A DNA stretch of 64,000 nucleotides, taken from Eucommia ulmoides (lineage: Eukaryota > Streptophyta > Magnoliopsida > Garryales > Eucommiaceae). The notes beneath the pieces were generated by a model. The model was not told the origin of the DNA. It did no database searches and worked only from the letters and a program-made list of their open reading frames with translations. The translations under genes and the position numbers were made by a program. The stretch's first letter is position 1; every line of letters starts with the position of its first letter. The DNA is taken from contig JAENRU010000488.1 in assembly GCA_016647705.1 (NCBI GenBank), forward strand, positions 907,501-971,500. Reading direction: 5' to 3'. Below, piece by piece: positions 1 through 64,000 of the stretch.

Positions 1-70
1 TGGAAACTAATGAGATTTTTTTATTTTTTTTTTTTAAATGGATGTTCAAAATTGGTTTTTCAATTATATA

Positions 71-100
<30 letters not shown>
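71..100. repeat. TG/AG compound microsatellite
   Basis: A run of TG dinucleotides passes into a run of AG dinucleotides. A short TA run follows near 282-301. Both are simple sequence in AT-rich intergenic DNA with no function visible. Confidence 0.9.
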
Positions 101-101
<1 letters not shown>

Positions 102-908
102 TATTGTTAGTGTATAAAGTGTCAACGAGGGGAAAAGAATAGTATATTTTGCTCGTTCTTCTAGAATGGTGCCCCTTTTTTTTTTTTTTTTTTGGTACAA
201 AGAATGGTGCCTTGTATTAGGATTGATATGATGAATATACACACTAATTTCTTTTTCCCCTTTGACATTTTATAATTAACAATATATATATATATATATA
301 TGTAAATAACTTCGTATATATCAGTATTGTTTACGTTTCACACATACCAATACAAGAATTTTATATTATTTCAATATTCTGCTCCCAATTTTTCTAATAT
401 GGTATTAATAGCTAACTTTTCCCAACTCTTTTCTAATATGGTATCTAGCCAATATCAATCTATTTAATATTTAAATAATTAAGAATATCAACAATTAAAT
501 AAATAAATAAATAATAGAATAGAGAGAAAATACATATCTGACAGATCGAGGCGTATAAATATTGTTCTAAGAAGAGATAGGCTCTCTCTATGCACATGGT
601 TGAATGACGAGTCCTTCCCAAGATACAACGATCCAAGAAGTCAAAGTTCAAGTAAAACATCTTTATATTAAACCAATTGCGAACCCTATTACCCGTAAAT
701 CATCAAATATATAATATACGTGAAGTATCACAAAATATAATTTCACTCTATGTGTATGTCTCAATAAAATCATATTACTTCATAAACTATCATCATTTAG
801 TATCACAATAGTTTCTTTAAATTTCTCTAAATCACTTTTTTATTTTTGTTTGAATTATGTAATTTTTATTGTAATATCAAGTACTAATACTATTATAATT
901 AATATTTT
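101..908. other. AT-rich intergenic DNA, no gene seen
   Basis: The stretch is AT-rich and has only short open frames with no recognisable protein similarity. Nothing beyond homopolymer and TA runs stands out. Confidence 0.6.
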
Positions 909-1017
909 TTTGGTATACCCACGAGTTCTTTTCCACAAACTCGAACTCTTGACCTTGAAGCGACCCTTAAACTATACTCAAGCATGTCTCGTTGTTTGAA
1001 CCACACTATGTTAGTAT
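909..1017 (-). mobile_element. SINE-like tRNA-derived fragment (germin copy 1 upstream)
   Basis: Read on the minus strand, a box-A-like GTGGTTCAAAC (around 994-1004) is followed about 50 bp later by a box-B-like GAGTTCGAG (around 940-949). This is the layout of a tRNA-derived pol III head. Related sequences occur at 4210-4315 and 17961-18060. The copy at 4210-4315 is in the same position relative to the second germin copy, so this insertion predates that duplication. I cannot see clean SINE ends or a tail, so the call is tentative. Confidence 0.4.
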
Positions 1018-1180
1018 AATATTATAATTAATAAAATATATAATTATATACATAAATATTATAATAAATTACTATAATAGAATTCGAAAAGTTATTTTAA
1101 TAAATTTTATAATTTAATCACAATGATAATGTGTAATAAATATGTAATTAGAACGCACAATTATAAATATATTATTAATA

Positions 1181-1411
1181 TGGGGTAATAGCACTTTATT
1201 CTCCTGTGATTTGGCCAATTTGCATTTTACTCCCTGTGATTTGAAAATCGCTACTTACCCTTTTTGTGGTCAGATATTTGTTGCACTTACTCCTATATCG
1301 GGCGTAAGTAGTTTGAAAATCTAACCACAGAGGGGGTAAGTGACGATTTTTAAATCACAGGAGGTAAGTGCAAATCAGTCAAACCACATGAGGATAAAGT
1401 TTAATTAACCC
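1181..1411. mobile_element. MITE with GGGTTAAT-type inverted ends
   Basis: The 5' end (GGGGTAATAGCAC) and 3' end (TTTAATTAACCC) are imperfect inverted repeats, and the two halves repeat CTGTGATTT/AAATCACAG-type blocks, so the element folds on itself. It is flanked by TATTAATA at 1173-1180 and 1412-1419. The matching position upstream of the second germin copy (about 4449-4465) carries one uninterrupted copy of the site, i.e. an empty site. A second member is at 24877-25108 with a perfect 9 bp target duplication, which points to a Mutator-like MITE. Confidence 0.85.
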
Positions 1412-1568
1412 TATTAATAATAATTTTATCAAATAAAATAATGTAACTTATATATATAATAAAATATTTAATTTTAAATAATTTTCCTAATAACTGCTAT
1501 TCCAAGTATATTGTCAAATATTGTTTCCCGCAAGTGGTTTGAAAGATGATAGATCATGACATTTGTTC

Positions 1569-1576
1569 TATATAAA
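1569..1576 (+). promoter_or_regulatory. TATA box of the germin-like gene
   Basis: TATATAAA lies 56 bp before the ATG at 1632, a normal plant TATA-to-start spacing with a short leader. The same box and surrounding sequence are present at 4679-4686 before the second copy. It shows that a start upstream of about 1600 cannot be used. Confidence 0.8.
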
Positions 1577-1631
1577 CCTATCCAAACCCCCCCATGAAAT
1601 CAGCAAATCGAATCCAGATCACCCATTGAAA

Positions 1632-2276
1632 ATGCTTCGGTTTTTCTTCTTCTTCTTCTTCTTCATTTCTTTCCCTGGCTTCTCCTCCTCCAGTAATACA
1701 GCTGTTCAAGACTTTTGTGTGGGTAACCTAGAACTCCCTGAAGGCCCTGCGGGTTACGCCTGCAGGAGCCCTGCTAATGTGACAGTGGATGACTTTGTGT
1801 TTTCGGGGCTAGCCGTGGCCGGAAACACTTCCAACATCGCAAGATCCGCGGTTTCGTTTGCATTTGTCGATGAATTTCCGGGGTTGAACGGCCTGGGCCT
1901 CTCCATGGCGCGGTTGGACCTGGCCCCCGGCGGAGTGATTCCAATGCACACACACCGTGGTGGCTCCGAAGTGATTATAGTGATTCAGGGCTCCCTTACC
2001 GCTGGTTTCATCTCCTCGGCCAACGTCCCTTATGTGAAAACACTAATGGTGGGTGAAATCATGATATTTCCTCAAGGGTTGTTGCATTTTCAAATAAATG
2101 AAGGCCACGAACCAGCTCTTGCCTTCGTGAGTTTGAACAGCGCAAACCCCGGCATCCAAATCATTGCTACTTCATTGTTTGGGAACAACTTTCCTACCAA
2201 ATACGTGGAAGCGACCACATTCATTGATGCTGCTGAGGTGAAGAGGCTCAAGGCTATCTTTGGAGGCACCGGATAA
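1632..2276 (+). CDS. Germin-like protein, ABP19/ABP20 type (germin subfamily 3)
   Basis: A single uninterrupted reading frame of 214 residues, the usual length for the family. The open frame extends further upstream, but the TATA box at 1569-1576 and the Met followed by a hydrophobic run (eight Phe, then ISFPGF) put the start at 1632. Residues 1-24 look like a secretion signal. Cys29 and Cys44 are spaced like the conserved N-terminal disulfide. Two N-glycosylation sequons are present (N49VT, N65TS). The cupin metal ligands are all there: His106 and His108 in PMHTH, Glu113, and His152 in the second box (GLLHF). Family knowledge: these are apoplastic manganese cupins; some members bind auxin in vitro (peach ABP19/20) or act as superoxide dismutases. 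Which of these applies here cannot be read from sequence. The unusually pure poly-Phe signal core is encoded by a TTC repeat, so may vary in length between alleles. Confidence 0.93.
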   Translation: MLRFFFFFFFFISFPGFSSSSNTAVQDFCVGNLELPEGPAGYACRSPANVTVDDFVFSGLAVAGNTSNIARSAVSFAFVDEFPGLNGLGLSMARLDLAPGGVIPMHTHRGGSEVIIVIQGSLTAGFISSANVPYVKTLMVGEIMIFPQGLLHFQINEGHEPALAFVSLNSANPGIQIIATSLFGNNFPTKYVEATTFIDAAEVKRLKAIFGGTG

Positions 2277-2333
2277 GTCCGCTTTCGCCAAAATTGTAGT
2301 CTCTAGACATGCAAAATAATGATATGTATCGAC

Positions 2334-2339
2334 AATAAA
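2334..2339 (+). terminator. Polyadenylation signal of the germin-like gene
   Basis: AATAAA 58 bp after the stop codon, conserved at the matching place (5407-5412) after the second copy, which supports it as the real 3' processing signal. Confidence 0.65.
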
Positions 2340-2362
2340 TCACATATCAAACACTCTTATGT

Positions 2363-3580
2363 AGTTTGGATGTCAGTACTTTGTTCGCATGTGGTCTTGG
2401 ACTAAACTACAATGGTAACTCCGTTAATGGAAAACGTAAAATTAAATTGTACCCTTCTTTAATTATTAATACTTATTCCGGGGAAATCCAAAAGGGCCAA
2501 ACCATAGGTGGTAAAATGCAATTAACCACCACTCTCTCTCTCCCTGCCGCCACCACCACGCCGGCCACCCTCAACCACCCTCGTCTCTCTCTCTCTCTCT
2601 TTCTCCCTATATTTCTCTATTAAAGTTGAAAATCTGAAAAATAAAACAAGAAAGAGATTCCAAAAGCGAAAAATGAATGGGGGAGGCTCCGATTCGCCTT
2701 TGATTCAGACCGGTAAGGTTGCAACAAACGGTTGCCAGGCGAGATAATCTCTCATCCTCATAGACCTTCCGAGTTGCATTGCCAAGCCACGACTCAGTTC
2801 AGATCCTGAATATCCTTTTCAGAAAAAGATCGTCAATGCCTCATACAATATGTTTGTATCGAGGAATTTACAACCATCCATGAGAACTATATATCGTTTA
2901 GTGTGAGTATGTATGAAAGAATAAGGGTTGTTGATTTTCTAATCAGTATTAGGTTGAGATCACCAGCGACGGTTGGGCGAACAGAGGGGCAACCACCCTT
3001 TGAAACCTCCTGTCTCTTTGTGTTCAACCGCTACCTCATTCTTAAAGCTTGTGAAAGTTGCATGCAAAAATCCATCAAAGTTAACCCCTATTTTAATGAA
3101 AGGGCCACATAAAAAACCGTGTGCAAATATGAGGACCACTTTGAGAAAAATAAAATAAAATTAGAGCGTCATATAAAAAAACGAGTGTAAATACAAGGAC
3201 CAAAATTGTAATTTGCCCTTGAATTTATGAAATGTATTGAGGCCATCCATAACCACATAAAAATCAACATTTTGAATTAGTTTAATTTAAAAAAAAAAAA
3301 AAATACTTATCAATAAACTTATCCAGCTAGAAGTACAAACTAAAAAAAATCATATAAAAAGCAAAAAAGTTGAATTTAACAAGAAAAATAATTAATAAAT
3401 TTTGAATTTCTGAAAAGGATTGATCTAATCCATAACCACACAAAAATTAACATTTTTCAAGTACCATTCAAATGGATTGAACTAGTCCATGACCACATCA
3501 AAATCAACTATTTTTTTTATCAATAAAAGAGAAATCACATTATCCACAAATCTACGATATCTACAACAAAATTATCCTTT
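2363..3580. repeat. Germin downstream spacer, copy A of a segmental duplication
   Basis: From the phrase at about 2363 onwards this sequence matches 16690-17413 plus 19255-19900 in the same order and direction, including CT-rich tracts, a block starting ATGAATGGGGGAGGC (2672 here, 17044 there) and the A-rich stretch after 3100. The ATGAATGGGGG block keeps some reading-frame similarity between copies but carries stops, and I do not recognise its protein. Copy B is interrupted by a TRIM-like element at a GAAAC site; here that site is intact at 3002-3006. Confidence 0.75.
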
Positions 3581-4209
3581 TTTCTTTTTAAAAGTCTATT
3601 TTTCCTCTTATTTTTTTTCTTAACCAAACAAATAATTTTTCTTTCATAATTGATATAAATATTATCCTTTATTTTATTTTATTTTTCCTTTTTCATCTTT
3701 CCAACTAAACATACATTTAGGGTACGTTTTTCTATTCTCTTTTCTTTTTCCTTTTATTTTTCATCTAACCAAACAATATTTTTGTTTTTTCATTTTTCAT
3801 GTCATTTTTCTTTTCATTTTTTTTCCATCTATTTTTTACCAATCAAATGCACCCTAAGAAAGAAAAAAAATAATTAATTTTAATATTTTATCTTTGTATA
3901 TTATAAAAAATAATATAGAATCTATTATTAAAAGTATAATTATTTGAACTGTCAAATCAAAGTATAGATCTTGCTCAACCAAGCAATAATAATAATAATA
4001 ATAATAGTATTCTTGTTGACCCAACGTCTGCATGGATTAAAAAGTCGTCACACGTGCCGCCACAAGAAAAGGAGGTTTTTGGAACGTATTGTGGAGGCGA
4101 GAGAAAATTATTAAATAATAATCATAATATTATAATTAATTTTTTTTAATAATCAAGTGTCCCACATTCATGCAGGGTGTAAATTAATCTTATTCTGAAT
4201 TCTATGGTT
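3581..4209. other. AT-rich intergenic DNA, no gene seen
   Basis: Poly-T, poly-A and an AAT trinucleotide run (about 3987-4005). No coding potential recognised. Confidence 0.6.
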
Positions 4210-4741
4210 GTCTCTCTCAAAAAGTGTTTTTCCGCATATTCGAACTCCTAACTTCGAAGAGGCTCTCAACTGCTTTAACTCAAGGCCTTTTCTCTTAGGC
4301 CGCACTTTGTTGATATAATATTATAATTAATAAAATCACTAATTATTCATATAAATATTATAACATATATATTTATAATGAAATTTATAAAATTATTTTA
4401 ATAAATTTTATAATTTAATCAGAATATATAATTATAACCATTATAAAGATATTATTAATAATAATTTTATTAAATAAAATCATAAAATTTATATATATAA
4501 TAAAATATTTAATTTTAAATTATTTTTCTAATAAAATGTCAAATATTGTTTCTTGCAGTGGTTTGAAAGACGGTGCATCATGACAATTTTTTTCTTTCTT
4601 AAAAACTACTGGTTTACCTATGGAAACAGCCTTGTGTTCTCATTGCTTGCAACACAAGCATGTGCTCACTCACTGTTCTATATAAACCTATCCACACCCC
4701 CCATGAAATCAGCAAATCGAATCCAGATCACCCATAAAAAA
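4210..4741 (+). repeat. Duplicated germin promoter region, copy 2
   Basis: This parallels 909-1631: the SINE-like fragment (4210-4315), the AT-rich block, and the TATATAAA box at 4679-4686 are in the same order. It lacks the MITE found in copy 1; the empty site lies near 4449-4465. It is therefore the ancestral-state promoter of the pair. Confidence 0.75.
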
Positions 4742-5349
4742 ATCTTCGGTTTTTCTTCTTCATTCGTTTCCTGAGATCTCCTTCGATGCAGCTGTTCAAG
4801 ACTTTTTGTGTGGCTAACCTAGAACTCCCTGAGGGCCCTGCGGGTCACTCCTGCAAGAACCCTGCTAATGTCACAGTGGATGACTTTGTGTGTTCGGGGC
4901 TAGCCGACATCGCAAAAGCCGCTGCGACTCCGGCATTTTCCACTCAATTTCCGGGGTTGAATGGCATGGACCTCTCCATGGCGCGGTTGGACTTGGCCCC
5001 TGGCGGGGTGATTCCAATGCACACACACCATGGTTGTTCCGAAGTGATTCTAGTGATTTAGGGCTCCATTACTTCTGGTTTCATCTCCTCGGCTTAGGTC
5101 GCTTACGTGAAAACACTGAAGAAGGGTGAAATCATGATATTTCCTCAGGAGTTGTTGCATTTTCAAGTAAATGAAGGTCGCAGACCGGCTGTTGCCTTTG
5201 TGAGTTTGAACATCCCAATCCCTGGCATCCAAGTCCTTGCTTCTTCATTGTTTGGGAACGACTTGCCTTCCAAATATGTGGAAGCGACCACATTCATTGA
5301 TGCTGCTGTGATGAAGAAGCTCAAGGCTGTCTTCGGAGGCACCGGCTAA
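4742..5349 (+). pseudogene. Germin-like (ABP19-type) pseudogene
   Basis: A tandem copy of the gene at 1632-2276, about 2.5 kb downstream on the same strand. Breaks seen directly against copy 1: the start codon is lost by deletion of one G (ATGCTT to ATCTT at 4742); the signal-peptide region is shortened and reaches a TGA near 4772; a one-base insertion lies in the T run after AAGAC; a roughly 18 bp in-frame gap removes the second sequon region; and two in-frame TAG stops sit at 5059-5061 and 5095-5097, just after the first metal-binding box. An internal ATG at 4786 could start a frame but would give no signal peptide and stop after 91 codons. The second half (5098-5349), including the distal His box and C-terminus, remains open. 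Its TATA box and poly(A) signal are kept, so it could still be transcribed. Confidence 0.9.
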
Positions 5350-5406
5350 GTCTGCCTTCGCCAAAAATGTAGTATCTAAACATGCAAATTAACGATATGT
5401 ATCGGC

Positions 5407-5412
5407 AATAAA
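5407..5412 (+). terminator. Polyadenylation signal of the germin pseudogene
   Basis: AATAAA in the same flanking sequence as at 2334-2339. Confidence 0.5.
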
Positions 5413-5646
5413 TCTCGTATCAAACATTCTTGTGATATTTTATATAACATACATATACTCGGTCTAAAATATTTTAAAACTATATATACCACTATATTTG
5501 CCAGCCATACCGATTTAGATTCAAGAAGAACACGGAATCAGCCATAGCCATTTTGCTATGTTTTTGGTATCAAGCAAAGCAAGGCTTAGAGCTCTAAACT
5601 TGCACCATCTGTCGATACACTGTGGGTAGAAACAAATGACACTGAT
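5413..5646. other. Germin copy 2 downstream flank
   Basis: Unique-looking sequence between the pseudogene and the LINE target duplication. No gene seen. Confidence 0.5.
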
Positions 5647-5878
5647 TAATAAAACAAGGTTTTGTTATTTATTTATATATTTTTTCTCTAAACGAACTCT
5701 TTATTGATAAAGTGGAAAATTACAACCTAAGACGGAAAAGATCATCTTTATCCTTACGAACATAAGAATTGATGTTGTGAGGTAAAAGACTGCCTATAAG
5801 AAACAACATAGAGCTATACTAAACAATGTTAGCAAGACTATTAGCAACAAAATTACATTCTCGATGAATATGAGAAAT

Positions 5879-6151
5879 CTAAATAACAAATGATAAAAGC
5901 CAAAATTGAACTATGTTCCAAAGATAGGCAATCAACCAGACTGGACTGTCCTTCGGGATAGAATGAACCAAAGCTAGCGAATCAGTTTCCACTCGGAGAT
6001 GAAGCTGGCCCAGACGAAGAGCTTCATGAATCCCCAAGAACAGCCCGTGGAACTTAGCAAAGAAACTTGAACTAATAGCAAAGGGAGAAAAGAAGCACCA
6101 ACAAACATCCTCATTACTGTCCCGAATAATACCACCACAAGAAGACGTCAT
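5879..6151 (-). pseudogene. LINE ORF2 C-terminus: RNase H domain
   Basis: The translation contains GGIIRDSNEDVCWCF near the start and LRVETDSLALV later, the RVT_3/RNase H pattern of plant LINEs in which the ETDS block holds catalytic acidic residues. It is the 3'-most coding part of the LINE. The frame around it is broken upstream. Confidence 0.8.
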
Positions 6152-6561
6152 GGTCTCCCTCTACAGAGTGCCGTCTACATTAAACTTGAAACTCCCCTCA
6201 GGCGGACGGGTCCAACAGCAAATCAAAGAGGATGATGCCGAATAACTTGCTTAATCGAACATCCTAAAAGAACCAGAGAATGCTTTCCAAAAGAGGATGA
6301 AACTGACTTAGATTTAGTCAAAAGATTTAGCTCATTTACCCAGTTTCTGACTTTCGAAATAATCCATTTATCAGACATGAGAATATTGTCATGAGTTGCT
6401 CGATTTTAGTTTAACTAAATCTCCCAACAAATCAGCGATGGAATCAAAGCACCTAACTTATGAAATTGAGAACTCCATTTTAATCAACTCCACCACAACT
6501 TAATACGGTGAATTATAGGTTGAGGAGTAAAAGAAACATTAAAGAAACAGCTAAAATGACG

Positions 6562-7110
6562 TCAAACCTTAGAAGCAACCTCACTTTCCAGAAAAAGATG
6601 TTGGAGATTTTCAGTGGATTGAACGAGACAACAGCGACATCCCGACACTAATAACACTCCCATTTTCTGAATGGTATCATCAACTGCAATTTTGTTCCTC
6701 AAAAACCGCCACATGAAAATCTTAATTTTCAAAAGAAAAATCAGACTCCAAAGAATAGAAAAATGATCAACCGGGGTCACCTGACCATTGATAGCCCTCC
6801 AAGCTGATTTGATGGAAAAGACGCCATTAATGCTAGGAATCTAGATGAGATAATCAGAGTCTGACAACAATAAAGGGAAGGAGCCCTCCAAGAATTCCTG
6901 AGCATCATCCTCTAAATCTGTGGATAATCATTCCTTGTCCTGTAAGCAGGTTTTGACAAAAGACAAAGAATTGGTAAAATGAAGATCATTAGCAATGATA
7001 CCAAGGCCCCAATCATCATGCCAAAGCCTAGTGTGCTCACCATTGCCAACCTTCCATCTCGATAGCTACAAAAAAGTATTTCTAACCAACAAAATATCTT
7101 TCCAAATTTT
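6562..7110 (-). pseudogene. LINE ORF2: zf-RVT region
   Basis: The block LLKIKIFMWRFLRNKIAVDD followed by CRCC and HLFLESEVA matches the zinc-binding reverse-transcriptase-associated domain (zf-RVT) that lies between RT and RNase H in plant LINEs. Frames are broken into short open pieces at 6562-6780 and 6912-7190. Confidence 0.7.
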
Positions 7111-7478
7111 TGAACTCCCAAAATGATCTGTCCACAACGATAACGGGAGATTATTAGTGTATTTGGAAAGCATAAAATCACACCAAACAAAATTCTCTTT
7201 CATTAGAGACCAAATTCTTTTTAGAGAAAAGGCTAGCTTCATATCCTTTAGATTACAAAGACCAAGGCCGCCAGTTGAGGTCTCTTAACATATTTTGAAC
7301 TCCCAAAATGATCTGTCTACAACGATAACGGGAGATTATTAATGTATTTGGAAAGCATAAAATCACACTAGAGAATTCTCTTTCAGCAGAGACCAAATCC
7401 TTTTTAGAGAAAAGGCTAGCTTCATATCCTTTAGATTACGAAGACCAAGGCAGCCGGTAGAGGTATCTTAACATATTT
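7111..7478 (-). repeat. Internal tandem duplication of about 184 bp in LINE ORF2
   Basis: The sequence starting TGAACTCCCAAAATGATCTG at 7111 recurs at 7296, and the matching ends (TTAACATATTTT) are at 7285 and 7468, so one unit of about 184 bp is present twice with a few substitutions. It duplicates part of the region after the RT domain and is an extra lesion of this LINE copy. I see no such repeat in the usual domain order of these elements. Confidence 0.85.
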
Positions 7479-7610
7479 TATGCCAAGCCACCCAGTGTCT
7501 TTTCTTTTCTAAATCTGAATGGCCCCAGAAAAAAATCGCAAACATCGATTCTATATCTTCTAGAATGCTATTGCGAACACAGGTAGATGCCAAAAGATGA
7601 AGAGGGAAAG
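7479..7610 (-). pseudogene. LINE ORF2 fragment on the far side of the CACTA insertion
   Basis: Read on the minus strand from 7613, the translation continues exactly where the RT frame at 12572 stops: the upstream side ends KHVLSS and this side begins with FPLHLLAST, later MFAIFFWGHSD and KRHWVAW, all standard LINE sequence. This proves the LINE was one piece before the CACTA element entered. Confidence 0.85.
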
Positions 7611-8169
7611 AAGCACTACAAGAAAAATGACATTTAACTACAAATTTTTTTTTGTAGCCAAAGCATCAATTTCGTAGCGAAAGCGTTTTAGCGACGAAAA
7701 AACTTTGTAGCCAGATTCGTCGCCTATGATCCGTAGCAGAAAGCTTTTGGTCACGAATTACACTTTCGTCGCGCAAGATTGCTATTTCGCGACGAATTAT
7801 TTCGTAACTAAATTTGTAGTTAATAATTTCATTTCGTAACCAAAAAGTGACTAAAAATGGCAAGAACAATCGTTTGGCAACGAAAATTTCCATCGCCATA
7901 AAGTGGTAGAAAATGGCAGGAAAATATTTTGGCGACAATATTATTTTTGTCACCAAAATATGGTTGTAAATTCCGGGAAAAAAAACAATTAGGCTACAAA
8001 TTGTTTTTGTAGCCAAAAATACGTGAAGGCGGGAAACAATCGGCAACGAATTTTTTTTGTCACCAAAACATTATTGTAAATTGCGGAAAAACATTTTGCG
8101 AAGAAACTCTTTTGTAGCCAAAAATGAGAAAAACGCATTGGCTACAAAAATAAATTTTGTAGCAAATTC

Positions 8170-9186
8170 CTTTACTTAAAACTATAAATGTCAATTTATA
8201 ACTACAACCAATTAACAAATAGTAAACAAAACCATACAATTGCATTAAAAACCAAAATAGTCGGAATATACTAACTCTACCAATATCCTTAAACACTAAT
8301 ATAACACAAAAACAAAATGTCTTATAAAACATCATTAGAAAATAATCAAGAAACAAAAGATAGATGATAAGCGATAACAATGTTATATTTTCTTTTCTTT
8401 TGGCCGCCTAGATTTGAAGACCACCATCTCCTCAAACTTTCCAAATGTCTAGCAAGCTACCTAACACACTGTCAGCAGAACTTGAAGTGAAAAAAAATGT
8501 AAATAAAAATTAAAAACCAAAAAAAAAAAAAAAAAAAAGGAAAAAATTTGAAAAAACTTCCAAGAATTTTCGACCAGATTTTGTAGTACCTAGAGGACAA
8601 GTTTTAACATGATACACACATTAAGTAGTGTCAAATTAGTCCCTAAAAACTTCAAATATTGTATCAAGAGGTCTTTGTGCTAGATTTATCCTTACCTCTT
8701 CACCTGCCTCCTCGATTCATTTTCCACCAACATACACCAATCACCGCAGACAATGATAACGGATGGTTCTATTAATTAATGAGTGACAATGAAACAAATC
8801 ATATGGAAGAGTTGGAAGCGTAGAATAGCAACTCTAACATAACATTTTCTTCCTTATCTCCAATGCTGTATCATAAGTCTCAAGAGTAGCGATTACTTGT
8901 GGTCAACAAATAAACAAGACGTTAACACATTAATCCATCATTTTAGAATCAATCAACTATAAAGTTCTTTCTAACTTCAACTCATTTTACATCAAATGGA
9001 ATGATTCCAATTACAAGGTAACCCCACGGGTTTTAAACTGTCATTATCTTTCCAATACATTTATGTTCCAAAACAACTAGGAATAATAATGAAATCGGGA
9101 ACAAAAAAATCATTTATCTTTCCCTTTCAAGATTTTGTTCTATAAATATGGGGGAAAGAACATAAACAACAATTTAATAAAGCTGC

Positions 9187-9221
<35 letters not shown>

Positions 9222-10480
9222 AGCGAAAAAAAACCTGTTTTGTTTGACTTAAGGGCTGCAACAATCGGCACCCAGCCCCTGAATTAAGGATGAGATGAAA
9301 TTAATAATAAAATGTGATAAAATGCATCAAAATTCTAACTAAATTAAGGATGGAATGAAGTTTCTTTTAAAAGTTTATAATCACGATTTGAATACATCAA
9401 ATCTTAAAAATCCCCCATGAATAATCACTTAAGTACATATCAGAGTATCACTAAGATTATATAATATAAGCAGCTTACAATACCTGGCGTAACCTGGAGC
9501 TTTCCACAAGACTGCCATGGACCTTCAGGATAACTGAAATTACATTTACCTTCGCCTCTTGGTCCTAAAAGCTGAGATCTTTATAATTTAAACAGATGCC
9601 ATCAAACAATCAAAACTAAATTGGGAATGGAAACATAAGTTACATAACAAAAAAGGAAAGAAAAACATAAAACCAAAACTAAAATTGGAACAGAAACAGA
9701 ACATAATGGAAACAGGAAACAGAAACAGAAACAGAGAACTGAAAATAAAACATAAATTGATAGGAAAAACTGAAACTAGGAAGCAGCTATTTTTTAAGCA
9801 GACTAATTGTTACCTTTGGATGGACTCCTACAGAACAAGATAGCCGTGTGTCTCGCAATCCGAGCTATTCTCACTTGTTTCATCTGCAATCCGGGCTATT
9901 CTCACTTGTTCCATGGCTACTGACAAGAAATCTGAGAACATAAATACGAAACAAAAGCAAAATCATGGATACCGCTGCTGGGAAAACTGAGAAATTGTTG
10001 TCGTGCACCAACAAACAGTGAACTCGTCATATTCTTAATTAAATCCCAATACAAAGCACTTTACATGAAAACTATTAAAGATGCATCATAGAACAAGTGA
10101 ACTAAATATTGTCTAAAACAATTAGAAAATGAAGAAATGAATGTATAGTACAAAATAAGTCCATGCAAATATAATTTAAATGGTGTTAGCTTAAGAAGGA
10201 CCAAATGAGCATCTCCTTTCCAAACCCTGTTGCACACTAATGTCCTTAGCTCAACAAGTCAGTTGTGACATCTAGCCTAGTGCATGGTTAGGCTCTTCCA
10301 ATTAAGTCAGTGGGAACGAGAGTTGGCGATGGAAAGAAGGTTCAACCGAGGAGAGAGGTCAATCTTCGCGATATTGATTATCCCATTTCAACCTATATGG
10401 GCTAAAAAATCCCATATCATGTTTATTCAAGAATTTAAGAAGCGAAACAGAGTAATTCAAACCTTAGAGGGGCAAAATCA
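8170..10480. other. CACTA interior, non-coding or captured sequence
   Basis: AT-rich interior with two long A runs (8520-8538 and 9189-9220) and many short open frames. A small block on the minus strand near 9490-9580 reads like an exon (GPRGEGKCNFSYPEGPW) but I cannot assign it. No transposase domain recognised. Confidence 0.5.
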
Positions 10481-10483
10481 TCC

Positions 10484-11000
10484 TCAAAGCGAACTGTTAA
10501 TTTGATTGTCCATTAAGAAGTTTGATCCACTTCCCCAAAGCTCCTCCTGATTAAATACACAAGAATCAACATCAAAGAATAATATATACTTAAAAATTGA
10601 AAAATTCTGTATAGTAAGACGACCTTCTAGACAATATTGACTGAGATAATAGGGAATCGTACCAAGGGCTGAATCAATTCCACGACCCGCACGGAATACA
10701 AACAAAGGAGCAGGAACGAATGAGAGACGATAGCGAACATAAACAGGTCTCATGATTCTTCATATTAAGTATTAAGAAAACAACAAATTAACAGAATTTC
10801 AACAAAATTCATCATCAATTTAATCAAATTCAGCCGCAATTAAGAAAGAACTCAAATAAAAAAGATCAATTGAAAAAACCCTTGAAATTATTGATTGTTC
10901 ACCAAGAGTTGCGATATCGATTTTAACCCTGATGCAATCCACAATCTTCCTCTTTAAACACATCCTCGAAGCTCTTCAAATCGGCGATGACGACTCCCAT
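10484..11000 (-). pseudogene. Possible captured host gene fragment inside the CACTA element
   Basis: On the minus strand a short frame from about 11000 begins MGVVIADLKSFEDVFKEED and stops after 25 codons. Downstream, 10753-10484 gives an 89-residue frame beginning MRPVYVRYRLSFVPAP. Both are less AT-rich than the surrounding element and look like exons, and CACTA elements are known to pick up host gene pieces. I do not recognise the source gene; the two frames may be unrelated. Confidence 0.3.
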
Positions 11001-11050
11001 GACGTCCTCCTCTTCAGATCTGATGATTCTAAGTAAAAATTGGTACATAT

Positions 11051-11677
11051 CATAGTTTTAAATCGCGGTAACGGCAACCGTAACGGTAACGGACGCGGTG
11101 ACGCGGAAGCGGGGGTGAAGCGGTTGTAACGTAACGGTAACGGACATCGCGGTCGTGAATTTTTATTTTCAATTCACAACCTCTATAAATCTAATATATT
11201 AAAGTCTTTTACTTTAAAATAGATTATAATCAAGTTATATATATATATAAGTCATCAATAATAAATATTCAAATTACATATATGTGAAGCATTGATATCA
11301 CCACCAAAAAGAGCGTCGGGCATGATCTTGCACTTGATCTTGATCTTCATTTTGTTGTTGGGGATAATATTGTTGAGGGGGATAGTACGAGTATTGTTGA
11401 TCTTATCAAAGACTAGTAGACTAAGTAGAGACTAAGTAGAGTCTAGGCCTCATGTGCACTTGATGAAATTCCTACATTCACGAGAAAGGGGTCAAATAAG
11501 TTTTATTAAAGGTAGTCTAGCCCTGCTCTACAAAATAGCCTGTGCATATTTGGTTGTAATATTCTCACAATGCAATGGTCCGTTACGGCCGTAACGGCCC
11601 GTTACGGTGTGATTTCATATCACAGCCCTGTAACGGGTTCCGATTCCGTTACATAACGGCCGTTTTTTAAAACCATG
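11051..11677. mobile_element. hAT-type non-autonomous element nested in the CACTA element
   Basis: Ends are inverted repeats: left CATAGTTTTAAATCGCGG, right (inward) CATGGTTTTAAAAAACGG. A perfect 8 bp target duplication GTACATAT flanks it (11043-11050 and 11678-11685), as expected for hAT transposons. The ends are packed with CGGTAACG/CGTTACGG subterminal motifs on both strands, typical hAT transposase binding arrays. No coding frame. Confidence 0.88.
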
Positions 11678-12571
11678 GTACATATCCATGTAAAAATCAC
11701 ATAAATATGTGAAAATCGGCTCAAATCTGATGAAAACCCAAACAGTAGTAGGGGCAAAAAACTTACGATTCTTGCTTCCGATTGATTCCTGCTTCGATTG
11801 TGACCTATTGATTCTTGTTCGTCGTCTTTGTCTTCCACTTCATTTCGATTGATTTCTTGCTTGCCACTACGATTTCTTCGTCTTCGTTATCCGCTTGATG
11901 GGTGAAGAGAGAGGGGTTTCGTGAAGAGAGAATGAAGAGAGTCCATTAAATCGAATCGTCGTCCTTCGTCTTCGTGAAGAGAGAATGCAGAGAGCATGAG
12001 ATTGATGGATGAAAAAAGAGAGGTGGTTGCTAGCGTTGGAGAAATAAAAAAATTAGGTTATATTTTGGCTACAATTTTTGCTCAAAACTAAGTCATTTTA
12101 AGAGTGTGAGTGTGGGGGAAAAACAATTAGCGACGAAACTGGTTCGTCGCCAAATGTTAATTATAGGCGGTCCCATTGGCGACAAACATATTTCGTCGCC
12201 CATACACTAGCGGGATAATTATATTAATTTTTCAGTTTGGCGCCAAAATTAGGAATGACATTTGGCGACGAAAGGGGTTCGTCGCCAAATAAAACATTAT
12301 CTTGTGCCAAATTGGCGACGAAATTTTTTCGTCGCCAATACGTTAGCGAGAATAAAAAATTTCACACCAAGATTTTATTGGACCAATAGCAATGAATTCT
12401 AAAATTTCATCGCTTATTAACCATCTATGGCTACAAAATTGAATTTCGTCGCCAAAAGGTGGTTACATTTGGCTACAACTGTTAATTTTTTAGCCAAAAG
12501 ACACATTTAGCGACGAAATTTGTGTCGTCGCCAAAAAATTTTAAGCATAATCTCATTTTTTTGTAGTGAAG

Positions 12572-13299
12572 ATAAAACATGCTTCAGGAGAACAAGTTTA
12601 CCTCCACAAGATAGAAGATTCGCTTTCCACACCTCTATTTTCTTTGACACTTTCTCTATAAGACCGGCAAAATGAGTTGCTTTGAGATGACCGTAGGTAA
12701 AGGGGACTCTCAGGTAAGTATAGGAAAAGCCACATTGGCTAAAACCGGTTGAGAGACCGATAGCCAGGCGACGCGCATTGGGACAATTTTGATGCAAATA
12801 GAAATTACATTTTGGAGCACTCACAAGTTGGCCATAAGCTAATTGATACTCTTCAAGCACCTTCATTAAATTTCTAATACTATGAGAACTCCCGTTGCAA
12901 AAAATGAGGGTATCATCAGCAAACATCAGATGAGAAACCAGAGGAAAACGTCTTTTAGTAACAAAAGGTTGAACTCGACCATCTATCATAAATCGATAGA
13001 TATTTCGACTTAGCACCTCTTGAGCCAAAATAAACAATAGAGGCAAAATGGGGTCGCCTTGACGCAATCATCTAGAAGCATGAAACTAACCCTTATAGAC
13101 CCCTTGAAATACCATGGAAAAGGAAGTTGAGTCAGAACAACTAGAGACAACAGCAATAAATCCCGAGCTGAAATCAAATCTTTTAAGCACCTCAATTAAA
13201 AAGTTCCACTAAAGCCAATCATAGGCTTTAGCCATATCGAATTTGATCATAACATTACGACCATGAAATATCCTTGCCCAAATCTTTGACAAGTTCTTA
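12572..13299 (-). pseudogene. LINE ORF2: reverse transcriptase palm region
   Basis: The translation begins LRQGDPILPLLFILAQEVLS and holds the catalytic FADD box at 12912-12923, followed by the thumb-like segment with KLVLLKHVLSS at the CACTA junction. The family pattern at the start is LRQGDPLSP, so the fold is clear. The upstream link to the 13297-14412 frame is cut by several stops, beginning with the TAA at 13297-13299 where the family normally has a sense codon. Confidence 0.88.
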
Positions 13300-14978
13300 G
13301 GCTACCCCAATAGCTTCGGCGATGGACTTGCCTTTAACAAAACCGTGTTGTTGACTTGAAATTAACTTGGGCAGAAGGGATACCAGTCTGGTAGATAACG
13401 CCTTGGAAAAGATTTTATAACAAATATTACATAAGCTAATCGGGCGAAAATCTTTGAGAGACGAAGGTTGAGACTTCTTCGGGATAAGGGCCAACAATGT
13501 ACTAGAGATAGTAGCAAGAATGAGATTTCCTTGGAGAAAATAATTAGCGGCTTCCCAAACATCTTTACCCACTATATCCCATGAAGATTGGAAAAAACTT
13601 GAAGAGAGAGAATCCATACCTGGAGCACCGTTAATGGGAATGGACCAAAAGGCATCTTTGATTTCCTCTACTGAGAAAGGAGCTAATAACATAGCAATCT
13701 CCAAATCCCTAACCATGTGAGGGATGGAATCAAAGACAGTATCGGAGTAAGAAACCTGGACAGACGAGTATAAATCTTTGAAAAACTCAATAGCAGCTTC
13801 GTGAAACATATGGGGATCTGCCATGCTACTACCATCTTCATGTCGAATAGTAGACAAACAAAGAGGAGAGTTACACATTTTAACGGATGTATGAAAGAAT
13901 TTAGAATTGCTATCTCCTTTTGCTAGCCAATGCTCTCGGGACTTTTGTTTCCAATAGACCTCCTCTTTCTTAAGGAGATTATTATAAACCGTAGTAGCTT
14001 GATCAAATAAATCCAAAACTCTTTGAGGCCAATTGGTTTGAAGCATAGAATCATAAGCTTCCACCCTACCCTTCCAAGAGTTTAACTCTACAAACACGTT
14101 CTCAAAAGTTTGAGCATTCCAAATTTTAAGAGCCACCCTCGTAGATTTGATGTTAATACTTAGACGAACCAAAGGGTTTTGATGAGAAGCCTTCCATCCA
14201 GAATTAACAACATCAAGAAATCTCCCATGCAACGTCCACATCCTTTGAAACCGAAAAAGCTTTGGACCGATAAAGGAGAAAGAGGAGGAGTGAAGAATCA
14301 ACGGGTAGTGGTCCGAATTAATACGTTCCAAGTGATCAATCCGGCCATCGAACGAATTACGAGATGTAGACGAAACCAAGACTCTATCCAACCGAGAGTA
14401 TTGACGGGACAACCCGTGACGATTGTTACAAAAAGTAAATTTTGACCCCGTGAATTGGGGGGGGGGGTGTCCACCAACCCAACGTGGTTAATACAGGCAT
14501 TGAATTCTTGCATGGCACTCCAAGAAGGGGTTAAACGACCCTATTTTTCTGAAATGCTACGAACAACATTAAAATTACCCCCCCAAATAACCGGAATAGA
14601 AACCGCGGTAGTCGTAATGTTAAGAGCCTCCCAGAGAGTTCGGCGTTCGGTCTGGAAGCAACTAGGATATACAACCACAATAAAAAACTCCATATTTGAC
14701 CAAGCTACCTTACAAGCAATAAATTGGCAATGCTTATGAACAATTTGAACATCCAGATTATTTTTCCACATAACCCAAATTTTACTTGACTCACCTTGGT
14801 TAGAGGATCTGTTATGAAACTTGATGGCCTTGTTAACTCTCCCCATGTTAGAATCATCAATCCATGGATCAATAATGCCGGCAAAGGAAACTTTCGAAGA
14901 CTTCACAATTCGTTTTAATCTAGTGAGGATACTAGGGTCAATACCCCTACAATTCCAAAACAAAATGGAGTCAGACAT
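13297..14978 (-). pseudogene. LINE ORF2: AP endonuclease and N-terminal reverse transcriptase
   Basis: ORF2 starts at ATG 14978 with ILFWNCRG, the usual opening of plant LINE endonucleases; GGNFNVV and SDHYPLIL are further endonuclease motifs. The RT N-terminus follows (LIPKK, DFRPISLCN, QHGFVKGKSI). Lesions: an in-frame stop at 14541-14543, a frame change at a run of ten G on the + strand (about 14458-14467), and the stop at 13297-13299. The ATG overlaps the ORF1 stop by 8 nt (14971-14978), suggesting translational coupling or reinitiation in the live ancestor. Confidence 0.9.
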
Positions 14979-16491
14979 TAAAGTTTACTTGATGACGTGT
15001 TACCATTCCCGAAGTCTTGGAGGGACCTCCAACCGACTCCAGAACTTTCGCTTTTCCATTTTTCCTTCGAACGAGCTGAAAACCATCCGGTTCAGTGCTT
15101 GTCGTATCCGTAGCATATCCGGCTGCTCCCTTATCATAAGCCAAAAAATCCTCTTGCTCTGATTGAGAGTCCCCCTTGGCGAACAAATTTTCTCCCCCTT
15201 CATCCGCAAAAGGAACTTCAAAAGTCTGAATATGATCGTTGTCCACTACAAGCGACGGAGAAGAGCCTGAATCAGCGTTAATTGCTGCTGTCTGATTTTT
15301 TGCACCTGTAGTTATCGAAGCTGGAATGATATCGGTCGGAGTTGACACTGCCGGAACAGTTTCAACAGCAGTAAACGAGCTGTCCAGAGGATCAGCCCAT
15401 TGCGGTAAAAGAGAAATTGTACCAGCAGCCCCCTGTGGTAAAACACCAGCTGGACCACCCTCCTGCAGCAAAACAGACGCTGGACCAACTTCCTGCAGTG
15501 AATCAGAGACTGTACCAGCAGCCCCCTGAGGTAAATTAGCAGCTGGACCACCCTCCTGCCGTAAAACATGAGCTGCACCAGCCTCCTGCAGTAAAACAAA
15601 ACCTGCACCAGCCTCCTGCGATGAGTTGTTTTGGTCTACATTCATTGTTATTTTCCTCAAAGCCCTATTACGCCTTTTTTTTAAACTTTTTGATATTGTT
15701 TTTTCTGCAATATTAGAGCCTTCCTCCCCTGTGATTTTTTTTTCGTTCAACGGAGGGTTTTTCCTCCGGAAAATGTCTAAGGAGTGACCTTGAATATTAC
15801 AATAGGAACAAAATGTAGGAATCCGATCGTACATAACTTCTTGAGGAAACCCGTCTTATTTGCCGATCCAAATTTTGGGTGGTAAAGGTTTAGAGAGATC
15901 CACCTCTACACAAACCCTAGCGGAGTTCAATCTCGTCAAGGTTAAGGTGGTGGAATCAATAGCGACAACCTTACCAATCGTGCTTGCTATCGCTTTTAGG
16001 TTATCTAGAACAAAGTAGTTGATTGGAAGCTTTGGAAATTTAATCCAAAGTGGAAGAATAGAGGTATCGGTTTTTGAGTTGAAAGCTTTATTTCAACGGA
16101 ATACCTTATAGTAAAAGCCTTTTATTACGTTTACTTCACCGGAAAGGACCTTGAGAAGATCGGTACCATTGAGGAAACGAAGAAGGAGTGTTTTTGAGTC
16201 TATCAACCCCATAGTAAATTGACCTGAAAGTTGCCAAGATCGAATTTCTTCCTGGATGCCTTCCAATGAAGGACGGCCATTCTGAAATTTCAATACCGCA
16301 GCTTGATCAAAGAGGGCCTTTGATTGGGACAGCGTAGAAGGAGAGAATGAGATTGCTGGCATACCATCTTTTGTGTAAGAATGAGATTCCACCTCTATAG
16401 ATGGTAGACATGCCTCCCTTTGCAAAGTTGCAGCGTAGGTCCTCACAAAACCAGTGTTTTTGGTTGCATTCTGCGAGGATAACACTGCCAT
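14971..16491 (-). pseudogene. LINE ORF1: gag-like RNA-binding protein
   Basis: One frame of 507 codons from ATG 16491 to the TGA at 14971-14973, broken by two in-frame stops: TGA at 16093-16095 (a Trp position by family pattern) and TAA at 15856-15858. Order: N-terminal DUF4283-like region, a short zinc knuckle (CSYCNIQGH, with the expected final Cys replaced, as DIF follows), then a Gln/Gly/Ala-rich linker of repeated LLQEGGPA/LPQGAAGT units (about 15380-15610), and an acidic tail. Known role: ORF1 proteins bind the element RNA. The repeated linker is unusual for an ORF1. Confidence 0.85.
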
Positions 16492-16661
16492 GTCAGGAAC
16501 GAGACTTAGGAGAAGAAAACACTGTAGAATATTCCCTTTGGAAGGGGAACTGGTGGAGAAACATCCCCAGCAGGCGGCGGCTAGGGTTGATTGTTGCCCT
16601 GGCGGCTAGGGTTTTGCAACCTGTAGTGGCTAGGGTTTTTAATTATCCTAATAAAACAAGG

Positions 16662-17408
16662 GTTAATTGCACTTTACCCCCTTGCGATTTGCACCTTTTG
16701 CATTTTGTTCCCTTGTGGTTTGGACATCAGCACATTGCCCCCCTATGGTCTTGGACTAAATTGCAACGGTAGATCCGTTAATGAAAAATGTAAAATGTCA
16801 ATTTTACCCTTCGTTAATTATTAATACTTATTTAGGGGGAATCCAAAAGGTCCAAACCATAGGGGGTAAAGGGAAATTAACCACCACTCTCTCTCTCCCC
16901 GCCACCACCACTTTCGTCCACCATGTCAACACCACCATGCCGGCCACCCTCAACCACCTCCTGTTTCTCTCTCTTTCCCTATATTTCTCTATTACAGCTA
17001 AAAATCAGAAAAGTAAAACAAAAAAGAGATTATTGAAGCAAAAATGAATGGGGGAGGCTTCGATTCTCCTTTGATTCAAACCGCCATGGCTGCAACAAAC
17101 GGTTGCCATGGGAGAGAATCTTTCATCCGCGCAGACCTTTTGAGTTGCCTTGCTATGTTGCGGCTCAGTGGGATCCTGAATATCCTTTACAAAAAAAGAT
17201 TGTTACCGCCTCATACAATACGCTTGGATCAAGGAATAAGGGCCCATTTGGTTAGAGAGAGAGAGAGGGGCATTTATAGCCATCCATGAGAAGTACATAT
17301 CGTTTAGTGTGTGTATGTCTGAAAGAATAAGGGTTGTTGCTTTTCTAATCGGCATTACGTTGAAATCACTGGGGACGGTTGGGCGGACGGAGAGGGGCAA
17401 CCACCCTT
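16662..17408. repeat. Germin downstream spacer, copy B (left part)
   Basis: Matches 2363-3001 in order and direction from about 16690. It includes a start GGGTTAATTGCACTTTACCCC, the same terminal sequence as the GGGTTAAT MITE family, so part of this spacer may itself be a Mutator-type element. The homologous ATGAATGGGGGAGGC block is at 17044. No intact gene. Confidence 0.7.
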
Positions 17409-17413
17409 GAAAC

Positions 17414-19249
17414 TGTAGAGAATAATAGAAATGGATTTTGTATATATTTCATTAATCCAACATTGAATATTTGTACAATTGAGTGATGAACAATAAACGA
17501 AAATACAATAAAAAGAAATACAATATAATGACAAAAGTAAATAAGGCAATAACATAATGAAAATATATACAAAATGAAATATTCCTTTCGCATATTTCCT
17601 AATACGCTCCCTCAAGATGGTGCCGCAATCTTTCGAGGTCACAGTTGGCTCTGGGGACGCAATATTCTTAATACACCCCCTCAAGATGGTGGTTGATTCA
17701 AAGCACCAATCTTGGACCACAACCTTTGGAAGTCACAGTTCGCTCTAGGGGTACTGGGAAGGGCGCTAGAGTGCGGATCAAGCAGCGTCTGGGATGTTGG
17801 GAAGCGCGCTCAGAGGAGCTGGAGCGTGATCTAGGAAGCTGGGAAGCGCGCTAGAGCGTGAATCAGGCAGTGGTTGAACTTCGAGAGCGCGCTAGACGCC
17901 CCTGGTTGCGTTGGGGCACAAAGCAGGCAATACATCTGCTTCGGGGTGTGTGACTATCCCTCCCAACAAGTATTTTTTCGCAGGCACGAACTCCTGAATT
18001 ATCAAAGCCCCTCAACTGCTTTAGTTCAAGTATGCAGACACTTGAGCTACACCTTGTTGGTTGGAATGGAAGAAACTACACTGATGGAAGGAAAACCAAT
18101 TTAGAGCGTAGATTTGATGGAGAGGGATTGATGATTTAAGAGAGAGGAAGAAGAAGAATCCAACAATGGTCAAGAAAATTGTAGAAAGAGAGATAGGAGA
18201 AAATCGTAGAGAGAGAGAGAGAGAGAGAAACAGAGAAGGTTTTTTTTTTTTTTTTTTCAAGAATCTGCTAGCAGTGAAGTGATTGGAGAAGTGATTAGAG
18301 GAGAACTGGAGAAGATGAAGCAATGGAGATAAGGTTCAGGATTTTGCGTATCAAATGCTAGGAGAAGGTTCAATCAAATGGGGTCATTTGGAGTATATGG
18401 AGATGGACGATCTAGGGTGCAACAGACACGCATACGCGAAAGAGAGAGAAAACTACCTACAGGAATTGACAATGATTCAAGGCAAGAGTAGGACGATGAA
18501 CTAGCTTAGTATCCGATTTACCGGGTACAGCCGTGGAGATTTTTTTTTTTGATATTCGGATCATCCAAAGACATGCTTCTTCAATGAGAATTTCACCTCA
18601 AAACAGAAAGATTTTTTTTCCATTTGATGAAGCGATAATGTTCAAAATCTCACCACCCAAATTGACCGAGAGTGAGAGAGATTGTGAGTCCGAGAAGGAT
18701 TGTGGGAAAAGCTTCTTATGGAGTGGCAGAGCAAGCCCTTGTTTTGGAAATGAGGGAGGGAGGAAAGGAAACTGATGAACGAGGAGCGAGAAGGAAAGTA
18801 TAAGGAAATTTTTCTCTCACACACAGAGCTGAACTTGCAGCCAAGAACACTGTAGGGGGAGAGCTGTATTAGGGTTAGTAAGGAAACGTTTGTGAAAAAA
18901 AAAAAAAAAGGAAGTGGAGAGTCGGGGCTTTATTGCAGCCGCCATCGGAGTTCGCAGCCGGAGGCCAAGAAAACCAGCGGCGGCTGGAAACCCTAATCCG
19001 TTCTTGAGGACTCTCTCTAGTTTTTGGATCTAAACTCTGAAATCATGTAGAGAATAATAGAAATGGCTTTTGTATATATTTTATTAATCCAACATTCACT
19101 ATTTATACAATGGAGTGATGAACAATAAAAGGAAATACAATAAAAAGATATACAATATAAAGAAATAATTTGATGATAAAAGTAAATAAGGTAATAACAT
19201 AATGGAAATATATACAAAAGGAAATATGTCTTTTCTATATTTCCTAATA
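17414..19249 (-). mobile_element. Short-LTR (TRIM/Copia-like) retrotransposon, non-coding
   Basis: Direct repeats of about 200 bp (17414-17604 and 19046-19249) bound a 1.44 kb interior. A 5 bp target duplication GAAAC flanks them (17409-17413 and 19250-19254). On the minus strand the interior starts TGATTTCAGAGTTTAGATCC, a decayed initiator-tRNA-Met primer site (canonical TGGTATCAGAGC), and ends CATCTTGAGGGAGCG, a polypurine tract of the Copia type. No gag or pol frame. The LTR edge reads TATTAG where TGTTAG is expected. Copy A of the spacer keeps the empty site at 3002-3006. Confidence 0.88.
17961..18060 (-). mobile_element. SINE-like tRNA-derived fragment inside the TRIM-like element
   Basis: On the minus strand a box-A-like GTAGCTCAAGTG and a box-B-like GGAGTTCGTG are about 60 bp apart, as in the fragments at 909-1017 and 4210-4315. 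Boundaries are approximate. Confidence 0.4.
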
Positions 19250-19254
19250 GAAAC

Positions 19255-19900
19255 CTCCCGTCTCTCCGTGCTCAGCCACTACCTTATTCTTAAACTAATG
19301 AAATTTTTTGGGTTAGTTACATTTTGCACCCCTAATGTTTGACCTAATTTATACTTTGCACCACTGTAATTTGACATAATTGCATAAGGGTAAAATTATA
19401 TTTTTACCCTTAAAATAAAGCATGTGCAAGTCGCATGCGAAAATTCGTCAAAATTAATCCCTATTTTTTACGGAAAGACCACATAAATAATCGTGTACAA
19501 ATACAAGGAACAAAATTATAATTTGCCCTTGAATTTATGAAATGGATTGAGCCAATCCATAACCACATAAACATCAACATTTTGAATTAGTTTTCAACAA
19601 AAAAAGATGATTAATAAACATATCCAGCTGGAAGTATAAACTCAAGAAAATTTTCATAGAAAGCGAAAAAGTTGAATTCAACTAAAAAAACAGTTAAAAA
19701 AAAAAAAGTTAAATTTATGAAAAAGATTGATCTAACCATATCCACATAAAAATTAACATTTTAGTACTATTCAAATGGATTGAGCTAATCCATGACGAAG
19801 TCAAAATCAACATATTTCAACTATTTTTTTTTATCAATAAAAGCAAAATCACATCATCCACAAATCTATGAAATCTGCAACAAAATCATTTTTTTTTTTA
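19255..19900. repeat. Germin downstream spacer, copy B (right part)
   Basis: Continues the match to copy A (3007-3580) after the TRIM-like insertion. Relative to copy A it has an extra block of roughly 120 bp at about 19300-19420 (TTGGGTTAGTTACATTTTGC...), probably another small insertion. Non-coding. Confidence 0.65.
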
Positions 19901-20229
19901 AAAAAAGTGTAAAGAACACCAAAAAAATTAATAAAACATTGTCTAATTAAATATTACACAAAAACATTTAATTATAACTAATTAAAAATAAACAGGGAGA
20001 GGGTTAGAGAGAGAAACTCTCTCTTGAGGAGTGTGCTAGTGTAATTTTGAATTTGAAATTGCTTTCGTCGCTAGCTTCCAGTGAATTTCGCGGGCGGCAG
20101 TGTACTAGTTAGTTTGGGGTTTGTTCCTGTCTTCATCTTCACCACAACTCTCAGACACTCTCCATCGTTGCATCAAGAGACAACTCAAATCAATACCTTC
20201 TCGGTTTGAGATACCTAGCAATTCAAAGA
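19901..20229. other. Intergenic sequence before the LTR element
   Basis: 20000-20229 is less AT-rich and looks like a transcribed leader or an older element, but has no open frame. The last five bases, AAAGA, are the left target duplication of the next element. Confidence 0.5.
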
Positions 20230-21506
20230 TGTAATACCCCGAAAATTTATATTTTTGAAATTATTATTTTATATAAGTTTAATATTTTTTAAGACGGTTT
20301 TGTGAATTTGTGGTATAAATATATACTTAATAATTTTTGGAGTTAAATGTTAAATTTATATTTTTGAAAATATTATTTTATATAATTTTAATATTTTTGG
20401 ATTGTTTTGTATGTTATAAAAATTTATAATAAATATCTAATAATTTTGAGAAAATAAGTATAACTATTGACTTTTTCTTTGAATTACTTTATATTTAGGG
20501 GTATTATATATAATTTTCTAAATCTTATAAGCTGAGGAATCGTTTGTAACCATAAAAAATTTAAGAAAAAAAGAAGAGATGGATACCATATACACGTGTA
20601 GGTTGTAAGCTTTTGGTAGTAATAATAATAATAAAAACAATATCATATATATATAATGTAAACATAAGAATTGTTGCCTTGTGTATGCTCTATATAATAA
20701 TAATATAAGAATAGTGATCATCATACTAAATCCGGAGGGGGAGAGAAAAAAAAATAAAGAAAAAGAATATTACTAAAAGTAACTATATATGTTGATTTCG
20801 ATCAGAATTTTGAGAGTTTTTGAACGAGATTAATATTTCGGCTCAGATTTTAGGTAGAATTTCTAACTAATTTTCCCAATTTATGTTATCGTTGTCTGTG
20901 AATTATAATTGTTAGTTTGCATGAAATAATTATGATTATGTGAAAATTATGTGGAAATCACGTTTATATGTTTTATTTGTTGTACTAATTAGATGCACGG
21001 ATTAAAGAGGTTGAAATTTTACTGAGCGTTGGCTCACAACCCTATAGTTTTGATTGCAGGACAGGTGAGAGTGAAACGGTGACGAGAATTTTAATTTGTA
21101 TTTAATTTGTAATAGTCAAATATATTATTTACTATTATCGTCGTCATGTGATAAAATTGGATTGTAGTCACGGAATTGGAATTTGACACAAAAAATATTT
21201 TCTAGATTAATTTAAAGACAAAATTCATAATTGTGTTGATTTATCTACTAATTATATTTGAATTATATAAACTAATTATTTTTGAATTTCATCTCATCAA
21301 TTAATGAATTTGATCTGATCTGTATTCATTAATTAATACAATTTCTTTCATCTACTAATTTTACTAAATCGACAAATTTCGTTTCAATGATTTCACAAAT
21401 CGTTTTGTTTAGATTTATAGATAATAAAATATTAGTCGTTCGGTTTTAGAGTTAATTCTCATTGGGGAGAAATCGAGTGGCAGACCTGCAAAATCGGGTC
21501 GTTACA
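20230..21506 (+). repeat. 5' LTR (1277 bp)
   Basis: TG...CA repeat ending at the primer-site side. It contains the uninterrupted sequence that in the 3' LTR is split by a MITE (around 20422, ATAAAAATTTATAATAAA). A TATA-like CTCTATATAATAATAA is at about 20688. Confidence 0.88.
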
Positions 21507-22521
21507 AAATAGTATCAGAACGAGGTTTGCGACTACCCTAGACTTGGGTTATGGTACCTATTACTCATAATAAATGAAGTAGTATTTAAAAAAAATAAAA
21601 ATAAAAAAATAAAAAATAATAAAAATAACTCATTAATTTTCGGATAACTTATTTAGAGCCAATTGCCGTTCACTCTTGCAACATGGCCTGAAGATGAATT
21701 CAATGAGGAAAAAAAAAAGATATTATTAAGTCCATATAGGAATTCTTACCACATATCTATGTTTGGATTAAAAAAATAAATTGATGAGTTAAATAGAAAT
21801 TGACTAAAGAAACCGATTAAAAAAAAAAAAAAAACGCATGAGATTTGCATGCGGTCATTCCTTATTAGAGACTTGATTTTGTTCTATCAAATATGTTCTG
21901 GAAAAGTTGGTTTGGAAAAGTTGGTTTTGACACTTTGGAACCTTAAAGTTTGATCAAAATTTCACTTTGGTCCATATAATTTTAATTGAACATATTGTTT
22001 ACTTTGTGAACCGATAGTTATGTATGTTAGTGTTGTTGTTTATTTTTGTGCTACTTTGTATGATCTATGGGTTCAAAAAAAATAAAAAAAATAAAAAGGA
22101 AGGAAAAAAAATTATGTGAAAAGTGGTATTATAAGACTGAAACTCATATTATTTTTCTCCTGATGGTTTACCTAGCGTAATTTGATTTAGATTAAATGAT
22201 TGTGCAATACAACCTTTATTAGGTGCTCTAAATCCATTCATACCCAATTTGAATTCCATTATTTCATTTAATTGTTTGGTCCATATTTGCACGCATTGAC
22301 GTCTTCGTTATGTTTTTCGGTGGTTTGACACTTTGCACCTATGTATTGTTACCATTATTTTCTTTGGTTTCTACAATTTCAATTTGAACATATTAACATC
22401 TTTGGTGGTGTTTGATTAATACAACTTACCTACAGTAAGTAAAGTGAGGCTGAGATTAGTGTCGTGGACCATAGAATATATGTTGTTGAATTGAAAAGAT
22501 TGGCTGAAAGGTGTTTACTAC

Positions 22522-23765
22522 CTTCTATATAAATTATCAAATTATATTTTTGTATTAAAATTATGGGAAAAAAAGTACTGCTGAAAATGGATAGTTTTTG
22601 CTAAAGGGATCAAGAAAATTTTAAAGGTGAAAAAATGATTTTTATTATCCTGTTACGCCATAGTCGTCTCGTTAAGAGGGCATGTCCTTCGAGATGTGGT
22701 TGGTCCTTACAGGAGGGCATGTCTTGTAGGACGTTGTTGTTGTGACCTAACAGGAGGGCAAGTCCTGTAGGTGATTAAATATGTTTTTGATATGTTGAGA
22801 CTTGTCAGGAGGGCAAGTCCTGTACGTGGTTGATTGTGTTGTTGATATGGTAGCTTATATCATATGTTTCTCCTACCATTAGAGATATTAAATTGCCTTG
22901 GCACTGATAGTCACCTTAGATCGCACAGTTGTACGGGTTACGGTACTGTCGTAACTCCCGATCATAAGGTGAAATGATCCTATAGTTAGTAGGAAAATAT
23001 GTATGCGATATTTTATTATATATCAAAATAATTTAATTGGTTGATCTAAAAGTATCATTTTATTGTAATGGTAGTAGTTGAATTTTATTCTAACTTGGTG
23101 TGCAGTTATATTATATTATAGTTTGAAAAGCGGTATTTGATAAATATACTTGATCCATAGATTCTGTTTATATTATGAAGATAGCATGTGCATTGTCTTC
23201 TATATAAATTGTCAAATTATCGTACTAAAATATGAAAAGAAAAGGTTTATTAAAATAGATTATTTTATAACGTGATATGGATCAAGTAAAATTTTAAATA
23301 CGGAAAATGATTTTATTATCTGACTATGCCATTATGTGATCCTGACAGGAGGGCATATACTGCGGGATATTATTGATTCTAATAGGAGGACACGTCCTGT
23401 AAGACAATATGTTTTGACCTGATAGGAGGGTAAGTCCTGCAGGGGGTTGATATTTGTTGCTGTTGTTGACAATGATGATTATCATCATATAGTGGTTTAT
23501 ACCACGTGTTGGCTCCTACCATTGAAGATATTAAATAGCCCTAACACTGATAGCCATCTTAGATGACACAGTTGGACATGTTACAGTACTATTATAACTC
23601 CGATCGTGAGGTAAAGATCCTATGACTAACAAGGAAGTATGGTATTTTATTATCTAAAAGCGAGTTGATTGGTCAATTTCAATTTGGCTGTTATGATGAT
23701 ATTTTTTTTTGTTAAGATTCGGATACTAGCTAGTGTGGTTATATGTTATTGGAAAGTGGATTTTG

Positions 23766-23809
<44 letters not shown>

Positions 23810-23830
23810 TTGATCCATAAAATACTTTTA
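22522..23830 (+). repeat. Two ~675 bp tandem blocks in the LARD-like interior
   Basis: CTTCTATATAAATT occurs at 22522 and 23197, and the same order of motifs follows each: short repeats of the form CAGGAGGGCAAGTCCTGTA (four in block 1, three decayed in block 2), a TCCTACCATT block, then a GTAACTCCCGATC-type block ending in AAGGTGAAATGATCCTA. The GTAACTCCCGATC block also appears in the Ty3/Gypsy LTRs at 26629-29280 and 59506-62142. Confidence 0.75.
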
Positions 23831-24680
23831 CACTACAGAGATAGTACACCGATAAAAATAACTCGAATAGATATTGGTCCACTATTAGCGTTAGGTGGAG
23901 TCGGAGTGTGGGATTATTATGAGACTAGTGAGAGCCAAGCCAATTGTTACTTGAAAATATTAATTTGAATTTTTGAGCTTAATTGGTGTTGTAGAAATGC
24001 AATGAGCGGCTTTATGTAATATATAATTTACGAGAGCATTGAATTCAGTGTTGAACTCATTATGTTATGTGATTTTGGAAACGTAATTATGTGATTTGAG
24101 ATGTATTTGATTTTTTTTTTTATATAGTTTTACGTATTTAGGTGTTTTGAGACGTATTTATGTGATTGAGGGGTATTTATATGTTGCCAGATATATTTCA
24201 GAAAATATCTTATTTGAAATTTGGATTGTGTTAATATTTATGAATAAGTTTACGACATTATTAAAATTTTAATGTGGATATTGGAGATGATTATTTTTAG
24301 TCTCACGCGACAGTCCAAGAGGAATTTGGGTTATCCACAGACTATGCTATTGGTTGCGAATATGTTGGTTTGAAACATTGAATGGGATTGATAAATGCTA
24401 GTTATGGGTTATGGCAGTGGACTTGAAAAATTATGCTAAGTGGGGAAAATTATCGAGGTTGTAGATCTGTTGAAATTGAGATAGATTCAATCCAGTAAAA
24501 CTACCGTGATATTTTAAGGATATATTATTTATTACTATTTTTATTAGAATAGTATAGCGGGAGCATGGTGGTGATTTTTGATTATTATTATTTAATTGAG
24601 AGTGACTAGTACGGTGCGATTCTGAATTATTATTGTTTTGAATGAAATTTCGAAGACTGAATTTATTTAATGGGGTAGAT

Positions 24681-26241
24681 TGTAATATCCCTAAAATTTA
24701 TATTTTTGAAATTAATATTTTATATAAATTTAATATTTTTTAGGACAGTTTTGTAAATTTGTGGTATAAATATATACTTGACAATTTTTAGAATTAAAGT
24801 TAAATTTATATTTTCGAAAATATTATTTTATATAACTTTAATATTTCTGGGTTGTTTTGTATGTTATGAAAATTTAGGGTTAATAGCACTTCACACTCCT
24901 GTGGTTTAGCGAATTTGCACTTTATCCCCCTGTGATTTGGAAATAGCCACTTATCTCCCTGTGATCAGATATTTGTTGTACTTACCCCTTTATATCAGGA
25001 AGTAAGTGGTTTGAAAATCTAATCACAGGGGGATAAGTGATGATTTTTAAATCACAGGGACATAAGTGCAAATCATTTAAATTACAGTGGGTAAAATTTA
25101 ATTAACCCGAAAATTTATAATAAATATACGATAATTTTGAGGAGATAAGTATAACTATTGAATTTAATATGAATTATTTTATAATTAGGAATATTATATA
25201 TAATTTTTTAAATCTTATAAGCTGAGGAATCATTTGTAACCATAAAAATTAAAGAAAAAAAAAAGAAGATTAAAAAAGAAGAGATGTATACCATATACAC
25301 GTGTGGGTTGTAAGCTTCTGGTAGTAACAATAATAATAAAAACAATATCATATATATATAATGTAAATATAAGATGTGTTGTCATGTGTATGCTCTATAT
25401 AATAATAATAATATAATAATAGTATAAGAATAGTGATCATCATACTAAATCCCGAGGGGGGAGAGAAAAAATAAAGAAAGAAAAAAGAAGATTACTAAAA
25501 GTAACTATATATGTTGATTTGGGCCTCAATTTTGAGAGTTTTTGAAAGAGATTAATATTTCGGCTCGGATTTTAGGTATATAATTTTTAGCTCTTCTATG
25601 TAATTAATTTCCCTAATTTATTTTATCATTGTCGGTGAATTATAATTGTTAATTTGCATGAAATAATTATGATTATGTGAAAATTATAGAAATCATGCTT
25701 ATGTGTTTTATTTGTTGTACTAATTAAATGCACGTATTAGAGGGGTTGAAATTCTACTGAGCGTTGGCTCACAACCGCACAATTTTGATTGCGGAGCCGG
25801 TGAGAACGAAACAACGACGAGAATTTTAATTTATATTTAATTCGTAATAGTCGAATATATTATTCTCTATTATTGTCGTCATGTGATAAAATTGGATTGG
25901 AGTCACAGAATTGGAATTTGACACAAAAAATATTTTCTAGATTAATTTATGGACAAAATTCATATTTGTATTCATTTATCTACTAATTATATTTGAATTA
26001 TATGAACTAATTATATTTGAATTTCATCTCATCAATTAATGAATTTGATCTTATCTGTGGTCATTAATTAATACAATTTCTTTCATCTACTAATTTTACT
26101 AAATCGACAAATTTCGTTTCGTTGATTTAACAAATCGTTTCGTCCAGATTTATAGATAATAAAATATTAGTTGTTCGATTTTAGAGTTAATTTTTCTTGG
26201 GGAGAAACCACGTGGCGGTTTTGGAAAATCAGATCGTTACA
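24681..26241 (+). repeat. 3' LTR (1561 bp including a MITE)
   Basis: Homologous to 20230-21506; longer because of the 232 bp MITE plus its 9 bp duplication. Removing them leaves about 1320 bp. Confidence 0.88.
24877..25108. mobile_element. MITE, GGGTTAAT family, inside the 3' LTR
   Basis: Ends GGGTTAATAGCAC and TTTAATTAACCC, flanked by a perfect 9 bp target duplication GAAAATTTA (24868-24876 and 25109-25117). The 5' LTR has the empty site. Same family as 1181-1411. A 9 bp duplication is the Mutator-superfamily signature. Confidence 0.92.
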
Positions 26242-26246
26242 AAAGA

Positions 26247-26628
26247 AGGAAAGGATATCACAAGTAATCTCAGTCTTTTGATCTTGTCACCTTAGTTCAG
26301 CCCGCTGTTTGCAGATCTTGTTACTGCTGTTCAGAGTTTGTGACCTCCCATATCGCAACGTCGTTTCAGCGTTGCCCACCTCCCCCCCTAACTGGTGTGT
26401 GTTATTGAAGTGGAGTGAGGAAGAGCAAGTTGTAACTGGCCAGCGATCAATCTATCGTCGTGAAAGAAGACCAAGTTGTTTGACGAAATTCCTTAGTGAG
26501 ATTTTGAATTTTGTTGAATTAATCGTCTGCCATGGAACGTGAGAAAGAGTGAACTCCAGGGAGATTAACAGAGAAACTCAGAGGAGGTCTAGGATTGAAG
26601 ATGTATTCTACGACAACTGTGGAAAGAA
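26247..26628. other. Intergenic sequence between two LTR elements
   Basis: Moderate GC, with a short open frame but no recognisable protein. It may be the remains of an older element split by the insertions on both sides. Confidence 0.45.
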
Positions 26629-27283
26629 TGTCACAGCCCACCCCGGACACCTGTCACCTGTGGGGCCGGCGTGACGTCAACACGACATTATCTAAGCGAC
26701 AAACCAACTAGAAAGCGACGGTATGCATTCATAATTATACAAACATCAAAATAGAGGTTATAAACATCTTCCCTAACTAGAGACACACCCGTCCCTGAAT
26801 TTCTTTTAATAACAACGAAAGAAAAAAAACGATGAACCTCTCCTAGGTTCGCCTTAGGCAGCACTTCCCGAAATTTTACTTGCTATACCATCGACGGACT
26901 CTACCCAGTGCCAGTAGGGGACCGACTCTTAGCCATTTCACCTGCGAGTGTACTGTCTTCTTAATAAAATCATTCTTATTTAGTAATAATACCTTCTAGA
27001 TAAAACAACATTTATACATGGATTCAGCATAAACATCATATATATAGTAAAAATGAAACAATATATATATAAGTTTGGTTTTTAAAACCATCCAGTATAA
27101 ATATCATACTAATCACCTGAAATAAATAATAAATCACCCAATATAAACAAAACATCATATCCCAAACCACCACTCCACCACAACACACACTGGCTAGCCA
27201 TAGTGATCGTTTTAACCTCACGATCGGGAGTTTGCAACGGTACCGTACCATCCGTAGGATATACTTTCCTACGAACACCCATC

Positions 27284-27430
27284 ACTCCGCCGAAGCGGAT
27301 AATCACTGCGCAGTACAAACGTCTAACATCACTCTGTCGAAGTAAATAAACATCACTCCGCCGAAGTGGATAACATCACTCCGTCAAAGTGGATAAACAT
27401 CACTCCGCCGAAGTGAATCAACATCACTCA
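27284..27430. repeat. ~25 bp tandem repeat within the solo LTR
   Basis: About five to six copies of a unit like AACATCACTCCGCCGAAGTGG. The equivalent place in the other Gypsy LTR (60262-60499) carries a 34 bp unit array with a similar core. Confidence 0.8.
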
Positions 27431-27959
27431 ATAATATTGTCTAATCAACATCGTCAAATCACCACATAATTTTTTTAAAAGCATCTAATTTAAATACAAC
27501 CATTTTCATCATGTATATATATACAAATAATTTGGCGAGAAGACAGTACACTCACCTCGTTTCTAGTGCTACAAAAACCTCACCGTCCACAGCTTACCGA
27601 GATGTTGGCGTTTGCGAACCTAGAAATGATAGAGCCTAAGTTAATATTTTATGTAAAATCATCTAGTCATGTAATGCAGGCCCTAAGTTTCGCATTTTTT
27701 CATTTCCCATATTTTATCTATGGGATTTGTTATTATTCTAATAATTTCGTTCTGTTATTTATTACATAAGAAATCTTGTAATCTGAACGACCCCAAATTT
27801 ATTACTCCGGTTATAAAGATTTTTAGGTTAAGATTGAATTTAACAAAACTAGAATAAATTTAACGGAAAACAATATCCATTTCGAATCGTTCACAGGTCG
27901 CAAAAAGGATTTGAATTTGAATTTGATTTTTTTCCTTTTCTTGGGGTTAATTGTGCAAT

Positions 27960-27982
27960 CCCCCCCCCCCCCCCCCCCCCCC
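27960..27982 (+). repeat. Run of 23 C
   Basis: Unbroken poly-C inside the solo LTR followed by a CT tract; likely length-variable and error-prone in sequencing. Confidence 0.95.
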
Positions 27983-29280
27983 TCTCTATTTTTTGGTTCT
28001 TCTCCAAACTGACGGCCGGCCACCCTCTCTCTCTCTCTACGGTTGCCAACCGCCGGTGGCCTCCCCCTCCTTGTCGATTCTCCTGTCGCCCTTGCACCAC
28101 CCAAGACGTCTCTCAAACACCACCGCCGGCCATCTCACCAATTCAACCACACACCCAACAGTCACTGTTCACACACCCACGCATGCTGCGACACACACAC
28201 ACACCCCCATGCATGCAACTACGCTTGCATGCCAATGCCAACGGCACGCCACGGGACCAACGACCCCTGTCGACGGAGACCTACACACATAGCGGCACAC
28301 CGCAGCCGCAACCAACTCACACCACCGCCACCGCCATTGATCGCCCTCTCTTTCTCTCTCTCCGTCTCGGTTTTTTTTTCCTTTGCTGGATTCTCGCCGA
28401 TGCGACACACATTTCACGCACACGCACACTCGCACACACTAGTTGGAAAAATCAGAACACACAAACCCACATGCTGCCGAAAGAAAAGAAATCGAGCACA
28501 CCCCACACCGCCGGAAAATTTACCGACCCTGCTCGTCGCCCTTATGCATGCACACACCTATCAATTAATTAGAGGAAATACACATAAATACTCACCAGCC
28601 CGACGATTGTCGATGGTTGGACGGTGATCTGCAACTCCCGCTCACCGGCGGCGCTAAAAATGTGCACTGCCACTCCGTCGACGAACCACGCCACTGGCCG
28701 GACCAACCTCTCTCTCTACCTGGAACTGTCTACAATGTCCACACGACCACGCTACCGGAGGAACGCCGATTCAAGAAAAACCGACGACCCCTTCGCTTCA
28801 GTTCTCTCTCTCTCTCTCTAGAATTTCTCGAGTTTTTCTTCGATTTCCTCACTTTTTTGTATGAGGGAGGGTTTTTATTGCATGATTTTAGTGATCAAAG
28901 TGATCCTCAGCTTGCCACGTCGCCCCTCGATCGCCCCCTCCTCTGGCCGGTGGATCGCCTGTCGGTTTACAGTGTGTGTATAGATATATCTATTAAAAAA
29001 AAAAAAATTACGCTTTCCTCCCTTCAATTCTTTAGGATCCTTATTTCGGTAAATTTAAATTTTAAAAGTTCCAACATTTATAATTTTGCCCTTAACATTT
29101 TTACTTTTGATTTCTAATTGCCAATTCAAATCTCAAGTTTAAATTTTTGTATTTCTAAATTTTCAATTTGACCCCTAACTTTTGATTTGAGTTTTTATCA
29201 ATAAAATTTTTACCCTAAAATTCTCTAATATTCTATAATGCGACTTTTTATGATGTACGTTCTACAACTTAGGTTTTACA

Positions 29281-29454
29281 AAGTATCTAATTGAATCTTG
29301 GTGTGCTTTCTTAGATCTTTCTCAAGCAAACCATGGTGAAGAACTCACTACAAAAGTGCTAGAAGTAGGTCTCTGGTGCTGCAAGAACATTCTGCGTAGG
29401 AAAAAATTGGTTGGAAAATGGATACAACCTGCATTCGATTTACAAGGGACTAAT

Positions 29455-29486
<32 letters not shown>

Positions 29487-29779
29487 CAGATGGAGCGGCT
29501 GATTGGTAGTGATGGAAATGCTGAGAGTGTTGAGCGGCGGCGATAGAAATGTGAGTGTGAGAGAAAGCATTTGATTCCACAGTGAGAGTGAGAAGGAGAG
29601 AGCGTTTGACAGTAAGGGAGAAGGGAGACAGAAGCGAGAGGTTGAATAGTAAAATCCTATATTTTATTTTGCTTTTATAATTGGGTTAAAATTAATTGGA
29701 TGGTCAGAAAATGTTAAGAGATTTGTCTCTTATGCAACGGCTGTGAATATCTCAATCCTAATTTATTATATAGATACTT

Positions 29780-29849
<70 letters not shown>

Positions 29850-30838
29850 CAATGGTTGACCCAGTTAGGCGGAGGAGGACTCAATCCTCCTACCCTTATT
29901 TTTTTCATTTATTATCCTTATATTTTTATAAAAGTTCAATTAGCACCCTTAAAATTTTACATAAATCTCCTTGATTTATGTAAATATCTAATAAGCATCT
30001 AAAAAAATATCCTCTAATCAATTTTCTACATCTACCACTTACTTTAACATCATTTGCAATAAGTACACTATAGTAAAGTAAAAAAAAAAAATCAAATACT
30101 ACCTAAATCCTTTATGGGTATGCTAATTTAATTGTGTTTTCAAATTTATACAAGGTTCGGTCCAAATCAGCAAATTTTAAGACAGATCAATATGTTTCTT
30201 TACTTTACTATATTGCCTTTATTGGAAATGATGCTACTGAATTTTTTTGGACAAAAGGAATATATTTTTACATTAATTTTTACACTATGACATGAAAAAA
30301 AATTAAAAAAAAAATTGAAATTCAACATATTCTAAAGAAAAATAATGTTTTACATACAAATTTCAACAATAATCATTAAAATATGCTCTTAAATAAACTA
30401 ATGCTCTCCTTTTTATTCCCATATTGACCTTTTTCTCCTTCCAACACTCCCCTTTTTTCTCTCTCCCTCCCTCTATACCGACATTTTTCAAAACATCTGA
30501 TTTTTATTCACTTTTTTTTTTTAATAAGAATTCACTTACAGGAGTACTAAAATGCAATCATAAACCATCAAAGGCGCTTATGAGTTTTTCTTGTTAAATT
30601 AACTTTTTTGCTTTTAAAAATACTTCAAAAACTTTCCCACACGACACATTAATTAATATTAGCTAGATTGGATATATCCAGTTGATATCAACTATATGCT
30701 GAATTTGTATTTCACATCATTGTTAAAGTTAACTAAAACTATTGGTAAGAACTAAAAAATAAATTACTCTGAAACACGATAAATTTTTGAAAATAAAAAA
30801 ATAGAGAATTATATGATAAAAACTAGGATTAATTTACC
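29281..30838. other. Intergenic DNA with microsatellites, no intact gene
   Basis: GA run at 29456-29484, and a TA run (29780-29804) joined to a TG run (29804-29846). The rest is AT-rich; a short frame near 29290-29400 (LTTKVLEVGLWCC) is suggestive of coding sequence but cannot be assigned. Confidence 0.6.
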
Positions 30839-30934
30839 TTTTGGATCGAATCAAAGGGGTAGTCTTCACCAAGCTTGTCATCAACCAGCTTGCAAAGCTC
30901 TTCTTTAGGATCAGGCAGATGAACTTCTTCAAAC
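30839..30934 (-). pseudogene. Isolated exon of a LysM receptor-like kinase (CERK1/LYK type)
   Basis: A 96 nt minus-strand block, open in frame 0 (32 codons), bounded by a good acceptor (ATACAG before 30934) and donor (GTAAATTA after 30839). It contains PDPKEELCKLVD and KLGEDYPFDSIQK, matching the late kinase-domain exon of CERK1-type LysM receptor kinases (from memory, PDP..LRKLVDPRLG.DYP.DS). One residue of the family pattern is missing and DPRLG reads DDKLG. Neighbouring exons (for example the following ACTQENPQLRPSM part) are not found within several hundred bases on either side, so this is a fragment, either transposon-captured or left from a decayed gene. Confidence 0.65.
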
Positions 30935-32104
30935 TGTATATTTATTATTGATAAATGGACGAAAGTGGGACGAAACTATAAGGCACTGTTTGGTAACACA
31001 CTTTTTTGTACCTTTTAAAAATAAAAAAATAAAAACATTTTTTCTTGACTTAAAAAAAATTACTAAAAAGTAAAAGTGAAAAATGAAAAACGTGTTTGAC
31101 AGTGTGGAGATAATATCATTAGTATTGTTCTTTTAAATGGCCTTTCAATTAAGAAAAAAAAATGTTCTTACGTGATTGAAAAAAAGCGGGCGGAAGTCCT
31201 TCAATCTCCGTTTATCTTTTATAGTATAAAAACAGAAAAAACAAAAAAGTAATTAAAATCTTGTTTTTTTAGCTTTTTGCAACTTGCACCCTTGAAGCTT
31301 CCCGGTCCTTTCAATTTGAACACATTGAAGCATGAAGTATCCAAATCGTGGCAACCTTCCATCAATTTTTTTGACAGAATTCATCCGCATGGATAATTCC
31401 GTGTTTAATTTTTTTCGTATATTTTTTTTCTTTGCCTTTTTCCTCACTCCATACTTCTCCAACGATTAGCGACCTCCAACATCGGACTTCGGTGCAATGT
31501 TTTAAAAATCGGTCAGAATCGGACCGGCCGGTTGAACCATCACCCGGGCCTATTTCCGGTCCGGTTGACCTCCAAGAACCGTGGTAGACCAAAAACCACC
31601 GAACCGGAATGAACCTTCACAAACCGGCCTTTTTTTTTTTTTTAACTTTTCTCATTTGTATAAGTAGTTTCCCAAAAAAACCATAATATCCCAATTGTCG
31701 CTGCCTTGATTCGGGGACTCCACTACCGATCGGCGATCTCTCAAGTCTCAACCTTCCGATCAGTTATTCAATTCCGATCTCCATCATTCCAGTACTTTGT
31801 GCAGCCTTGGGGTGAGTGGTAACTCAGTGGCAGCTCCATCTCTTCCTCATGTTCTTCGTGATCCTCAAACTCCATTTTTAGGGCTCTTCTTTCACTAATA
31901 CAACCCACTAATTGTATATAAATCTTCAGAGTTACGGGCAAGAAGGGTTATGCCGATTGCTAGGGTCTAGTAATTGTTTGGAGGCGTTTTGGTTGAAAAG
32001 TGAAAAAATAAAGATAAAGAGTAGTGTTTGCCCATCATTTATTCTCTCTCTCGGAAAGTGAACTGTCCTTTATTTTTATTTTTTATCCCTATTTGTAAAT
32101 TGAA
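30935..32104. other. Intergenic DNA with small transposon remnants
   Basis: Contains a MITE-like phrase (GGCACTGTTTGGTAACACAC at about 30981) and a GC-rich block at 31498-31626 rich in ACCGG/CCGGTT motifs. That block resembles 54442-54585, with the same downstream wording (CCCAAAAAACC), so it is a dispersed repeat with hAT-like subterminal motifs. No gene seen. The last bases, AAATTGAA (32097-32104), are the left duplication of the next element. Confidence 0.55.
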
Positions 32105-33961
32105 GGGTTCTTTACGTAATAAATAGTTAAAAAAAATTACTGAGTATTTTTTAACTTATTTACTAAACATAGACTATCCGGAATTGCGACATTCCGGATA
32201 TCAAAATCCGGTGTTGCGAACATCGAGTTCCAAAAAACATAATTCCATATACCCGGTGTTTACAACACTGGATATATATATATTTATTTTTTTAAAGTCA
32301 TGTACCGGGGATCACATTCCCTGGTCCTTAATCGTTAAAAAAAAATGCGAACCCACTTCACATTTGTTGACAGAACAAATGAAGAAGAAGATGAAGTACC
32401 CACTTCTCTCCCTAGAGAAAACCCTAAAGTTGCGTGAAGTGATTGTCATAAACCAATCCCTATTTCCTCTTTCCTACAGCCGAAAGGCCAAAAGAAATAG
32501 ATCAAATTACATTATTGACCCTTGAACTTTAGCTTTGATTTTAAACTAGTCTCTATATTTTTATTTATGTCAATTGAGTCCCTTCATTGTTTTTTGTATC
32601 AAAGTAGGCCTTATTCCATTTTTTATCTGTTAATTCATACAAATTTTGTCAAAACATTGTCTTTTCACTCAATATTTGCATTAAAATTAAATATTAAAAA
32701 TAAATAAATGAACTTTACTCGTAAGTCAAGGTTTTGAATCCAATAATTATTTACGTTATTTTAGTGGGGATAGAGGTCGATTTTGAGAAAATGGGGTGAT
32801 ATGGAACTCCAGTAGGGGTTGAGAAAATAGGGAAGAGATTAAAATTATATACAAAAATGGGTTTTATTGGTAAACTTTTGAAAGTTGTGGAGCTTAAGTG
32901 AGACAAAATGAAGTAAAAGGAGTTATTTGAAACCAAATATAAAATATAAAACTCCTTCGAGAGTTTTTGTTTTTATTTGTACATCCAAATATAAAATAAT
33001 TATTGCATAAATACATTCGATACCCCAAACTTTCAATTGGTTTCCAATAACTCCTTTTACTTTATTTTATCTCACTTAAGCTCCACAACTTTCAAAAGTT
33101 TACCAATAAAACCCCTTTTTGTGTATAATTTTAATCTATTCCCTATTTTCTCAACCCCTACTAGAGTTCCATATCACCCCATTTTCTCAAACTCGACCTC
33201 TATCCCCACTAAAATAACGTAAATAATTATTTGATTCAAGACCTTGACTTACGAGTAAAGTCCATTTATTTATTTTTAATATTTAATTTAAATGCAAATA
33301 TTGAGTGAAAAAACAATATTTTGACAAAATTTGTATGAATTAACAGATAAAAAATGGCATAAGGCCGACGTTGTTACACGTTAAAAACAATGAAGGGACT
33401 CAATTGACATAAATAAAAACACAGGGACTAGTTTAAAATCAAAGCTAAAGTTCAAGGGTAAATAATGTAATTTGGTCTATCTCTTTTGGCCTTTCTGCTG
33501 CGGAAATATTCAAATACGTTTTTTATTTAAAAAAAAAAAATGCCATTTATTTAATGAGTGAATGGATAATGGTTATGAAAGGATGACGTAAGTCTTAGTA
33601 GGGAATAGGAAATAGGGATTAAGACAATCACTTCACGCAAGGTTCTCTCTCTCTAGTGACTTTTGGGTTTTCTCTATAGAGAGAAGAAGAGCCAGAGTGA
33701 GAAGTGGGTTCATCTTCTTCTTCATTTGTTCTGTCAACAAATGTGAAGTGGTTCCCTTTTTTACTTTTTTTAACGATTAAGAACCCGGGAATCACATCCC
33801 GGTGGTATATTCAGTGTTTGCAACACCAGGTATACGGAATTGTGTTTTTTAGAACTCGGTGTTCACAATACAGAATTTTGATACCCGGGGTTCACATCTC
33901 TAGATAAGTTAAAAAAATACTTGTTTTTAGTAATTTTTTTTAAACTATTTATTACGTAAAG
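32105..33961. mobile_element. Foldback element FB1 (Mutator-like ends)
   Basis: Left end GGGTTCTTTACGTAATAAAT, right end the inverted TTTATTACGTAAAG, with AAATTGAA on both sides (32097-32104 and 33962-33969; the ninth base differs). The two halves are long inverted copies: the sequence read on the minus strand at 32751-32936 and on the plus strand at 33037-33222 encodes the same 61-codon frame with only three changed residues. The arms are about 830 bp around a spacer of about 100 bp. The outer parts carry CCGGAT and CCCGGGAATC motifs shared with FB2 and FB3. No transposase; a poly-A block and about 70 bp near 33525-33600 are extra in the right arm. Confidence 0.88.
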
Positions 33962-33982
33962 AAATTGAACTCCTTAAATAAA

Positions 33983-34203
33983 TGCAAATACGCATGTATG
34001 AATTCCATTACATCACATCTAATGTGGTCTTCATTTGTAACAAAAAAAAAAAAAAAAAAATTGTGGCCCTCACTCCGTCCACTCATCACATGTGATTCGC
34101 AAACACACATGTATGAATTCCATTACATCACATCAAATGTAGTCCTCATTTGTAACCAAAAAAAAATTGTGGTCTTCACTCCGTCCACTCATCACATGTG
34201 ATT
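33983..34203 (+). repeat. Tandem ~115 bp duplication in the BAHD promoter region
   Basis: CATGTATGAATTCCATTACA begins both units (about 33992 and 34109), and both end with CCACTCATCACATGTGATTC. The units differ mainly in the length of an A run (18 against 9). They lie between FB1 and the TATA box, so the BAHD gene has two copies of this upstream block, each with a palindromic CACATGTG (E-box-like). Confidence 0.85.
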
Positions 34204-34247
34204 CTCACTCCGTGAAATCCAAAATTAAACTCGGTCTGGGGAGCTTC

Positions 34248-34254
34248 TATAAAT
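34248..34254 (+). promoter_or_regulatory. TATA box of the BAHD gene
   Basis: TATAAAT, 109 bp before the ATG at 34363, predicting a leader of about 80 nt that ends in an AAT repeat. Confidence 0.7.
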
Positions 34255-34362
34255 TTGGCCCCTTATTTTCATCACATGCCTCAACAGTTCCTACTTCTTT
34301 TCACACATCCATACTTTTAAAAATTTCACATATTGAAATAAAAAAATAATAATAATAATAGA

Positions 34363-36607
34363 ATGTCCAGCCAACTCGTGTTCAGGGTAAAGAGGAGGCC
34401 AGCAGAGCTAGTGCGGCCGACAAAGCCAATGCCTCGAGAATGCAAACTCCTGTCGGACATCGATGACCAAGAGGGGTTTCGCTTTCAAGTCTCAGTAATA
34501 CAGTTCTATCCGAATTCAATGTCGATGATGAGGGACCCCGTGAAGGTCCTTAGAGAGGCATTGGCCGAGACTCTTGTCTTCTACTACCCATTTGCCGGCC
34601 GTCTCAGGGAAAACCCCATCGACCGGAAGCTGATGGTTGACTGCTCCGGTCAGGGAGTTTTGTTCATTGAGGCTGACGCTGACGTTACTCTCCAAGATTT
34701 TGGTGATTCTCTGCGGCCTCCCTTCCCTTGCTTGGAGGAGCTTCTTTACGATGTTCCTGGCTCCTCCGGGGTTCTTAACTGCCCTCTCTTGCTTATTCAG
34801 GTATTCGTTATTCTTACATTTTTCCTTACAATTGAAACATTTCTGGCTTGGATTTTAGTTGCTCCTTCACCAACGCCGCCTACTTACATAACCACACCGT
34901 AAAACTTCAGCTCCGACGAAATTGCCATATCTCTGGCGGATAGAGCCAAGAGGATTGAGAATTTTTACTTGCAAAAAAAATTGATAAAATGAATTTCAAT
35001 TTATGTTTATTTATTTATTAATTAATTTTTAGTTATTTATTTATTATTTTTTCTAAGTGACCCGACCCCTTCCCGGGTTCCGTGAATAGCAGTATCTTTA
35101 TAACTATTTGTTTATTATTTTTTAGTTAATTTTTATTTTAAAAAAAAAAATCCTAAAATAATTTTTTTTTTAAAAAAAAAAAAAAATTGTCAGAAAAAAA
35201 TAAACCATACCGATTTACTAGGGGTGGTTATATATATATATATATAAGTTGTCTATTTGGTCCTACACCAAGTGTTAAAATATAAGCAAAAATGGGGGCA
35301 TTATAGGCACAACGAAATTAAGGGGCCCTTGTGTACAATTACCAACTTTTTTTAAGTTATTAAATTTAGGGAATAAGTCTCAAGATTTAAAAAATCACTT
35401 TCTAAGAACTATTTCATGTGTTAAAAAATCACTGTTATAAGATCCCGTAGAATGATAATTTTATAGAATGAGACTTTTTACCAAATTTCCCAATGGCTCA
35501 TTGGGATGAACAATAGGGTTAGACCGCTACCAGTTCTCTCTCTTTTCTCTTCGTCGCTTCCATCTTCTCTGTGCCTTCCTCATTATCGAAATGTCGAAAC
35601 CCTTCCCTTATTCACGAAACCCTCTCTCTCAGCCTCTGCCATCGCCTCGTCGCTGCCATCGATCCCTGTCTAGCTTGGCTTCACCGTCGATCGCTATCTG
35701 CAGTGCATGACGAACCCTAAGTAAACACGAAACACCATCAATCACAGCCACTGAAGCTTAGATCGAGCCCCCAGCCAAACAGCCACTAGATCTACTATTG
35801 TCAACCCCTCAGCCATTAGATCTGCTACCTGACGTAATTGGTATGTGAAATTGTTTAGATGTTGTTCGTATTTCTCCTCTCTTTTCTTTTCGTAGTCGAT
35901 CTTTGAAACTAGTTTGATTTTTGTTGATTCTTTAGTGATTTTTGTTCATGCCTAATTGCTGTTTAGTTCATGCCCAAGACTTAGGGTCAGGCTTGGGCAT
36001 GAATTTTTTGATTGGGGCCGGGCTTGAGAATGATAATAGGGCCCGAGCATACAGTCAGGCCGTGCTCGGGCCTAACAGTTTCTTGTAATATCCTAGGGTG
36101 AGTCCGGCCCAGCCCGACCCATGACCACCCCTACGATTTACATGTGGAAATACTGATGAAATCACCATGTTTGAAATTCGTAAAGAGACGAATTTTTTAT
36201 TTAGAAGAGAGGGAGAGAGATTGACCACAAATATAGTGAACCAAATCTGAAAAATACTGATAAATATATCGTGCGTGCGTGCATGAGAATTTAAAGAGGG
36301 AAACCCAGAGGAAGTGGGTTGGGGCACGTCAATGAGTAAAGATTTTGACCAGAGTTACACAGAAAAACATGAGAGTTCATCCAATGGCAAAATGGGGTTC
36401 GGTGGGTGTATTTTATGGGAAAAAAAAAAACAGAGATGTTTTTTTTTAATTGAAAGTTGAAAAATGGGTCTAGAAGAAAGGATGATAAAGGTTCGGAGAG
36501 ATTGAATGAACAGTCGTGATGGGAAAAGTGGGGAGAGCATTATGATGGAAGAGGATTTGTTCTAATATGGACCGAGAAAAAAATAATTGGCTTTTGTTAA
36601 TTTTCTT

Positions 36608-36639
<32 letters not shown>

Positions 36640-39301
36640 TTTTTGTAACAAAAAGATTTGTGGAGGTGAGGAAGAAGATTCAAAAGAGCAAATAGTAGTA
36701 AAAAAAAAAATTAAAAATTGGGTAGAAGAACTTGTTTCATGGCAGCTGCCGTCGGAGTTCGTAACTGGAGGCCATGAAGGCCGACGGTGGCTGTAAACTA
36801 TCTTTCTCTATAGGCGACTAGGTTTTTGGATTGAAAGCTCTGATACCATATAAGAAATATTGTAATGGCTTGTATATTATTATAGATTCAAACCTTACTA
36901 CTTATACAAGATGAGTGATGAATTACAAATGAAACACAATATTAAAATATAGAAACAATATAATGAAAAGGAAACAATTTAAATACTAATTAAATAAAGA
37001 AATCATATTAATGGAAATCGGTAGTAGGTGAACTCGATCAGGTGGGTCAACTCGGTGACTTGAGGTATATTCTAACAGTCCGTAAAAGTACGATATGGGA
37101 AACTTTCTTGCCTAATGCTCTGGCAACAGAAAATATTTCTACTAATATGTTTAATAAATATTTTTGCCAATATCTATATAATAAAAAAATCGCAGCCCTT
37201 TTTCACGGTTAAATTAGATTAGATTAAATTATATTTTATACTCTTTTAAATTTTATATTTGTATTTAATTGGTCATTTTTATTATTTATTATCTTTTTAT
37301 ATTTATAAATTAGAAAATTGATGTCTTTAGACACTGTGAATTCTTAGTATATTATAAGTTAGAACAATGTGAATTTCACACATTATTTTTTATCAATAGA
37401 ACGACTAAGAATTATTTAACAAAATGTGAAGTAAATGTCGACTATTTAATTGAAAAGATGTTTTCATTCGTTGAATTATATATTTTGAGAAATTTTAGTT
37501 TTTGTATTCATGAATTTAATTATTTTTGTAGAGCCCACATAATAATATATAATATAGAATAGATAACGGAAGGTAATTAATTAACTATACTTTTTAATTT
37601 ATATTTTTAAATCAGAGAAAATTAATTTTTATTATAATAATATTAAATCATGGCTCTAGTCACAGTAATGACTAGTTTATATAATATATGTGAAATAAAT
37701 CTCAACAATTTAATGGAAAGGTTATTTTTAACCTTTCAATTTATTTAGAGACATTTTAAAATATAGATTTGATATTTTAAAATAATTAATCAATTGTATT
37801 TATATTTTATTTTATTTTTTTTGTTTTACATTACATAAAATTATTTTTTATCAAACTAATTGTTTTTAAGGAAATTTGTTGAGAGTTCTCAAATTTTAAA
37901 AACAACTTTTTAAAACCTAGTCAAAATAATTTCATACCAAAAATTTAAATTTTTGTCATTAAAAGTTAGGTGCATTGTTTTTATTTTTTTTTTAAGATTT
38001 GTAAATAATATTTTATTTGAATGGATAAACTCGTTTTTATTTGACTTTGAAAAAAAAGAGAATATAAAAGAAGTTGGACCCCCCGAAATACACCCATGTG
38101 AAAGGATTTTTCATTAATCCATTTTCCGTCAACCCTTCAGTCAAATACATATTCACGGACCTCCTTGTCGGCCTAATTCAAGTATTTGTCATCAATTCTA
38201 ATCAAATATTTATTTTCCTCTCCTTAGATCCCAAACCTTCTTAAAATATCTAATTCAATGCTAAGTTCAACCTAAAAATAAATAAATAAAAATGATGACG
38301 TTGAAAGTGGACCGTGTAGGCCTTCAATCTTGGACTTGGGTTCCGGAAAAATGTACACACAGGTGGACCTATCGACATTGCACATTCGATATGATAATTA
38401 GTTAAGTTTAAAATATTCTAAAAGTATTTTGACGGAATTTTCTCTACGCATATCTTTACCTGATTGTGATCCTATTGTATTTATAATCGTAAGAAGACTT
38501 GATAAGCAAGTCATTCTTTCAATCTGGGGCTATCTCTCCCCTCTCCCTCCAAACAATCCTCACAGGAATCACGGGGATTGAGTGGTTTTAAGGCCCTCTG
38601 AATGCGTCATCTGGTCTCCTTCCCTTATTTGGTGGGATTTTGGGGGATTTGGGAGTAGGTCTCGAGCAATGGGTCAGGGCCCAAGCTGGGGGTGTATATG
38701 TGCTCCATCTTTGGTAGTCTTGAGGCCGAGCTATCTTATGGGAACCCCGATCTATTTTCGGGTCATCCAAAGTTAGGGTCGAGATTTGGATTCTCACATT
38801 GCCCCTGATCTTGCTTCTTGTACTTCGTGTGGTTGGGTTTTTTAAAAATATCTTCCATCACAAGCCATCGAAGAATATATAAGCAACCTTATTTTAATAA
38901 AATTTAAAAATAACTTTGAGCACCGATTGAATTTTTGTTAGTATCAGAATTAGACGCAGCACGACACTTTTAGATGAACATCTATTTTAACCCTTAAAAA
39001 TCTGATATGCATAGTGTTTCACTCAATATCATCAAAAGAAGAAATTTTACTTGGAATGACAAACATAATCTTATTCGACAAGTATCCATCTGACCCTACC
39101 CATTTTATGTTTGACTTGGTTCGTACAGATAACAATTAAAACCGAATTGATCGGTAACTGAATGAAACGAACTGAGCTGTCCGGTTTTAAAAACCGACTA
39201 AATGGTTTTGGTCGTAGCTTTGGTTTTAAATTTAGCAATCGATGCGGTTTTGGTTTTGGAATTGCAACCGAGTAGCCGAACCACATGGTTGAACCGTGTA
39301 A

Positions 39302-39347
<46 letters not shown>

Positions 39348-40415
39348 CAGTTTAATCCATATTTAATATAAATATATTCTATGTATTTATACTTTTTAAT
39401 ATATTTTACATTTTAGTTATATTTTTGTTCACCATCTCAATTATACCTTTTTTTTTCTTCGTGTCGGAAAATGTGACAGGTGACCCGTCTCAAATGCGGT
39501 GGCTTCATATTTGCTTTACGCCTGAACCACACCACGAGTGATGCCGCTGGACTGGTCCAATTCATGACAGCTTTCGGAGAAATAGCACGGGGAGCATTTG
39601 TCCCCTCCGTAATGCCCGTATGGCAAAGGGAACTACTCAGCGCGAGGGATTCGCCGCACGTGACCTGCACGCACAACGAGTACGAACAAGTGCCGGACAC
39701 CAAGGGGACCATCATCCCACTCGACGAAATGGCACAGCAGTCTTTCTTCTTCGGATCCGACGAAATTGCTAGTCTTCGTCGCTTCATTCCTCCGCACCTG
39801 CTCAACAAGTGCTCCACCTTCGAACTCTTGACAACATGTTTATGGCGGTGTCGCACCATCGCGCTTCAACCGGATGCCGAGGAAGTGATGCGCATGATGT
39901 GCATCGTCAACGCTCGCAGAAAGTTCGACCCTCCTCTCCCTGTCGGATACTACGGCAATGCCTTTGCTTATCCGGCGGCTTTAGCCACGGCTGGATCGAT
40001 ATGTAAGAACCCATTGGCGTATGCATTGGAGCTGGTGATGAAGGCCAAATCTGATGTGACGGAAGAGTACATGAGGTCAGTGGCGGACTTGATGGTGATA
40101 AGAGGACGTCCCCATTTTACGGTGGTGAGGAGTTTTGTTGTGTCGGATTTGACGCGTGCCGGATTTGGAGAGGTGGACTTCGGGTGGGGGAAGCCCGTGT
40201 ACAGTGGACCCGCAAAAGGTTTCGGAGTAATTAGCTTCTTTATACCTTACAAGAACAAGAGAGGTCATAACGGGATACTGGTTCCCGTTTGCTTGCCTGG
40301 CCCTGCCATGGGGAGATTCGTAAAAGAGCTCAACAGCATGTTAAAGGATAATGATGATAATGATCAACCAATCTCCCATTTCAACCACCGCACTTTCATC
40401 ACATCGTCCCTCTGA
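34363..40415 (+). CDS. BAHD acyltransferase, benzyl alcohol O-benzoyltransferase-like
   Basis: Two exons: 34363-34800 (146 codons) and 39480-40415 (311 codons plus stop), giving 457 residues, normal for the family. The donor is CAG|GTATTC and the acceptor GTGACAG|GTGACC; the join reads [12 protein letters not shown] in phase 0, the usual single-intron site of this clade. Motifs: catalytic HxxxD as HTTSD (His163, Asp167) and the structural DFGWG at 379-383. The N-terminus ([26 protein letters not shown]) and [10 protein letters not shown] are those of clade V enzymes that join acyl-CoA, often benzoyl- or acetyl-CoA, to alcohols such as benzyl alcohol in the cytosol to make scent or defence esters. 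After SGPAKG the usual Gly-rich loop is a few residues short (GFGVISFF), and the HxxxD middle residues are TTS rather than the common TMS; both could alter substrate choice. No break is seen, so it is probably functional. The intron (34801-39479) is packed with transposons, and foldback elements lie close on both sides. Confidence 0.93.
35219..36133. mobile_element. hAT-type non-autonomous element in the BAHD intron
   Basis: Ends TAGGGGTGGT and ACCACCCCTA are inverted repeats of the standard hAT pattern, and a perfect 8 bp target duplication CGATTTAC flanks it (35211-35218 and 36134-36141). The 915 bp interior has a CT-rich block and repeated GGGCTTGGGC/GCCCAAGC-type subterminal motifs, but no transposase frame. 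Confidence 0.92.
36142..36836. other. BAHD intron, TRIM interior remnant
   Basis: Poly-T and poly-A tracts, and about 36740-36836 reads like the interior of the TRIM-like element at 17414-19249 next to its primer site (GCCGTCGGAGTTCG here, GCCATCGGAGTTCG at about 18940). No gene. Confidence 0.5.
36837..37077 (-). mobile_element. TRIM/Copia-like LTR with primer site in the BAHD intron
   Basis: On the minus strand the LTR starts TGTTAGAATATACC at 37077, ends near 36849, and is followed at once by TGGTATCAGAGC (36848-36837), a perfect initiator-Met tRNA primer site. It belongs to the same family as 17414-19249 by the shared interior next to the primer site. I found no second LTR, so the element is truncated to its 5' LTR and part of the interior. 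It is antisense to the BAHD gene. Confidence 0.7.
37078..39479. other. BAHD intron, remaining part
   Basis: AT-rich sequence, with a GC-richer unassigned block at 38520-38830, a block of AACCG/CGGTT-type motifs at about 39120-39300, and a TA microsatellite at 39306-39344. It ends at the acceptor AG (39478-39479). No exon beyond exon 2 is recognised. Confidence 0.6.
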
Positions 40416-40523
40416 ATTCTCTCCATCGAAACCTTAACCGACTTGGACAACAAAATGATGCATATTTTTATGTTCGATACATGCTTTTTTTCTTTTGTGC
40501 TAGCTAGCTCTGTGTTAGGTATA

Positions 40524-40834
40524 GAGTTCTTTACGTAATAAATATAAAAAAAAAATAAAAATTTGACAACAGATGTATTTGAACTTATTTACGCAGGCCG
40601 CGTATTTCGGGGTTGGTAATCCCGGGAATTGAGATCCCGGGATTGCCAACCCCGGGATCTTCCATTTTTTTTATTTTTTATTTGGACATATGGTCCCGGG
40701 GTTACCAACCCCGGGACCTTTTGGTCCCAGCTGCACAAGCAGCTGCTAGCTGCTTGTGCAGCTGGTTGAAGCAGCAGCAGCTGCTTGAAGCAGCTGCTGC
40801 TTCAGACGTGCAGCTGCAGCTGCAGCTGCATCTC

Positions 40835-40865
<31 letters not shown>

Positions 40866-42615
40866 TCGTTTTGGCCCACTAAATTTATAAAATTTTCGGC
40901 AATTTTGAGTTGATTAACGGTGATCTATCGATATTTTAAATAAATTTAATTTTTTGTGCATAAATTAAATTGAAAACACTCCATAATGCTTTTTACAACA
41001 CTAAAAACGGACATGTGGATGAATTTTAAAAAATCGTCAAAGTTGGCCAGATGAGCTATTTCGATAACGGCAGAATTTTTTTCGGCAATTTAGAATTAAT
41101 AAAAGATTGCATTATTCATAACAGAAATGAACTAAATTTTTTGTATATAAATTATGTTCATAACACTACATAACAAAATTTAGAACACTAAAAACGGACT
41201 AGTGAATAATTTTTAAATAATCGTCAAAATTGGTCAGATGAGTTGTTTCGATGACGATGTAATTTTTTTTGAAAACTTAATTAACAAAAATGGTCGTCTA
41301 TCCGTAACAGAAATAAATCTGATTTTTTTGTATACAAACCATGTTCATAAGAGCGATTATTTAAAAATGATTTACTAATTCGTTTTTGGTGTTCACAATT
41401 TAAAAACACTATATTACACTTGAAAGTTTGGATGAACATAATTTTGCACTCGGAGGTCCGTTGAGGGCGATTTTTTTTTTAAAGTTGGATATGATCTGAG
41501 TCATTACTCTGGATTTTGAAGATTTCAATTTTACCAATAGGACAAGATGCACGCTCTCAACGAAGATTACAAATTTAGTCACCTAACACTTGAAATTGAA
41601 AATTGAAGGTGAAAACGGACTTTATTTGAAAAAATAGTGGACTTCCGGCAGTTTACGGCGCTTAGATCTCAAAAAAATACCCAAAATCAAAAAAAAAATC
41701 GCCCCAAACGGATCACTGAGCGCAAAATTATGTCTATCCAAACTTTTTCTATTATTTTACGTAAATTTTATTTTCTCTCGATAACATATTATCCGTTTTT
41801 GGTGTTTTCGATTTTATTATTTAGCGTTATGAACGTAGTTTGTATGCAAAAAAATCAGATTTATTTCTGTTACGGATAGACGACCATTTTTGTTAATTAA
41901 GTTTTCAAAAAAAATTGCATCGTCATCGAAACAACTCATCTGACCAATTTTGACGATTATTTAAAAATTATTCACTAGTCCGTTTTTAGTGTTCTAAGTT
42001 TTGTTATGTAGTGTTATGAACATAATTTATATACAAAAAATTTAGTTCATTTCTGTTATGAATAATGCAATCTTTTATTAATTCTAAATTGCCGAAAAAA
42101 ATTCTGCCGTTATCGAAATAGCTCATCTGGCCAACTTTGACGATTTTTTAAAATTCATCCACATGTCCGTTTTTAGTGTTGTAAAAAGCATTATGGAGTG
42201 ATTTCAATTTAATTTATGCACAAAAAAATTAAATTTATTTAAAATATCGATAGATCACCGTTAATCAACTCAAAGTTACCGAAAATTTTATAAATTTAGT
42301 GGGCCAAAACGAAATTTTTTTTTTTTTTTTTTTTTTTAAGGAGCTGCAGCTGCAGCTCCACATGCAGCTGCTGCTGCAGCTGCACGTCTGAAGCAGCAGC
42401 TGCTGCTTCAACCAGCTGCACAAGCAGCTAGCAGCTGCTTGTGCAGCTGGGACCAAAAGGTCCCGGGGTTGGTAACCCGGGATCTTAGTTCCCGGGATTA
42501 CTAATCCCGAAATACGCGGCCTGCGTAAACCCCGAAATACGCGGCCTGCGTAAATAAGTTCAAATACATCTGTTGTCAGATTTTTTTTTTTTTATATTTA
42601 TTACGTAAAGAACTC
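40524..42615. mobile_element. Foldback element FB2 (Mutator-like ends), just after the BAHD gene
   Basis: Left end GAGTTCTTTACGTAATAAA, right end its exact inverse, inside a perfect 10 bp target duplication GTTAGGTATA (40514-40523 and 42616-42625). The whole 2092 bp is a giant hairpin: arms of about 950 bp (to about 41480 and from about 41695) around a loop of about 214 bp. Subterminal parts hold CCCGGGATC/GATCCCGGG palindromes and a dense CAGCTG/AGCTGC cluster (40728-40834, mirrored at 42343-42450). The 8-11 bp duplication fits the Mutator superfamily. It begins 108 bp after the BAHD stop, so it sits in or just past the 3' UTR, and its end contains AATAAA. Confidence 0.93.
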
Positions 42616-42971
42616 GTTAGGTATATGCCTACTTGTGTTGTGGCAGCGGCCTTGCTCTTTAATTATATATACTATTTCTTGTTGTATCAACAACTGCAAA
42701 AAAACATTAATCAAAGTTGAACGTAGTGAAAAGGGGGAGTTCTCTACGTAATAAATATTATTTAATTTTTTTTTTACTAAAACAACTAGTATCTAAACTT
42801 ATTTACAACATGCGAGCATCTCGGCCTTCGGAACGCCGGGATCAGAAAAAAAAAATATTTTTTTATTTTATTTTATTTTTTTTTTTTATCCCAGCCTTGA
42901 CACAAGGCCGGGATCAAAAAACAAATATTTTTTTTTTAATTTTTTTGATCCTGGCTTTGTCAAGGCCGGGA

Positions 42972-43060
42972 TCCATATATATATACTAGGGTATAACCCG
43001 TGCCTGAAGGCACGGGCGCAAAAAAAAATCAACGTAAGATATACTCATTTGTTTATAAAA
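42972..43060 (+). mobile_element. Helitron-like 5' end (candidate)
   Basis: Right after the FB3 terminal repeat, TCCATATATATATACTAGGG leads to a perfect 8 bp stem CCCGTGCC-TGAA-GGCACGGG at 42997-43016 followed by A-rich sequence. A TC start with ACCCGTGC...GCACGGG is common at 5' ends of plant Helitron-like elements. A related but left-truncated copy (CTGAAGGCACGGGTG) is at 46018-46032. The 3' end (CTRR with hairpin) was not identified. Confidence 0.35.
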
Positions 43061-46000
43061 TATTCTCTGCATGTTTTATTTAAAATCAACAATAATTAAT
43101 AATTATATACCATGATTCAATAATTTATATATTCTTCTAATAAAATGATAAACAATTATGGTAAAAAAATATGTACTGTCAATCTATATCAAATTACTGT
43201 TTTATTTTTTTTTATTTTTTTGTACAATTGGTACATAAATAACAACTGAACATCAATAATTAGTTATACAACAAAATTAACCAACAATCGGGTCCACGAC
43301 ACAAAAAAAAAAATCAATGTAAACAAAAAAAACACACTTCTGTTTTTACAGAATTATACACCTGTTTTATTAAAAATCAACAATAATTAATAATTAAATA
43401 CCAATATCCAAACAATAACCCAAATATTCGGTTAATAAAATAATATAACAATTAATGCAAAAACTTGTACTGCCAATGCAAAACTCATTACTATTTTTTT
43501 TAGAGAATGAATTTTTTTGTACAATTGGTACATAAATAACAATTGAATATAAATAATCAATTGTACAATAATAATAACAAACAATCGAGTCCTACATTTG
43601 TTTACTTTTGGCCATGAATTAAAGATAACAATGAAAAATTAAAATCGATTATAAATAAGCAATACTCTATCACAACACACAGTGCAACTGAAAATTACCA
43701 ACATTGCTTCGAGAATTAAGTGAAACTGTCGTGGACACGTAATATAATCGTCAAATAATTGAGAACAATAAAAAATATAAATTTACATTAATGACGGAAT
43801 CATGGTGCATAAAATTGATTCAAACATGTTCAACCAATAAAAACTATAAAAATAGTTTGATAACCAAAATATTCATACACATTCGGAAGAACATTCTTTT
43901 TTCCCTTCTCTTTTCCTTTGCAATTTGCATTTTTATTTTGCGGGGCCATTTGTTTATCCTTAAAAGAACAAACCGTAGAATCGCAAATATAAGGGGCACA
44001 TTTCATTTTAAACCTTCTACTTGAGCTTAACATGTTAACCCCATTTCCTAGGTTTGTCATTTTCAACAACTAATTCAATTCTAAAATTATTACCCAAGGA
44101 CGATCAACCCAAACCGTTTCCTCCAAGTCGTTACTTAGTTGCAAGAAAGTATGAAAAGAATTATCAAAGTTAGCAGTTCTGTAAGCAATGAACTTAAATA
44201 TTCACATGCGTTGATTACCTGAAAAAATAAAACGCAAGAAATAATAAGATCATAACGTCGGAAGATGTGTCTATTATATGGAAAAAAAAAAAATCCAAGT
44301 ATAATTAGCATATATAAATAAATAATTTATAGTTGATGTTCAACTATTACTTATATCGTATGAGGTTGGGGCTAAACATCAACCAGGCTTACGGTTTTGC
44401 ACGGGGTGCATGTCCTAAAGAATCAAGCAAGGGTTCAAAACTAAAACAAAGATATGTTGTTATTTTTTTTTATAACATTTCATTAGTGTTCATTCGATAA
44501 AAAAATATTTATTGTCGATAAAAAATATATGACAATCAGTTTATTAGGATCCATTTTTGTCATTAATGTTAACATTGTTTGTTTATTTCTACTGAATGCA
44601 TAATTTTAGAAGAGCTGTTTATGAAAAACCCAAGCAGCCTCATTGAAATTAATTATTTTATTTGTCGATTTACAATAAGATGCAAGTCAACGTTAAAAAA
44701 ATTGAATCTGTAATGATGTTTGTTGGATCATCATTCACAAAGATAAACGAAAAATCACTGGATATAAAAACAGTGGATATCAATATACTTTTGTTTGTTT
44801 GAAAATTTAAGATCTAAAAGTGGAGGTAACAATTTGAAAAATAAACAAATATAGATTTTTTTATTTAAACATTTTAAACTATAATTCAAGCTTTCCAATT
44901 GAGGGGATGAAGATCATATTAACCATATTTTAGAAGTAAATACTGCATTTTTTTTTTTAAAAGTTTTTGCTTTAAAAAAAAAAAGGGTGTAGATTAATTT
45001 TAAATTCAGATACTCACCTGATAGAGGCCGTTACAACATAGTGTATGAAATTACTTGCAGCCTTTTTTTAATTAGTTGAGTACCTTCTTCAACACTGCAA
45101 TGTAACATCACACACTAAAGAAAGTAAATATAACTTTGATATTGGACTTTTATAGATCCCAAGCCAATTAACCAAGCAAGATTTGGGGCAACAATGTAAC
45201 CGACCAAGATATGACAGCTGTTTTATTAAACAACATTTTTAAGTTTCAAACACATTCACCAACTATTGAAGGACTAACCAAAGAAAAAAAAAAAAAAACT
45301 TTAGGAACATAAAAAACATAGAAGTAGACATTTACCTATTGATGTCGATTGAAACGGAACTCAGAGATGTCAGTTGAAACGAAACTCAATTTGGAATCTC
45401 AGCCAAGACAATGGTCAGATGGAGCAACGATGGACAATTACCTGTGAAGGGGCATGGCGATGGCGATGGCGACGGCGACGGCGCAATGATGTTCTAGCAA
45501 TAAAAAAAATGGTTTGAGGCGACACCAATGACAACAGTGTCAGTATCCAAAAAATATATAGCATGCATATTAAACATGAACAATAATTAGCATTTAAATA
45601 TAATCATCAACAAACAATATATATTTATACACACTGTAAACCCAAAAAATATATATCTATACACAATAAATATAATCATCAACCCCACAGCTAATTTTTG
45701 TTAATCAGTGGTATACCATACCAGTGGCAGATGCGGGCGAGTCCTTAGCGACGGCGACAGGGCGGAAAAACGGTGAAGATTTGGGAAGCGAGAGGGAGAG
45801 AGTGAAACCCAATTTGAGGAGCACAGGTTTGAGCGAGAGAGAGCGTGAGTGAACCCAAGTGAAGAGCACAGGTCTGAGAGAGAGAGAGAGAGCGCGTGAG
45901 TGAACCCAATTCGATCTCAGCCCTTGAATCAAAAGTGATCTAAAGGCCAAAAATGTCTCTTATGGATGGTGTAATCTCAACCCTTAGATATGAGATCTAA

Positions 46001-48110
46001 AGGCCAAAAATCACTCTCTGAAGGCACGGGTGAAAAAAAAAATTGAATCTCTCGTTTATACAACAATATAAACTTAATAATAAATTGCAACCCATGGAAT
46101 CTAATCGAAATTACGATAAAATTCACAAAATATTAAATTGCAACACATGGAAAAGAAATGGCATCAAATCCATCTGATCACACCATAATACAAATGCAAA
46201 TGACATCCTGAAAAGAACTTTCCAAATTTCAAACAATAATCTTCATACGTGCTGATGCAGATGAAACAACATTCCAAAAAAAATAATTTATTCTTCCAAT
46301 CAAGAAATTACATTGGGAACAATCGTATTATGTTCCTAGAACTTTGATCTATAGAGTATGGGAGCATAAAATATATCATACAACACATTGCAGCAATGAT
46401 CCCTAAAATTATGGTTAGTTATAAAAGAGTTTGTTCACAGATTTCATTAGTTTCCAAAAGAAACGCAAAAAACTTTGTTCCCTTAAAATTAGTTCCCATA
46501 ATGGACTTGGTTCCCAAAAAAACAATTTGTTCCCAACTTTGGTTTAATTATGGACTAAAAGCAAGAGAAAATGGTAATGTAACTAAAGAACTTTGGAAAA
46601 AAATCAACCTCATAAATAAGTGTGTCCAAATTCTAAGGTATTTTCAACAGTCATTGAGTTCTCAACATAGGTGCTCTGCACAAAAAAAAATATGGAAAAA
46701 AATATGTAAAACACCTAAAGGTAGACTATTAACGAAAAACACTAATTGCACAAACTAATGTAAATTTGATTAATAACCTGACTATAATTTTAGACAATAA
46801 TCAATGAATAGAATTTAAAAAAAAAAAGAAGCCTTAATCCTAATTGAGAGGGAGTGGGAGTCTATGAAGTAAGAGAGAAGAAGGCTTATTTTAGTGGCTC
46901 ATATAGATGCAAAACTGGGACATCATTCCATGAATGATTTATTGAGAGTCCCAAATTCACTAATGTTGAATCAAAACTCAACTGGGCATGAATCGATTGA
47001 TGAATCAAATGAGAATATTGTAAGCAAATGCAATTGAATTCATAGACAAAAAACACTAATTAAACTGAATCGAAGAAAAACCCTAAATTTAATTGAATTC
47101 ATAAACACAATTAACAGTTGAAACCTACGATCTAAACTGTAGAAAAATAATTCACACTCTGAACAAATTTGAGAAGAGAGGAAGAAAGAGAGATAACCTG
47201 GATTGAAGTGGCTTGCAAAGACTCCAAGTTTTTTGAGAATAGAAACACTAAACAAACACCATATAAGTAAACACTAAAAAAAAAGGCCAAAAAAAATAAC
47301 AGGGAAGTAGACCATCAAAGAAGTGAGAAGACAGAAATTAGGGTTGAGGTCACTGAAATTAGGGTTGAGGTTCAACATACCTAAAATTTCGGAGAAATAG
47401 AAAGAGAATTTGCTAAAATCGGAGCTACCTGTTCGAGCATTAACAAAAATATTAGCTGAAATTCGATCCGTCTAAACAAAACAAATAGTAAACAGACAAC
47501 AACAATTGATCTTCTTAAGTAAAAAGTAAACAAACGGTGGAAACGATGAAAAGGTTGGAGGAGAAGCTCACCTTTAAATAGAAAATGGTCGGATCTATCA
47601 AAATAAAAGAGGGTAAGAGATGAGCCCTGACCGTCTTTTGCCACCAACCCGTGGGCACTCACCGCCTCCACCCCGAGCTTGATATTGTTCATCATCTGTA
47701 CAAAAATAAAAAAAGAAAATCAACTTAAGAACTAAAAATTTGGAGGCAAAATGGAAGAATTCGGTTATGTTTATTTTCTTTGTTGCTCCCAGAGTTTTAC
47801 AACAAATATCTGGGAATAAATTACAATTTTTTGTTTATGATCCAGTGTTTGGTGATAGGGAATTAAAGGCTTGGAATCGGAATTGGGAATTAATGCAGGT
47901 AAACTTTTCAATTGCAATTCGGAAATTGAGTTTCCAATTCATATTAAACCAAATGCTACCCGAGTGGTTTTTGGAGGAACAAAAACAGAAATTCAAGAGC
48001 AAAAACATCACAAAAAAAAAAAAGAAAAAAAAAACTGAAAGTTTCTATTCCAGTTTCCTGTTTCTATTCCCAATTCTCTAAAAATGAATGTGGGAGGTCA
48101 AAATCTGAAG

Positions 48111-48141
<31 letters not shown>

Positions 48142-49729
48142 CCAAAAAAAATATATATATATCCTCGCCAAAATTGAAACAAATCTCGATTTTTTGAAAC
48201 CATACCTTTACATTCAGCCTTGGAAACGGTAGTTGTGGTTGGGGTTGTAGCAGTATCTATGAATATTCAAGCCGGAGTGTTAATTCAACAACAAAACCAA
48301 GAAAACACATAAATATTTCAGTTGAAACAACTAAGGAAAAAACCTGAAAAAATAATAAAAACAAATCAAGCAATTCAATCCAATCAAGTTAGCAAAAACC
48401 TAATCAATCAAGGGAATAAGAGAGGGGATAGAGAGCAAATGTTTTTTTACTTGAAAAAATAGTGAGAATCAGTAACAGTTTATATGGAACCCAAAATATT
48501 TGGACGATGAACATGAAGAAGACTATGACGATGAAGGAACACTACCTATCACAAAAATTGTGGGTTATTGGATGTATCATCCCCTTTACTGGAAACTGAA
48601 TCTGTATTCGTTCAATCAATGGCATCCGATTGCAATGTAAGTTCACAAACATATCTATCACGAACTCTTTTTCTTTGTCAACGACAATACATACCTTGAG
48701 TGAAACCGTTTTAGAAAATCTATAAATCACACCCAAAGAATAGAACAAATTTCCAGATTTGGGCACATAAATTATTGAAAAACAGGACATAAACAATGAG
48801 AGAGAGATAACGGATGCTTACAGTGATCCCTTGCAAATTCTAAGTCTCTGAGTAGGAAATAAGTCTAAGCAAGATTGTCTTACACCTTGACATATTTGAA
48901 TACATCAAATGAAGTTAACAGGTTTAAATATTAAACAAACAAATTATAAATTTCAAAAAAAAAAAAATTAATGCAGTGTCGGTTGCCATCGGTTGTCGAT
49001 CACACTACGTCAAACAATTCAAGAGTTCAAAATAAAGTGCACAACAACATCAAAAACAATTTAAGAGTTCAAATTATACATAATATACAACATAAATCAT
49101 ATTAACCAAAATTAACAATTTTACATTTTAAAACAATTATATAAATTAAAACTAATAAACAAAACCCTAAATAGTAAACATATTAATTGAATCCCATACA
49201 CAAATACATAAATTCAAAATCTATCCACTCAAAACAAATTCAAAGAGGTCAATACCTGTTTCGCGGAGGATTTGAGAAGTTTTTCTGCCAAAAAAAGAAG
49301 AAGATCAAGTTAATATCACACCCCCAAGAAGTTTTGGTATTAATTTTGGCCATATATGGTCAATTGGGACCAAATCAAGAACATAAATAGAAAATCCTAT
49401 ATTCTTGACTTTAATAGACACAACCAATAGAGTTCATCGAACAAAAACATATTTCATAGAACAGGGGAAAATCTGTGCACTAATAAATAATGACTTTTAA
49501 TAGACACAACCAATAGAGTTCTTATTACTTTAATAATTTCTATACCTGAAGGGTAAAAAAAATGTTGTTCTCAAAACAAAAACAGTAAATGGACAACGAA
49601 AATGAAAACAGAAATCTGAGGAAAGAAAAACAGTAATTGAACGCCACCTTATCGATCAATATACATAATTATTAAAATGCATATAGATTAAAAAATTGAA
49701 GATTATAAAGATTACAGTTTTATTCATAC
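43061..49729. other. FB3 interior, AT-rich with scattered exon-like blocks
   Basis: No intact gene. Short minus-strand blocks have plausible splice borders, for example 47660-47700 (MMNNIKLGVEA between an acceptor and donor) and 48190-48240 (TTPTTTTVSKAECK before a donor), but I cannot name their sources. A GC-richer block with GCGATGGCGATGGCGA lies near 45465. The phrase GATATGAGATCTAAAGGCC (about 45986) recurs in similar form near 51648 and 55065, suggesting shared ends of one repeat family. Confidence 0.45.
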
Positions 49730-49820
49730 CATATACATCAAGAGGAGCATCATAGCCATAGCTAGAGGCGATAAAAGGACCTCTTGCAGTCTTGCCAAAA
49801 GTAGTTCCACCATGGTACAA
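49730..49820 (-). pseudogene. Isolated exon of a GH35 beta-galactosidase
   Basis: On the minus strand, 30 codons read [10 protein letters not shown], then [10 protein letters not shown] and [10 protein letters not shown], ending at a proper donor (ATG|GTATGAA). This is the highly conserved plant beta-galactosidase block (from memory MYHGGTNFGRT.GGPFIATSYDYDAPLDEYG), including the usual exon edge after DEY. The normal initial Met of the block is Leu here and the expected acceptor before it is not clear. No other GH35 exon was found nearby. It is a captured or decayed gene piece within FB3. Confidence 0.8.
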
Positions 49821-51751
49821 TTAAATTAATTAAATCTAATTTTCAGTATTTTTGTTTCCTTGGAGAAAAAAAAAAGGAAATAATTATTTTACCATTTAAC
49901 AGTTAAAGAAAAAGCCAGTGAACGGGTGCTCCAAATTCAGTAAACATGCCCAATATCATTTTTAATCTTATAATGAGCCAAAAATAAATAAATAAAAAAT
50001 CTATATGCCCAAATAAAGTGAAAAAAAAAAAAAAAAAAAAAGTGAAGAATTTGCACCTGCAAGTGAAAAGACACAATCACAGGAAAAAAAAAGAGTCAAA
50101 TAAACAGTTGAAATTATTGGGTTCCAGACCAATTTTGATCGAGTATTAAAATAAAAATTAAGATTTAATTATAGGGTGTCAAATGTATTTTAGAGTGAAC
50201 AAATATTAAATGTAGGGAATGGAAAAACAACGTTAGTTTTTCACAGGTTAAACATTTTTTCAAATCATTCTCTTCCACAAAAAAACTATATTGGGTTTCC
50301 AATAAGTCCCTTAATATTTCGATTTTCTCAATTTAGTCCATAATCTTTTGAATTCAGTTAATATAGTTCATAGTCAGATCAGAAAAACTTTTTTTTTTTC
50401 ACTGTTAAAAAGAAAAGAAAAGGTTGATTCACCTTTCCCTTAAATCACTGAATTAAGCCACCTATTAAATTCACCATTATAAGCCTTACCTTTAATTTTC
50501 ATCCCCATTTCCTGTGACTTGCAGTGGACTCATCTGATGAGTCCCTCATCTACTTCCCTCTATGGACACCTCCCATGCTCTACTCTTTCAGTCTCTGTTC
50601 TTCGACAACACAAACACACAAATATGTGTCAAAATTGATACTTACACACACAAACATTAACTGAATTCTACAATTCAGAATTGATATTTACACACACAAG
50701 CACACATCAAGAAGCAATTTTCATTTGTTGATTTTACAGAAAGAAGAAGAGATCAAATATGATGAAACACGAAAAAAAAAAAAAAAAACATTAAACATTC
50801 AATAATGAATTGATGCACACACACTAAGCAATTCTACAAAAGTACACAATACAACATTAGCAGCTAAAATCGATCTCTACATCCTGTAAATTGAAAGAAG
50901 AGAGTGAGAAGTTTGAACCAACCGCCGGCCACAGCCATCCAGATCTGGCCATCGGCAGCCATCGCCATCGCGATCCAGCCAATCAACGACGATGGCTATT
51001 GCGCTGGAAGTGGCAAGTCCGATGGCGTTGGTGAGGGCGGCGACGACAGCGATGGGAGAACACAATCAAACGAAAGCAAGAAAAATGAAGCCCTAAGAGA
51101 TAAAGAAATGTCACCGTAAAAACTTGCCGAGGTTGGGAGGAGAAAAAGTGGACGTGTTCAAGAAGCTGGAGATGCTATCGTTGTCACAAGGGAGAGGGAG
51201 AGAGAAATTGATTCGTCCAAATTCGTCGATCAACATGTACCTCAACTCTCCCATCTAGATCCGACCGCCACCGACCATCGCCACCTAGATCCGACCGTGG
51301 CAAGATCAAGAACAGCGAGATCGGCACGTTGCGAGATCTGTAGCAGCAAGTCGGGTGAGAGAGAGAGAGAGAGAGAGCAATGACGGTGAGCGACGGCGAT
51401 GGCAGTAGTGGATGAACGGCGAGATCACGTTCACGAGACGGCTAGGCGAGGCAATGGTGTAGGGCTTGGGAATGGAGAGGAAGAGGGCAGAGAAGTGAGA
51501 GAGCAAACGATAGAGAGAGAGAATGAAGAAAGTGTGAGAGCAGTGAAATGAGAGTGTTTCAAAATTATATTTGGCATCTACCGTTGGATAAAAAGCAATC
51601 CTAAGGTCAGAAATGTCTCCCATCAATAGTGCAATCTAGACCCTTGGATATGAGATCCAAGGGTCTAAAATACTTCCCTCCAAAAAATATCTTTAGCACT
51701 GTAGCACATATTTTCAAATAAGGATCTAATTTATATTATAGATATATTTTT
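49821..51751. other. FB3 interior, no gene recognised
   Basis: AT-rich, with a GC-rich block at 50915-51060 and AG-rich tract at 51357-51378. Only short frames without recognisable domains. Confidence 0.5.
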
Positions 51752-53247
51752 AAATGAAACAATTATTCATTACACAGCCCACATAGAGAGAGTGGAGAGA
51801 GAGCGGAGGAGAAAGAGAGGCACAAATTCAACAATTTTTTTTGACACTTTTTACCCTTGAAATTTCAATTTTATTAATAAATGATTTTTTATATTTTTTT
51901 TTTACACTTTATTAATAAAAAATTTTAACTCTTGCAAATGATTTTTCACACTTTATTTTTATTTTATTATTTATTCAATTCAACTGATAAAGAATTTTGA
52001 CGGAAATATATACTTTATTATTTATTATATCATGAAAATTCTTTTTACCAAATTAAATTTTTAGTCGACCGAATGGGATATCCTGTCAATTAAATTCAAT
52101 TTGGTCAATAAAAAATTGAATTTGGTCGACCGAATGGGATATTCTGCTGACCAAATTTAATTTGGTCGATCAAATTCTATTTTTGATAGACCGAATGGGA
52201 CATCCCGCCAACCAATATAATTTTGAAGGACCAAATTCAATTCAAGTAATAAAGATTTTTCATGAAAATATTTACTTTATTATTTATTATATTATGAATT
52301 TTTTTTTTTACTAAATTGAATTTTTGGTCGACCGAATTGAATATTTGGTCGACAAGATGTTCCATTCGATCGACCAAAAATTCAATTTGGTAGACCAAAT
52401 AGAATTTGGTCGACAGGATGTCCTATCTTGTGGACTAAAAATTCAATTTGGTCGACAGAATGCCCCCATTCGGTTGACTAAAAATTCAATTCAGTTGACC
52501 AAAAATTGAATTCAGTAGACCAAATAGAATTTGATCAACAGGGTGTCCCATCCTGTCAACCAAAAATTCAATTCGATCGACAGGAGGCTCCATTCGGTCG
52601 ACCAAAAATTCAATTCGATCGATAGGATGCCCTATTCGGTCTACCAAAAATTCAATTTGGTAAAAAGAATTTTCATGATATAATAAATAATAAAGTAAAT
52701 ATTTTCATGAAAAATCTTTATTACTTGAATTGAATTTGGTCCTTCAAAATTATATTGGTTGATAGAATGTCACATTCGGTCTACTAAAAATAGAATTTGG
52801 TCTACAGGATGTCCTATTCGGTCAACCAAATTCAATTTTTGGTTGACCAAATTGAATTTAGTCGACATGATGCCCCATTCGGTTGATTAAAAATTTAATT
52901 GGGTAAAAAGAATTTTACGATATAATAAATAATAAAATATATATTTCCATCAAAAAAATTTATTAGTTGAATTGAATAAATAATAAAATAAAAATAAAGT
53001 GTGAAAAATCATTTTCAAGAGTCAAAAAAAAATTATTAATAAAGTGTAAAAACAAAATATAAAAAAAATAAAAAAATTATTAATAACATTGAAATTTCAG
53101 GGGTAAAAAGTGTCAAAAAATTGTTGAATTTGTGCCTCCCTCTTTCTCCACTCTCTATGTGTGGACTGTGTAATGAACAATTGTTTCAATTTAAATCTCT
53201 TTCTCCGCTCTCTCTGTGGCCAGTGTAATGAACAATTGTTTCATTTT

Positions 53248-53252
<5 letters not shown>
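51752..53252. mobile_element. Nested palindromic (foldback) element within FB3
   Basis: The left outer sequence (AAATGAAACAATTATTCATT at 51753, then CACATAGAGAGAGTGGAG) is found inverted on the right at about 53145-53252, and inner blocks such as TTATTTATTCAATTCAACTA and the TTTTACCAAATT blocks are likewise mirrored about a centre near 52490. Arms are roughly 700 bp. The right tip repeats its last ~50 bp twice (53166-53208 and 53209-53252). The middle is filled with repeats of GGTCGACC/AATTCAATTTGGTCGAC type. No coding content. Confidence 0.75.
52060..52900. repeat. GGTCGAC-CATTCGGTCGACC repeat cluster
   Basis: About twenty imperfect copies, in both directions, of AATTCAATTTGGTCGAC followed by AGGATGTCCCATTCGGTCGACC. 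Each unit is itself near-palindromic (GGTCGACC; GGGAT/ATCCC), so this section can form many small cruciforms inside the larger one. Confidence 0.75.
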
Positions 53253-53295
<43 letters not shown>

Positions 53296-53498
53296 ATCCC
53301 GGCCTCTGATCCCGGCATTGTGAACGCCGGGATCATTAAAACAAAAAAAAAAAAAATTCTGAAATGAACCCGGTGTTCTGAACACCGGGATCTAGTTCCG
53401 GCATTCCAAAGGCCGGGATGTTCGCATCTTGTAAATAAGTTCAGATACTAATTGATTCATTAATTTTTTTTAAATAATATTTACTTCGTAAAGAACTC

Positions 53499-54198
53499 AA
53501 AAAGGGGGTCGTGCAAACTTGAAAAATAGACGTTAGGGTCGGTAAACTCATTTCCGATCATCTCGCCGGCAGACCTATTTAGGGACGATTAAGAGAGTGA
53601 GGGCGGAAGGAGCGGTAATCATCGACCAAGGGGTGGGCAGCAGTGTAGATTTTGGCGGAGAACATCGTATTGACGCTCTAGGTCTAGAAGAACAAGCTCA
53701 AATTTCAAGAAATAGAGAGGAAAATTGATGAATCAAGAACATATATGATGAGTTCAAGAGTGGATCCACCATCAGCGTCTAGTCTTTGATCATTAGATCA
53801 GGACTTGGATTCTAGAGGAGCTTCAGAACAAGGGCAAGGGTAAAGATCACCGCCTGCATAGAGAGAGGCTTGGGAGTTGTGCCACTCCTCAAAAACCTTC
53901 CACTTCTCCATCTCTGGCAGTATTTCCACCGATCTATTACCGTTCGTTGCCAAAACTAGCTCTCTTCACCATTTTTCTTTGATTTTAAGCACCGATCTAT
54001 GAAGTTGGCCCCCTCCATTTGGACCGTGACAGAGGCGCTTTAGGTTAGATCGTATTTTTACCATCGATCTATAGTGGATAGATTGACCTAGTTGCGGTGC
54101 TCTGATCAGGCGACGACCTTGGGGTTTGGCTGAAGGGCGACGGTTTACTTGCTGCTTCTCCGGCGTTTTCCTCGTTTTCATCATCATGGCTGTTGTCC
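53499..54198. other. Intergenic DNA after FB3
   Basis: Mixed composition with leader-like and exon-like phrases but no frame I can assign. Confidence 0.5.
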
Positions 54199-54420
54199 GA
54201 GTTCTTTACCTTCTTAGAATTAAAAAAAAAAAAAAAAAAATTGACAAATTCCCTCACAGGGTCAATTTGAACTTATTTTCGAAACTAGAACCGGTAGTAT
54301 CTCGGCTGGATTAAAAAACAAAATTTATTTTTTTAATGTAAATTACAAACCGGCCCTCAAAGGGCCGGTTTGTATCATCAAAAACGCAGGGACCTGCTTT
54401 TTGCAGGCCCTATGCACCTA
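54199..54420 (+). mobile_element. Terminal fragment of the FB family
   Basis: GAGTTCTTTACCTTCTTAGA at 54199, then an A run, TTGAACTTATTTTCG at about 54266, then two hairpins: ACAAACCGGCCCT-CAA-AGGGCCGGTTTGT (54344-54372, perfect 13 bp stem) and CCTGC-TTTTT-GCAGG (54393-54407). The order (end motif, A run, AACTTATTT, GC-rich palindromes) is that of FB1-FB3. No matching right end was found, so it appears truncated or is a half element. Confidence 0.5.
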
Positions 54421-54836
54421 AACCTTCTACCCACAACCAGTGTTTTAAAAATCGGACCGGTCAGTCGAACTGATTGAACCGTCGACAGGCTCTGTTTCCG
54501 ATCCGAAGAAACCTAAAAACCATTTATCCCTAAAAACTGTTCAACTGGCCGGTTGAACCGCGAACCAGTGAACCAACCGGCTGGGTTTTTACCATTTCCC
54601 ATCGATATAAAATCTTTCCCCCAAAAAACCCTACTATGGAGCATAACAGCAGTGGATGAGATTGAAGCGCGCAGATCTAACTAAATCGATGGCGACAGTG
54701 GTGTTGATGCCGGGTTTTAGATCGATCTGTTGAGATTGGTGGTCGTTGAGAGCGCGAGGGCGGTGGGTGGAACGAAGGGCAGAGAGCATGACGGCGGTGT
54801 TGGTGGCGATGGCGCTGGTGATGGAAGGGAAAGACT

Positions 54837-54869
<33 letters not shown>

Positions 54870-55412
54870 CAGAGAGGAAAGAAACGGGTGAAGAAAAATG
54901 ATATGGATAGCAATGGTGTTGGGAGACTGAGACGTGAAAGAGGACATGAGATTTCGATAGTTTTATTGAAAGAGAAATAGGGTTGGGTGGATTAGGGGTT
55001 TGATTTGGACCCTTGGATAAGGCCTAGAATGTCCCAATTTGAGCAATGCAATTTGGATCCTTGGATATAGATCTAAGGGCCTAGAATGTCCCAATTTGAA
55101 AATGTGGAGATGTCTCTCTTAATTACTTAATATTGGCCGTTGTATATTTGATCTTCGGCGGATCTGGACAAGCGACGCAATGGCTGCCGAGGGTCCAATA
55201 GATCTTCACAGTCCTCGCCGAAGCCGCCGTCCTCATGAGATCGGAGAAGGAGAGAGATTGTGAAAGATGGGAGAGAGTGAGATAGACCGTCCATTACCAA
55301 TGCCATCACCATCATATTTACCTTCTACATCGGCGCGCCGATACATGGCGACGGCTCGAAGATAGGTCAGAGAGAGAATGACATTGGGTGAGATAGAGAG
55401 GGTTACGAAGAG

Positions 55413-55466
<54 letters not shown>

Positions 55467-57059
55467 GCTTAAATAGGGTTTGAGGTGAATATAAGATACA
55501 AACATGGAGGGCTAGATTATAGAGTGAGTGATAGAATTAGGGTGAAAAATAAGAAAATGGTTAATTGATAAATGATTAATTAAATTTTAATTAGTATTTT
55601 AATTAGACTAAATTAAGTGAATGCCTTAATTAAACTGATTTCTTGAATTTGTGTCTCAATCTGTGTCTGTTTCCTTAATCGTTAGCACTACACCTTAATC
55701 AAATTTATTTGTTCTAATCAGCAAATTTATTTGGCCTCGTTAGTAATTTTGTTTGTCCTAGTCATCTTTTTTTTTTTTTTTTTTTTTATCCTAGTCATAA
55801 ATTTGTGCTAGTCAGCCAAAAAGTCGTCTTGTTTTATATAATAGATATTTGATTTATGTGTTGTCTTTATTATATGAAAATAATACATATTAATAATTAT
55901 ATTATTTACATAAATGCCTCCTTAAAATAAAAAATAAATATTAATTATATCTCAAAACTCTTAAAATTATATTTTAAATAACACAATAGTCTCATGTTTT
56001 TTTTTTTTTTTAAATCAATTTGAAATTAATATCCAATTCCCAAAAATCATCAAATATTATTTATACCATAAATTTGCAAAACAATCTCAAAATTATTAAA
56101 CTTATACAAAATAAATTTTTTTAAAGATATAAATTTTTGGAGTATTACAATAACAATCTTTTTTCTTTTTTTTTGACACACATAATACTAACATGTGAGA
56201 TTATTAAAGACAAAATATAAACAACGAAAATACAAATAATATCCGATAAATTACATTGACAAAAATGCTTTAAAATTAAAAAAAAAAAAAATAAAAAATT
56301 CTAGAATTACATACTTTGTTCGGAATCGGTGGATTTTGATGATTTGATTGGGAACTTGGAATTTCATCACGGGAAACAAAATATGGGAAATATTATTTGT
56401 TTTTTTACAAAAATATTTCTCTCTCAACAACTCTATTCTCTTCCTCTAGAAAAAAATAAAAAAAAAATAAAAAAAAAATAAAATTAAGAACTCCTCCCTA
56501 CACTCTCAAAACTCACTCACTCTCTATCTAGAGCCCCAAGCCCCAAGATTCTTCCCCTTTTTATGGGATTGGGGAGACAAAAAAAAATAAAATCATGCCA
56601 ATATTGAGTAAAGGTGGGAGCATGGGGCATATTTTTTTTTTTTTCTTTTTTTTCTTTTTTTTCTTTCTTGATTTATACCATAAAGCATGGAAGCCAAGAC
56701 TTGAAGCTACGACTATACACATGGGAGGAAAGATGCTTACCGCCAAATCAACTTAACCTTTTAATACATTTCTCTGCCCTTTTTCTCTTCTTTCTTATTC
56801 TACTCATTCTTTCCTCTCTTTTTTCTCTCTCTTTTTTTTAAACAATATAAAAGATAAAATAATAAATAAAGCATAAAATATTTTTACGGGACGGTCAAAA
56901 TACCATGTCTACAACTACTTCTCTTTGTCATACGAGTTTCACTTGCTTGACAAATGTAAGAGACCACGCCATTTTGATTGTCTCATTTTCTGGATTTTTC
57001 AAAACATTTTTTTTGAAATTTTATAACAAAAAATGAAATTAAAAAGGAGACCATTTTCA
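54421..57059. other. Intergenic DNA with dispersed repeats, no gene seen
   Basis: 54442-54585 is an ACCGG-rich repeat related to 31498-31626. AG/CT tracts at 54838-54866 and a long TA run at 55417-55464 follow. The remainder is AT-rich with homopolymers; no frame is convincing. Confidence 0.6.
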
Positions 57060-57092
57060 GGGTGTGATGGAAAAGGATGAAATATGAATGAA

Positions 57093-57165
57093 TTGTGACC
57101 GAACCCTACAAGGCTTACGACAGTGCTAAGAATCAGGTCACACGTAGTTCGGTAGATGCCCCTGG
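57093..57165 (+). repeat. Direct-repeat motif around the minisatellites, copy 1
   Basis: GACCGAACCCTACAAGGCTT...AATCAGGTCACACGTAGTTC. Related sequences in the same direction are at about 59350-59415 and 59453-59505, on the other side of the arrays, so the arrays look like the inside of one older, unclassified element. Confidence 0.5.
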
Positions 57166-57229
57166 TGGGGCAAAAAATGAATGCACGGATGTAGGGTACT
57201 CATGAAGAGGCCATGCTTAAATAAGGGGC

Positions 57230-57450
57230 ACTCACGAAGCAAAAATGCAGAATGTGTGAGTCATCCCAAAGAGCCAATGTAAGATGAACCGTCACGGAGA
57301 GGTAATGCAAAATGTTGAGCCATCACGGTGAAGTAGTGCAGAATATGAGCCATCACGGAAAGGCAAATACAAAAATTAAATGCCATCACAGAGAGGCAAT
57401 GCAAGATAAGCCATCACGGAGAGGTAATGCAAAGTGTATGAGCCATGAGA
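57230..57450 (+). repeat. ~32 bp minisatellite
   Basis: Six to seven imperfect copies of a unit like GCCATCACGGAGAGGCAATG plus about 12 bp (CAAAATGTATGA). It decays into the next array, and single units recur at 57616-57700. Confidence 0.75.
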
Positions 57451-57705
57451 TTCGTTGTTTGCCAGCGTGGAAATGGTAAACAACTCTCACACTTATGGCC
57501 CAGAATCAATTCCCTTACCACGCAAAATGGGTGTAGGTCACCAATCACATCCGTGTGAAAGTGTATGAATCAGGTACGTAAGCACAAAGGTGTTATGACA
57601 AAAAAAAATGTATGAGCCATCACGGAGACGCAATACAAAATGTATGACACTCATGGATATGCTAATGCAGAATGTATGGCACTCATGGAGAGGCAACGTA
57701 TATAT

Positions 57706-59100
57706 GAAATAAAAGTAAACATACCTCTAGTAAGTAGGAGTGATACATGATGAAAAAGTGAACATACCCCCCCAATCGGGGGCATGGAGGAGTGGACTCG
57801 ACACGAAAGTAAACATACCACCCTAACCTGGTAGGGAGGAGTGGACTCGACAAGAAATTAAACATACTACCCTAAACTGGCAGGGAGGAGTGACTTAGCA
57901 AAAAGGTAAACATACCACCCTAAGCTGATAGGGAGGAGTGATTTGACATAAAATTAAACATACCACCCTAAGCTGGTAGGGATGAGTGGATTCGACGTGA
58001 AAGTACACATACTACCCAAAACTGGTAGGAAGGAATGGACTCGACATAAAATTAAACATATCACCCTATGCTGGTAGGGAGGAGTGACTCGACATAAAAT
58101 TAAACATATCACCCTAAACTGGTAGGGATGAGTAGACTCGACATAAAATTAAACGTACTACCCTATGCTGGAAGAGAGGAATAGACTCGACATGAAAGTA
58201 AGTATACTACCCTAAACTGATAGAGAGAAGTGGACTCGACATGAAATTAAACATACCACCCTATGCTGGTAGGGAGGAGTGGATTTCACATAAAAGTAAA
58301 CATACCACCCTAAACTGGTAGGGAGGAGTGGACGACATGAAATTAAACATATCACCCTATGCTGGTATGACTCGATATGAATTTAAACATATTACCCTAA
58401 GCTGGTAGGAGGAGTGGACTCGACGTGAAAATAAACATACTACCCTAAGCTATTAGGAAGGAGTAGATTCGACGTGAAAGTAAACATACCACCCTAAGCT
58501 GGTAGACAGGAGTGGACTTGACATGAAATTAAACACACTACCCTATTATGGTAAGGATGAGTGACTCGACATGAAATTAAACATACCATCCTATGCTGGT
58601 AGAGAAGAGTGGACTTGACATGAAAGTAAACATACCACCTTACGCTGGTATGGAGGAGTGGACACGGCATGAAAATAAACATACCACCCTAAGTTAGGAG
58701 AGATGAGTGAATTCGATGTGAAAGTAAACATACCACCCTAAGCTGGTAGAGATGAGTGGACTTAACATAAAATTAAACATACCACCCTATCCTGGTAGGG
58801 AGGAATGACTCGACATGAAATTAAACATACTATTCTATGCTGGTAGGGATGAGTGGACTTGACATGAAAATAAACATACCACCTTAAGCTGGTAAGGAGG
58901 AGTGGACTCGATATAAGATTAAACATACCACCCTAAGCTGGTAAGGAGGAGTGGAGCCAACGTGAAAGTAAATATACCACCCTAAACTGGTAGGGATGAG
59001 TAGACTTGTCATAAAAGTAAACATACCACCCTAAGCTAGTAGGGAAAAGTGACTCGAAGTGAAAGTAAACATACCACCCTAAGCTGGTAGGGAGGAGTGA
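57706..59100 (+). repeat. 49 bp minisatellite, about 28 copies
   Basis: Units read AGTAAACATACCACCCTAAG followed by CTGGTAGGGAGGAGTGGACT and CGACATGAA, 49 bp. Two versions, AAAGTAAAC and AAATTAAAC starts, are interspersed. Each unit contains a small hairpin (CCACCCTAAGCTGGTAGGG-type). Copies are head to tail with no spacers, so this is a minisatellite and not a CRISPR. No frame stays open across it. Confidence 0.92.
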
Positions 59101-59505
59101 TACAAGTAAATAATCTTTAAAAGGTGCCCCAATGTATAGCTAGGGCAAAGTAAGAGAACTGAAGTATAAAATTTGCCCTAGCCTATGGTTGGTGCGTGGA
59201 TGACAGGGCAAAATATAAAATGTTCCCTAGTTTGTAGCTGAGGCTATCAAGCATAAATCTTTTAAACTCAGAGATGGGCAGGAACAACATAGTGTGCCCC
59301 AAACTGTAGCTGGGGCAATAATGAAAGAGGCTGAGGCTGACCCTGGAATGACCAAACCTTAACAGGTTACCTATGTACCTCGGCATTACACCAAGGATCA
59401 AGTCTAGCGTGGTTCACCCAACGAATGAAGGTTTGTAGGATGTCTCACTTGGATGACCGAACCTTGATAGGTTGCCTACGTACCTCGGCATTACATCGAT
59501 GATCA
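59101..59505. other. Sequence between the 49 bp array and the Gypsy LTR
   Basis: Contains repeats of GTGCCCCAA.TGTAGCTGGGGCA type (about 59122, 59230, 59288) and two of the GACCGAACCTT...CTCGGCATTACA direct-repeat motifs. No gene. Confidence 0.5.
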
Positions 59506-60261
59506 TGTCATACCCCACCCCGGACACTGATCTCCCTGGGGCCGACGTATCGTTGACATGACATCTCCTAAGCTTCAAACCAACTAGAAAATGACAAAGT
59601 GCATACATAAATATACAACCACAAAAATAGGCCACATACATCCTCTCTAATTGGGAACACACCTGTCCTTGAGTTATAATAATAACAAAAATATAACAAC
59701 AATGAATCTTTTACAGGTTCGCCTCAGACAGGTCCTCCCAAAATACTCCCACACTATACCATCGTCGGACTTTACCTAGTGCCAGTAGGGGACCGACTCC
59801 TATCTGCAGCACCTGAAACCAAAATTTTTATCGGTGTACTGTCTTCGTAATAAAAACATTTTTAGTATGGATCAAGTACAAAACATATAAATTCCACATA
59901 TCGAGCAATAATATAAAAATCACATACCACAAGGAAAACTCCATTTTCCTGTCACCACAAAAACAAACTCGTATATATATATATACACATCACATTCCAA
60001 CCAAGCAGTGAGAATTCACCAGAATACTATATCCCACCAAATGGTGTAAAGCAACCAGAACGACAAATACACTAATATATATATACGGACACATCAATCC
60101 AGTGTAAAGTAATAAATATAAATGTATCCAACTGGTTTACCATGTATGATAAAACACCATACACCCTCCGACTAGCCACAGGATCATTTAACCTCATGAT
60201 CGGGAGTTGTAACGGTCGTACCACCGGTAGGATTTGCCTTCCTAACGGGTCACAACACTCT

Positions 60262-60499
60262 GCCGGACTATGCCAAGCAGATAATCACCACTTTACCGAA
60301 TTATGCCAAGTAGATAATCGTCACTCTACCGGACTATGCCAAGCAGATAATCGTCACTCTGCCGGATTATGCCAAGCAGATAATCACCACTCTGCCTAAC
60401 TATGCCAAGTAGATAATCACCACTATACTTGACTATGCCAAGCAGATAATCACCACTCTGTCGGACTATGCCAAGCAGATAATCGTCACTCTACCGAAA
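60262..60499. repeat. 34 bp tandem repeat in the Gypsy LTR
   Basis: Seven copies of a unit like GGACTATGCCAAGCAGATAA plus TCACCACTCTACC. The solo LTR has a ~25 bp array at the same place. Confidence 0.88.
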
Positions 60500-61146
60500 T
60501 AGATAAATACTATGGTGTAGTCGGACCAAACACCAATTTCCACCTCTTTAGAACACCAATGAAATCCATAATTTCACACACCCAAAACCGCTTGATTCAT
60601 ATAAATTACAAATTCGTCCAGGTTTAGGTAAACACATTTTTCCATCATATATATGAAAATAGATTTTGTAATTTACTAGAAGACAGTACACTCTCCAGGC
60701 TATCCACTCCGCAAAACTTTTACTGACTACTCTCTCCGAGACTCTAGTGCTTGCGAATCTAATAGTGACAGGGTAAATTAATATTTTGTGTAGAAATAAC
60801 CTGATCATGCAATGCAGGCCCTAAGTTCCGTAATTTCCCATTCCTCGCATTTTATTATGAAATATTACTATTCGACTAGGATTGCTCCGTTAAAGTTTAC
60901 TATATAATATTTATTCATGTGAACGGTCTCAATATTTATTATTGTCAATTAGACATTTTTTATGCTAGTAATTTAATTTAACAATCACAAAATTTAACCG
61001 GAAACGTTACCCATTCCGAAACGGTTGTCGATTTCCTTAAAAAAAAATTAATTTTCGCTCCTGCCCTCATTGCCTCGGCAAAAGATCTACCGCTGCGGCG
61101 AGTACGCTTCTTCTCTTCTCTGCTTAACTTACTGACGCTCCACTGC

Positions 61147-61341
61147 CTAGGCCGTAGTTTCACCGCCTAGGCAAACACGCTCTTTTTGTTTTGTTTTTAC
61201 ACACTGATCCTTCACCGCCGAGGCGAGAACCTCTCCGCCTAGGCAAGCACACTTGCCCTATTTTTTGTTTTGCTTACTGATGCTCCACCGCCTAGGTGAA
61301 CATGCGCTGCTCTACTTTCTGATGCTCCACCGCCTAGGCGA
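61147..61341. repeat. CGCCTAGGCG palindrome cluster
   Basis: Six spaced, slightly varied copies of CACCGCCTAGGCGA within about 200 bp of the LTR, near its U3 or R part in sense terms. Not seen in the solo LTR. Confidence 0.7.
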
Positions 61342-61812
61342 ATATTGTCTTACTCGTTCAGTTCCTGCTTTGATCAGAGCAACCTCTTTCTCTCTCTCTT
61401 TTTCTTCACTAACTCTGGCGACTCTTTTACCACCCAACTTCAACGACCAACCACACATACGCAACAGCCCATTCTACCAACAACACCCCCTCAAGCCTGA
61501 CCAAAACACACCGCAACACAACACCTACACACCCATACATGCACCTGATACACCCAGAACAAAAGAAAAAAAAAAACAAAAACAAAGCACACATACACTA
61601 TCTCACACACCCCCACCGTCGGACAAGACAAATGGATGGCACACACACATGTCCCGCCGAACCAAACAATGATCAACACCAAAACACACCCTCACGCTGA
61701 AGAATCCACCATCACCGGTGATCATGAACCTCCGACGACCTCTTTCCTCCGGTTCTCTCTCTCTCTAGGTTTTCTAGATCTTTTCTTCTTCTTAAAATTT
61801 GTGATCACTTCA

Positions 61813-61871
<59 letters not shown>

Positions 61872-62185
61872 TTGGTTAAATTGCTCTTTCCCCCCTTAAT
61901 TTTTTACAATTTTTTTCTTAGTCAATTTCCACTTTTAAAGGTTTTCGAAATTGTAATTTCACCCCAAAAGTTTTTATTTTCAAAATTTAAATGTAAAATT
62001 TTGGATTGAATGTTTTCTAAATTTTCAATTTGACCCCTACACTTTTAATTTGAATTTTTAATTGACCCAATTCTACCCCGAATTTCTCAATTACTCTAAA
62101 ATGCAACTAAAATGACGTACGTGCTACAATTGAGGTCTTACAACTCTTTCCTCCTAAAAGAAATTTCGTCCCAAAATTTTATTAC

Positions 62186-64000
62186 CTAATCGAACAAATG
62201 TGGGTATTTGTTCCTCATCTCGTCTTCTTGCTCCTACGCCGCCTCTTCCACTGCATGACTGCGCCATAACACTTTGATTAATGGAATCATTTTCGTTCGC
62301 AACACCTGGTCTTTACGGCTTAGGATTTGGATTGGCTCCTCCATGTAGGTCAAATCTTCTTCCAATTCGATCGGCTGTGAAGTCAACACATGAGAAGGGT
62401 CTGGCACATATTTCCAGAGCATCGATACATGGAAAACGTCGTGTAGTTGAGACAACTCTGGCGGTAATGCAAGTCTATACGCTATTGTGCCAACTTGATC
62501 TAAAATTTCATATGGTCCGATGTACTTTGGACTCAACATTCATTTATTCCCGAACCTCATTATGCCTTTCCACGGAGAGATACGCAAAAATACATGATCC
62601 CCCACTTCGAACTCCAACTCCCGTCGGCACTTGTCTGCGTAACTCTTTTGTCGACTCTGAGCAATTTTTAATTTTTTTTCGAATCACTTTCACTTTGTCT
62701 GCTATCATCTGGGCTATGTCTGACATCAACAATTTACACTCACCCACCTCGTTTAACAGATCGAGATTTTGCATCTCCTACCATACAACGCTTCATACGG
62801 GGCCATCTTGATTGCCAAATGGTAGCTATTGTTGTAGACAAATTCCATCAACGACAAATGATCATCCCAACTACCAGGAAATTCCAGAACACATCCCTTC
62901 AGCATATCCTCCAACGTTTGAATCGTACGCTCTAATTAATCGTCCGTCTAAGGATGAAAAACGGTGCTAAATTTCAACTTGGTACCCAAAACAGTCTGAA
63001 GACTCGACCAAGATCTCGAAGTAAATCTCGGATCTCTATCCGATACTATAGAAATCGGTGCGCCATGCAATTTAACAATCTCATCGATATACAATTGGGC
63101 ATACTTTTCAAGAGACTACGTCGTCTTTACAGCCAGAAAATAAGCGGACTTGGTAAATCTATCAACGATTACCCAAATGGAATTATGCCCCTTTTGAGTA
63201 CGGGGTAATCTCGAAATAAAATTCATCGTGATATGCTCCCACTTCCACTCTGGAATAGGTAGAGGTTGCAACAACCCACTTGGACGCTAGTGCTCAATCT
63301 TAACTTGTCGACAAACAAGACACCTGACAATAAACTCTGTAATTTTTCGTTTCTTTCCAATCTACCAATAATGTTCACGCAAATCTCGATACATCTTGGT
63401 ATTGCCTGGATGCATCGCGTACGCCGAGCTATACGTTTCTTCCAAGATATCCTTATTCAAATTGACGTCATTAGGCACACACAACCTATTTCCAATCATT
63501 AAATCCTCATCACTATCCCTAACATGATAATCAGTTATGTAACTATTTTTCGCTTCATCCCAAGTCCTCTCTAATTGAACGTATGACTTCTAAATTTCAA
63601 GAATACGATCAATCAACGTCGGCCTTAAAGTTAAAGTTGCAAGCAATGCTGCCGTCTGACCAACCACTAACTGAACTTGCAATGATTTCAACTCAGCATA
63701 CAGATTAGTATGAACTACTTGAATGTGTGCGACCGAACCTGCCGATTTCTAACTCAACGCATCCGCTACAACATTAGCCTTCTCCGGATGATAGTAGATG
63801 GTGCAATCGTAATATTCAATCAACTCTATCACACGTCTTTGCCTCAAATTTAGTTCTTTATTAGTAAACAAGTATTTTAAACTCTGATGATCGGTGTATA
63901 TTTCACACGTTTTTCCATACAAATAGTGCCTCCAAATCTTCAGGGCAAACACAATCGTTGCCAACTCCAAATCATGTGTCGGGTAATTACACTCATGATT
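62186..64000 (-). pseudogene. Ty3/Gypsy pol: RNase H and integrase, decayed, runs off the window
   Basis: Read on the minus strand from 63970: RNase H ([15 protein letters not shown], then [10 protein letters not shown], then VVADALS) at 63749-63970; the integrase core with WEHIT, a DRFTKSAYF block near 63120-63170 and SDRDPRF near 63020; and the integrase C-terminal region (SPKYIGPYEIL, YRLALPPELS, HDVFHVSML, KVLWR) at 62234-62539. The frame would end at the TAG 62186-62188. Lesions: stops around 63115, 62950 and 62940, a frameshift near 62600, a TAG just after VEEAA (62231-62233), and Asn in place of the first catalytic Asp of the integrase core (about 63220). gag, protease and the 5' LTR lie beyond 64000. 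This copy is dead. Confidence 0.9.

What the first reader, a model, noticed from the sequence alone, without database searches (positions are those of the whole stretch)
32105..53498. A family of giant-hairpin elements with shared Mutator-like ends clusters around one gene
FB1 (1.86 kb), FB2 (2.09 kb) and FB3 (10.8 kb) share the end GAGTTCTTTACGTAATAAA, an A run, AACTTATTTAC about 70 bp in, and GC-rich CCCGGGATC palindromes, yet their inner arms are unrelated to each other. FB2 has a perfect 10 bp target duplication. Shared tips with different long palindromic bodies suggest that transposition repeatedly builds or captures inverted arms. That is unlike ordinary MITEs, which are copies of one body. 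All three, plus a fourth fragment at 54199, lie within 22 kb. I do not recognise this family.
Basis: partly seen in the sequence, partly recalled or inferred. Interest (0 to 1): 0.8.

Follow-up and report, generated by a model that had tools for sequence, protein, structure and literature searches.

The report
Hairpin transposons of one Mutator family
These are ordinary jumping pieces of plant DNA, cut-down hairpin-shaped members of one Mutator-type transposon family whose full-size, enzyme-coding members sit in the same genome; the three neighbours look different mainly because they belong to different sub-families and one of them was later interrupted by another transposon.

Summary
FB1, FB2 and FB3 share tips, the AACTTATTTAC motif and GC-rich mini-hairpins. 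FB3 is not a 10.8-kb palindrome: it is a 2.0-kb hairpin split by an 8.76-kb Helitron. A collinear copy of the locus on another contig lacks the Helitron and also lacks FB2, with FB2's 10-bp target present once.

The ends are Mutator ends: 8.5-9.1 kb elements with the same tips and perfect 10-bp duplications carry a MURA-type transposase and a plant mobile domain. But bodies are not made anew at each insertion: FB2 and FB3 are copies of multi-copy hairpin sub-families, FB1 has rearranged relatives, and a further 1.5-kb hairpin sub-family exists. All 14 short tip pairs read are hairpins, from only two bodies.

A modest residue remains. Within FB3-type elements the two arms resemble each other more than arms of different elements do (11 of 11), and two loci with a duplicate copy show almost no conversion in place, so arms may be equalised around transposition. 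Shared ends with unrelated interiors, foldback MULEs and similar left/right ends are all published Mutator features. New member of a known kind.

The parts
32105..33966 (.). FB1: hairpin MULE, 1.86 kb; tip GGGTTCTTTACGTAATAAA left, eroded tip right
   Evidence: relatives in genome
32477..33500 (.). FB1 inner palindrome (89% self-complementary, ~100-bp loop)
34363..34800 (+). exon 1 of BAHD (BEBT-like) acyltransferase gene flanked by FB1 and FB2 (context)
39480..40415 (+). exon 2 of the same gene (context)
40514..40523 (+). FB2 target-site duplication, left copy GTTAGGTATA
40524..42615 (.). FB2: hairpin MULE, 2.09 kb, copy of a high-copy sub-family
   Evidence: empty site in C8 copy
40524..41492 (+). 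FB2 left arm
41677..42615 (-). FB2 right arm
40608..40830 (.). FB2 left run of GC-rich mini-hairpins
42616..42625 (+). FB2 target-site duplication, right copy
42737..42985 (.). FB3 left part (tip, mini-hairpins, start of arm) up to the Helitron
42986..51742 (-). Helitron nested in the left arm of FB3: 5' TCTATAATATAAATTAG, 3' hairpin plus CTAG, inserted between A and T
   Evidence: absent from the C8 copy
51743..53498 (.). FB3 remainder (rest of left arm, centre, right arm, right tip)
   Evidence: multicopy body
54199..54374 (+). F4: lone degenerate family end with AACTTATTTTC and a 14-bp-stem mini-hairpin

Best explanation
FB1, FB2 and FB3 are non-autonomous foldback members of one Mutator-like (MULE) family of this plant. 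Shown: the same tips with 10-bp target duplications bound 8.5-9.1 kb elements that carry a MURA-type transposase; FB2- and FB3-type bodies are multi-copy; the short elements read are full-length hairpins; the C8 copy of the locus has no FB2 and no Helitron, so most simply FB2 inserted after the two copies parted and the Helitron later split FB3. Inferred: the transposase acts in trans on the ~100-200 bp shared end; each hairpin sub-family was founded once, by putting an inverted duplication of unrelated DNA inside the shared ends, and then spread as a unit.
For: Tip: 167 exact genome copies against 0 for the reversed control. Of 6 long pairs fetched, 6 have perfect 10-bp duplications and they are 90-96% alike in their longest shared pieces. 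L026 has a 735-aa open frame with DBD_Tnp_Mut and MULE domains, a SWIM frame and two plant-mobile-domain frames; L031 has the same two transposase domains in two broken frames; L028, L029 and L030 hold transposase matches; L027 was not among the matches listed there and not scanned. FB2 ends match the six at 71-88% over 200-244 bp. Of 14 short pairs, 14 are hairpins (half-to-half 0.87-0.97), 9 with the FB2 body and 5 with a second body; duplications: 8 perfect at 10 bp or more (one in a C run), 1 perfect at 9 bp, 3 with one mismatch in ten, 2 none. FB3-type: 10 of 11 places with both tips 1.8-2.3 kb apart. C8 copy: single target at the FB2 site, no Helitron.
Against: No transposition assay. 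FB3 matched only 1 of the 6 autonomous elements above the 8% coverage shown (69% over 196 bp) and FB1 none, so their helper may be another lineage; a second MURA lineage (85-86% protein identity) exists, one element of which has variant tips and a 10-bp duplication. No source locus for any arm was found, so founding by acquisition is unproven. FB1's relatives are partial and rearranged. Absence of FB2 from C8 could also be precise loss there.
Confidence: 0.93

Rival explanations
1. Arms are equalised again and again around transposition: one arm serves as template for the other (gap repair or hairpin intermediate), so that every new insertion starts as a near-perfect palindrome. This is the surviving form of the first reader's idea.
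For: FB3 sub-family: within-element arm divergence 0.105 against 0.175 between elements, 11 of 11 elements lower, permutation p 0.0002, and same-arm equals opposite-arm distance between elements; 8 of 11 have left and right outer thirds as sisters. FB2 sub-family: clear in the outer third (0.052 against 0.092, p 0.0024, 9 of 10 elements). Autonomous ends: p 0.007 and 0.011 in the outer two thirds, n=6. At the FB3 locus, ancestral left/right differences are kept in 10 of 10 windows since the split from the C8 copy (71 of 797 sites, 0 of the opposite pattern), so conversion in place was not seen.
Against: In FB2-type elements the inner third keeps fixed left/right differences (0.190 within, 0.194 opposite-arm, 0.057 same-arm between), so that core was inherited and not rebuilt. 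Sisterhood in trees is weak outside FB3 outer thirds: FB3 middle 5 of 11, inner 1 of 11; FB2 1, 1 and 0 of 10; 1.5-kb type 2 and 1 of 5; autonomous 1 of 6. The 1.5-kb sub-family shows the signal in only one third (p 0.013; others 0.13 and 0.61, n=5). The p values are not corrected for the many parts tested. Only two loci could test conversion in place (FB3; FB1 outer 180 bp: 34 ancestral, 1 conversion-like, 1 cross). Left and right ends more alike within an element is called a general feature of maize Mu elements (PMC3276141, passages).
Confidence: 0.3
2. Each insertion independently captured or built its own arms.
For: The three bodies in the window are mutually unrelated beyond the end zones.
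Against: FB2 and FB3 bodies are multi-copy.
Confidence: 0.02
3. The hairpins are inverted duplications of one end of autonomous elements of several lineages, so the 'unrelated' arms are the subterminal DNA of lineages not read here.
For: FB2-type elements share 200-244 bp with the autonomous ends; at least two MURA lineages exist.
Against: The six autonomous elements read share little beyond the ends with FB2, the 1.5-kb body and FB3, and nothing above threshold with FB1. The fetched ends of one lineage-2 element share only end-zone and simple-sequence matches with the hairpins (longest 137 bp, 71%, with FB3). The neighbouring single-arm copy was a separate old relative.
Confidence: 0.2
4. Assembly artefact palindromes.
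For: None found.
Against: Half-to-half identities 0.89-0.93 in the window; FB1 and FB3 are also present in the C8 copy with the same flanks.
Confidence: 0.01

Closest known systems
Maize Mu elements and MULEs in general (PMC3276141, passages)
   Same: conserved ends, unrelated internal sequences, 9-bp duplications, left and right ends of one element more alike
   Different: here the internal sequences are themselves full-length inverted arms; duplication is 10 bp
MuTAnT of Medicago truncatula (PMC4486113, passages)
   Same: multi-copy foldback MULE made of long inverted repeats, an autonomous mudrA-type partner, often near genes
   Different: about 200 bp to 1.6 kb, (TA)n targets, 9-bp duplication
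FARE of Arabidopsis (paper not held; content recalled, and cited in PMC4486113 and PMC3169594)
   Same: foldback element of about 1 kb made entirely of modular long inverted repeats, with a larger MULE-transposase-coding form
   Different: ends there are one conserved repeat (recalled); here at least three, with FB1 four, unrelated hairpin bodies carry one end type
Tm1 of root-knot nematodes (PMC3169594, abstract, section 9 and passages)
   Same: Mutator-superfamily foldback with composite ends and different interiors
   Different: animal Phantom-type transposase; tandem 14-bp motifs in place of GC-rich mini-hairpins
Pack-MULEs and MULEs with extended or multiple TIRs (PMC3310237, abstract, Discussion and references)
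   Same: acquired sequence can become part of extended TIRs, stated there
   Different: no host source of the arms was found here
PMD-coding MULEs (PMC5418596, passages)
   Same: plant mobile domain carried by MULEs
   Different: there PMD-transposase fusions are named; here the PMD lies in frames apart from the transposase frame, and whether they are spliced together is unknown

Membership tests
Mutator-like elements (MULE) | MURA-type transposase in an element with the same ends | tested here: met
   L026: DBD_Tnp_Mut 6.3e-11, MULE 2e-16, SWIM 3.7e-07; transposase seen in 5 of the 6 long elements read, L027 not tested; ends and duplications
Mutator-like elements (MULE) | 8-11 bp target duplication | tested here: met
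   10 bp: 6 of 6 long pairs, 8 of 14 short pairs perfect (one in a C run); empty site
Mutator-like elements (MULE) | mobilised by that transposase | not testable with these tools
   inferred from shared ends only
Foldback MULE (FARE/MuTAnT type) | element made mostly of long inverted arms | tested here: met
   14 of 14 short pairs and FB1-FB3, half-to-half identity 0.87-0.97 with gaps set aside
FARE or MuTAnT themselves | sequence identity to that family | not tested
   no plant repeat library on hand; tip string not found in the paper library
MITE-like behaviour (copies of one body) | same body at many sites | tested here: met
   FB2 and FB3 types; FB1 only partly
Pack-MULE | arms derived from a host gene | tested here: inconclusive
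   no Pfam match reaching its cut-off in 6 of the 36 arm frames of at least 50 aa; no single-copy source recognised, with only 40 candidates scored per search
Helitron (the insert in FB3) | 3' hairpin plus CTRR end, TC start, A/T target, no duplication | tested here: met
   empty site
Helitron (the insert in FB3) | Rep/helicase protein | tested here: inconclusive
   4 of 30 frames of at least 60 aa scanned, none reached a cut-off; probably non-autonomous

The most novel reading that the evidence does not exclude
In this MULE family, transposition itself makes and keeps full-length palindromes: around each round the two arms are re-equalised, from the cut ends inward, by copying one arm onto the other, and rare errors in this process graft unrelated DNA as new arms onto the shared ends, founding new hairpin sub-families.
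Probability: 0.2. Interest if true: 0.6.

Novelty: new member of a known kind. Interest (0 to 1): 0.3.

Why it matters
It removes a candidate for a new transposition mode and replaces it with a well-anchored MULE family that has transposase-coding partners, several hairpin sub-families and a natural empty site. If the arm-equalisation signal holds in a larger sample, the family would be a convenient case for asking how foldback transposons keep their palindromes and how MULEs acquire sequence into long inverted repeats, a mechanism that PMC3310237 (Discussion read) calls not yet understood.

Tried and rejected
Tip string in viral contigs: 3 exact matches, all in the same flanking sequence (G+C 47-50%) and without the inner motif, taken as chance. 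Tip plus AACTTATTTAC in prokaryote contigs: none. Tip string in papers: none; shorter strings gave 9 papers, by title none on plant transposons. Coding content: no Pfam match reaching its cut-off in 10 frames, 6 from arms and 4 from the Helitron. Idea that the second tier of FB2-arm matches was the arm's source: the two fetched are FB2-type hairpins with variant left tips. Idea that the 1.5-kb arm comes from an autonomous end: the tested place was a separate old relative beside a lineage-2 element. My first test for conversion in place looked only at one site pattern and would have missed erased differences; redone by windows.

Rows dropped: L063 had only one tip and was left out of the FB3 arm tests. 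FB1-type loci L070-L075 and FB2-type L077 and L078 were not used in arm tests. One search used only columns with at most 20% gaps. BLAST tables were cut at stated thresholds (8% coverage, 60 bits, 120 bits). The pairing of the 100 listed of 167 tip places into 14 short and 20 long pairs was by eye; 32 listed places had no exact partner within 11 kb; 6 of the 20 long pairs were read.
Full report
What was checked. AACTTATTTAC occurs five times exactly, starting 48-59 bp inside those ends, against 0.09 expected; the sixth end has a diverged form. CCGGGATC occurs ten times, all in the end zones of FB2 and FB3. A scan for GC-rich short hairpins found 42 in the window, 14 of them in the 3% of bases that make up the end zones, whose limits I drew; the one such zone that I folded folds far better than shuffles (z -6.4). 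The long hairpins are real: FB1, FB2 and FB3 halves align at 0.93, 0.93 and 0.89 identity, with 304, 150 and 250 gap columns set aside, too diverged for a mirror artefact of assembly.

FB3 is composite. On the minus strand, 42986-51742 has the marks of a Helitron: TC start, a hairpin just before a CTAG end, and insertion between A and T. Removing it leaves 2005 bp, so all three elements are 1.86-2.09 kb. Beyond the first 100 bp the bodies align no better than shuffled sequence, apart from a marginal score between FB2 and FB3 (47 against a shuffle maximum of 44), which share about 200 bp of end zone at 69%.

A natural control. Within the 30 kb of contig C8 that I fetched, 46536001-46559151 is a collinear copy, 88-96% identical per main aligned block, of window 31406-58621. 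The two exons of the BAHD gene are 96.6% and 97.3% identical, intron and flank 92-93%. Whether this is an allele, a homeologue or a segmental copy was not determined. The C8 copy has FB1 (shortened inside) and FB3, and the F4 stretch aligns. It lacks FB2 and shows GTTAGGTATA once at that point, and it lacks the Helitron. Most simply, FB2 is an insertion with a 10-bp duplication made after the two copies parted, and the Helitron a later insertion into FB3.

The family in the genome. The tip has 81 forward and 86 reverse exact copies in 946.7 Mb, none for the reversed control. Among the 100 places listed, inverted pairs fall into 14 of 1.1-2.1 kb and 20 of 5.0-10.8 kb (paired by eye). All 14 short ones and 6 of the 20 long ones were read. 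The 6 long ones are 8.5-9.1 kb, 90-96% alike in their longest shared pieces, and 6 of 6 have perfect 10-bp duplications. L026 carries a 735-aa open frame with DBD_Tnp_Mut and MULE domains, a further frame with a SWIM domain and a zinc-knuckle-like stretch (the knuckle read by eye), and two frames with the plant mobile domain; L031 has the transposase domains in two broken frames. A protein search scored 61 of 5788 first-look candidates: 55 places at 87-100% identity, 6 of these 55 without stops, and 6 places at 85-86%, all 6 without stops, that form a second lineage. Matches lie inside L026, L028, L029 and L030; L027 and L031 are not in that list. One second-lineage element has variant tips and ATTATATGAG on both sides. 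Plant mobile domains in MULEs are known (PMC5418596, passages).

The bodies are copied. Of 14 short pairs, 9 carry the FB2 body (87-94% to FB2 and 80-96% to each other in the best piece) and 5 share a second body of about 1.5 kb. The FB2 left arm has 40 places at 94-100%, the window's own included, and one at 87%, with 40 of 2000 candidates scored. FB3's body gave 181 matching stretches with 40 of 457 candidates scored. Of 11 such places fetched, 10 have both tips at 1.8-2.3 kb; of these, 4 have a perfect 10-bp duplication, 2 one mismatch, 1 two mismatches, 2 match over 11 bp if shifted by one base, and 1 has none. These ten match FB3 at 74-81% in the best piece and over 85-100% of their length. 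FB1 has its C8 counterpart at 96% and a set of partial, rearranged relatives (129 matching stretches, 40 of 216 candidates scored, many of them end zones only); of 6 such places fetched, 1 is a tip pair (1441 bp, one mismatch in ten in its duplication), 1 has one tip and 4 have none within four mismatches.

What remains unusual. Several hairpin bodies, unrelated to each other and, beyond the ends, to the six autonomous elements read, carry one type of end. Shared ends with unrelated interiors is a typical MULE feature (PMC3276141, passages), acquired sequence can become part of extended TIRs (PMC3310237, Discussion), and foldback MULEs are known (PMC4486113; PMC3169594; FARE recalled). So each ingredient has a precedent.

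A further result. If a hairpin sub-family descends from one founder palindrome, left and right arms of one element should differ at least as much as the same arm of two elements. In 11 FB3-type elements the reverse holds: 0.105 within against 0.173 same-arm and 0.175 opposite-arm between, 11 of 11 elements, permutation p 0.0002 (floor of 5000); with one of two close relatives removed it stands (10 of 10). In 10 FB2-type elements it is clear in the outer third (0.052 against 0.092; p 0.0024; 9 of 10), slight in the middle (0.025 against 0.028; p 0.029) and slight in the inner third against opposite arms (0.190 against 0.194; p 0.0052), where fixed left/right differences remain (same-arm 0.057). 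In 6 autonomous elements the outer two parts show it (p 0.007 and 0.011), the innermost does not (p 0.39). In 5 elements of the 1.5-kb type it is seen in one of three parts (p 0.13, 0.013, 0.61). These p values are not corrected for the number of parts tested. Trees give left and right ends as sisters in 8 of 11 FB3-type elements for the outer third, 5 of 11 for the middle and 1 of 11 for the inner third, but in at most 1 of 10 FB2-type, 2 of 5 of the 1.5-kb type and 1 of 6 autonomous elements. FB3 itself, compared with its C8 copy, keeps ancestral left/right differences in 10 of 10 windows (71 sites of 797), with no site of the opposite pattern, so no arm-to-arm conversion is visible since the split; the outer 180 bp of FB1 give 34 ancestral sites, 1 conversion-like and 1 cross. 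Equalisation around transposition is the reading I favour for this residue, at modest probability; old conversion in place is not excluded. Higher left/right identity within an element is described for maize Mu elements, so the signal itself may not be new.

Verdict. A new set of members of a known kind: foldback sub-families of a MULE family with transposase-coding partners. The position around the BAHD gene fits the known preference of MULEs for gene flanks (general knowledge); no test of clustering or of distance to genes across the genome was made.

Noticed in passing
window 42986-51742: The Helitron looks composite: a second 3'-end-like motif at 46023 and a repeat of its 5' subterminal part at 45921-46011 against 51581-51671, 76%.
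   Followed up: partly
window about 57702-59101: Tandem satellite-like array with a period near 48-49 bp judged from match offsets (no tandem-repeat program run), also present in the C8 copy.
   Followed up: no
window 12507-15855: Minus-strand frames that look like LINE remains (reverse transcriptase domain matches in two of them).
   Followed up: no
window 1560-2276: Open frame with a cupin (germin-like) domain.
   Followed up: no
C8 copy, L056-L058, reverse coordinates about 9727-16976: About 7.2 kb of extra DNA inside the intron of the BAHD gene copy, absent from the window.
   Followed up: no
C2:2604705-2617055 (ends in L076 and L079) and five further places: Second MURA lineage: stop-free matches in 6 of 6 places at 85-86% identity; one 12.35-kb element with variant tips and a 10-bp duplication. 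Fewer stops than in the first lineage (6 of 55 stop-free) suggests it is younger.
   Followed up: partly
L079 about 946-1671: Old single-arm relative of the 1.5-kb hairpin with its own GC-rich mini-hairpins and a right tip with 3 mismatches, next to the lineage-2 element.
   Followed up: partly
C8 copy of FB1: FB1 in the C8 copy lacks about 615 bp of the left arm and part of the centre (window 32284-32897), as expected of a deletion that breaks a hairpin.
   Followed up: partly
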